From a virus, in IMG/VR virus record IMGVR_UViG_3300044655_001966, positions 1-42,066 of that record: a stretch of DNA of 42,066 nucleotides. The stretch is one strand, 5' to 3'. The notes beneath the pieces are model-generated. The model was given only the letters and a program-made list of their open reading frames with translations, made no database searches and was not told where the DNA came from. The translations under genes were made by a program, and so were the position numbers. Positions 1 to 42,066 of this stretch are shown in pieces (within the stretch, counting starts at the first letter, position 1; each line of letters starts with the position of its first letter).

Positions 1-1
1 G

Positions 2-937
2 ACAGCACATTTTAATTTGGCCGTGAGCTATTTGTTGAGTGGCGACTATCAGCGTGGTTGGCCTGCCTATGAGTCACGCTGGAACTATGAGCATCTAGCA
101 GGATCCGAACCCAAACTAAGTCAACCACGCTGGCGTGGAGAAGATCTCAAAGACAAGACTATTCTTGTGGTGGGCGAGCAAGGTCACGGTGATTGTATTC
201 AGTTTGTGAGATTTGTTTACAATCTACACCTGATGGGTGCCCGGGTCAAACTGCAAGTCACAGACGGGTTGATTCCATTGCTTAACACCAGCGACATCAT
301 TGAGCAGGTTGCTGGCTATGATGCTGACATGGGTGAATTTGATTACTGGGTTCCTATCATGAGTATTCCTGGTATTCTTGGCGTCACGCTAGACAACTTG
401 CCCCGGATTCAAAGTTACATGAACGCCAATCCGGTGTTGATGAAACAATGGCAGGATCGCCTAGGACCTAAATACAAAATGCGTGTGGGAATTTCCTGGA
501 GTGGTCGCAGAGACGCCTGGCTCAATCAACACAAAGGTGTGCCGTTTGATCAAGTGCTGTCCATGATTCAGAGTCACCCCGAATATGAATGGATTAGTCT
601 ACAAGTGGATGCCACTCCTGACGAAACACAAGCATTAGCAGACGCTGGTCTCAGACTTTGGCCTGGGTCAATTAGCAGTTTCGCCGACACGGCTGCCTTG
701 ATGATGCACTTAGATGTTGTTGTTAGTGTAGATACTGCTATCACTCATTTGGCAGGTGCGTTAGGTCGTCCAGTATGGGTCATGCTCAATGCTTTTGCCA
801 CAGACTGGCGTTGGTTATTAGACAGAGATTCTAGTCCTTGGTACTCTAGTGCTAGGCTTTTTAGACAACCTACAAGAGGCGATTGGGCCAGTGTTACTAA
901 AAAAATTGTACAATATCTAGCCTGGTACAAAGTCTAG
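2..937 (+). CDS. TPR / GT9-like glycosyltransferase-type protein (5' partial)
   Basis: The reading frame is open from the left edge, so the gene begins before the window; the TTG at 17 is internal. The first visible residues (AHFNLAVSYLLSGDYQRGWP) match the last helix pair of bacterial TPR proteins that end in a glycosyltransferase-like domain. The rest resembles the C-terminal half of heptosyltransferase-type (GT9/GT41-like) folds: a first Rossmann-like segment (ILVVGEQGHGD, about residues 54-64), then the nucleotide-sugar side with VGISWSGR and the late VDTAITHLAGALGRPVWVML stretch. Such proteins are common in aquatic phages and may modify host surface or virion glycans, but the substrate cannot be read from sequence. 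It is convergent with the next gene, 21 nt away, and is the only + gene left of 10 kb. Confidence 0.7.
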   Translation, partial: TAHFNLAVSYLLSGDYQRGWPAYESRWNYEHLAGSEPKLSQPRWRGEDLKDKTILVVGEQGHGDCIQFVRFVYNLHLMGARVKLQVTDGLIPLLNTSDIIEQVAGYDADMGEFDYWVPIMSIPGILGVTLDNLPRIQSYMNANPVLMKQWQDRLGPKYKMRVGISWSGRRDAWLNQHKGVPFDQVLSMIQSHPEYEWISLQVDATPDETQALADAGLRLWPGSISSFADTAALMMHLDVVVSVDTAITHLAGALGRPVWVMLNAFATDWRWLLDRDSSPWYSSARLFRQPTRGDWASVTKKIVQYLAWYKV

Positions 938-958
938 ATATTGCATCGTTCTTGACAT

Positions 959-1225
959 TTAATTTAAATCCGTCCAGGTATTAGATATTCCGTTATAGCC
1001 ACGAAATTTACCTGTGGTGGTGTTGTAATATATAAGCCCAGCAACACCTGGTGGATCAGCTGCCAGGCCAGTTAACAACATAGTTGATGTTGATGTTGTG
1101 TTAACTGCTGCAATATTCCCTGCATTAACAATATTGCTATTGCTCAAATTGAGATTGTCCCCAGATGGAATTTCTTCAATTTGACTACTAGTAGAATTAA
1201 TAATCAATGGAAATCTATCAGCCAT
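959..1225 (-). CDS. Small virion/tail-fibre-like protein, 88 aa
   Basis: The N-terminus (MADRFPLIINSTSSQIEEIP) and the following SGDNLNLSNSNI segment match a leader recurring on tail-fibre and other structural proteins of T4-like aquatic phages. The C-terminal part (GLIYYNTTTGKFRGYNG, then W) is the 'new text, fit to a model' motif of phage fibre tips. Such proteins are usually virion parts, so a role as a decoration or short fibre protein is inferred. It lies just downstream of gp23 on the same strand, separated from it by a strong terminator, so it probably has its own promoter. A late-box-like octamer (CATAAGTA) sits 4 nt before the ATG and there is no clear Shine-Dalgarno sequence. Confidence 0.65.
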   Translation of the reverse strand: MADRFPLIINSTSSQIEEIPSGDNLNLSNSNIVNAGNIAAVNTTSTSTMLLTGLAADPPGVAGLIYYNTTTGKFRGYNGISNTWTDLN

Positions 1226-1229
1226 GTTA

Positions 1230-1237
1230 TACTTATG
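1230..1237 (-). promoter_or_regulatory. Candidate late-promoter box before the 88-aa gene
   Basis: On the - strand this reads CATAAGTA, two mismatches from the T4 late box TATAAATA. It lies 4 nt before the ATG at 1225 and downstream of a terminator, so some promoter is needed here. The match alone is weak; position is the main support. Confidence 0.3.
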
Positions 1238-1246
1238 TGTATAAAG

Positions 1247-1270
1247 AAAAAGCCCCTTGCGGGGCTTTTT
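1247..1270 (-). terminator. Intrinsic terminator after gp23
   Basis: A perfect 10-bp inverted repeat (AAAAAGCCCC / GGGGCTTTTT) with a 4-nt loop at 1257-1260. The GC core is flanked by A and T runs on both sides, so it can act in either direction. It sits 34 nt past the gp23 stop codon on the - strand and would end the head-operon transcript. Confidence 0.9.
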
Positions 1271-1303
1271 CGTACCTTCCCATCCCTGGGCTGGATTCTC
1301 TGA

Positions 1304-2500
1304 TTAGGAGAATGAAAGGTTAGACACAGCGATCTCGCCAACATAGTCACCAGCATTGCCGAAGCTTGATGCAGTGTTTGTCAACTCGATGTAACCATAA
1401 CGTGTCATGAATGACACGACTGGTTCGAATGTGCTTGGATCCAACACAACGCCTGAAGACATCAATGGAATGTATGGGCAGTAGAATGCTGGAGCGTCTG
1501 CTTCTGAAGAACCCTTGTAACCAACCAACACAGGTGTTGTGTCGCTTGCATAAGAGTCAACGAACACACGCATTGCGCCGTTCAATGTACCAACAAACTT
1601 GGTGTTTGTAGGTGCTTCGAATGTACCTTCTGTAGTACGTGCAAATGCGCTGGTTGTAGCAGATTGCAACACTGTCAAAGCAGCTGAAGAAACAACAGCG
1701 TAGTTACCAGCGCCACGACGTGTACGTTGGGCGATCAAGTTAGCAACACGGTTGATCAACACAGCCAATGCGGCGTGTTCGTCACCAACGAATGTAGCTG
1801 TACCTGAAACGGTAGCTTGGTTGTATGTGAACTCAGTTGCAGCCAATGAACGTAGACTCAAAAGAATCTCTTGGTCAATTTCAGCTGTAATTTCTTGAGC
1901 AAGTGCGGCCATGATTTCTGCTTCAACGTCAATACCATGCATGGCTTGTGCGTCTTGTGCAGATTCAAATGTCCAACGTGCTTGCAACTTGCGTGTGCGA
2001 GCTTCAACGGCTTGCTTCAAGATTTGCACAGAAATTTGCTTACCGCCAGTACCTTCCATAGTAGCTGTAGCGCCGCCTGTGTAGTTGGTAGCTGTGCTAG
2101 TTCCTTGTGGTACTGTAGAGTATGCTGTGGCAATTGTAAATGGGCTCAATGCTTCTTGACCAGCTGTTACAGAAGTAGCGGCTGCAGAAGTGTCTGTCAA
2201 GCTCTGTGCGTAACGTACACGCAGAGTGTGGATTTGACCCACTGGACCAGTCATTGGTTGTACACCAACCAACTCGTTAGCAATAACGGTTGGCATTACA
2301 CGACGGATAACTGGAAGAATCACACGGTTTAATGTTGCGATGTTACCAGCGGCTGTTGAACCAGAACTTGCGTTCTCTTTCAAATACTTACGAGTGTTTT
2401 CTAAGATAACACCCATGCTGTTGCGCTTTGAGCCGTTCAAACCTTCGAGCAATGCTTCTTTGGTCTCGCCCCAGCGGCTTTCTAATAGTTCTTGTGACAT
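1304..2500 (-). CDS. gp23: Major capsid protein gp23
   Basis: 398 aa. The conserved gp23 core is clear: a ValPro/Arg-rich helix then NELVGVQPMTGPVGQIHTLR (residues ~78-97), a central block around RTRKLQARWTFESAQD and HGIDVEAE, TRRGAGNYAVVSS, and a C-terminal VLVGYKG...FYCPYIPLM...FMTRYGY. It forms the hexamers of the icosahedral head. T4 gp23 is 521 aa, so this is a compact version. A gp21-type cleavage motif, Leu40-Lys-Glu42, precedes Asn-Ala-Ser-Ser-Gly, matching the LTE|A site of T4, so maturation after Glu42 is predicted. A GGAG Shine-Dalgarno precedes the ATG. It follows gp22 by 23 nt and is followed by a terminator. Confidence 0.95.
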   Translation of the reverse strand: MSQELLESRWGETKEALLEGLNGSKRNSMGVILENTRKYLKENASSGSTAAGNIATLNRVILPVIRRVMPTVIANELVGVQPMTGPVGQIHTLRVRYAQSLTDTSAAATSVTAGQEALSPFTIATAYSTVPQGTSTATNYTGGATATMEGTGGKQISVQILKQAVEARTRKLQARWTFESAQDAQAMHGIDVEAEIMAALAQEITAEIDQEILLSLRSLAATEFTYNQATVSGTATFVGDEHAALAVLINRVANLIAQRTRRGAGNYAVVSSAALTVLQSATTSAFARTTEGTFEAPTNTKFVGTLNGAMRVFVDSYASDTTPVLVGYKGSSEADAPAFYCPYIPLMSSGVVLDPSTFEPVVSFMTRYGYIELTNTASSFGNAGDYVGEIAVSNLSFS

Positions 2501-2520
2501 TTAAGTCTCCTAAAAATTAA

Positions 2521-2528
2521 TTTTTATA
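2521..2528 (-). promoter_or_regulatory. Candidate late promoter for gp23
   Basis: On the - strand this reads TATAAAAA, one mismatch from the T4 late box. It overlaps the gp22 stop and lies 20 nt before the gp23 ATG, leaving room for a start site and the GGAG ribosome site. A separate late promoter for the most abundant protein would be expected. Confidence 0.45.
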
Positions 2529-3612
2529 ACCCTGCCAGGCGTTTGAGGTCAATCACGTTACCGCGATCTTCCTGTTGACTACTTGGAACAGTTTTATCCC
2601 CAGTTGCTACGGAAACGTTTTCTGTGATCACTTTGGTGGCTTTCACAGAGCGGTCTTCCAACACGGCTGGTAGATACTTTTCGAAGGCGTTTTTCAGACG
2701 GCTTGTCTGGACGCTTTCCAGCAAATTACGCATGACTTCAGCTTTTTCCTGGTTTAGAGGACTCAGCAATTCTTGCATCAGGTCTTGACGCTGATTGCTT
2801 TCTTTGATCATACGTATTTCACGTTCTTTTGACTCAACAACAACTTTGGCGTGTTGTGAGATTTCAATGGCTTTCTTCAATTGCTTATTTTTGCCTTCTA
2901 GCATAGCGTAGAGCTTGCGGACTTCTGCTTTCTCATTCAAGTGAGTAGCACCAAATTCTGCGGCGTAGGCTTCAAAAATACGACGACCAAAGCTGTTCTC
3001 GCGAGCAACTTTGATATCCTCTTGCAACTGACCCAGTTCATCCCGGAGATGACGGCTAACAGCGTGACTCATTTTCTCTGCACTTTCTTTTACGAAACGT
3101 GTTTTGAGTGTTTCAAGTTTTGCGCGGGCTTCACGTACCAAGCGGACTTTTGTTTCCACTACGTCACGTTTGTCTGCGGCAAACTCTTGAATTTCACGAG
3201 CCAATGCATGCACCATGAAGTTTTCTAGCTTGGCTAGACCTTCTGTGTGCATCTTACGGTCTTTACGCAATTCGCCAATTTCTTCTGCAAGTTTTGAAAC
3301 CAAGAAGCCGTTAAACTTCTGTGCTGATTCTGTCATCTTGTGTTGGAACTTGACACGATCTTCTGCTAGTGATTGCTTTTCAGCAGCCACTGCTTGGATC
3401 TCTGCGGCCAAACCTTCTGTTACCATTTTATCCAGGGCTTCAACCATTACTGACTTATCATGTTCGTAGCGTCCTGCATACTCTTCTCTGAGTTCTGCAC
3501 GAGCCTGTTCACGAGCTTCACTTAACTTGGCTTCCCAAGCTTCTGTGATCTCTTGACGAGTTTCCTCGGTGATCAGGTTGCTATCTAACAATGGTTTGAT
3601 TGCATCTAACAT
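2524..3612 (-). CDS. gp22: Prohead core scaffold protein gp22
   Basis: 362 aa, highly charged and almost entirely predicted helix or coiled coil. It fits gp22, the internal scaffold around which gp23 assembles and which gp21 degrades during maturation. The family hallmark NSFGRRIFEAYAAEFGATHL lies near residues 206-225, and the C-terminal LKNAFEKYLPAVLE block is also gp22-like. Many Leu/Ile-x-Glu triplets could serve as gp21 cleavage sites. T4 gp22 is 269 aa, so this one is longer, as in other aquatic T4-like phages. A strong AAGGAG site precedes the ATG, 13 nt after gp21. The order gp21-gp22-gp23 is the T4 order. Confidence 0.9.
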   Translation of the reverse strand: MLDAIKPLLDSNLITEETRQEITEAWEAKLSEAREQARAELREEYAGRYEHDKSVMVEALDKMVTEGLAAEIQAVAAEKQSLAEDRVKFQHKMTESAQKFNGFLVSKLAEEIGELRKDRKMHTEGLAKLENFMVHALAREIQEFAADKRDVVETKVRLVREARAKLETLKTRFVKESAEKMSHAVSRHLRDELGQLQEDIKVARENSFGRRIFEAYAAEFGATHLNEKAEVRKLYAMLEGKNKQLKKAIEISQHAKVVVESKEREIRMIKESNQRQDLMQELLSPLNQEKAEVMRNLLESVQTSRLKNAFEKYLPAVLEDRSVKATKVITENVSVATGDKTVPSSQQEDRGNVIDLKRLAGL

Positions 3613-3625
3613 TTGTAGATTCTCC

Positions 3626-4261
3626 TTAGATCTTAAGTTCTCTAATGAGTTTTACAACTTCATTTTTGAGATACTTCTGCACTTTGTTGTCTTCGCCCGC
3701 TTCCTTGGCTACCTCTAACAGTCTATGTCCGTACTTCATGTTCATGAGACTTTCATATATTGCTTTAGGGTATGCATTTGGTGCGCTGGGTTGAGCAACC
3801 ACATCTATAGTGACTATTTCAAAGTCACTTACATGTCCTGTTCTGTCGTCAACGTTGCCGCTGCCACGACTTGAAACTCCAAGTTTAACACCAGATGTCA
3901 ACAAGGTCTTGATCAACTCGCCCATGGGGGTTGGTAAAATCTTGAGCTTGCCACATCCGGCTTCGCCATCCATCCACATACCTTCAACACTGTGACACAC
4001 ACGATCTAGATTAATTTTTAAATCATCTGGGTGATCCACTTCGCCTAATACTGAGTTACCTTCTTTAATCTGTTGATTAATCGTGTTAACTGCTTTGCTG
4101 ATTTCATGTAATGGGTAGACACGGTCATTTGCATTGCGCTTGTTGCCTTCAATACAAATGCCTTTCAAATAGAGGCTCTTACCGTGGCCATCCGGCCCAG
4201 ATTCTTCTAGAACCTGGATGTTGGCCTGATTAAAGGTAAGTTGTTCTCTTAGTGTTTTCAT
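3626..4261 (-). CDS. gp21: Prohead core protease gp21
   Basis: 211 aa from the ATG at 4261; an in-frame TTG at 4264 would add one residue. This is the serine protease that processes gp22, gp23 and other prohead proteins. Visible family motifs are the GEVDHP loop with catalytic His77 and the LGVSSRGSG segment with the catalytic Ser at 130/131, followed by DFEIVTIDVV. The N-terminal block YLKGICIEGNKRNANDRVYP is the usual S78-type protease start. The ATG falls 3 nt after the stop of the acidic core protein and lacks a strong ribosome site, so translational coupling is likely. Length matches T4 gp21 (212 aa). Confidence 0.93.
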   Translation of the reverse strand: MKTLREQLTFNQANIQVLEESGPDGHGKSLYLKGICIEGNKRNANDRVYPLHEISKAVNTINQQIKEGNSVLGEVDHPDDLKINLDRVCHSVEGMWMDGEAGCGKLKILPTPMGELIKTLLTSGVKLGVSSRGSGNVDDRTGHVSDFEIVTIDVVAQPSAPNAYPKAIYESLMNMKYGHRLLEVAKEAGEDNKVQKYLKNEVVKLIRELKI

Positions 4262-4264
4262 CAA

Positions 4265-5101
4265 TTAACCGCGAGCTACTGGGCTCTTTGTGTTAACACC
4301 GCTGGCTTGGCCTGTTGTAGGCTTGGTAGCTGGCTTTAAGTTTTGTGTGCCTTGAGCTGGTGTGTTACCAACTTTGCCAATCAAATCTTTTGTGTTGTTG
4401 CTGTATGCGCCGGCTGCATCGTGTTTGCCACCCATTTCACCACCAGCGTGTACTGGCTTGACTGAGTTGCCGATTGGGCCTTTAGCACCTGCATTAGCGG
4501 CTACTGTAGACTTCTTGTTAACGCCGCCTTCTTCAGAAGTCACTGGCTTTGGGGCTGCTTTAAGCGTCACAGCTTCCATCATGCCCATTTCTTCAGTGTC
4601 GTCCATTTCAATAGCGTCGCCGCCTTCATCAGGTCCAAAACCGTCGCCGTCGCCCATGTCATTGTCGCCCATTAGGTCTTCAAATTCGGCCATCAACTGG
4701 TCTAATTTGTCTTCTAGGTTGAGGATGTCATCTTTGGTAGCTGGCTCATCTCCGCCTTCGTCGTCCATACCGCCCATGTCACCAGCGTCGCCGTCGTCAT
4801 CGCCGCCAAAGTCTTCTTCGCCTTCCATGTTCATGTCAGACTGTTCTTCAGCTTCAACAGAGCGAATCAGGTTATCAGCAGGATCGCCGCCCATTTCGCC
4901 TTCTTCAATGTCTTCGGCTTCTTCAAGATCTTCGCCTTCTTCGATATCTTCAGCTTCTTCAAGATCTTCGGTGGCTTCTTCAGCCATCAAGTTCTCGTAA
5001 ATCTCACGACTTTTCTCCACGACGATATCATGGAAAAGCTCACGTGCTTTGCTTTCTTCATCATTGATCACGTATTCGATCAATTGTTCAAATTTGTTCA
5101 T
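4265..5101 (-). CDS. Acidic prohead core protein (gp67/gp68-like position)
   Basis: 278 aa. The first ~40 residues form a helix (FEQLIEYVINDEESKARELF) with HDIVVEKSREIYENLM, resembling the small core proteins encoded between gp20 and gp21 in T4-like phages. A Glu/Asp-rich region follows (about residues 42-170) with repeated EEAEDIEEGED-type units and a Gly/Asp/Met stretch. The C-terminal third is a Lys/Thr/Gly/Asn-rich disordered tail. Acidic core proteins occupy the prohead interior and are cleaved by gp21; assignment to gp67 or gp68 rests on position and composition. A good AGGAG precedes the ATG, with a late-box-like TGTAAATA further upstream. Confidence 0.65.
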   Translation of the reverse strand: MNKFEQLIEYVINDEESKARELFHDIVVEKSREIYENLMAEEATEDLEEAEDIEEGEDLEEAEDIEEGEMGGDPADNLIRSVEAEEQSDMNMEGEEDFGGDDDGDAGDMGGMDDEGGDEPATKDDILNLEDKLDQLMAEFEDLMGDNDMGDGDGFGPDEGGDAIEMDDTEEMGMMEAVTLKAAPKPVTSEEGGVNKKSTVAANAGAKGPIGNSVKPVHAGGEMGGKHDAAGAYSNNTKDLIGKVGNTPAQGTQNLKPATKPTTGQASGVNTKSPVARG

Positions 5102-5130
5102 AGAAAACTCCTGTAGGTAAAGTGTAATGT

Positions 5131-5138
5131 TATTTACA
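5131..5138 (-). promoter_or_regulatory. Candidate late promoter for the acidic core protein
   Basis: On the - strand this reads TGTAAATA, one mismatch from TATAAATA, 29 nt before the ATG at 5101 with an AGGAG site between. The octamer also lies within a 6-bp inverted repeat (GTGTAA / TTACAC, 5122-5139), so it could be part of an RNA hairpin instead. Confidence 0.35.
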
Positions 5139-5164
5139 CATCAGGAGAAAAACACGCGGTTTAT

Positions 5165-5184
5165 GAGGCCAAAAAGGCCATAAA
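5165..5184 (-). other. Small hairpin in the 73-aa/core-protein gap
   Basis: On the - strand a GGCC-TTTTT-GGCC stem-loop is extended by an interrupted TTTAT/ATAAA stem just after the 73-aa gene stop. It has no proper T run after it, so it may be an attenuator or mRNA-end stabiliser rather than a terminator. Confidence 0.35.
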
Positions 5185-5406
5185 TCACATGGCCGGTGCT
5201 TCAGGGGCAGGTGCATACTGCTGACGCACCAGTTTGAGTTTTTCTTTGTATTCTACCATACGCACATCATTCATTCGACGCAGTTTGTTGAGTTGCCGCA
5301 GGGTAAGGTGAGTTTTACGCAAATCACCCAATTCAAGTTGGCTGTTATCTTGCTCAAGGTCTTGATAGGCTTCAGGCTCTTTGTTGTAAAATTCGTTGAG
5401 TATCAT
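5185..5406 (-). CDS. Small protein downstream of portal, 73 aa
   Basis: A charged, mostly helical 73-residue protein with a central LRKTHLTLRQLNKLRRMNDV segment and a Pro/Ala tail. It starts 8 nt after the portal stop and is followed by the acidic core protein. T4-like phages often carry one or two small proteins in this interval, and short 'L..LNKLR.M.D.R..E' proteins beside gp20 recur in aquatic relatives. Function is not known. A prohead-core or portal-associated role is inferred from position only. Codon use and spacing agree with a real gene. Confidence 0.65.
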   Translation of the reverse strand: MILNEFYNKEPEAYQDLEQDNSQLELGDLRKTHLTLRQLNKLRRMNDVRMVEYKEKLKLVRQQYAPAPEAPAM

Positions 5407-5414
5407 GTTAATAT

Positions 5415-7199
5415 TTATGCAGCCGGGGCGCCTGCGCCGCCCACGCCTCCGGGTACTACAGGACCTGCAGGCCCGGCTCCCACTTCTGGTGCGCCTGGGG
5501 CTGCTGGTTCCATTTGGCCAATTTCTTCCCCAGTCTCAATATCAGTTTCCATAGCGCCAGGACTGATTCCCACTGATCGTAGATCACTGCCTGATGCTTC
5601 TATTGTGGGGTCTTCACGCTCTTCACGCCACTGCTCTTCGTTCTGTTTGATTTCTTCTTCAGTTAGACCCAAGAAACGTTCAAGCAAGAAACGCTTTGAC
5701 ATGTATGGTAGTGGTTCCATCTGCATAAACGCTTGAATACGTGTGTTATCCAGTTCGCTTTGACGGTAACTTGCAAAGTTTTGCGGTGCGTTAAAGCCTA
5801 TTGAGAACAGGCCTGAGTCAATGTTAAAGCCGCGCCACTTCAAGAACATCTTGAATTCGTCGTCTAGTTTCTGGGCAATTAAGGCCTGTAAACGCTCACA
5901 ATACTGGTTGAATCTGTACTCTTGTATAAGGGCCGTGCCTACTTTTCCGTCGCTTAAAGCACGGTCTGAGTCGTCAGGACCAGTGGGCAAATAGCTTGAT
6001 GGCACACGCAAACCACGGGCCATTTTGTTGTTAAAGTACTTTAAATCGTCAATTTCGCCTAGGTTTGAACCGCCTTGTAGTGTGTCAACACTAGAGCCAC
6101 GCCCATCAGCACCTTGGGGAAAGAAGTAGTCTTCGTTGATTGATAGAGGATTGTAACTGCTATCCATCATGTTTTGTCCGCCACCTGTGATGGTAGGGAT
6201 TCTACGTTGATGCATTTCGTTTTTCACACGTTCCACAAACTGCATGGCCAAGTGGCTGGGCATGTTGCCCACGTCAATTTTAAAAATTCTGCGCTCAGGA
6301 GCACGGCTCACACGATAGATAAGAATAGCGTCTTCCAGCAGTTCTTTCTGTTTGTAAACCTTGTAAATTTGTTCTAGGATACTGCGTCCAAACGGCCAAA
6401 ATACGTCTAATCCTTCGTTCAGGCTGCAATGCACCACATGTTTGGCATCCAGGGTGGCTTCGTTCATGGCATGCATGAATCTGCTGTTGCCCACACCGCC
6501 TCCGGCACCGCCGTTGGGCATGGTATAGTTTGATGATCCTGATATGGTGCCTGTTACAGGGTTGGTCATGTAGTCTGTGGTGGTCTTGGCTGCCACAGTC
6601 ATGTTCTGGAAGTTGGGGTTGATATCACGAATCACATACTGCTCAGGTCTCTTGCCTTCTGATTCGTTCACAATCACACGCATGACCTTGCTCATGTCCA
6701 CCCACATCATTTCAAAGTTTTCTGGATCACGAACAAAAATTTGATCACCGTACTTGATGGTATTGCGGAACAGTTTGAATATGCGCTGATCCAGTTTGTT
6801 TAGTTTGACCCACTGTTGCAGTTGTTTCTTGATGATACCAATCTCGTGATCAGTAGGCTTGTCGTTGTACTTGACGTCAAACGGTGTGCCGTTTGTTTCG
6901 TTCATTTGGGTGGAAAACTCAGCAATGATGTCCAAACAGGCATTGACTTCCGAGTCCATGTCCATGTTCTCATACTGATTGTAACGTTCCACACGATTAG
7001 GGTGACCTGAGTAAACTTCTGGCAGTCGGCTGGCATAGTTGCGAAACACAAAGTCTGCTTGTGCCGAAGCATTGCTGCCGTCGTTGCGAGGATAATTTGG
7101 CAAGCCAAATTGATTCTTGCCCGAGATTGGGCTCATCACGCCTGAATTGTCTGCGACTTTAAAGTACTTGCGCCACGAACCTTGTTGTTTATCTGCCAT
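5415..7199 (-). CDS. gp20: Portal vertex protein gp20
   Basis: 594 aa, close to T4 gp20 (524 aa) plus a Pro/Gly/Ala-rich tail. It forms the dodecameric ring through which DNA is packaged and to which the neck attaches. Recognisable gp20 features include RVERYNQYENMDMDSEVNAC and LDIIAEF near residues 66-95, a clip/wing region with YGDQIFV, the segment SLNEGLDVFWPFGRSILEQI, then APERRIFKIDVGNMP, and the strongly conserved YFFPQGADGRGSSVDTLQGG followed by GEIDDLKYFNNKM and LRVPSSYLP. The ATG at 7199 has no clear Shine-Dalgarno, but a GGTAAATA octamer lies 7 nt upstream. Next to it, where T4 places tube and sheath genes, is the tape measure. Confidence 0.95.
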   Translation of the reverse strand: MADKQQGSWRKYFKVADNSGVMSPISGKNQFGLPNYPRNDGSNASAQADFVFRNYASRLPEVYSGHPNRVERYNQYENMDMDSEVNACLDIIAEFSTQMNETNGTPFDVKYNDKPTDHEIGIIKKQLQQWVKLNKLDQRIFKLFRNTIKYGDQIFVRDPENFEMMWVDMSKVMRVIVNESEGKRPEQYVIRDINPNFQNMTVAAKTTTDYMTNPVTGTISGSSNYTMPNGGAGGGVGNSRFMHAMNEATLDAKHVVHCSLNEGLDVFWPFGRSILEQIYKVYKQKELLEDAILIYRVSRAPERRIFKIDVGNMPSHLAMQFVERVKNEMHQRRIPTITGGGQNMMDSSYNPLSINEDYFFPQGADGRGSSVDTLQGGSNLGEIDDLKYFNNKMARGLRVPSSYLPTGPDDSDRALSDGKVGTALIQEYRFNQYCERLQALIAQKLDDEFKMFLKWRGFNIDSGLFSIGFNAPQNFASYRQSELDNTRIQAFMQMEPLPYMSKRFLLERFLGLTEEEIKQNEEQWREEREDPTIEASGSDLRSVGISPGAMETDIETGEEIGQMEPAAPGAPEVGAGPAGPVVPGGVGGAGAPAA

Positions 7200-7206
7200 A
7201 GTTGTT

Positions 7207-7214
7207 TATTTACC
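7207..7214 (-). promoter_or_regulatory. Late-box-like octamer before portal
   Basis: On the - strand this reads GGTAAATA, two mismatches from TATAAATA, in the 19-nt gap between the tape-measure stop and the portal ATG. The same GTAAATAA core occurs before the genes at 5101 and 17169. No Shine-Dalgarno is seen. Confidence 0.3.
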
Positions 7215-7218
7215 GTGA

Positions 7219-10062
7219 TTACTGTTGCACACGCAGGATCTTGTTTGAGATATCGTTGTTGGTTTTTTGTGCTCGAACCAGCTCGTCCAGCTTGTCAACC
7301 GACTGTGCCATTACACCTGCCAGGCTGCCAAATGCTTTCATGAGTTCATTAATAGGAGTAATTTCGGCAGGACCAGTGATTAACTCTGGTTTGCCTGCTT
7401 CGCCTGCAATACCCAATTGCCCAGCACCCAGGGTACCACCGTCTGCAAAGGTTGGCAACTGAGCATGGAAGTGACCGCCAGTTGACTTGGCAGTAGGACT
7501 GTTGTATTCGTCAATGGCCACACTAGCACCCATGGATTTGAGCCATGATGTAATGGCTTTTCCATCCTCAATACTGGGAGGCCGTGCCACTGTAAAATCT
7601 AATGCAATACCTTCTGTATGCTTGCTTGAAGGAGCTTTTTCGTTGTGAAACTTGTCATTGAAACTGCTGAAATATCCAAATCCAGGAACGCCTCCTTGAA
7701 TCGCCTTGGCCAATTCTATCAGTTTGGGACTGATTTTAGCGTTGTCCGCTTGCACATCGCCGGCTTTGATGTTTAGTCCAAGTTTTTTTAGATCATCTTG
7801 ACTGGCAATTTGCAAGCCTTGGCCACCACCCATGCTGGGCATGCTAGGTGCTGACGGCATTTGTAACCCTGACCCACCACCCATGCCGGGTGCTGACGGC
7901 ATTTGTAATCCTGACCCACCACCCATAGCACGTTGCATTGTGATACTTTTACGCAGGCTAGCCGCCGCATCTTTGCCCATGGATTTTTCCATGTCATCCA
8001 GCATTTTTTCCAGTTGATCTTTTTGTTCTTCGAGTAATTCAACTTCGTCAATGGCCAACTCAGTTTTGAGTTTGCGCAGACGATCTTGTAGTCGACTTGC
8101 ATCCTGTGTCTTTTTCAAGTCTACATCTGTGAGTTTGGCCAAGGTAGCAGTGTCATCCGCAATCTCTTTGGCTGCTCGTTCAATAACTTCAATTCTGTTG
8201 TTGGCTGCAGCAGTGATACCAGAAATTTGATTAGTCGGAACAATTTCGCCTGCCACATTGGGTCTAAAGTATTCTTCACCACGCTCGCCCACTTTGTACA
8301 ACTTGCCAGCATCAACTGGGCCACCTGCGGCTCTGGCACCGGCAACTGGTGGGCCACCTTGTCCTGTCCCTGCAACTGCATCATAGGCCATGCCTGCACC
8401 TGCTTTACCAAGTGTGCCGCCGCCGACACCTCCTACCAAAGATCCAAGCAAGCCACCAATAGCAGCACCAGGCACTGCGCCAACACCGCCAAACAATGAT
8501 CCAATCATGCCGCCTAACTTGAGTCCAGCAAGACCTCCAGCAATTGCACCGCTAGCTTGGCCAACATCTTCCACAGTTCCTTTGGTTGTCTTTCTACCAC
8601 CTGGTGTCAGTTCATCTAGTGCCTTGGCACCAGCTTCAGTTTTTTTAGCAAGTATTGTCATTGCTTCCTGCGCTGGTGTAATACCTTTGGATATGAAATC
8701 TTCTACGGCTTTTGTGGCAAGACGTTCAGCTTCAATCAATTTGGCTTGATTTTCTACCAGTTGGTCAGAGGCTGCTTTGCCTGTGGCCCCTTGAGCTTCT
8801 TGTTGTTCTTTTGCTTTCTTTAAGGATGCTTCTACACCTTGCGCGGCAATGTTCATTGCATTCAATTGTGTATGTGCCGCCATAAAGGTATCAGCACCTG
8901 CACCCATCGTGGCGTATTCTGCTGACACTCGTGCGCCTGTGTCAGCCATGCCTTTGAACACTCGGTCAGCCAATTGTTCCTGAGTGATCTGTTTGTCTTT
9001 GAATGCTTGAATGTCTTTGAGTGCATTGGGCGCATTCATCAATAACTTTTCACCCTCAGGAGTGATGTATCCAGTCATCAGTGAACGCACAGCTTTGGCA
9101 ACGTCCTGGTCCAGCGATCCCATCATCTGGCTCATGCTGGTCAAACGTTTGATCTCAGCTTCATCACCTTTGGCTCTCAACTTCATGAGCATACCAGCAT
9201 ACTGTTCTTCTGCTCTGGCTGTTTCTTCACGCTTTTCAGCTTCTTTTCTACTGGTACCTGTAATTTTGGTCAGTGCGTCTTGTTCAACAAGATATTTTCG
9301 CGCACCTTCGGCCAGTTGATCCACAGTCTTTCCCTGTGCTGTGCCAATGCGTGTTTGCATTCTCAGATATGCAGCTTGCCCTTCAGCTAACTCTTTGGGC
9401 ATGAGTCCCATCTTGAGCATGGCTTCGCGAGCAGGTTCCATGGCCTGACCCATGTTTTCCAGTGCTTGACGACCATCGGCTACTGTTCCACCAAGTTGAG
9501 CCAATTCTCTGCTGTTTTCTGATACTATCTGAACATAGTCGCTCAGTTCATTCATGGACAGGCCAAGTTTTTGTGCGCCGTTTTTGACTCCAGTCATGCC
9601 ATCAGCAGCAGCAGCACCAACTTCGGCCAGGCCTGCATAGCCTTTGTACAACTTGTCTGCCATTTCATTGGCAGATTTAGCATAGTCAACAACAGCTTTG
9701 GTTACCAAAACAAAGCCAGCAACCAGCGGACCAATCACTGGCACCATCAACGACAAGGCCACACCAGCCGCTGTTACGGCTGTGCTCAGCCCGTCCAGTG
9801 TTGAATTAAATGCGGCGGCACCTTTTTTGCCTTCCAGCATGGCTTTTCCAGCAGACATTCCAGCAGATGCCAGTGCTGTGATTGCTTCTGCGCCTTTGGC
9901 TGTGCCAGCAGTAAAGTTTTGTATACCATACTTGGCCTTCATTTCCGCATCCGTGCGGGCGTCCATAGTTGCCTGTGAAACTCTGGAATTTGCGGCCAGC
10001 TCTTCGTTGACTCTTCTCAACGTTTCGGCTAGTTCTGCTGCGGCTCTTTCTGCGTCTGTCAT
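7219..10062 (-). CDS. Tail tape-measure protein with M15-type peptidase signature
   Basis: 947 aa from the ATG at 10062. An earlier in-frame ATG at 10143 would give 974 aa but lies upstream of a perfect late box and inside the divergent gene. A helical N-terminus is followed by a hydrophobic Ala/Val segment (LSLMVPVIGPLVAGFVLVTK), long helices, and a Gly-rich hydrophobic stretch. Then comes GGPVDAGKLYKVGERGEEYF, a hallmark of tape measures, repeated near the end as FADGGTLGAGQLGIAGEAGK. Tape measures set tail length and can enter the cell envelope. Residues ~785-868 look like an M15 (LAS) metallopeptidase: SSKHTEGIALDFT with His815 and Asp822, then GGHFHAQLP with His864/His866. A Gly/Met-rich repeat precedes it. 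Confidence 0.85.
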   Translation of the reverse strand: MTDAERAAAELAETLRRVNEELAANSRVSQATMDARTDAEMKAKYGIQNFTAGTAKGAEAITALASAGMSAGKAMLEGKKGAAAFNSTLDGLSTAVTAAGVALSLMVPVIGPLVAGFVLVTKAVVDYAKSANEMADKLYKGYAGLAEVGAAAADGMTGVKNGAQKLGLSMNELSDYVQIVSENSRELAQLGGTVADGRQALENMGQAMEPAREAMLKMGLMPKELAEGQAAYLRMQTRIGTAQGKTVDQLAEGARKYLVEQDALTKITGTSRKEAEKREETARAEEQYAGMLMKLRAKGDEAEIKRLTSMSQMMGSLDQDVAKAVRSLMTGYITPEGEKLLMNAPNALKDIQAFKDKQITQEQLADRVFKGMADTGARVSAEYATMGAGADTFMAAHTQLNAMNIAAQGVEASLKKAKEQQEAQGATGKAASDQLVENQAKLIEAERLATKAVEDFISKGITPAQEAMTILAKKTEAGAKALDELTPGGRKTTKGTVEDVGQASGAIAGGLAGLKLGGMIGSLFGGVGAVPGAAIGGLLGSLVGGVGGGTLGKAGAGMAYDAVAGTGQGGPPVAGARAAGGPVDAGKLYKVGERGEEYFRPNVAGEIVPTNQISGITAAANNRIEVIERAAKEIADDTATLAKLTDVDLKKTQDASRLQDRLRKLKTELAIDEVELLEEQKDQLEKMLDDMEKSMGKDAAASLRKSITMQRAMGGGSGLQMPSAPGMGGGSGLQMPSAPSMPSMGGGQGLQIASQDDLKKLGLNIKAGDVQADNAKISPKLIELAKAIQGGVPGFGYFSSFNDKFHNEKAPSSKHTEGIALDFTVARPPSIEDGKAITSWLKSMGASVAIDEYNSPTAKSTGGHFHAQLPTFADGGTLGAGQLGIAGEAGKPELITGPAEITPINELMKAFGSLAGVMAQSVDKLDELVRAQKTNNDISNKILRVQQ
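7847..7926. repeat. Tandem 42-bp repeat inside the tape-measure gene
   Basis: Two 38-bp copies (7847-7884 and 7889-7926) differ at one base and are offset by 42 bp. They encode 14-residue Gly-Gly-Ser-Gly-Leu-Gln-Met-Pro units, with a third diverged copy beside them (GGGQGLQIAS). This is a flexible linker just before the peptidase-like domain. Confidence 0.8.
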
Positions 10063-10071
10063 TTTTGTGCC

Positions 10072-10079
10072 TATAAGTA
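10072..10079 (+). promoter_or_regulatory. Candidate late promoter, + baseplate operon
   Basis: TATAAGTA, one mismatch from the T4 late box TATAAATA, 22 nt before the ATG at 10102. An AGGTG ribosome site at 10093-10097 sits between. It faces the - strand late box at 10086-10093, so the two operons diverge from one short region. Confidence 0.55.
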
Positions 10080-10085
10080 TAGGTA

Positions 10086-10093
10086 TATTTATA
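10086..10093 (-). promoter_or_regulatory. Late promoter for tape measure (perfect TATAAATA)
   Basis: On the - strand this is an exact match to the T4 late box TATAAATA recognised by gp55-polymerase. It lies 23 nt before the ATG at 10062, so transcription would begin about 15-20 nt before that codon. This supports 10062 as the tape-measure start. Confidence 0.65.
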
Positions 10094-10101
10094 GGTGATT
10101 T

Positions 10102-10947
10102 ATGCCCCAAACTACGAACCCGCTCAAACAATTTTTTAGACAACCGTCAATCTATCTCAGATTGCCGTCATTGGGACAATACTGGGATCAAACTGCGCTT
10201 GATCTGCCTGCAAACAAAGAATTACCAGTTTATCCAATGACTGCCATAGACGAAATCACATATCGTACTCCTGACGCACTGTTCAACGGTCAGGCTGTGA
10301 TAAACGTGATTCAAAGTTGCATTCCTGCCATACGTGACGCTTGGAACACACCCGGTACTGATTTAAATGCAATTTTAGTGGCCATCAGAATTGCCAGTTA
10401 CGGACATGAAATGGAAATGACCATCAAGTGTCCCAAATGCGAAACCGAGAGCGATTTTATTTTGGATTTAAGAAGTGTACTGGACAAGCTATCAAGTCCC
10501 GATTACAACAAAGCAATCAAGCAGGGTGACTTGGAAATCACATTCACCCCAATTGCGTATCGTCATCAAAATGAAACCAATCTTAAACAGTACGATCAAC
10601 AACGCATGATCCAACAGATACAACAGTCTGAACATCTAACTGATGAACAAAAAATTGAACAACTCAATGCCACCTTGCAAAAGATCACTGCACTTACCAT
10701 TGAAACATTAAAGTACAGTATTGCCAGTATTCGTACTCCTCAGAGTTTGGTAACAGAGCCTGAATTTATTCAAGAGTTCCTGGTCAATTGTGATCGCAAA
10801 TTTTTTACAGAAATTCGAGATCACATCATTGATCTAAGACAGAAAAGTGAAATTGAATCAATCAACGTGAACTGTTCGCATTGCGGTCACACATGGCCTC
10901 AGACCCTTACCTTGGACCAAGCAGCTTTTTTCGGGGTCGCCTCCTGA
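10102..10947 (+). CDS. gp26: gp26-like baseplate hub protein with zinc-ribbon cysteines
   Basis: 281 aa. The N-terminal layout (LRLPSLGQYW, then MTAIDEITYRTPDALFNGQA and VIQSCIPAIRDAW) matches the T4 baseplate protein family that includes gp26 (Pfam 'T4 bacteriophage base plate protein'), needed for hub assembly. Two Cys pairs, CPKC (~residues 112-115) and CSHC (~256-259), could form a zinc ribbon bracketing a helical insertion of about 140 residues. T4 gp26 is 208 aa. The gene starts with an AGGTG site 4 nt before the ATG, directly behind a late-type box, and overlaps the possible early starts of the next gene. Family assignment is good; which T4 hub gene it replaces is less sure. Confidence 0.7.
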   Translation: MPQTTNPLKQFFRQPSIYLRLPSLGQYWDQTALDLPANKELPVYPMTAIDEITYRTPDALFNGQAVINVIQSCIPAIRDAWNTPGTDLNAILVAIRIASYGHEMEMTIKCPKCETESDFILDLRSVLDKLSSPDYNKAIKQGDLEITFTPIAYRHQNETNLKQYDQQRMIQQIQQSEHLTDEQKIEQLNATLQKITALTIETLKYSIASIRTPQSLVTEPEFIQEFLVNCDRKFFTEIRDHIIDLRQKSEIESINVNCSHCGHTWPQTLTLDQAAFFGVAS

Positions 10948-10973
10948 CAGCTTCCCCCGAGGAGATATCTACC

Positions 10974-11162
10974 ATGGTAGAGCGCATGGACCAGGAGGCC
11001 AAAGATATTAGAAAGCAAAGTTTAAAAATGGCATGGTACATGCGCGGTGGTGCCACTTACGAAGATGTATTACAAATGAGTTTTCAAGAGCGTGATTTAG
11101 TCACTGATCTTATCAAAGACAATCTTGAAACAACCAAAACATCAAAACTTCCTTTCTTCTAA
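10974..11162 (+). CDS. Short conserved baseplate-region protein, 62 aa (gp51-like position)
   Basis: The conserved part is LKMAWYMRGGATYEDVLQMS then ERDLVTDLIKDNLETTK and LPFF. This pattern recurs in short proteins after gp26 homologues in T4-like aquatic phages. In T4 this position is gene 51, a hub assembly factor, but T4 gp51 is much larger, so equivalence is only positional. The ATG at 10974 is preferred because GAGGAG lies 9 nt upstream. ATGs at 10881 and 10893 are in frame but would overlap gp26 by 55-67 nt, although the extension (ASDPYLGPSSFFRGR) looks protein-like. Its TAA overlaps the next ATG by one base. Confidence 0.65.
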   Translation: MVERMDQEAKDIRKQSLKMAWYMRGGATYEDVLQMSFQERDLVTDLIKDNLETTKTSKLPFF

Positions 11163-11662
11163 TGGAACTAGAACAAGTCAAACAAGATATAGAATCCTGG
11201 ATCGAGAACTTTGTAGAAGTTCCACATCCGGCCTTGGGCGGATTTCCACCTTGTCCGTTTGCACGTCAAGCTAGAATGAAACGCACATTCGAAGTATTTC
11301 TAGGAAGTGATCCTTATTATGATCTTAAAAATCGAGCACGTTGGGGCATGGGCAAGTGGGAAGTTATTATCTATGCTTACGATCCTGCAGAATGGAATCA
11401 CAAATTGTTTTCGGCCAGCATTGAATCTGCCAACACCGAGCACTTACTACGAGCTGACATCTTAGCCTTAGAAGATCATCCAGACGATGTAGAAAACGTC
11501 AACGGTGTTATCATGAATCAAGGCAAGTACGCACTTGCACTGGTACAAAGTTTGAGTGATTTGAATGCCAAAGCAAAACTCATGGCCTCCAAAGGTTTTT
11601 ATCATGACTGGCCAGAAGAATACTTACAAGGCCTGTTTCATCACAGACAGGATCCCAGATGA
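11162..11662 (+). CDS. Conserved hypothetical protein with CPFA motif, 166 aa
   Basis: Not firmly recognised. The N-terminal 45 residues form a helix followed by HPALGGFPPCPFARQARMKR, a Pro/Cys turn recalling the CPFA motif of DUF1415-type and other uncharacterised phage proteins. An alpha/beta region follows, with WEVIIYAYDPAEWNHKLF, and a C-terminal HDWPEEYLQGLFHHRQ. There is no signal peptide or membrane segment. The ATG overlaps the stop codon before it (TAATG), and the gene's TGA overlaps the next ATG (ATGA), so it belongs to a tightly coupled operon. Function is unknown; the invariant-looking Cys and His residues suggest a metal or redox role, which is speculation. Confidence 0.7.
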   Translation: MELEQVKQDIESWIENFVEVPHPALGGFPPCPFARQARMKRTFEVFLGSDPYYDLKNRARWGMGKWEVIIYAYDPAEWNHKLFSASIESANTEHLLRADILALEDHPDDVENVNGVIMNQGKYALALVQSLSDLNAKAKLMASKGFYHDWPEEYLQGLFHHRQDPR

Positions 11663-12102
11663 CCTATCAGTTTGCTAGAATTGATCTGAGCAAGACCAAC
11701 TATGAACCCTGTGTGGAATGGGCATACATAGAACATTTTGACGCAGAAACACTGGAACGTCTTGATGACATATACAAGACCTATACTGTCTACAAGCATT
11801 TTGCCAGTGTCATGCCCATGTTCCACAGTCGTTATCTTGACCCCATGGCCGATGTGATTGGCTACTACGACAATCAAAAACTTGTGGCATGGAGTTTGAT
11901 TCGACGTTTTGATCAGCACAATGCCTTGTGCGATCAATTTGCTTGGAACTATCGCAATCCTCGACTGCGACTGGGAATTGAAACAATGAAAACAGAGTGT
12001 GCTATTTACAAAGCACGTGGTTTCCGGTACCTGTACCTTGAGCAAGCACACCTGTACAAATCCGAAATGCAGGGATTTGAAATACTAGGACCACTGGAGT
12101 AA
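11659..12102 (+). CDS. GNAT-fold / aminoacyl-transferase-like protein, 147 aa
   Basis: The second half follows the order of GNAT acyltransferases: a beta pair with VIGYYDNQKLVAWSLIRRF, an acidic/aromatic strand (CDQFAWNYR), a helix starting RLRLGIETMKTECAIYKARG, and the strand FRYLYLEQA with GFEILGPLE at the end. The 'LG....E...Y...G..YLYL' arrangement and terminal 'F..LGPLE' recall the C-terminal GNAT domain of arginyl/leucyl-tRNA-protein transferases. That would suggest amino-acid transfer from tRNA, but the match is by eye and the N-terminal half of those enzymes is absent. Its ATG overlaps the preceding stop by 4 nt. An equally possible reading is a generic N-acyltransferase. Confidence 0.55.
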   Translation: MTYQFARIDLSKTNYEPCVEWAYIEHFDAETLERLDDIYKTYTVYKHFASVMPMFHSRYLDPMADVIGYYDNQKLVAWSLIRRFDQHNALCDQFAWNYRNPRLRLGIETMKTECAIYKARGFRYLYLEQAHLYKSEMQGFEILGPLE

Positions 12103-12104
12103 CT

Positions 12105-12440
12105 ATGGATTTATATACAATTTGGGCAGACAAAGAAGGTGACATCTCAGACCTTGAATGGGTCAACGGTATGAAGAGTTTCTTTGACCACTTGATCTCA
12201 GAAGGCAAGATGGAAAGTTATAGAATCACCCGATGCAAGATGGGATTCCGTTCAATAGCTGACATGCCTGAATGGATGATCATCATGGAGTTCAAAGACA
12301 TGGGCCAGATGGATAGTGCATTTAAACGAGTAGCACCACTCGAAGGCGAACTTGAAGTCAAACACAAAAGTTTCAATCAATTTGTCTCAGGCAACATACA
12401 ACATGCCTTGTTTAGAGATTGGCCAGATACTAATCTATAA
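12105..12440 (+). CDS. DUF6614-like small protein, 111 aa
   Basis: The pattern YTIWADKEGDISDLEWVNGM, then a helix and GKMESYRITRCKMGF, an IMEFKDMGQMDSAF strand-helix and a final ALFRDWPDTNL match my recollection of DUF6614, a small bacterial dimeric alpha/beta family of unknown function. The ferredoxin-like beta-alpha-beta layout is consistent with that. If correct, this is a bacterial gene captured by the phage, sitting last in a late baseplate operon. A GGAGTA ribosome site precedes the ATG, 2 nt after the previous stop. It is followed by an 8-bp hairpin that may end the transcript. No catalytic residues can be named. Confidence 0.6.
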   Translation: MDLYTIWADKEGDISDLEWVNGMKSFFDHLISEGKMESYRITRCKMGFRSIADMPEWMIIMEFKDMGQMDSAFKRVAPLEGELEVKHKSFNQFVSGNIQHALFRDWPDTNL

Positions 12441-12861
12441 CATTCAAGACTTGCTACGCAAGTCTGTTGTTTTCGCTATCGCTCAACAACTGATTGTTTC
12501 TCTAACTATTTGAATTAAGTATCATCTAGATTAATTGGTCATAATTCACCGTATGCACGGTGAACATGAGAGAGCATCATCTGAGTAGCACAGTCATCTA
12601 ATAGTAATGAGATTGTAGTTTCCTACGCGGAGGCGGTTGACCGGTACCCCCTACTCAAGCTTCACATATCAACGGAACCCTAGTAACCCGATATTAGATC
12701 CAAGTCCTATAAGCATGGGGTGTATCTTTTTCACAGAGCCCAAACCATTTGTTGCCTTAAGTTAGCAATTGCCTTTGACGCCCAAGTCTAAATATGGTAT
12801 CTCACATATCCTCAATGGGGCTGAGCCATAGCACTCAGCACAGTGTCGTGATCGCTGCCTA
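12441..12861. other. Non-coding convergent region with several stem-loops
   Basis: About 420 nt with no supported ORF, between the ends of a + operon and a - operon. It holds several inverted repeats: 12447-12465 (8-bp stem, 3-nt loop), 12466-12490 (6-bp stem), 12545-12564 (7-bp stem, 6-nt loop), 12792-12809 (5-bp stem) and 12820-12839 (6-bp stem, 8-nt loop). No tRNA cloverleaf or intron core was recognised. It may contain terminators for both operons, a non-coding RNA, or debris from mobile-gene insertion beside the GIY-YIG gene. Confidence 0.6.
12447..12474 (+). terminator. Candidate terminator after the DUF6614-like gene
   Basis: An 8-bp stem (AGACTTGC / GCAAGTCT) with a TAC loop starts 7 nt after the stop codon and is followed by TGTTGTTTTC, a modest U-rich tail. 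Reasonable as an intrinsic terminator, though the T run is interrupted. Confidence 0.5.
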
Positions 12862-13290
12862 TTAAATTTTGTTTAGTATGTGTGAGCCATGCACCCTAAC
12901 TTGGATGTGGCCGTTGTAATAATCTCGTGATTCTAATACTCGTCTTGCGAATTGTTCTCTTGCCTCAATGTAACTACATTCTGATTTGGAGTTGCAATAA
13001 TAAAGTATTTCTCTGGTGAAGTTTTCGGTGCCTAGGGTGATTACGTCTGCGGTTAATTCTGGGCTTGACCCATAGTACTCTCTCCAATCACTGTCGATCT
13101 TGGAGCGTATCTTCTTCCGCTTTTTTGTGCCGTTTTTTTGTTTTACAGTCTTGTATGTTGTCTTTGAAAATTTTGCTAATTTTTTGCCTATGTACTTGCG
13201 TCCAGTGAGATTGTTTGTGATCAAGTAAACAAATCCAACACACTCTTCGGGCAACGTCTCAATTGGGGTATCTTGATATAGCCATGTCAT
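12862..13290 (-). CDS. GIY-YIG endonuclease (Seg-like, free-standing)
   Basis: 142 aa. The GIY-YIG core is visible as GFVYLITNNLTGRKYIGKKL (residues ~19-38), here with VYL and YIG tripeptides, followed by a Lys-rich loop. The rest contains SDWREYYGSS, the helix with Arg and Glu (TLGTENFTREILYYC), and the NNG-like YYNG, as expected for the nicking domain of T4 Seg-type homing endonucleases. No separate DNA-binding domain is evident. It is a free-standing gene, not in an intron I can recognise, placed after gp46 on the same strand and next to the odd non-coding gap. Such genes spread by cutting related phage genomes during mixed infection. Confidence 0.85.
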   Translation of the reverse strand: MTWLYQDTPIETLPEECVGFVYLITNNLTGRKYIGKKLAKFSKTTYKTVKQKNGTKKRKKIRSKIDSDWREYYGSSPELTADVITLGTENFTREILYYCNSKSECSYIEAREQFARRVLESRDYYNGHIQVRVHGSHILNKI

Positions 13291-13368
13291 GTGTTGTATG
13301 CGATTTATCCTTGCGTTATAGTTATGCCTTACAGTTAATTGGTTAAAAAATATGCCTACAATGCTAAA

Positions 13369-15132
13369 TTATGCAAGTTCTACGTCAGTATTGTAACTGG
13401 TAAAACCATTCTCTTTTATCACTTTGAGAATGTTCTCCACACGCCCGGCCAGTTCATCTCTGTGCGAGACCAACCAAATACTCTTGTGACGTTCTCTGCT
13501 CATTTTCTTGAGCAAGGCCAATGCGTTCTCTACACCTTGTGTGTCTAGGCCGTTGTCAATCAACTCGTCAATGAACAACAAATTGATGGGCGAATACAAA
13601 CTTTCCCACACGTCACGGAACGCCCATGACATTGACAGGATCAGTCTGTTGCGTTCGCCACGTGATAAGTTATCAAAGTCCAGTTCACGACCCAGTTCTT
13701 CAATGCTCACAGTCAAATCGTTTTGGAACTTCACAGTATGTGGCAGGCCAATGCGATCCAAGTAATGTGTAAGACGAGCATTCAAGTAACTCAAGTTTTG
13801 GTCAATGATCTTCTTGCGTACAAAACTATCTTTGCTTGTCAAAAGTTTGAGCAAGAAGTCTTGGTGATCTTGAACTCGAGTAAGTTCGTTCAAGGCATCG
13901 TACGATACGACTTGTAAGGCCTGACCTTGCATGTCTGAGATTTGTTCTTCGTAAGGGTCAACTTCTGCAGATCTACTAGTTAAATCTTTGCGTAAGGTTT
14001 CCACAGTATTGCGATGATTCAGTGCTTGTTCTAGCGAATCATAAAACACAGTGGGCGCAGTACCCAACGCACCAATCTGGGTGATAGTATCTTCGTGCCC
14101 CTGACGTTGTGTGTCGTTGGCCAAGAGTTGTAGTGCTGTTTCTTGTACCAGGGCTTGTTTGGCCTGTTTCAATTCATCCTGTTTGTCATCATGTAAATCT
14201 TGTCCACATGAATGACACTTGTGAGCATCCAGAGCCTCAATCTCAGTTTTGAGTTTGTCTAATAACTTGTTTAGTTTGGCATCCTCTGTGTCAATTTGAC
14301 GAATGTAACGTGTGGCATCATCTAGGGCTTTTTTCTTCACATGAAATGCTTCTAGATCTCTATGTGCTTGAACTTCAGCATCAATGTTGATGTGTTCAAG
14401 ATCTGCAATGGCCTGCGCTAGTCGCCCCACATCTTCGTCACGCTTGGCAATCCATAACCGCTGACGTTTACGCAGACTTTCGATCTGTTCTTCAATGCGC
14501 TTGTTGGCTTCCTGCACAGCACGTATGCGGAATTCCTCTGCTTGAATAGCATCTTTGGTTTGTCGGTTGAGTTCTTTGATTGCGTCAGCACGTTCTGATA
14601 GCAAAGTAATACCTAACAACTGCTCAATGATAGTGCGTTGATCGTTGGCCTTCAAACTCAAGAATGGTTCTGTATAAGTGTTCAATGCTAACACATGTTT
14701 GAACATGTCGTGACTCATGTTCATCACACGCTCAATGGCATCTTGTGTTTCGCGGCTGTCGCCTTGAGCTTCATCTTCAGCAGCCTTATGTTCATTGTTG
14801 ATGTAGAAGCGTAGCACATTGGGTTTGCGACCGCGTTCAATTCTGTATTCTTGACTATTGACTGAGAAGTCTAAACTGACCAACATGTTCTTGCCGTTAG
14901 TCTTGTTTACTAGGTTGTCTTTGCGGATGTTACTCAGTGCTTGGCCATACAAGGCATAACTTAGGGCATTGATGATTGTGGTCTTGCCTGTGCCGTTGCG
15001 TGATCCGTCGCCGCCTAGGTCCAAGTTTTCGCCCAGTACCAAAGTCAAGTCGTTGCGGTCAAAGTCGATGCCTTGGGTAGCCGCACCCACACTCATAAAG
15101 TTTTTAACAGTTAAGTTTTTAATTTGGATCAT
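13369..15132 (-). CDS. gp46: Recombination nuclease ATPase subunit gp46 (Rad50/SbcC-like)
   Basis: 587 aa; T4 gp46 is 560. It is the ATPase of the gp46/gp47 complex that resects DNA ends for recombination-dependent replication and host DNA breakdown. Visible features are the N-terminal KNLTVKNFMSVG strand, Walker A GSRNGTGKTTI (~residues 45-55), a Q-loop region, and long coiled coils either side of a zinc hook CHSC (~305-308). Then come the ABC signature LSRGERNRLILSMSW (~490), Walker B NLLFIDELIDNGLD and the switch His in WLVSHRDEL. Its ATG overlaps the gp47 stop by 4 nt, so the subunits are translated together. Confidence 0.95.
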   Translation of the reverse strand: MIQIKNLTVKNFMSVGAATQGIDFDRNDLTLVLGENLDLGGDGSRNGTGKTTIINALSYALYGQALSNIRKDNLVNKTNGKNMLVSLDFSVNSQEYRIERGRKPNVLRFYINNEHKAAEDEAQGDSRETQDAIERVMNMSHDMFKHVLALNTYTEPFLSLKANDQRTIIEQLLGITLLSERADAIKELNRQTKDAIQAEEFRIRAVQEANKRIEEQIESLRKRQRLWIAKRDEDVGRLAQAIADLEHINIDAEVQAHRDLEAFHVKKKALDDATRYIRQIDTEDAKLNKLLDKLKTEIEALDAHKCHSCGQDLHDDKQDELKQAKQALVQETALQLLANDTQRQGHEDTITQIGALGTAPTVFYDSLEQALNHRNTVETLRKDLTSRSAEVDPYEEQISDMQGQALQVVSYDALNELTRVQDHQDFLLKLLTSKDSFVRKKIIDQNLSYLNARLTHYLDRIGLPHTVKFQNDLTVSIEELGRELDFDNLSRGERNRLILSMSWAFRDVWESLYSPINLLFIDELIDNGLDTQGVENALALLKKMSRERHKSIWLVSHRDELAGRVENILKVIKENGFTSYNTDVELA

Positions 15133-16145
15133 AGAGTCTGATAGATCTTCAACAGTAGTTTGTTATCGTAAAATTCTGATTCAATGTTGGTGAGTTGATC
15201 TGTGACAATTTGATCCACACTTTCAAACTTGACTTCACCGGGTGCCATGTCTGTGTCAACTGAACTGTTCTTGTTGGGTATCAGAGCCATCTCTCTCAGC
15301 CCATACTCCTTGATATAAGTTTCTTTGATGAAGTTGGCTTCTTCGTATGAAATTTCAATGTCCAACTGCACACGCACATGCATGTCTTTTGCAAGTAGAG
15401 TGGGTGCATTGTCGATGATACTGGCCAGACCTAATACACGATACCTTGGTTGATCTGGCCAGGCATGAAACTCTGGCTCCTTACCCCACTCTAGTATCAT
15501 CATACCACGCTCATCATCTCCAGCGTCAGCATAGTTGTGCGGAAAGCAATTGCCAATGTAGGTGATGTTCTTCTTGGTCTGACGTTTGTGAAAGTGCCCA
15601 GTAAACACATGCTCAAAGTTGTTGAAGTCTTCTCTGCGAACTTCACCGTGATCCGGCATCTCTACCATGGCATTCATCATGTATCCGGGCAGTTCAAAGT
15701 GCCCAAACATGTACTTGCCCTTTAGTTTGGGTATGCGTCGATGATCGTCGCCCACAAGCCAAGGTGCAATAACCACATCACCACTGCAAAACCAATCGTT
15801 GCAAATTTCCACATTAGGGAGGTGCCGAGCCCACTCAACACTTTGTATATCTCGCTTATCGCGATAGTATAAATCGTGATTGCCAGGAATGAAATACACA
15901 CGTTCAAAATTAGCATTCATGTGCTCCAGCGCCCTGAGGCTGTAGTTTAGGGTAACAATGTTTAGACTGGCACGGTTGTTGTGCCAGTCGCCCAGGAACA
16001 TGCAGGTCTCACAGCCCTCAGTCTTTGCTTTAGCGGTTGCCCACTTGACAAAGTTCATGCAGTCCTCATTGTGCTGAGTACTGTTGCTTTTCAAGCCAAA
16101 GTGAATGTCTGTGAAGACCGCGGCCTTCCGGAATAGGTTAGTCAT
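15129..16145 (-). CDS. gp47: Recombination nuclease subunit gp47 (Mre11/SbcD-like)
   Basis: 338 aa, matching T4 gp47 (339 aa). It is a calcineurin-type metallophosphoesterase that supplies nuclease activity to the gp46/gp47 complex. The metal-binding motifs are in order: FTDIHFG (Asp13, His15), GDWHNN (Asp53, His55), GNHD (Asn89, His90), the mid-protein GHFELPG and the distal TGHFHKRQ. The C-terminal ~90 residues form the capping and gp46-binding part. An AGGTAG ribosome site precedes the ATG, 12 nt after gp55. The order gp55-gp47-gp46 keeps recombination and late transcription control together, as in T4. Confidence 0.95.
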   Translation of the reverse strand: MTNLFRKAAVFTDIHFGLKSNSTQHNEDCMNFVKWATAKAKTEGCETCMFLGDWHNNRASLNIVTLNYSLRALEHMNANFERVYFIPGNHDLYYRDKRDIQSVEWARHLPNVEICNDWFCSGDVVIAPWLVGDDHRRIPKLKGKYMFGHFELPGYMMNAMVEMPDHGEVRREDFNNFEHVFTGHFHKRQTKKNITYIGNCFPHNYADAGDDERGMMILEWGKEPEFHAWPDQPRYRVLGLASIIDNAPTLLAKDMHVRVQLDIEISYEEANFIKETYIKEYGLREMALIPNKNSSVDTDMAPGEVKFESVDQIVTDQLTNIESEFYDNKLLLKIYQTL

Positions 16146-16157
16146 CTACCTATTATA

Positions 16158-17054
16158 CTACTCATCGAGGCTACTTACAACCGGTCCGGACATGGCGGCC
16201 ATTGAATGTTTGCCAGAGTTCTGACGTGTCCATGAAGGATTGAGTCCGTTCATCTCCAAAATATCATCACGGATGTTTTGATTCTTCTTCTCAATATTCA
16301 GGATACGAGTAAAGCTGTTAGTGATAGCGGCAGTATAATACGCAAAAGGGTTCTGCGATTTTGACTCGTCAAATTGCAGTCCGATTTGACTGAGTTGCAG
16401 CAAGGCTTGTCCTCGCATTTCTTCGTTGTATGTGTATCCACGCCAGTTACTCCTTGTAGCATATCTTTCGCATAATTTCATAAACATCAGGGCCAGTTTC
16501 TTAGTCATATCGCCGTGATCCTTGGAGAACTCTCCTGTAGCCAAGTCACCTTTCCAGTGGCTACGGCCAACAATGTATGGTTTCTTTTCATCATCAATGC
16601 GATAGTGCTCAAACGGGGGGAAGTTCACTCGCACATGATTCATGTCCAGCACAGGCACATCCACAATGTCTGCTAGTGGATCTTCTTCTACTGCATCATC
16701 GAGATCCAAAATTTCTTCTAACTTGCGCTTTTTTGCTTCGGCTTTGGTTATTTTTTTGGGTGCCTTGGGTATGTGATCCCAACAACTAATCCGGAACACA
16801 ATTTCTGTATTTGGAATTTTTTTTGGGTCTACAATAGTACCTTCTCGCTTGAGTCGATCTGCTCGGTTGCGTCTTGCTTCGGCAATAGTACGCTGATTGA
16901 TCCGGTCTATTGACGGCAAAATGATATCAAATTGGTGATCCATTGCTCTGTCCTGGAACCAGCAGTAGTTGTTTTTACTGAGGTGAATTTCTTTTAAAAT
17001 GTCTCTGTTGTTGAGATAGTTCACACGAGGTGCAGCTTTGGGTAGTAAAGTCAT
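16158..17054 (-). CDS. gp55: Late-transcription sigma factor gp55
   Basis: 298 aa, longer than T4 gp55 (185 aa). The conserved sigma region 2-like core lies at the C-terminal half: KKLALMFMKLCERYATRSNW, YTYNEEMRGQALLQLSQIGL, then FDESKSQNPFAYYTAAITNS and IEKKNQNIRDD. This is the gp55 pattern that recognises the TATAAATA late box with host core RNA polymerase. The N-terminus has the NNRDILKEIHLSKNNYCWF motif also seen in aquatic phage gp55 proteins, then a Lys- and Asp/Glu-rich insert (~110-150) not in T4. An AGGAG site precedes the ATG and a sigma70-like promoter lies 29-56 nt upstream. Confidence 0.88.
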   Translation of the reverse strand: MTLLPKAAPRVNYLNNRDILKEIHLSKNNYCWFQDRAMDHQFDIILPSIDRINQRTIAEARRNRADRLKREGTIVDPKKIPNTEIVFRISCWDHIPKAPKKITKAEAKKRKLEEILDLDDAVEEDPLADIVDVPVLDMNHVRVNFPPFEHYRIDDEKKPYIVGRSHWKGDLATGEFSKDHGDMTKKLALMFMKLCERYATRSNWRGYTYNEEMRGQALLQLSQIGLQFDESKSQNPFAYYTAAITNSFTRILNIEKKNQNIRDDILEMNGLNPSWTRQNSGKHSMAAMSGPVVSSLDE

Positions 17055-17082
17055 GATTGACTGGGTCTCCTAATATGTACTT

Positions 17083-17110
17083 ATTGTAGCATTTTTACAA
17101 CACTTGTCAA
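17083..17110 (-). promoter_or_regulatory. Sigma70-like promoter for gp55-gp47-gp46
   Basis: On the - strand: -35 TTGACA (17105-17110, perfect consensus), 16-nt spacer, -10 TACAAT (17083-17088, 5 of 6). The start would be near 17076, about 22 nt before the gp55 ATG with AGGAG between. This is the best host-type promoter seen in the window and fits early or middle expression. Confidence 0.7.
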
Positions 17111-17142
17111 CCTCATTGTTAAAATATGCCGTTTTAGAAATG

Positions 17143-17150
17143 GGTAAATA
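17143..17150 (+). promoter_or_regulatory. Candidate late box for the right-hand baseplate operon
   Basis: GGTAAATA followed by ACACA, two mismatches from TATAAATA, 18 nt before the ATG at 17169 with a TAGGA ribosome site between. The spacing equals that of the better boxes at 10072 and 28546, and the same GTAAATAA core precedes portal. Confidence 0.35.
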
Positions 17151-17168
17151 ACACATAGGAATACAAAC

Positions 17169-20100
17169 ATGGCAGGTTACGATCCCAAAAAAGCCGCAGA
17201 ATACAACAAGCTGATACAACAAGGTGTTGCCCCTGAGGCCGCCATTGTACAGGCTGGAATCACCTACGAAGAATCAGGCAACTACGAAATTAACTCAGTT
17301 GGTACACCAGCAACCAACAACGCCTATGGCGAAATGAGTGCCATAAGCATTGGCCAAGGCAAAGTGGCCGGGGTTGATTTTAATCGAGCACCTGCAGATC
17401 CGCCGCCGACTGGGTCTCGTGTGATAAGATCATCCTATACTGAAACCAGTACAGAAACTGTAAGTGGTGGTGGTAGTACCACAATTGTGGCCACACCATC
17501 CCGCCCTACTGCCGCTAGTCAAGCACTGGATACACAAGCACAACAAACCCAGCGAGAAATTGAAGCATTACAACTGGCCAACTCAGGCTTTGGCTCAGGC
17601 TCCCAACTGACTGAACAACAGCAAGCCCTGAACGATGCTAGGATTCTTGCACTACAACAACAGTATAACTCACAACGCGACGCTGCTGAATCGGCCAAAG
17701 CGCCTAGCCCACCATCAATAAACGTAGTACCAAATACCACAACCACAGTTAGTACTGTGACGTATGAGAAAAGTGTTGAAGTTGTTCCAGTTTCCTACAC
17801 TGGTGATCCTGCACAAATAACTCGGTCAATTGAAACTACTAGTACAGTAACGAGAGATACCCCTGTCAGTACACAAAGTGATCCCAGTCAATTCCCTGCA
17901 TATGATGATTATGGCAACCTACAATCTGGGTTTGCCATCAATGAAGAAGATGGACGACCCTACTATCGTGGCGAAGGTCCACCTACACAACAAACAGCCG
18001 GGTTCGATCCCAACTATGATGAATTTGGCGCCTACGATGCGGCAGTTGCTAGACAAGTTGAATCAACATCAGCATCCACAGTCAATGATCCATACTATGG
18101 ATTGTCTCCTACACAATTACAAGACCTCGGCGGAGCAGATCCCACAGATCCTTACATACGTGCCAGATTAGGCATACCACAACTGCCAGGATCTACACTG
18201 TTTGCCACCGGCGGCTTTGGCACAATCAAAACAGGTGTGCCTGCAATTGATTCTGCATTGGGAATCATTGGCAAAATTCCCACACTGTTCTCTAACTTTG
18301 CCAACACCGTGGGTGGACTATTTGGACCCAAGCCCACAGCATCTGCCGCGGCTGCAACCACAGGCATGAGCGTTGCTGGTCTAACCACTCCAACACCAAC
18401 GCCTCCCACAACAGATACCTCAGTCAGTCCACAAAGCGATCCAAGTCAATTCCCTGCCTATGATGATTATGGCAACCTACAATCTGGGTTTGCCATCAAT
18501 GAAGAAGATGGACGACCCTACTATCGTGGCGAAGGACCTCCTACTCAAAATACAGAAGTTAGTAATAATGGTATAAGTGTACAACTGCCTGGTGGCGCAT
18601 TGCAATTTAGTAGTCAAGAACAATTAACTGCCTGGCAAGAAAATCCACAGTCGTTTGCTGTACAGAACGTTGGTGGCGTTAACACTGTGGTACCGTTCGC
18701 TGGCGAGCCTGTGGCCACCGATGCACCTGTCAGTAACACCGGTATCAGTGTACAACTGCCTGGTGGCGCATTGCAATTTAGTAGTCAAGAACAATTAACT
18801 GCCTGGCAAGAAAATCCACAGTCGTTTGCTGTACAGAACGTTGGCGGCGTTAACACTGTGGTCCCGTTTACCGGCGAGACAGGAACCACAGACGCCGCTG
18901 TTAGTTCTCCAACCGACTACGGCACAACCTATGATGAATTTGGAACTGTAGTACCAAAAGGCCCCCCAACTGGCAGCGACACAACAACATTGAATGCTGA
19001 GCAAGCTGATGCGTTCTACAACGGGACTGGCACACCAACTGCCGCACAACAAGCAGCAACCAATGCACAGACAGCAGCTGATGCCGCAGCGTTGTATCCA
19101 GGAACCAACAATACCAACTTAAAAAATATCAATGACGCTTCGGCCGCCATTGCACAAAACGAAGCAGGTATTGCCAATGCACAAGATATCATTGCACAAA
19201 ACAATGCTGAACTGGCAGATCCTGATATTAGTGACGAACGCAGAGCAGAGCTAGAAGCCAACAACGCCGCACAAGAAAACTACATTAGACTGGCAGAAAG
19301 CAACACTGGGGAAAATGAATTAATTATTGAGGCCAACGCTGACTCATTTGCTGCAGGTGGTGGCGAACCTGACAGTGGACAAGGGCCCTTGGAAGTCGCG
19401 GCGCTAGAAGATCCAGGTCTTGACACGCCAGTAGAAGAAGAAGTACTACCAACTGAAGAAAATCTTGAAGTTGACCCTGACATTGATGCAGAATTACAAG
19501 AACCGCCTGGTGCTGATGTTGAATTTGCTGCGCTAGCTGAGCCAGTGGATCCTGATGCTGATCCAGAACTACTGGGAGGACCTGAAGAAGAAGTAGATCC
19601 GTTTACTGAACTGGCCGAGCCAATAGATCCTGATGCTGACCCCGAGTTGCTAGGCGGCCCTGACCCAGAAATTGATCCATTCACTGAATTGGCTGAACCA
19701 GTTGACCCTGATGCTGATCCTGAATTAGTACAACTAGGCGGCCCTGAAGATGAAGAAGTTACAGAATTGGCAGAACCAGTTGACCCTGATGCTGATCCTG
19801 AACTGTTGGGTGGGCCCGACGATGAAGTTGATCCTTTTGCACCCCTGGAAGAGCCACCAGATGTTGATGCTGAAGAATCACCTGAACTGTTGGGTGGCCC
19901 TGGCGATGAAGAGCCAGACGAACCTGAACTGTTAGGCGGCCCTGAAGATGTTGACACCAACGAGGACGAAGGTCTTAGAACCCCAGACGGTCAAGAAGAA
20001 GCTGGTGGAGCGGCCGACACTGGTCTTCGCGAGCCCACAGATGCAGACGTTGAGCAAGCCAATCAAGAATCTGCTTTTAGAGATCTAGCCCGTCAACAGG

Positions 20101-20909
20101 CCACATTTCAGGCACGCTACAAACAACCAGGCAATGCCGACTGGCGGGTGCGACTGAGTCTTGCGCCTGACGCACAGTACTTGTACAATGAAAAAAGTGG
20201 AGTTGGCATTCTTGCGCCCTTGGCCAAAACAGATGGGGTTATATTTCCTTACACACCCAACATAACCACCACTTACTCAGCCAACTATGAACAGTATGAT
20301 CTTGTTCACTCCAACTATCGTGGTTTGTTTTATAAAAATTCCAGAGTGGGCGACATTCAAATTCGTGGTACATTCACTGCTCAAGACACCACAGAAGCTG
20401 ATTACTTGCTGGCAGTGATACATTTTTTCCGTTCAGCAACCAAAATGTTCTATGGAGCAACAGATCCACAGCGTGGCGTGCCACCTCCTGTGTGTTTGTT
20501 GAATGGCTTTGGGCAATACCAATTCTCAGATCATCCAGTGGTGATATCGTCATTTAATTACACCCTGCCCAATGATGTTGACTACATACGAGCAGGCAGT
20601 CCCAACAATTACGGCATCAACTTGCTGAATCGTCGTGCCGCAGTGGCCAGCAACCCAGGCGGACAAAGTCTAGCAGGATTGAATAGATTGGCCAATGCAT
20701 TGCTGAAAAAAGGTGCACCTGGTCAAGGTGTGCCAGACCCCAGCGCAATTCAGCAAAACGTCAGCAACACCGCTGGCGCAAGTTATGTGCCAACCAAGAT
20801 GGAAATTGATATTACTTTGATACCTGTACAAACACGCACTCAAGTCAGCAAACAGTTCAATCTCAAAGGCTTTGCTAACGGACAACTACTCAAAGGAGGG
20901 TTCTGGTAA
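17169..20909 (+). CDS. gp48/gp54-like tube-cap protein with ~1000-residue repetitive extension
   Basis: 1246 aa. Only the last ~260 residues look like a T4 baseplate tube protein (gp48/gp54, ~320-360 aa in T4): TRP-rich start NADWRVRLSLAPDAQYLYN, then YDLVHSNYRGLFYKNSRVGD, TTEADYLLAVIHFFRSATKM, FYGATDPQRGVPPPVCLLNG and SSFNYTLPNDVDYIRAG. That family caps the baseplate and nucleates the tail tube. The first ~980 residues are low-complexity Thr/Ser/Pro/Ala/Gln-rich sequence with two kinds of near-identical duplications (residues ~233-274/419-460 and ~468-513/525-570) and an acidic 26-residue repeat array (~789-930). The helical segment ~650-730 is also repetitive. The frame stays open throughout, so the extension is real coding sequence. 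Confidence 0.75.
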   Translation: MAGYDPKKAAEYNKLIQQGVAPEAAIVQAGITYEESGNYEINSVGTPATNNAYGEMSAISIGQGKVAGVDFNRAPADPPPTGSRVIRSSYTETSTETVSGGGSTTIVATPSRPTAASQALDTQAQQTQREIEALQLANSGFGSGSQLTEQQQALNDARILALQQQYNSQRDAAESAKAPSPPSINVVPNTTTTVSTVTYEKSVEVVPVSYTGDPAQITRSIETTSTVTRDTPVSTQSDPSQFPAYDDYGNLQSGFAINEEDGRPYYRGEGPPTQQTAGFDPNYDEFGAYDAAVARQVESTSASTVNDPYYGLSPTQLQDLGGADPTDPYIRARLGIPQLPGSTLFATGGFGTIKTGVPAIDSALGIIGKIPTLFSNFANTVGGLFGPKPTASAAAATTGMSVAGLTTPTPTPPTTDTSVSPQSDPSQFPAYDDYGNLQSGFAINEEDGRPYYRGEGPPTQNTEVSNNGISVQLPGGALQFSSQEQLTAWQENPQSFAVQNVGGVNTVVPFAGEPVATDAPVSNTGISVQLPGGALQFSSQEQLTAWQENPQSFAVQNVGGVNTVVPFTGETGTTDAAVSSPTDYGTTYDEFGTVVPKGPPTGSDTTTLNAEQADAFYNGTGTPTAAQQAATNAQTAADAAALYPGTNNTNLKNINDASAAIAQNEAGIANAQDIIAQNNAELADPDISDERRAELEANNAAQENYIRLAESNTGENELIIEANADSFAAGGGEPDSGQGPLEVAALEDPGLDTPVEEEVLPTEENLEVDPDIDAELQEPPGADVEFAALAEPVDPDADPELLGGPEEEVDPFTELAEPIDPDADPELLGGPDPEIDPFTELAEPVDPDADPELVQLGGPEDEEVTELAEPVDPDADPELLGGPDDEVDPFAPLEEPPDVDAEESPELLGGPGDEEPDEPELLGGPEDVDTNEDEGLRTPDGQEEAGGAADTGLREPTDADVEQANQESAFRDLARQQATFQARYKQPGNADWRVRLSLAPDAQYLYNEKSGVGILAPLAKTDGVIFPYTPNITTTYSANYEQYDLVHSNYRGLFYKNSRVGDIQIRGTFTAQDTTEADYLLAVIHFFRSATKMFYGATDPQRGVPPPVCLLNGFGQYQFSDHPVVISSFNYTLPNDVDYIRAGSPNNYGINLLNRRAAVASNPGGQSLAGLNRLANALLKKGAPGQGVPDPSAIQQNVSNTAGASYVPTKMEIDITLIPVQTRTQVSKQFNLKGFANGQLLKGGFW
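17867..17990 (+). repeat. Direct repeat A, copy 1
   Basis: 124 bp nearly identical to 18425-18548, with only a few differences, all near the two ends. It encodes SDPSQFPAYDDYGNLQSGFA followed by INEEDGRPYYRGEGPPTQ. Unit offset is 558 bp, a multiple of three. Confidence 0.9.
18425..18548 (+). repeat. Direct repeat A, copy 2
   Basis: Second copy of the 124-bp repeat at 17867-17990. Near-identity at synonymous positions as well as in the protein points to a recent duplication or ongoing gene conversion. Confidence 0.9.
18570..18878 (+). repeat. Direct repeat B, two copies with 171-bp period
   Basis: Copies at 18570-18707 and 18741-18878 (138 bp each) are nearly identical. They encode GISVQLPGGALQFSSQEQLT plus AWQENPQSFAVQNVGGVNTV. 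The 57-residue period and the separating linker suggest a tandem beta-rich module. Confidence 0.9.
19533..19955 (+). repeat. Acidic 26-residue protein repeat array
   Basis: About five full units and a partial one of LAEPVDPDADPELLGGP plus an acidic tail, period ~78 bp. Third-base changes between units show it is older than repeats A and B. Strong Asp/Pro periodicity recalls calcium-binding or extended spacer repeats, which is inference. Confidence 0.85.
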
Positions 20910-21208
20910 TGGCCAATTACGATTCGACCAGTCCATATTTTGAAACTGGATACTCACAATTTTATCTTGATGTCATGGTCAACAGGCCCATCCCCAAAGA
21001 GGATGACGATCAGACTTTTGTAATCAATACCACCTATCAGTATCGACCAGATATGTTGGCCTTTGACCTTTATGACAATGCCACATTGTGGTGGGTGTTT
21101 TATCAGCGCAACCCCAACACCTTGCAAGCACCTCCCTTGGACTTTAAAGAAGGTACGTTGATCTACTTGCCAAAAATTACCACGCTGAAATCAGTATTGG
21201 GGTTCTAA
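20909..21208 (+). CDS. gp53: Baseplate wedge protein gp53 (LysM-like)
   Basis: 99 aa. The central YQYRPDMLAFDLYDNATLWW and following VFYQRNPNTL...GTLIYLPK match the LysM-like fold found in T4 gp53 and in small tail proteins that join wedges around the hub. T4 gp53 is 196 aa, so this is a minimal version; the N-terminal YFETGYSQFYLDVMVNRPIP fits the short leader seen in compact relatives. The ATG overlaps the preceding TAA (TAATG) and has a strong AAGGAGGG site just upstream inside the previous gene. Position between the tube cap and hub proteins supports a wedge role. Confidence 0.75.
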   Translation: MANYDSTSPYFETGYSQFYLDVMVNRPIPKEDDDQTFVINTTYQYRPDMLAFDLYDNATLWWVFYQRNPNTLQAPPLDFKEGTLIYLPKITTLKSVLGF

Positions 21209-21211
21209 CGT

Positions 21212-24200
21212 ATGGCTACTTTTGCTGAAAATGAAGTTGCACGTTTAATACTTGAAGTTGAGCGGTGGAAAAGAATAGTTGCACAACGAGAAGCAATCTT
21301 AGCCAACCCACCACCAGGCACAACCCCGGAACAACTTGCCACACAAAGAACCAATTTAGCTCTGTCTCAGGCAACGCTGGCTCAATATGAAGCTGATTTA
21401 CAAGCGGCACAACAGGTTGCTGCCACTCAAAGAACACCAGAACCAGAACCACAACCACCTGCTACTGCCAGCCAAACAGTGTCAGATGACGCACCACAAG
21501 GACCCAACGCACCACCTGCGGCTGAAGTCAGTCCCTCAGGTCGCATAGTTGCACCACCTGACACCAGCAAGCCCAGCAATGCCGAAACACCAGTCACATC
21601 AGACACAGGCGGTGACACAGGCACCAACGATCCCGTGCGCACCACAGAACAAACACAAGCCACTAACGGATACAACCAAGGCATCAACGTCAGAGCCGAA
21701 GATGGCACACTGTCTAATCTTAGAAAGAATCCCGAAGCAGGCGAGTTGTACGATCCTGGTGGTATGCCTGGAGGTGTTGATTTAAAAACAGAATCTGGCA
21801 CACCCACCAGGGACGATGCGGCCAACAATTCAACATCCACCAAGCAAACTGAAGTAAACGCCAGCGAGGCCAGTTTGGTCAAGGTCATTCCTCAACCAAA
21901 TGTACTGGATGGTTACTACAGTTATTCCTATCAGATATCTGTGTATTTGGCCAATGACACACAGTACAAGAGACTTTTGTATGGCAACAATCTCAAACTT
22001 GACGGTTATCAGTTGTTGTTTCAAACTGGAGGAGCACCGCTGAATCGTGACGGAGTTCGGCCACAGCCAGCTGCCGGCACTACGGATCAAGATGGTGGCA
22101 CTGTACCCCCAGAAGAACGCAACTACCCTGATGGTGGACGCAGTCCGTTTTTTGACAATGATTTCTATATAGATTCAGTAACACTTGAGAATTTATTACC
22201 AGTTGGCGGCAATGGCGGCGCACATCACAATATTGACATTAAATTTACCTTGATAGAGCCACAAGGCATGACGTTATTAGAACGTCTGCGCGATGCTGTG
22301 GAAAATCACATGCCCGTGAATCCAGACGGTAAAGTCAACTATGTAGCTGCCACCTATATCATGATCATCAGATTTTATGGGTACGACCAAAGTGGTAACA
22401 TTGTGATGCCCATCAAAGGAGGTCTCACAGTAGGGGGACAAACCAGTGATACTCAGGCTGTGGTAGAAAAAATAATACCATTTAAGATCAAGAACATTGA
22501 CTGGACGGTGAGCAGCAAGACTACCAGTTATGAATGGACATGTAAACCAGTCGGGCAGGACATTGGCGGCTCCACGGCTCGTGGTACTATCCCATACGAC
22601 ATTCAACTGAATGCCACCAGTGTAGAAAAAATGCTAGGGGGTCAAGCAAAATATACATCAACTGCGGCAACTGCGTCCACCCCTGGAGCATCAACCACTG
22701 CTACAGACGCACGTGGCAGAGCAACTGCACAATCTGATCCAAGGGTACCTGGTAACGCCCCAGCACAACGGGTGCCACCTCCCACTCAAGCCAGTGTGAG
22801 AGCAGTAGACAATGCCATAGATGCTGCCGCCAAAGCTCCTCAAACCGCTGTGTCTGCACCAAAACCTTCGCGAGTGATAGTACAAGGACTCATGCAGGCC
22901 ATGAATGACTTTCAACAAAAACTTGTGTTGGATGGTGTTTATGAACAGGCTGACAACTATTCAATTGAATTTGTGGGTCCTGGTGCTGAAAAAATAGCCG
23001 GAGCCACATTGGTACAACCCAATGTCAAAATACCAAAAAATTATACCAACATGCCAGTTGGCAAAGAAGTCCCAGAGAAAGATCGTGTGGACAATGCCAG
23101 CAGAAGTTGGAGTATCACTGCTGGTCAACAGATTTTGCAGGTCATTGAATTAATTTTACGCAATAGTAGTTACATTGGCTCACAGGCCTTGTTTACTATA
23201 GACGAAGATGGCAAACAAATCCCCACAAAAAATCTCAACTACAACGAGCCGGTGAAATGGTATGTGATCAACATGAGTGCGAAGCCACGCACCAACAAAC
23301 TTGACGGCAAAAGAAATGACTATGCCTATGACATCAAGTACACTGTGAGTCCTTTTTTGATCAAAAATTTAAACAGCATATACTTTCCAGTAAACCGGTT
23401 TACTGGAGTTCACAAAAGTTATCCTTACTGGTTTACTGGGCAAAATACAGCGGTGCTGGAATATCAAGAAACACTCAATGCTATCTTTAGAGCGACATTG
23501 AGTGGAAGTGTAGAGGAAGATGCTCTGGCCACAAAACAACGTAATGCACAAACTGCCAGTTTGAATGACATCATGATGTATACCTATCAGGCTCGTAGCA
23601 CAGAATCCAGTGCAGGCGCCCTGGGCAAAAGTTTTGAACTGGGCGCCAATGCTGCAGAATTATTGTATGACCCAGTGGGTCTCAAAGAAGCCAAAGTTAA
23701 AATCATTGGCGACCCTGCCTGGATCGCTCAAGGCAGTTTGTTCCGCCCTGTGAATCAAGAAACATTTGGCGGCAAGGCCCTGACGTCAGGATTCATGCCC
23801 GACGGATCAATTGCTTTTGACAATCAAGAAATCTTGTTTGAAATAGTGTGGCAAAGACCCGAAGATTATGATCTTGGTACTGGTATGGCAGATCCTTACA
23901 GTAAGACACAAAAGAAATACAATGCCCGAGTGGCCCTGCAGAGTCGAGTGTACCTGGCTACCAAAGTTACAAGTGAATTTAGAGCTGGCAGATTTGAACA
24001 AACTCTTGTGGGAAAAATTTACAACCTTGTAAAACCAGATGCAAGCAATGCCTCTAAACCTTCTGTAGCAGCATTGGCCACCAACAAAAATGGCAGTGAT
24101 GCTGGTAGGGGCAAGCCAACGCAGGCCACGGTGAGGGGAATAGACAACGCCATAGACGCTCGAGCAAAAGCCGAAGCTGCAACTGCGGCCGCACAAAAAG

Positions 24201-24610
24201 CAAGATCTGATTTTGCCAAAACTGATCCACGACGTCTTGACACAGGTGACGGCGGCACACGTGCCATACTAGGCGCACAGGGTGCCTACAAGGAAGCAAA
24301 GTTTACTGAAAACGCCGGTGGCGCTGCATTCGGTAATCCAAATTTGGCCAGACAAGGCATCACCAGTCGCTTTATCAGAAACCAGCCGCCGCCGGAGCCG
24401 CCCACAGATGGAACTGGTCAGACCGTGACATCTACAAGTGTGGCGGCCACGAATGTTCCGCCAAAATTACCTGAAGCCAACCCACAGGTTACACCGGGTC
24501 AAGCGGCAGCCGCCTTGAATGCCCAACGAATAGCAGATCTAAAAGCAAGAGCCGCTGGTACTGCACCAAAGTACAGACCAGGGCAACCAATTGCCACAGA
24601 AGGAGGTTAA
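21212..24610 (+). CDS. Large baseplate hub protein, gp27-like candidate, 1132 aa
   Basis: Residues 1-75 are a coiled-coil helix; 75-215 are Pro/Thr/Ala-rich linker. A beta-rich domain follows (~220-465: DGYYSYSYQISVYL, FFDNDFYIDSVTLENL, KFTLIEPQGMTLLERLRDAV, YIMIIRFYGYD, YEWTCKPVGQD). A second linker leads to a larger domain (~555-930) with VKWYVINMSAKPRTNKLDGK and YPYWFTGQNTAVLEYQETLN. It ends with KVKIIGDPAWIAQGSLF...SEFRAGRFEQTLVGKIYNL, the 'GDP..I..G...F..G.F.Q.L.G' pattern of gp27/GpD-type hub proteins. Lying directly before the gp5 spike, as a gp27 partner would, supports a hub role. A short peptide recurs in both linkers (22784-22836 and 24119-24171). T4 gp27 is only 391 aa. Confidence 0.6.
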   Translation: MATFAENEVARLILEVERWKRIVAQREAILANPPPGTTPEQLATQRTNLALSQATLAQYEADLQAAQQVAATQRTPEPEPQPPATASQTVSDDAPQGPNAPPAAEVSPSGRIVAPPDTSKPSNAETPVTSDTGGDTGTNDPVRTTEQTQATNGYNQGINVRAEDGTLSNLRKNPEAGELYDPGGMPGGVDLKTESGTPTRDDAANNSTSTKQTEVNASEASLVKVIPQPNVLDGYYSYSYQISVYLANDTQYKRLLYGNNLKLDGYQLLFQTGGAPLNRDGVRPQPAAGTTDQDGGTVPPEERNYPDGGRSPFFDNDFYIDSVTLENLLPVGGNGGAHHNIDIKFTLIEPQGMTLLERLRDAVENHMPVNPDGKVNYVAATYIMIIRFYGYDQSGNIVMPIKGGLTVGGQTSDTQAVVEKIIPFKIKNIDWTVSSKTTSYEWTCKPVGQDIGGSTARGTIPYDIQLNATSVEKMLGGQAKYTSTAATASTPGASTTATDARGRATAQSDPRVPGNAPAQRVPPPTQASVRAVDNAIDAAAKAPQTAVSAPKPSRVIVQGLMQAMNDFQQKLVLDGVYEQADNYSIEFVGPGAEKIAGATLVQPNVKIPKNYTNMPVGKEVPEKDRVDNASRSWSITAGQQILQVIELILRNSSYIGSQALFTIDEDGKQIPTKNLNYNEPVKWYVINMSAKPRTNKLDGKRNDYAYDIKYTVSPFLIKNLNSIYFPVNRFTGVHKSYPYWFTGQNTAVLEYQETLNAIFRATLSGSVEEDALATKQRNAQTASLNDIMMYTYQARSTESSAGALGKSFELGANAAELLYDPVGLKEAKVKIIGDPAWIAQGSLFRPVNQETFGGKALTSGFMPDGSIAFDNQEILFEIVWQRPEDYDLGTGMADPYSKTQKKYNARVALQSRVYLATKVTSEFRAGRFEQTLVGKIYNLVKPDASNASKPSVAALATNKNGSDAGRGKPTQATVRGIDNAIDARAKAEAATAAAQKARSDFAKTDPRRLDTGDGGTRAILGAQGAYKEAKFTENAGGAAFGNPNLARQGITSRFIRNQPPPEPPTDGTGQTVTSTSVAATNVPPKLPEANPQVTPGQAAAALNAQRIADLKARAAGTAPKYRPGQPIATEGG

Positions 24611-24613
24611 TCA

Positions 24614-26140
24614 ATGGCAGAGAACGTAGAACGCAGTCGAGGTCGGCCCAGTAACTACAAACTGGATCGTGGAGGAGTACCCGCAGAATTTGGACCATTC
24701 ACAGGAGTAGTCATGAGTACTACAGATCCCACACGGTCAGGCCGTCTGCGGGTGTACATTGATGCGTTTAGTTCAGGAGCTGACATTGGTGCCATGGACA
24801 ACGAAGCCACCTGGACCACAGTGAGTTACATGCCATCATTCTATGGCAACACACCAATGAGTCAGACTCAAGGAGCCACTGAAGGCCTTGGCGCCTATCC
24901 TGGCAATCCTACCAGTTACGGCATGTGGTTTACGCCGCCTGATGTGGGAGTAACAGTAATTTGTATATTTGTCAATGGTGATCGTAGCCAAGGTTTTTAT
25001 ATTGGCGTAGTACCAGAACAAGGACTAGGGCACATGGTGCCCGCCATTGGGTCTGTAACAGCATCACAAGCAGATGTGCAGAACCAAAATCAAGAAACTT
25101 ATTTTGCTGATGCTCCTAGGCTACCAGTTACAGAAATCAACCTAAACAACGACGGTATTTTCAACGACCCAAGATTTTATGATCAGGCCAAACCGGTGCA
25201 TGGATATCTCGCACAAGCATTGTTGCAACAAGGATTGATCACAGATCTAGAACGAGGTACTATTCAAAGTTCAAGTCAACGAGAAACTCCCAGCGCAGTA
25301 TTTGGCATCAGCACACCGGGCACGGCCATTTATCAAGGCGGCATGAAACCCAATGACATCAGAGCCAAACTCAATTCTGGAGAAGTCAAACCTGGCGATG
25401 CTAGAGTAATTGGTCGAGTAGGTGGGCACAGTCTAGTTATGGACGATGGAGACCTAGATGGAAACAACGCCTTGTTACGTTTGAGAACCAGCCTTGGCCA
25501 TCAAATCACCATGAGTGACACAGGAAACTTTTTCTACATTGTTCATGCCAATGGACAGACTTGGTTGGAGTTTGGGGTAGAAGGTACAGTGGATGTGTAT
25601 GCCACAAACTCAGTGAATGTACGCACCAAGGGAGATATTAACTTCCATGCTGACAGAGATATCAACATGTTTGCTGGCCGCTATTTAAAAATGAAAAGCA
25701 AACAAGACATGCAGATAGAGTCAGGAACGTTTTTGGCCATGCAAGCACAGGAAGATATCACACTGTACAGTCGCAGTACTGTGGGCGTCAAGGCCGATGG
25801 AACACTGACACTGAACAGCGCATCAGGCTCTTGGGGTGCAGGATCTGCATTGGCATTACAAGCAGGTGGTATTGATCTCAACGGACCTGCAGCAGGCCGG
25901 GTAAACACACCACAACCCTTGACCAAAACACTACTAGACGATACCGAATGGGATACCAGCAAGGGGTGGATAGTCAAACCCGAAGGGCTTGAAAGCATTG
26001 TGAATCGAGCGCCTACACATGAACCATATCCTTATCATAACAAGGGTGTGGATGTTGAGATTGCGTTTGAAGAAGGCAAGCCAAGCCCACCACCTGGCGC
26101 AGTACCAGTTCCAGCTGGCATAGAAATACAGGCAAAATAA
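24614..26140 (+). CDS. gp5: Baseplate hub/tail spike gp5 without lysozyme domain
   Basis: 508 aa. The N-terminal OB-fold begins GPFTGVVMSTTDPTRSGRLR and runs through MWFTPPDVGVTVICIFVNGD and GFYIGVVP, the gp5/VgrG pattern. The C-terminal part (~residues 290-430) is a spike beta-helix: LRLRTSLGHQITMSDTGNFF, then repeated short units ending in D-I/M (GDINFHADRDINMFAGRYLK, MQIESGTFL, DITLYSRSTVGVKADGTLTL). Between them lie ~130 residues with no T4-lysozyme sequence, so the muramidase of T4 gp5 is missing. A perfect AGGAGG (24601-24606) lies 7 nt before the ATG. A Pro-rich tail ends the protein. It pierces the outer membrane as the tail contracts. Confidence 0.88.
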   Translation: MAENVERSRGRPSNYKLDRGGVPAEFGPFTGVVMSTTDPTRSGRLRVYIDAFSSGADIGAMDNEATWTTVSYMPSFYGNTPMSQTQGATEGLGAYPGNPTSYGMWFTPPDVGVTVICIFVNGDRSQGFYIGVVPEQGLGHMVPAIGSVTASQADVQNQNQETYFADAPRLPVTEINLNNDGIFNDPRFYDQAKPVHGYLAQALLQQGLITDLERGTIQSSSQRETPSAVFGISTPGTAIYQGGMKPNDIRAKLNSGEVKPGDARVIGRVGGHSLVMDDGDLDGNNALLRLRTSLGHQITMSDTGNFFYIVHANGQTWLEFGVEGTVDVYATNSVNVRTKGDINFHADRDINMFAGRYLKMKSKQDMQIESGTFLAMQAQEDITLYSRSTVGVKADGTLTLNSASGSWGAGSALALQAGGIDLNGPAAGRVNTPQPLTKTLLDDTEWDTSKGWIVKPEGLESIVNRAPTHEPYPYHNKGVDVEIAFEEGKPSPPPGAVPVPAGIEIQAK

Positions 26141-26141
26141 C

Positions 26142-28130
26142 ATGGCTGAATTTACATTTAATCTTGATCAACTCAAAGCCAGTGTTGGTAAAACACAGAC
26201 CCGCTTTGAAGCTGGCCTGTATTCTAAAACCAAAGATGAAGATTTAACCTACACAGGTGATGATTACATAGTATGGGATAGAACCAACGGTGAACGTCTG
26301 CGCAGAGGATTGCCCAGTTTAACTCAAATTGGTTATCCACGACCGCCTGAAGATACCACAGGAGCAGCAACGGACACACCAGCTACAGGCTCAGTGCCCA
26401 CAAACTCCGACGGCTCTGCAAAAACATTTGCTATCAAGGGTCCTCCAGGACTCACACGTGAGCAGGCATTTGCAATATTCAAGAAACAAGCTGACACTGG
26501 TAGTCTTGTGGGATTCAAACCAGGAGAAACATTAAGCGCCGCGACACAAGCTGCGGACGGCCTAGCTGGGGCACAGGCCATGGTAGCACAAGCTCAGTCA
26601 GGAGTGGCTGGTAGCCTCAACGTGGGAAGTTTTACATCCAGTCTGTCAGCATCTGGAGTAGATTTGGCCACTGGACGTATACCATCAGTGGATGCAGCAT
26701 TTGCTCGAGGTGGTGTCAACGGCGGCGCTGGTGCGTTGACCAGTGTGCTAGGCAGTGTAGCCGGCGGTCTAGGAGCCGCAGGTGGAGCACTCAATGGATC
26801 ACTTGCTGGTATTGCCCCTGGGTTGACAGCAGCAGTTGGTCCAGCAGTAAATTCAGTAACACGTTCTCTAAGCGGCACAGCAGGATCAAGTCAGTTAGGG
26901 TCGGCGTTGGTAGGCGCCGCAGGAATACAAGGTTCAGTTGCAGTAACGTCTATACAAACAATCAACAAAACAATCAGTGGATTAACCGTTACCAGTCCCA
27001 TCAACACCGCAGACTTTACTAAAATTGCTGGCGGCATCACGCCTGCGGGTGCTGTGGCAGCTCTAGGACCCATGGGCGTGCCTGAAGTTAACGGATTGTT
27101 GGCACAAGCTAAAAATCTAGTTAATCAGGGCAGCTCAGTCTTGAGCAATACCAAAGGTCTTGGATCATTTGGGCTTGATGCTGGTCAATTAGAAACAGCC
27201 GGTTATGTAAAACCTGGCACAAGAGCACTGTTGGCAGCAGGTACAAACGTGTTTGCTGATGTAATTAAAAGTCCTGCAGTATGGACTGGCAAAGACGGAA
27301 TCAAAAGCGCCGCAGATCTTTTAAAGAACGTGCCCAAGCAAAGTCAAATTCAACAGGATCTCATGGCCAAGGGCGTGGCAGGTCTAGCCGCAGTTGGCGT
27401 ACCTGTTAAAAATTTATCCAGCCAAGGACTTGCTGGTATGGCATTGAATGCAGCCAAAGATCTGCCCAGTGCCGAAGCATTTGCAAAAGGTTTACCAATC
27501 CCCGGCGATGCAACTGGTTCCGTACAAGCTGCGTTTGGTAGTGCAGTTCGTGACGGCGCATTTGCTGTGAACTTGGTACAGACTAAAATTCCTACTGAAT
27601 TCAAGCAACAAGACATACCAGTACCTGCTGCTAACACAGTAAATCGTTCCACACTAGATGCCGCTAGTACACGAGTTATTGGGGATGACAAAGTCCCAAC
27701 GCCCAATTACGGACCAACAGAAACCAAATTGGAAAATCAGGCCGATGTTGAAGATTATGCTGACAAAGCGGTGATTTACATAAATCAGTATTTGAATCCT
27801 GCTGGCCGTGCCTTGTTCCAACTTGAAACCAAATTATCCGCGTTGGAAAATCAACAAGTAATTTCTCCAGAGGCATTTTCTGCAATAGATAGCGAATATC
27901 AACAGCTTCGAGATACGTTTAACAGCAGTGCTCGTGTGGAGGCTAGTGTACAGTACCTTGAAGCATTTAATAAATTGACACAGATTCAAAGAGGAAACGT
28001 AAATCAATTGCCCACAGGTCCAAAAAATGTTCAAGCAAAACAAGCTCTGCTTATAGAAAGTTCGAATAAAATTCGACAAAGAATAAACCAGTTAAAGTTG
28101 AAGATTGAAGGTCCGAGGAACAGCGCCTAA
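26142..28130 (+). CDS. Unrecognised Gly/Ala-rich virion protein, 662 aa
   Basis: I do not recognise a family. The N-terminus (FTFNLDQLKASVGKTQTRFE) and a WDRTNGERLRRGLPSL segment look globular, followed by a long Gly/Ala/Ser/Val-rich middle (~110-470) of weakly repeated hydrophobic stretches such as SVAGGLGAAGGALNGSLAGI. The last ~130 residues are a charged coiled coil (LETKLSALENQQVISPEAFS ... SSNKIRQRINQLKLKIEG). It starts 1 nt after gp5 and ends 18 nt before gp25, so it is part of the baseplate operon. The composition resembles tape measures or membrane-inserting tail proteins, making a hub or tail-core ejected protein possible; that is inference. Confidence 0.6.
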   Translation: MAEFTFNLDQLKASVGKTQTRFEAGLYSKTKDEDLTYTGDDYIVWDRTNGERLRRGLPSLTQIGYPRPPEDTTGAATDTPATGSVPTNSDGSAKTFAIKGPPGLTREQAFAIFKKQADTGSLVGFKPGETLSAATQAADGLAGAQAMVAQAQSGVAGSLNVGSFTSSLSASGVDLATGRIPSVDAAFARGGVNGGAGALTSVLGSVAGGLGAAGGALNGSLAGIAPGLTAAVGPAVNSVTRSLSGTAGSSQLGSALVGAAGIQGSVAVTSIQTINKTISGLTVTSPINTADFTKIAGGITPAGAVAALGPMGVPEVNGLLAQAKNLVNQGSSVLSNTKGLGSFGLDAGQLETAGYVKPGTRALLAAGTNVFADVIKSPAVWTGKDGIKSAADLLKNVPKQSQIQQDLMAKGVAGLAAVGVPVKNLSSQGLAGMALNAAKDLPSAEAFAKGLPIPGDATGSVQAAFGSAVRDGAFAVNLVQTKIPTEFKQQDIPVPAANTVNRSTLDAASTRVIGDDKVPTPNYGPTETKLENQADVEDYADKAVIYINQYLNPAGRALFQLETKLSALENQQVISPEAFSAIDSEYQQLRDTFNSSARVEASVQYLEAFNKLTQIQRGNVNQLPTGPKNVQAKQALLIESSNKIRQRINQLKLKIEGPRNSA

Positions 28131-28136
28131 AAACGC

Positions 28137-28144
28137 TATAAATA
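28137..28144 (+). promoter_or_regulatory. Perfect late box 4 nt before gp25
   Basis: Exact TATAAATA, ending only 4 nt before the ATG at 28149 and lying after the preceding stop. There is no Shine-Dalgarno between. If used as in T4, transcription would begin at or within the start codon, giving a leaderless mRNA; otherwise the match is chance. Confidence 0.45.
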
Positions 28145-28148
28145 CAAC

Positions 28149-28526
28149 ATGGCACAAAGATTCATTGGATTCAACACACAGAATCAGTTTAAAAAATTCA
28201 CACTGACGGATTTTGAATTGGTCAAACGCGATCTGTTGAATGCGTTTAATATTCGGCAGGGACAGCTGCCCGGACGACCAGGATACGGCACTGTGCTGTG
28301 GGACTACTTGTTTGAACCACAACTGGAAGAATTACAAACAGCCATTGAAAGAGAAGTTCAGCGAGTGGCCGGCGGCGACCCTAGGCTCTACATCAGTGAT
28401 ATCCAAACTTTTCCCCAGAACAACGGTATTTTGATACAGATAGAACTAACTGTGGTTCCCAGCACTGATGCTGAACGTTTGAGTATTTTCTTTGATCTAC
28501 AACAACGTAACGCATCCTATGTATAA
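28149..28526 (+). CDS. gp25: Baseplate wedge protein gp25
   Basis: 125 aa; T4 gp25 is 132. It belongs to the gp25/W (GPW) family, a core wedge protein that holds the sheath-initiating end of the baseplate. The typical pattern is RDLLNAFNIRQGQLPGRPGY, GTVLWDYLFEPQ (the conserved E-P), a long helix (LEELQTAIEREVQRVA), DPRLYISDI and a final beta strand ILIQIELTVVPSTDAERLSI. No Shine-Dalgarno is visible; a late-type box ends 4 nt before the ATG. gp6 follows 48 nt later. The gp25-gp6 pair is characteristic of T4-like and other contractile systems. Confidence 0.92.
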   Translation: MAQRFIGFNTQNQFKKFTLTDFELVKRDLLNAFNIRQGQLPGRPGYGTVLWDYLFEPQLEELQTAIEREVQRVAGGDPRLYISDIQTFPQNNGILIQIELTVVPSTDAERLSIFFDLQQRNASYV

Positions 28527-28545
28527 CTAAGCCGTTTTTGTTGCC

Positions 28546-28553
28546 CATAAATA
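28546..28553 (+). promoter_or_regulatory. Candidate late promoter for gp6
   Basis: CATAAATA, one mismatch from TATAAATA, 21 nt before the gp6 ATG, with a TGAGG ribosome site between. Spacing is as for the box at 10072. Confidence 0.5.
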
Positions 28554-28574
28554 AAAGACTGAGGCACTAATAAA

Positions 28575-31500
28575 ATGGCAACCACCACAAGACAAACCGC
28601 AATATTTGGAGTTGAGGACTGGAAACAGATCTATCAAACCTATCGCGAAGCTGACTTCCAAAGTTATGATTTTGAAACTTTGCGCAAGAGCTTTATTGAC
28701 TATTTGCGGTTGTACTATCCCGAAACGTTCAACGACTTTATTGAATCGTCGGAATACATTGCCTTGCTGGATGTTATGGCGTTTATGGGCCAAGCACTGG
28801 CATTTCGCTCCGACCTAAACACACGTGAAAACTACATGGACACGGCCGAGCGTCGTGACAGTGTGGTTCGTTTGGCCAACCTAGTCAGCTACACTGCCAA
28901 ACGCAACACAGCCGCACAGGGCTTGCTTAAAGTTTTTTCAATAACCACAACAGAAAACGTAATTGATTATCAAGGCGTTAACTTGAGCAATGTCACAGTG
29001 AACTGGGCTGATCCTACCAACCCTGATTGGCAAGAGCAGTTTACCACCATTATCAATGCCAGTTTGGTCAACACTCAACGAGTGGGCCGCCCTGGCAACC
29101 GTCAGACTATCCTGGGCGTGAGAACAGACGAATATGGTATCAACTTGGTACCTGGCTATTTGCCCATTGTGCCTTACACAGCCACAGTAGACGGAGTGAC
29201 CATGCCGTTTGAGGCCATGACATCCACATCAGTGGGCGCAGATTTTCTGTATGAGCCAAGCCCACGAGCCAATTCACCATTCAATGTGTTGTTCCGCAAT
29301 GATCAACTGGGCTTTCAGTCAGCCAACACCGGCTACTTCTTTATGTTCAAGCAAGGTGTACTACAGAACCAAGACTTTAACTTGGCTGAAAAAGTCAGCA
29401 ATCGCACGGTAAACATCAACATTGAAGGTGTCAACAATGAAGATCGTTGGTTGTACCAGTTGGACAACCTGGGTAATATCAATCGCGAATGGGAATACAC
29501 AGAAAACATCTATGCTGCGGCAGCTGAACAAATTGGTACCAGCCTGCGCCCTATCTACACAGTGACATCACGCACCAATGATCAGATCACCATGGTGTTT
29601 GGTGACGGCGTGTTCTCAGAAATTCCAGTGGGCACATTCCGTGCCTATGTTCGTGCATCAAACGGATTGCAATACATTATCAATCCTGAAGAGATGCAGA
29701 GTGTGACTATCCCCATCAGTTACATCAGTCGCAACGGCAATCTTGAGACCATCACATTCACCTGCGGTATCACACGACCTGTGAGCAATAGCCAGGCACG
29801 TGAAACCATTGATCAAATCAAACAACGTGCGCCTGCACAGTACTATACTCAAAACCGCATGGTCAACGGCGAAGACTACAACCTCTTCCCGTACACACAA
29901 TACAATTCAATTGTAAAAAGCAAGGCCTTGAATCGTGCCTCAATTGGTACCAGTCGTTATCTTGACCTTGTGGACAACACCGGCAAATATTCCAGCACCA
30001 ACAGTTTTGGCGCCGATGGCGGATTGTGGGAACAAAATATATTGCCTACTATTTTGTTTTCCTACACTAATCGAAATGAAATAGCAGATGTGATTGCCAA
30101 TCAGGTACAGCCTGGCTTGGCTGAAGCTACCATGAAGCAGTTTTACTATGCTAATTTTCCAAGAGTAACTGAATCCACTCTGCCCACATATGGTGCAACC
30201 ACCTGGGTGCCAGGTGCTACCTGGAATCAGAGCACTACCTTGGCCAATGAAACCACCGGATATTTTAGAAATGCAGTGACTTCAGCAACGTGGCCCAATG
30301 GTACTCCAATCCCAGTGGGATTTACAACCACTACCAATTTCAAGTATGTGGCTGTGGGCAGTTTGATAAAATTTGTACCACCTGCTGGCTACTACTTTGA
30401 CGCTAATAATAAACTCAAGCCCGGCACACCCAGCCGCGCAGACGAAACATTAGAAATTTGGGCCAGTCCCCTGAGCATACAAGGCACTGGATACAACAAT
30501 GGCCTAGGAAATCTCAGTTCAGGCGCAGGCCCTATCACACTGAATAATTTTATACCAACTGGTGCCCTAGTCGACACTATTATTCCACTGTTTGTTTCAG
30601 ACTTGCCACTGGCATTGGAACAGGCCATGGCCGAACAAATTTTGCTCAATCGTAACTTTGGCATTGGCTATGACAGCAACGGCGACATCACTGGAACTCC
30701 CTACAGCTGGTACTTGATTACCAGTACCAACCTAGCTGCCAACAGCACATGGAGTCAAGCCAATGCAGGATCCACCACAGGCACAAATCAAGATGCATCA
30801 TGGTTGATTCAGTTTGTGGTGCAAAATCAAAACTACACAATCACCTTCCGTGGCCTGGCCTATTACTTTGGTTCAGTGCTGAGCACACGCTTTTTCTTCT
30901 ATGATGGCTCGCAAATTTACGACTCACGAACTGGCACAGTGATCAAGGATTACATCAATGTTCTGGCAGTAAACACTAGACCCGACTCTACAGACCATTT
31001 GTCCGGAGATGTTGTCATGACTATTACTGGACAACCAGTTGAATCAGACGGATACGTAGACGATTTCCAAGTGCTGGTCAGTTACCGTGACAGCGACAAT
31101 GATGGCGTGCCTGACAATCCTGACTTCTTTAATGAGATTGTTGCGCCTTCTGTAGACCCCACACAAAAGTACATATACCTACAAAAAACTGTGGACTTTG
31201 ACAACCTACAACGTTACCTGTTGGTAGCACAGGGCGAAGTTGTGAGTGACTACGCCACTTTAGATGATATTGAGTTGGCCAAGACTGAGTGGACTCCGGG
31301 ACAGGTATTCTATGCTTATACAGACGAGGCATTTTATCAATTGAGCGTGGGTGCTACTGGCCTTCGTACATTGATTGATGTAAGCAACGAATGGATTGCT
31401 AGAACTGGTCGTCAGTCGTTGTACTTCCAGTATCGACACAACGCACCACTGACCACCCGCATTGATCCAGGTACCACTAATATTATTGATCTATATGTGG

Positions 31501-32051
31501 TTACTTTGGCCTATTATACTGCATATCAAAACTGGATTCAAGATACCACAGGCACTGTGATTGAACCTGACGTGCCCAGTCTTGATGAATTAAGCACCAC
31601 TTACCAAGGCCTACAGAATTACAAGATGCTGAGCGATAATATTATTTTGAATAGCGTTGTATTCAAACCCTTGTTTGGACAAAAAGCTGCACAAGATTTA
31701 CGTGCCACTATCAAGGTTATCAGAGCCAGCGGCTCAACCGCTAGCACAAGTGAAATTAAAAGCGCCGTGGTTGCTGCAATGAATACATACTTCAGTATTG
31801 ATAAATGGAACTTTGGTGATACTTTTTATTTTAGTGAGCTAGCCGCATACTTGCATAGCAACCTAGGAACCATTATCAGTTCAGTGGTGTTGGTGCCGTT
31901 GAACTCACAAAAATATTTTGGGGACCTGTATGAAATACGTTCGGAGCCAAATGAAATATTTGCTAACGGTGCTACTATTAATAACATTGAAGTAATTGAA
32001 GCATTGACCAGTACCAACTTGCGTACTGCCCCTGGTAGTGGAGTAATTTAA
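28575..32051 (+). CDS. gp6: Baseplate wedge protein gp6
   Basis: 1158 aa; T4 gp6 is 660. gp6 dimers form the inner iris of the baseplate and belong to the gpJ-like wedge family. The conserved N-terminal block is clear: DFETLRKSFIDYLRLYYPET, FNDFIESSEYIALLDVMAFM, GQALAFRSDLNTRENYMDTA and RRDSVVRLANLVSYTAKRNT. ERRPIYTV...ITMVFGDGVFSEIPVG and QRAPAQYYTQNRMVNGEDYN are further gp6-type blocks. The C-terminal ~220 residues (from ILNSVVFKPLFGQKAAQDLR to YLHSNLGTIISSVVLVPLNS) also fit. A ~350-residue central insertion accounts for the extra length. The stop overlaps the next ATG (TAATG), coupling the two. Confidence 0.93.
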   Translation: MATTTRQTAIFGVEDWKQIYQTYREADFQSYDFETLRKSFIDYLRLYYPETFNDFIESSEYIALLDVMAFMGQALAFRSDLNTRENYMDTAERRDSVVRLANLVSYTAKRNTAAQGLLKVFSITTTENVIDYQGVNLSNVTVNWADPTNPDWQEQFTTIINASLVNTQRVGRPGNRQTILGVRTDEYGINLVPGYLPIVPYTATVDGVTMPFEAMTSTSVGADFLYEPSPRANSPFNVLFRNDQLGFQSANTGYFFMFKQGVLQNQDFNLAEKVSNRTVNINIEGVNNEDRWLYQLDNLGNINREWEYTENIYAAAAEQIGTSLRPIYTVTSRTNDQITMVFGDGVFSEIPVGTFRAYVRASNGLQYIINPEEMQSVTIPISYISRNGNLETITFTCGITRPVSNSQARETIDQIKQRAPAQYYTQNRMVNGEDYNLFPYTQYNSIVKSKALNRASIGTSRYLDLVDNTGKYSSTNSFGADGGLWEQNILPTILFSYTNRNEIADVIANQVQPGLAEATMKQFYYANFPRVTESTLPTYGATTWVPGATWNQSTTLANETTGYFRNAVTSATWPNGTPIPVGFTTTTNFKYVAVGSLIKFVPPAGYYFDANNKLKPGTPSRADETLEIWASPLSIQGTGYNNGLGNLSSGAGPITLNNFIPTGALVDTIIPLFVSDLPLALEQAMAEQILLNRNFGIGYDSNGDITGTPYSWYLITSTNLAANSTWSQANAGSTTGTNQDASWLIQFVVQNQNYTITFRGLAYYFGSVLSTRFFFYDGSQIYDSRTGTVIKDYINVLAVNTRPDSTDHLSGDVVMTITGQPVESDGYVDDFQVLVSYRDSDNDGVPDNPDFFNEIVAPSVDPTQKYIYLQKTVDFDNLQRYLLVAQGEVVSDYATLDDIELAKTEWTPGQVFYAYTDEAFYQLSVGATGLRTLIDVSNEWIARTGRQSLYFQYRHNAPLTTRIDPGTTNIIDLYVVTLAYYTAYQNWIQDTTGTVIEPDVPSLDELSTTYQGLQNYKMLSDNIILNSVVFKPLFGQKAAQDLRATIKVIRASGSTASTSEIKSAVVAAMNTYFSIDKWNFGDTFYFSELAAYLHSNLGTIISSVVLVPLNSQKYFGDLYEIRSEPNEIFANGATINNIEVIEALTSTNLRTAPGSGVI

Positions 32052-35000
32052 TGGCAACAGTTCGTAGTGTAGATTTTCTTCCTGAAATTTTTCAGACTGA
32101 TGCCAATAAACAATTTTTAAGAGCCACCTTGGATCAGCTGATCCAAGAGCCTAACTTTAGAAAAACACAAGGTTTCATAGGTCGCTCAGTTGGTCCAGGT
32201 GTTGACCCCAACGACAAGTATGTGGTTGAACCCACAACAACCAGAGCCAATTATCAATTGGAACCAGGCGTGGTCAGCCTCATACCTGAAACCAGTCAGA
32301 TTCGTGATGCCATCACTTATCCTGGCCTAAACGACGCCATTGGATTTCAAGGTGGTAACGCCACTCGTCCAGATCGACTGTACTCGAGCGAATATTACAC
32401 CTGGGATCCGTTTGTAGATTTTGATGCGTTTGTAAACTTCTCACAGTATTTTTGGGTGCCTGGCGGACCTGACACTGTGGATGTGGCCGCAACTGGAGTG
32501 TCCACGTCGGATAATTTTGTAGTTACTCGGGCTAATGGAGTTTATACTTTTTCCGGCGTTAATGGTGACAACCCTATTATTGAACTGGTACGTGGCGGCA
32601 ATTACACTTTTCAAGTGGCTCAGAACAGCACAGAAACAGTCAACTATCGAGTGAGAAATTCAGGCACATCAGCCTATGTGATTGATTTCCAAAACAACCC
32701 TAGTCTTACATTGGCTCGCGGCAACACCTATGTGTTTAATTTAACCTTAGATGGTTTGTTCCCGTTTTGGATCAAGACTCAACCTACCATTGGTACTGGA
32801 GAAACCTACAGCCAAGGCGTCAGCCGCAATGGTGCTGTTACTGGCTTGGTAACATTCACAGTACCTCAAGACGCACCTGATACCTTGTACTATGCAGCAC
32901 AAAATCAAGCCGGCATGCAAGGCACGTTGAATATTGTGGATGGTACCCCAGGAACAGGACCAGGATTCTGGATTCAGACAACTCCAGGCGTGTCGGGCAC
33001 GATCACTGCCACGCCTAACATATCCAGTAGAGATATACTGGGGGTGACCAACAACGGTGAAGATTTAGGTACAGTGGTTTTCAATGTACCAGCCAAAGAT
33101 GCACAGAGTTTTTACTACAACTTGACCAGTATTGGCACAGTTGATTTGGTAACAGACATGCAGTTTGCACAAATCAACAATCAACCTGTCAGCGAATTCA
33201 TTAGTCAATACAATGGCATTGACGGAATTACAAACCTTGATGGACGTACTATAATTTTTACCAATCCCGTTGAAGATGTTCAAGATGGCGGTTGGTATCG
33301 TACCAGTTTCTTTGATCCACTCATAGACGATGCATCCAACGTGGGTGTGGCCGGCAGCTACGACAGCGTGCCTTATGATTATACTATTGATATTACACCC
33401 GATCAACGCTATCAAAAGTATCAAATCAGCTATGTGAATATTGCAGGTATTGTGTACATACAAGTGAACAAGATAGCTGATATTGCACCGTTGGAAAAAT
33501 TCACTATTGGGTATGGACTAATCTACAGTAGTACTCAATGGTACAAAGATGCCACTGGCGAGTTCAAACAGATTCCTTTGTTGTCCGCAGTACAAGATAC
33601 CTTGTATTACCAAGATGGAACAGATCCAGAAATCTTTGGACGTATCAAGTTAATAGAACAGACACAAACCAACATTATCTATGTGGACGAAATCTTAGGG
33701 CGCAAAACCTATACTAGTCCCAATGGTGTGACATTCAGCAACGGGCTGAGAGTTCGTTTTACTGGTGATGTATCGCCTGCTAGTTATGGCTCTGGGTCAT
33801 CCTCATTTGAGTACACCGCAACTGAGGCTGGCACAAACTACATTACCTACAACGATTCTACTGACTTGTATGTGGGTCAACAGGTGGTATTCTCCTCACC
33901 ATCATTGGGGGGACTCAATGCAGGCCAGACCTATTATGTGAGGTCAATTGCAGCCAACGGCCTCAAATTCACAGTGAGTGCTGCAGAAGGCGGCCCTGCT
34001 GTGGTGTTGGCAAACGGTACAGGAGTGGCCGCAGCCACAGCAATCAGCAGTAGAGAATACTACGTGAGTGGTGTGGGCACTGCAATTGAATTACTGCCTA
34101 CTGTGAATTATGTTGTACCAGAACTGTATGTGGAAGATGCAGACGACAGTACAATATCCACAGAACCAGGACAACCAGATTACCTGACCATTGATCGTGC
34201 CAGCAAAGATTTAAATGCCTGGACTAGAAGCAATCGTTGGTTCCATATTGACGTACTCAATGCCACCGCCGACTACAATAACACCACCGCGGTGCTGGAC
34301 AACAACTACCGAGCCAAGCGACCAATTGTGCAGTTTAGACCTGGCATGCGCCTGTGGAACATGGGCACTGAAGGCAAAGCACCGATTGACATTATTGACT
34401 TTGAAGAAACAGATGCGTTTTCTAATATTGAAGGGTCTACCAGTTACAGCACCGACGGCTACACCTTTGTAGAAGGCACCCGAGTTATTTTTGCAGCAGA
34501 TGAAGATACTTCGGTGCGCAACAGAATCTATATTGTGAGCTTTGTTACTCCAGACACTGTTGCTCCTTTAATAGCACAACCTATCATTACTCTCACCCAG
34601 GCTCCTGACGGATTGGTATTACTAGACCAATCCACAGTGTGTATTAGTGGCACCAGTACCGCGGGAAAAACGTTTTGGTATGACGGAATTGAATGGACAG
34701 AAGCGCAGCAAAAAACTTCAGTACAACAGGCTCCGTTGTTTAATATCTACAATCCCGAAGGCGTGAGTTTTGGAGATGGTACTCAGTACCAATCAACTAC
34801 ATTTGCAGGATCAAAACTGTTTAGTTACGCGGCGAGCGACACAACTATTCTTGATCCAGTACTACAGTTTCCTCTCAAGTACCTGAACATCAACAACGTT
34901 GGTGACATTGTGTTTGACAACAACTTATACGTTGACACATTCTTGTATGTGGTTGACAACGTTAGTATCACATCAGACATTAGTTCTGGATCTGTCAGAG

Positions 35001-38000
35001 AATACGCCACTCGAACTGATTATCAGAAGTTGATAGGATGGCAAAAGGCCGCAGTGGACCAACAACTTTACCAGCAGTTTAAATTTTCATACACAGGCGC
35101 CACGCTCAAACTAGATGTGTCAGCATTGGCTCAAACATCCATTGCTACTCCAGTGATCAAAATATATGCGGGAAGTGTTTTCGTAGATCCCAGCAAATAT
35201 ACCTATACCACCACGGCTGACAGCACTGTTATAACCTTACTCAATACCTATGCGCTGACAGATATTATAGAGGTGTTGGTACTGAGTGATCAAACCAGTA
35301 AAGTTGCATTTTATCAAGTGCCCGACAACTTGCAAAGCAACCCATTGAACTCAAACTCACAAGAGTTTACACTGGGAACAATCCGAACCCATTATCAAAG
35401 CATCTGTGAAAATCTGCAGACTCTTCAAGGTCCAGTGAACGGTGCCAACAACACCCGAGATCTTGGAAACATAATTCCTTACGGTCTGGTAATCTTACAA
35501 CAAAGTAGCCCATTGACTTTAGCTGGCTACTTCATGCGCAGCACCGACTATAATATTTTTGCGTCAATGCAATACAACAGTCGCGAATACATCAAATTTA
35601 AAGCACAAATGTTAGATTCAGTACTGACACAAAATATTGGATTTAACACCACAGCACAAGTTCTTGATACTGCCATACAAAATGTAACATTGGGCAAACT
35701 AGATAGCCAACCATTTTATTGGAGTGACATGATACCTGCTGGCATCACCTATGCCAGCACTAGCTATACTGTGAGTTTTATCACCACCAATGTATTTGAT
35801 ACTGTACAGGTGTATGATTTTAATACTCAAAATTATCTTGGTCTTTTGGTATATCTCAATAACCAACAGTTGACTCGAGATGTAGACTATACTGTGGCCA
35901 CCGACGGTCCGCGTATCACTGTGTTGGCTCCACTGACAGTGGGAGATGTACTACTGGTCAATGAATACAATGCCACTTATGGAAATTTTGTACCTAACAC
36001 ACCTACTAAATTGGGATTGTATCCTTCTTGGAAACCGGCGTTGATAACTCAGGTTACTAGTAATGGTAACGCATCATTTATACTGGGTCATGACGGCAGT
36101 ACCACTCCTGTGTTCGGAGACATTCGTGATGAGGTATTACTGGAATTTGAAACACGGATCTACAACAACCTCAAACTGGATGACAACCCAGTGCCACTCA
36201 CCATTGACGATGTGTTGCCAGGACAGTTCCGTGACACAGGCTACACGTTTGAAGAAATCAACACTATCTTTAGCAGTGACTTCTTGTCCTACTGTGGATG
36301 GAACAAACTAGATTACAACCAGCAAAATTATCTGGCCAACAATGAATTTACCTACAACTACAGTAGCAGTAACAATCGTCTTGACAACCAACCTTTGTTG
36401 GGCGCCTGGCGCGGAATCTATCGATATTTTTACGACACAGAACAACCCAGCTTGACACCATGGCAAATGTTGGGATTGACCAAAGAACCTGACTGGTGGC
36501 AAGATCGTTATGGTCCAGCGCCTTATACTTCTGATAACTTGGTGTTATGGGACGACCTCGAAGCTGGCTTGGTGGCCGACCCTGTGGCACCATACACAGT
36601 GCCAAAGTATGCACGTCCAGGCCTAACTTCAGTGATCCCCACTGACAGCGAAGGCACGTTGCTGAGCCCACTTGACTGTGTGGTAGGTATTACTCCTTTG
36701 AATGCCAATCTCACTGGTAAATTTTCCAAGAGTTGGGCGCTAGGCGATGGCGGACCAGTAGAAGCATCTTGGTACAACAGTTCGTCATATCCATTCTCTG
36801 TCATGCATGTGCTGGCAGTCACACGTCCCGCAAAGTTTTTTGCACTGTTTGCTGACCGTGACAGATATCGCTACAACCTGGACTATGATCAATACCTGCT
36901 GGATGATCGTTATCGACTAGACGCTAATGGGGTTCAAGTCTACGGCAATGGCGTCAGCAAAGCCAGTTATATCAACTGGATTGTGGATTACAATCGTCAG
37001 ACTGGTATTGATTCAACTGATCTATTGACCGCAGATCTACAGAATCTAGATGTACGCCTGTGCTATCGTATGGCATCATTCTCTGACAAACAATACATCA
37101 AATTGTTTACAGAAAAATCTAGTCCGAATTCAACTAATACAGCCTTGATGATCCCCGATCAAAGCTATGACATTTTGTTGTACAAGAATCAACCTTTTGA
37201 TCAGGTAAGATACAGTAGTGTAGCAGTGCAAAAAGTCTCCAACGGTTATGCTGTTTTTGGATTTGGTAATCAACAACCTTACTTTAACATATTGCAAAGT
37301 CAGGCAGTGGGACGTCTTGCAACCTACAGTTCGGGTGGCATCACTGTGCGTATCCCTACTTTCTATACCAATACTGTGGTACAGGTCCCTTACGGATTTG
37401 TATTCAGCAACGAAACTGCGGTGTGTGATTTCTTGGCCAGTTACGGCCAACTGCTGAGTACACAAGGCCTAACATTTACCAACACTGCCAATGGCTATGT
37501 GTTGGATTGGCCACGCATGATCAATGAATTTTTGTATTGGAGCCAACAGGGTTGGGGTACAGATGCAATTATAAATCTAAACCCACTAGCCGCCAAACTA
37601 GAAATTTCTAGACCTCTAGCAGTGGTTGACAGTATCAATACTGAAACCACAGAGAACCTGTTGTTGAATCAAAATTCACAAGAAATACCACCACGAGCAC
37701 TCAATATAGTAAGACTGGGCAACAATTTCAGTATCGAACCATTGAATTTAGACGCTATCAGTTATATTGACATGCGGTTTACCAACTACGAACATATGAT
37801 TGTGTTGAACAATCAAAGTGTGTTTGGAGACCTGATTTATGATCCCACAACAGGCGCAAGACAAAGTAGATTGAGCATGGTGGCCATGACCACTGCTGAC
37901 TGGAACGGATCAGTTGACGCACCTGGATTTATCTTGAATCAAAACAACGTTCAAGAGTGGACTGGGTTAAAAACCTACAGCAAGGGCGAGATTGTCAAGT

Positions 38001-41000
38001 ACAAAAATGTATACTGGTCAGCACTGACTATTGTACAACCTACTGACAAGTTTGATTTCAATGTGTGGACTCAAAGTGATTACACTCAGATCGAATTAGG
38101 CTTATTACCTAACTTGGCCAACAAAGCTGATCAACTGGCCAACAGTTACAATATCAATGCGGCAAACATTGAAAACGACAATGACCTCTTGAGTTACGGA
38201 TTAATTGGATTCAAGCCACGCCAGTATATGGCAGCACTGAATCTTGATGATGTTAGTCAGGTAAATGTATACCGACAATTCTTGGATACCAAAGGAACAT
38301 TACTAGCTACAGAGCTGTTCAAACAGGCCAACCTTGGTAAAGAATCTGCAGACTACGACATCTACGAAAACTGGGCAGTGCAACGTGCGGTGTATGGCGC
38401 CAATGCCAACCGCAGTTATTTTGAACTGCGACTCAACCGCGCCTTGCTCAGTAGCAATCCCAGCTTGGTTCAAGTCATACAACCGCAACAGGTCAGTGAA
38501 GCCGATCAAACCATCTTCCTCAGTGACGTGTGGCGTCAAAGTTTTGCATTGACATCAACTGACATTTTGCCAGTGACTACTGAATTACCAACTGATGTGG
38601 CATTGCCCACTGCTGGCTATGTAAATCTTGACGACGCTGATATCACAGTATTCGACATTGAAAATTCTGCCAGTCTTGCTGCCAACATTGATGCTATTCA
38701 AGTAGGCACCAGTGTATGGGTGGCCAAGATTAACAGTTACGATTGGAACATATACCGTGCTCAAGCGGTACCAGGCGTGATTCAACACGTTTGTGATAAC
38801 CTAGATGGCACCAGCCGGGTGATCTTCTCAACCAATCATGGCCTGGTAGCAGGCGATAAACTGATTATCAAATTCTTTGATACTGAAATCAACGGTGTGT
38901 ATCAGGTGTTGAGTGTGTCAAATTTGACCACAGTAAACATTGCGTTTAATTTCAGTGGCGACCGTGTGGTGGCCAATGGATCAGGACTGGGATTCACCTT
39001 GCAGACCATGCGTGTGGCCCAGGCCAGCGATGTGATTAATTTGCCATATGCCAACAATATTCTACCAGGCGCCAAAGTTTGGGTAGACAACAACGGCTCA
39101 GGACTATGGGAAGTTTTACAAAAGAACAGTGTATTTTCTGACATTATTGCATTGAATCCTGTGTTGCTAGATGCAGGCGAACAATACGGCGCCAGCGTAG
39201 CACAGGCCCGTAATAGATTGGCTGCCTTGGTAGGTAGTCCTCGATATGGATTTGGATCCGGCACTGAGTACGGCGCAATTTACGTGTACGTCAAGAGTTA
39301 TGGAGACCAGTACATACCAGTCAGCCCTATCGGAGCCAATGATTCGATATTAACAGTAACAACCACTGGCGTAAGAGGCCTGGGCAATTCTGCTGATTTT
39401 GGCAACCAAACCTGGGCTGTGGCCGGAGCCAGTGCTAGTCAAGGAACTGCAAGTCTAGCCAATGTGGGTTATACGTTTGTGATTTTCCGCGATCCTCTCC
39501 TTGGAGAACCTGGTAGTATTCCTTATACCACCTGGCAACTGTTGACCCCGCCCACAGCTCCAGATCGTGCTATAGCAGGAGAAATGGGATACTCAGTAGC
39601 ACTCAGCCAAGATGAGCGTTGGATGTACGTGGGCGCTCCAGGTGCAAATCAAGTGCATGCATATGGCCGAGTTGACTGGCAACAACAAGAATTAAAAGTG
39701 TTTGCTGACGGTACAACCAAGTCCTGGAACATCAACAATTCAATTCAAATTGACAACATATATCAGTTAAAAGTCAGTCTAAACAGACAAGTGCAGACCG
39801 TGGGAGTGGATTATACCATCACTGGTCTCAACACAGTGACCTTTAACAACACCCCAGGATTGTTTAATGCTACCTCTATTATACCTGGAACAGAATACAC
39901 TATTCTAAGCGTAGGTACCACTGATTTTGTTTCCGTAGGTGCTGCTTCAAACACCGTGGGAGTGACTTTTACTGCCACAGGCACTGCCACAGGCACAGGC
40001 ACTGTGCTGGAAGAAACCCTAGTTGAATTTGCAAGATACAACAGTTATCAAATTCCATACACCGCTGCAACACAAAATTTAGCAGATGGTCTAGATGCCA
40101 ATGGTCGTAGACTAGGTCTAGCTACTGTGGAACTGAATGACATCTATTCATTCAGTATCAAACTCAACGGCAACCTGTTGCGACCCAATATTGATTACAC
40201 ATTTGCTGGAACCACAGTAACATTTTTAATATCGTTTGTAAGTGCAGATATTTTGGTAGTGTCTGCCAAAGAATATTTTACCTATGTATACACCATTGAT
40301 TCCAGCGACGTCGCCGGCGGACTCACCGCTGGAGATAGATTTGGACACAGCGTATGCTGTACCACAGACGGACGTCAAGTACTAATCGGCACACCATACA
40401 AAGCCATGGCCAATGCCATTGACACTGTAAGCAGTACAGGGGTGGCTGTGGCAGGCACAGCAGCCTACAGTAATCTCAGTCAGTCTAGCACATCTGGATC
40501 AGGCTTTGGTGCTAAATTTGATGTGAGCCGTAGTGGATCATCATATACAGTCACAGTGGTACGTGGCGGCCAAGACTATGCAGTCAGTGATACAGTGACC
40601 ATTCCAGGTACATCGTTGGGTGGTACTAGTGTAAATGATTTGACCATAACAGTGAACTCAGTTGAAACTTTCTCTGAAGCTGGATCAACTTATGTGTTTG
40701 ACCGAGATGTTCAGAAATTTGTGTACGGTACAGACGGCAGCACAGTTGATTTCACAGTGCTTGGCACAGTCACTGGGCCAGTTAGTGTGTTGTTAAACGG
40801 TCAGTTTTTAATTAATCAACAAAACAGCGTGAATGACGGTCCAGGACTGTTCAATACATTCACTGTGAATGGCAATGTTATTACCATAAACGCTGACATG
40901 GTCATAGGCGACATAATTGAAATAGAAACCAATCAGTTCCGACAGGTTCAAGAAATTGATCAAAACATCATAGCTGAGTTCTCAAATTTTGGCCAAGCCA

Positions 41001-42066
41001 CAGACATTTGTACTAACAACTGTAGTCTGTATGTGGGCGAGCCACAAAGTAGTCAACAAGTTTTCAAAGGTGGCGTGGTTGAGCGTTTTGTAAACCAAAG
41101 TCGCGTGTATGGCACTATTACCAGCACAGTGCCTATGGCCAATCTTGTCAGCAGTGATACTATTCGTGTCAACGATATAGATGTTGTGGTGCCAGGTGCT
41201 TGGTCATCATCCACAGGTTACGACATCAACACTGTAGTCTACAACACCAGCGGTAGCACAACACAAATATATGTTTCTATACAAAATGTGCCTGCGCTCA
41301 CTGCGCTGACCAACACAGCCTACTGGACTCTATTAGAATCAACCACAGTATTAGCCAGTGCAGAAGTTCGTGCATTGGCTCAACAAATCACACGATCAGT
41401 GTCAAATGTGCTGGCCACAGTCAACACCGCTGGATACTTGACACTCAGCGTGAAAAATTCAGATGCTGCACCAGAATACGATAAACTACAAGTGGCTCCT
41501 GGCAGTGTAGGTACCGCATTTGCTACCTTGGGTTTTGAAACATTTGCATGGACTCAAACTATTGAAAGTCCGTATGCCACAGAGATGGCAGGATTTGGTG
41601 CCAGCCTCAGTATTGATGACTCTGCTGTGAATCTAGTGGTGGGCGCTCCTCGGGGTACCTTGTATCTTGAAACAGAGTTTGACGACGGAACCACATTCTT
41701 TGATGCTGGTAGTACTGTGTTCTTCTCGATCATTGTACAAAGTGGAGCAGTGTACACATACGATTATCTCCCTAGCTCGACTCTGTTGATAACTAACCCA
41801 GGCAAGTTTGTATTCGGACAACAGATCAACAATGTAGAGGTTGCACCATATGATGGATTTGGTACAGTAGTAAACTACACTTCTGGGGTGCTCATGGCCG
41901 GTGCACCTAAAAACGACTACAATGACAGTGCTGCCGATTTTGGTGCGGTGTTTGTGTTTGAAAATGCAACTCGTACACCTTCATGGACAGTATTAAGAGA
42001 GCAACAACCAGTGGTAGACATTCGCTTGTTGAACAGCGTGTTCTTGTACGATCGTATCACCAGCGC
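32051..42066 (+). CDS. Giant tail/baseplate virion protein (3' partial, over 3300 codons)
   Basis: A single frame stays open from the ATG at 32051 to the right edge. The N-terminus (MATVRSVDFLPEIFQTDANK, QFLRATLDQLIQEPNFRKTQ, GFIGRSVGPGV) is a leader shared by giant structural proteins after gp6 in aquatic T4-like phages; in T4 this place is gp7. Domains in order: a cupredoxin-like domain (~216-297), a YYV-type beta module (~590-660), a long unassigned middle (~1350-2250), a CBM5/12-like segment (~1969-2017) and integrin-type FG-GAP blades (~2398-3300). The latter include MGYSVALSQDERWMYVGAPG, AGDRFGHSVCCTTDGRQVLI, FGQATDICTNNCSLYVGEP and GFGASLSIDDSAVNLVVGAP. Adhesin-like composition and position suggest a surface-exposed wedge or fibre part; gp7 equivalence is only positional. 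Confidence 0.85.
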   Translation, partial: MATVRSVDFLPEIFQTDANKQFLRATLDQLIQEPNFRKTQGFIGRSVGPGVDPNDKYVVEPTTTRANYQLEPGVVSLIPETSQIRDAITYPGLNDAIGFQGGNATRPDRLYSSEYYTWDPFVDFDAFVNFSQYFWVPGGPDTVDVAATGVSTSDNFVVTRANGVYTFSGVNGDNPIIELVRGGNYTFQVAQNSTETVNYRVRNSGTSAYVIDFQNNPSLTLARGNTYVFNLTLDGLFPFWIKTQPTIGTGETYSQGVSRNGAVTGLVTFTVPQDAPDTLYYAAQNQAGMQGTLNIVDGTPGTGPGFWIQTTPGVSGTITATPNISSRDILGVTNNGEDLGTVVFNVPAKDAQSFYYNLTSIGTVDLVTDMQFAQINNQPVSEFISQYNGIDGITNLDGRTIIFTNPVEDVQDGGWYRTSFFDPLIDDASNVGVAGSYDSVPYDYTIDITPDQRYQKYQISYVNIAGIVYIQVNKIADIAPLEKFTIGYGLIYSSTQWYKDATGEFKQIPLLSAVQDTLYYQDGTDPEIFGRIKLIEQTQTNIIYVDEILGRKTYTSPNGVTFSNGLRVRFTGDVSPASYGSGSSSFEYTATEAGTNYITYNDSTDLYVGQQVVFSSPSLGGLNAGQTYYVRSIAANGLKFTVSAAEGGPAVVLANGTGVAAATAISSREYYVSGVGTAIELLPTVNYVVPELYVEDADDSTISTEPGQPDYLTIDRASKDLNAWTRSNRWFHIDVLNATADYNNTTAVLDNNYRAKRPIVQFRPGMRLWNMGTEGKAPIDIIDFEETDAFSNIEGSTSYSTDGYTFVEGTRVIFAADEDTSVRNRIYIVSFVTPDTVAPLIAQPIITLTQAPDGLVLLDQSTVCISGTSTAGKTFWYDGIEWTEAQQKTSVQQAPLFNIYNPEGVSFGDGTQYQSTTFAGSKLFSYAASDTTILDPVLQFPLKYLNINNVGDIVFDNNLYVDTFLYVVDNVSITSDISSGSVREYATRTDYQKLIGWQKAAVDQQLYQQFKFSYTGATLKLDVSALAQTSIATPVIKIYAGSVFVDPSKYTYTTTADSTVITLLNTYALTDIIEVLVLSDQTSKVAFYQVPDNLQSNPLNSNSQEFTLGTIRTHYQSICENLQTLQGPVNGANNTRDLGNIIPYGLVILQQSSPLTLAGYFMRSTDYNIFASMQYNSREYIKFKAQMLDSVLTQNIGFNTTAQVLDTAIQNVTLGKLDSQPFYWSDMIPAGITYASTSYTVSFITTNVFDTVQVYDFNTQNYLGLLVYLNNQQLTRDVDYTVATDGPRITVLAPLTVGDVLLVNEYNATYGNFVPNTPTKLGLYPSWKPALITQVTSNGNASFILGHDGSTTPVFGDIRDEVLLEFETRIYNNLKLDDNPVPLTIDDVLPGQFRDTGYTFEEINTIFSSDFLSYCGWNKLDYNQQNYLANNEFTYNYSSSNNRLDNQPLLGAWRGIYRYFYDTEQPSLTPWQMLGLTKEPDWWQDRYGPAPYTSDNLVLWDDLEAGLVADPVAPYTVPKYARPGLTSVIPTDSEGTLLSPLDCVVGITPLNANLTGKFSKSWALGDGGPVEASWYNSSSYPFSVMHVLAVTRPAKFFALFADRDRYRYNLDYDQYLLDDRYRLDANGVQVYGNGVSKASYINWIVDYNRQTGIDSTDLLTADLQNLDVRLCYRMASFSDKQYIKLFTEKSSPNSTNTALMIPDQSYDILLYKNQPFDQVRYSSVAVQKVSNGYAVFGFGNQQPYFNILQSQAVGRLATYSSGGITVRIPTFYTNTVVQVPYGFVFSNETAVCDFLASYGQLLSTQGLTFTNTANGYVLDWPRMINEFLYWSQQGWGTDAIINLNPLAAKLEISRPLAVVDSINTETTENLLLNQNSQEIPPRALNIVRLGNNFSIEPLNLDAISYIDMRFTNYEHMIVLNNQSVFGDLIYDPTTGARQSRLSMVAMTTADWNGSVDAPGFILNQNNVQEWTGLKTYSKGEIVKYKNVYWSALTIVQPTDKFDFNVWTQSDYTQIELGLLPNLANKADQLANSYNINAANIENDNDLLSYGLIGFKPRQYMAALNLDDVSQVNVYRQFLDTKGTLLATELFKQANLGKESADYDIYENWAVQRAVYGANANRSYFELRLNRALLSSNPSLVQVIQPQQVSEADQTIFLSDVWRQSFALTSTDILPVTTELPTDVALPTAGYVNLDDADITVFDIENSASLAANIDAIQVGTSVWVAKINSYDWNIYRAQAVPGVIQHVCDNLDGTSRVIFSTNHGLVAGDKLIIKFFDTEINGVYQVLSVSNLTTVNIAFNFSGDRVVANGSGLGFTLQTMRVAQASDVINLPYANNILPGAKVWVDNNGSGLWEVLQKNSVFSDIIALNPVLLDAGEQYGASVAQARNRLAALVGSPRYGFGSGTEYGAIYVYVKSYGDQYIPVSPIGANDSILTVTTTGVRGLGNSADFGNQTWAVAGASASQGTASLANVGYTFVIFRDPLLGEPGSIPYTTWQLLTPPTAPDRAIAGEMGYSVALSQDERWMYVGAPGANQVHAYGRVDWQQQELKVFADGTTKSWNINNSIQIDNIYQLKVSLNRQVQTVGVDYTITGLNTVTFNNTPGLFNATSIIPGTEYTILSVGTTDFVSVGAASNTVGVTFTATGTATGTGTVLEETLVEFARYNSYQIPYTAATQNLADGLDANGRRLGLATVELNDIYSFSIKLNGNLLRPNIDYTFAGTTVTFLISFVSADILVVSAKEYFTYVYTIDSSDVAGGLTAGDRFGHSVCCTTDGRQVLIGTPYKAMANAIDTVSSTGVAVAGTAAYSNLSQSSTSGSGFGAKFDVSRSGSSYTVTVVRGGQDYAVSDTVTIPGTSLGGTSVNDLTITVNSVETFSEAGSTYVFDRDVQKFVYGTDGSTVDFTVLGTVTGPVSVLLNGQFLINQQNSVNDGPGLFNTFTVNGNVITINADMVIGDIIEIETNQFRQVQEIDQNIIAEFSNFGQATDICTNNCSLYVGEPQSSQQVFKGGVVERFVNQSRVYGTITSTVPMANLVSSDTIRVNDIDVVVPGAWSSSTGYDINTVVYNTSGSTTQIYVSIQNVPALTALTNTAYWTLLESTTVLASAEVRALAQQITRSVSNVLATVNTAGYLTLSVKNSDAAPEYDKLQVAPGSVGTAFATLGFETFAWTQTIESPYATEMAGFGASLSIDDSAVNLVVGAPRGTLYLETEFDDGTTFFDAGSTVFFSIIVQSGAVYTYDYLPSSTLLITNPGKFVFGQQINNVEVAPYDGFGTVVNYTSGVLMAGAPKNDYNDSAADFGAVFVFENATRTPSWTVLREQQPVVDIRLLNSVFLYDRITS
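32696..32940 (+). other. Cupredoxin-like domain with lost copper ligands (within the giant protein)
   Basis: The segment NPSLTLARGNTYVFNLTLDG ... FPFWIKT ... GLVTFTVPQDAPDTLYYAAQ ... AGMQGTLNIVD follows the cupredoxin-like module of marine phage and bacterial proteins. In copper-binding members the matching sites are HPF, YYxC and HxxM. Here they read LFPF, YYAAQ and NQAGM, so His, Cys and His are replaced and only Met remains. The fold is probably kept for structure. Confidence 0.6.
39242..41960 (+). other. FG-GAP (integrin-like) propeller blades within the giant protein
   Basis: At least six blade-like segments start near 39242, 39362, 39587, 40331, 40982 and 41591, with a further VLMAGAPKNDYND piece at 41885. 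Each combines an FG-S or GxS strand with a (V/L)xVGAP or IGTP strand. Inserted modules separate them. A seven-bladed propeller would fit, with more possibly beyond the edge. Confidence 0.6.

Follow-up and report, generated by a model that had tools for sequence, protein, structure and literature searches.

The giant gene that directly follows the baseplate wedge gene gp6 in the virus record analysed here (IMG/VR, 42,066 bases, with a T4-like gene set according to PHROG matches; the whole stretch is referred to below as the window) encodes seven FG-GAP repeats at residues ~2377-3305 (nt 39179-41965), and the region spanning them almost certainly adopts, as judged from modelling, the seven-bladed propeller fold of integrin type. 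We consider it fairly probable that the product of this gene is a baseplate-associated virion protein and that an ancestor from which a single large lineage of jumbo T4-like phages descends acquired the FG-GAP (integrin alpha type) propeller at one position, flanked by two conserved cores. Attachment of T4-like phages to the host is usually described in terms of long and short fibres; if the propeller binds, a giant baseplate-adjacent protein would offer a second, built-in binding surface kept by the whole lineage.

Giant Gene and Its Genomic Context

Products of the window with PHROG matches include the major head protein, head protease, portal, gp46/47-type nuclease subunits and late sigma factor, as well as the baseplate hub (gp5 type), gp25-type and gp6-type proteins, while the 281-aa product of 10102-10947 matches Pfam T4_baseplate. 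The segment considered here is arranged as follows.

24614..26140, + strand: gp5-type baseplate hub protein (phrog_13211, E 4.5e-37)
28149..28526, + strand: gp25-type baseplate wedge subunit (phrog_43, E 2e-10)
28575..32051, + strand: gp6 baseplate wedge (phrog_10646, 927 bits)
32051..42064, + strand: giant virion structural protein gene (open frame; phrog_10938)
35948..38770, + strand: core A of the giant protein, residues 1300-2240 (tblastn, blastp; 55-row alignment)
42008..42064, + strand: start of core B, which continues past the window (blastp of residues 3320-3640 of the L008 protein to jumbo phage orthologs)

An earlier reading made from the sequence only had placed the giant gene right after gp6, and the gp6 match listed above bears this out; gp6 and the giant gene share one base (32051), which ends the former and starts the latter. 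The frame provides at least 3338 aa in the window (3338 codons) and then runs off its end, the complete protein of a ~95% identical relative (L008, 3101-18277) being 5058 aa long. By PHROG profile match it is a member of the virion structural protein family phrog_10938 (E 2.6e-216), and the giant-protein family comprises at least 594 relatives. Throughout the orthologous gene clusters examined, the giant gene always lies directly after gp6 with baseplate genes upstream, and the order gp5-gp25-gp6-giant gene-201 aa gene is shared with PA5oct; fibre-like genes are located downstream of the giant gene. By analogy with PA5oct, where both the syntenic giant ortholog (gp355) and the 201-aa product carry ESI-MS/MS notes, we infer that the giant protein is present in the virion, and its assignment to the baseplate is suggested by the gene order gp5, gp25, gp6, giant, with the subsequent 201-aa gene also conserved.

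Two other genes sitting between the baseplate genes, 21212-24610 and 26142-28130 (both + strand; 1132 and 662 aa), gave no PHROG match at E 0.001 and no Pfam match. The 1246-aa protein encoded at 17169-20909 (+ strand) has internal repeats: a segment ending FAINEEDGRPYYRGEGPPTQ is present twice, and so is a second repeated segment (ISVQLPGGALQFSSQEQLTAWQENPQSFAVQNVGGVNTVVPF), after which an acidic proline-rich repeat tract follows; a known family (phrog_12050) is matched by the C-terminal part only. Beside the gp46/47-type genes, a 142-aa frame at 12862-13290 (- strand) looks by eye like a GIY-YIG endonuclease. The idea of a cyanophage host was dropped, psbA being absent from ten related contigs, mostly incomplete ones.

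FG-GAP Repeats and Predicted Fold

Sequence comparison indicates that the blade-like segments quoted in the sequence-only reading, all present in the frame where they had been located, are not a chance resemblance. The search against FG-GAP families that it proposed came out positive: with the curated cut-off of Pfam FG-GAP_2 at 23 bits, the whole frame gives 32.9 bits (E 7e-8) and residues 2215-3338 give 38 bits, and the family matches 46 of 46 aligned relatives at E <= 0.01 (best E 4e-18). The repeats (R1-R7) and the outer strands flanking them were delimited as listed below.

39101..39121, + strand: outer strand GLWEVLQ before R1, candidate ring-closing strand (sequence; strand at model residues 139-144)
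39179..39295, + strand: FG-GAP repeat 1, residues 2377-2415 (best FG-GAP_2 stretch; model strands)
39380..39493, + strand: FG-GAP repeat 2, degenerate, residues 2444-2481 (model strand pattern)
39584..39679, + strand: FG-GAP repeat 3, residues 2512-2543 (weak FG-GAP_2; profile match to R1, R4, R5, R6)
40340..40396, + strand: FG-GAP repeat 4, first part, residues 2764-2782 (profile match to R1, R3, R6)
40676..40711, + strand: FG-GAP repeat 4, last strand, residues 2876-2887 (joined to the first part in 40 relatives without insertion 2)
40988..41098, + strand: FG-GAP repeat 5, residues 2980-3016 (profile match to R1, R3, R6, R7)
41594..41770, + strand: FG-GAP repeat 6, residues 3182-3240 (profile match to R1, R3, R4, R5, R7)
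41858..41965, + strand: FG-GAP repeat 7, residues 3270-3305 (weak FG-GAP_2; profile match to R1, R5, R6)
41981..42007, + strand: outer strand SWTVLREQQ after R7, the other candidate ring-closing strand (sequence; strand at model residues 1098-1104)

When R1 and R3-R7 were compared with one another profile to profile, 12 of 15 pairs proved alike at 82-96% probability, the weaker pairs being R3-R7, R4-R5 and R4-R7 (10-40%); the intervening modules, taken as controls, matched the repeats at <=2.5%, except for R4, which gave 18% with one other insert and 100% with the insert inside R4 itself. At least six blades had been counted previously, and while the repeats are real, their number is seven: the one missed is R2 (39380-39493), which has a weak profile match at most and is assigned from the model's strand pattern and from where it falls in the series. 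Seven is also the number of repeats detected, in independent support, by the blade profile of compact relatives in 61 of the 124 proteins with matches, and eight were never found. The supposition that the propeller reaches past the window does not hold, as it lies wholly inside, from ~39101/39179 to 41965/42007. The Ca2+ motif DxDxDG, which canonical integrins carry in the later blades, was sought as a loose pattern and has 0 matches in the window and one or two in 7 of the 46 relatives.

Structure prediction, also suggested at the outset, points to the same fold. For the AlphaFold2 model of residues 2215-3338 (mean pLDDT 78.6, pTM 0.80), the best fold matches in PDB are integrin alpha5 propellers, with Foldseek probability of 1.00 and TM of 0.55-0.56 normalised to the alpha5 propeller; the rmsd of the superposition is large, as expected where inserts break the alignment. 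That the ring closes is deduced from the number of repeats together with the fold matches. Sequence searches of PDB with the whole frame and with the window's propeller returned no relevant match, and a profile of insert-free relatives (16 proteins) was therefore needed; it retrieved 57 PDB sequences at E of 0.01 or better, all of them integrin alpha chains (best E 1.2e-13).

Insertions Between Blades

Modules had been thought to separate each blade from the next, which is true following R3, within R4 and on either side of R5, but R1-R2-R3 and R6-R7 are contiguous with no module between them. The following insertions are distinguished.

39695..40276, + strand: insertion 1, after R3, two related beta modules (matching each other at 95.9%)
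40403..40657, + strand: insertion 2, inside R4 (present in 6 of 46 relatives)
40712..40936, + strand: insertion 3, between R4 and R5 (related to the insertion 1 modules, 69%)
41120..41539, + strand: insertion 4, between R5 and R6 (flagellin-IN-like by eye)
41198..41335, + strand: cassette nested in insertion 4 (no Pfam family)

Over the 46 relatives, blade lengths are nearly constant while the insertions vary, insertion 1 occupying from 135 to 301 aa; Flagellin_IN matches 7 of these 46, and the inserts between blades yield sub-threshold matches only when compared with Pfam. The nested cassette is present in the window and in three relatives (L002, L005 and L008) and is missing from L004, where the neighbouring blades are ~95% identical. 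By eye, this cassette resembles a chitin-binding type 3 module. A weak sub-threshold match to CBM_5_12 (chitin-binding type) was also seen at residues ~4115-4140 of the L008 giant protein, and the PA5oct and SCTP-2 orthologs have similar weak matches in other places.

The insertions are unusually large for elements lying between blades, as had been remarked, but they do not belong to the basic propeller: compact relatives (e.g., L135 and L123) do without them, keeping seven contiguous repeats in 571-615 aa between the cores, and the large inter-blade modules are therefore regarded as later, faster-changing insertions. For pairs with core A identity of 0.70-0.80, the median identity is 0.72 for core A, 0.73 for core B, 0.66 for the blades and 0.50 for the inserts, the latter value counting aligned residues only and thus understating the difference.

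Conserved Cores and History of the Site

Core A is common to PA5oct, Atu_ph07, Phosso, RaK2-type and other jumbo phages, and together with core B, which begins at about residue 3320, it is found in jumbo phages of Pseudomonas, Salicola, Agrobacterium, Sinorhizobium, Vibrio, Xanthomonas and enterobacteria. PA5oct, RaK2-type phages, Atu_ph07 and Phosso possess both cores with no FG-GAP repeats between them, and checks of isolated relatives revealed no propeller at this site. The distance between the cores is 103-113 aa in PA5oct, XaC1, PBECO4 and GAP32, and the modules occupying the site in SCTP-2, PA5oct, Atu_ph07, Phosso and Vibrio 2.275 gave no convincing Pfam family. By eye, the ~400 aa located there in SCTP-2 (L075 19854-21146) look like a jelly roll of LamG/concanavalin type, an appearance unconfirmed by Pfam.

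Among 80 extra environmental loci retrieved by core A alone, FG-GAP matches all fall between core A and core B. In the FastTree phylogeny of core A, built from 98 proteins that have both cores, a single branch (local support 100) separates the 73 carrying repeats from the rest, the ratio of 73/98 describing a sample drawn by similarity, among the matches listed, and not a frequency in nature; every one of the 73 sampled members of this clade has kept the propeller. As read from these sequences, the distribution of repeats is that of one gain or one loss of the propeller, and gain is the simpler of the two because across the branch the site is taken up by unlike sequences, 103-914 aa long. One site of a widespread giant structural protein thus holds quite different domains depending on the lineage.

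Proposed Role and Alternative Explanations

The propeller would serve as a permanent outward-facing binding platform, with variable modules between its blades altering the choice of ligand; glycans or proteins of the host surface and the fibre proteins encoded downstream may be considered as candidates. Its putative use is probably to grip the host or other parts of the tail, adhesion as such being a plausible role. Since the blades change barely faster than the cores, the propeller itself more probably provides an unchanging scaffold or docking surface, with the inserts as the variable part, and a constant scaffold with variable, exposed modules is the version that we favour. Rapid turnover fits exposure of the inserts, while the blades are more conserved than a receptor-binding tip usually is, a feature compatible with docking within the virion as well as with adhesion. 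The most far-reaching proposal, that the lineage attaches via a baseplate-fixed integrin-like propeller and not via fibre tips alone, with specificity set by exchangeable inter-blade modules and with six copies per particle if the protein replaces gp7, is tentative and rather unlikely. The insert positions on the blades would be a natural place for host-range determinants in phages known from metagenomes only.

It seems somewhat unlikely that the propeller works internally, as a structural or docking domain to which fibre or pin proteins are fastened, without ever contacting the host. Retention in all sampled clade members, blades changing nearly as slowly as the cores and the fibre-like genes downstream speak for such a role, as does the precedent of T4 gp7, the domains of which hold gp10, gp9 and gp8 (PMC3004832). 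On the other hand, the blade inserts vary and have come or gone even between close relatives, which suggests exposure, and the propeller-free relatives still have the downstream 201-aa gene. Location of the giant protein outside the baseplate, as a fibre, whisker or decoration protein encoded beside baseplate genes, is unlikely, given that in the orthologous clusters examined its gene strictly follows gp6 and the genes on the upstream side encode baseplate proteins, although it would agree with the lack of gp7 similarity, with the filing of phrog_10938 under head and packaging in PHROGs and with the morphology of the PA5oct relative MIJ3, whose baseplate is spiky and whose fibres are long and thin, their proteins being mostly unassigned (PMC6892783).

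As to the fold itself, phage endosialidases and WD40-type proteins also turn up in the fold search, and single blades scanned alone score below the FG-GAP_2 cut-off, as might be the case for another propeller (sialidase or WD40 type) or for unrelated beta modules with chance FG-GAP likeness. Both versions are very improbable and largely refuted, given that the profile search leads to integrin alpha chains only and that the TM of endosialidases is <=0.14 versus the above values for integrin alpha5; FG-GAP_2 matches, moreover, go down to 1.4e-23 in the compact relatives.

Comparison With Known Systems

With the integrin alpha propeller, the phage domain shares seven FG-GAP repeats and the best profile and fold matches in PDB, and it differs by the absence of DxDxDG calcium loops in the window, by large inter-blade modules and by being built into a structural protein. 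The phrog_10938 orthologs of jumbo T4-like phages (PA5oct gp355, GAP32 gp230, Atu_ph07 gp180 and Phosso 294) are alike in their orthologous cores and the same place after gp6, whereas 103-914 aa of other sequence without FG-GAP stand at the propeller site. T4 gp7 is likewise encoded directly after gp6 by a gene overlapping it, but it is 1032 aa long and has no profile similarity to the giant protein, hhalign probability being <=0.2% for every part of the latter; the model of core A is poor (pLDDT 53, pTM 0.33). Despite its gene 7 position, the giant protein should not be filed as gp7.

FG-GAP_2 repeats do occur in jumbo phage proteins of Phosso and Atu_ph07, yet in separate genes, their gp6-adjacent giant orthologs being devoid of repeats. 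Phosso has 42 FG-GAP_2 matches in other genes (frames of 3702 and 3182 aa, and two of ~400 aa), and its two giant frames probably contain several propellers each. Most of the 42 matches belong to two adjacent giant genes annotated as hypothetical (L089 4339-24979). Atu_ph07 gp320 is a 393-aa FG-GAP protein annotated as hemagglutinin. When the window's propeller was compared with isolated phages, only Phosso was matched, plus a short insert match in S-SZBM1, and some proteins of uncultured phages are already named FG-GAP repeat in BFVD. FG-GAP repeats in phages are thus not new per se, other phages having them in separate proteins. No paper combining FG-GAP with the phage baseplate was found in the open-licence literature, and a report in a subscription journal may exist; as far as these sources show, what is new is a seven-repeat propeller fixed in the gp6-adjacent giant protein of a whole lineage.
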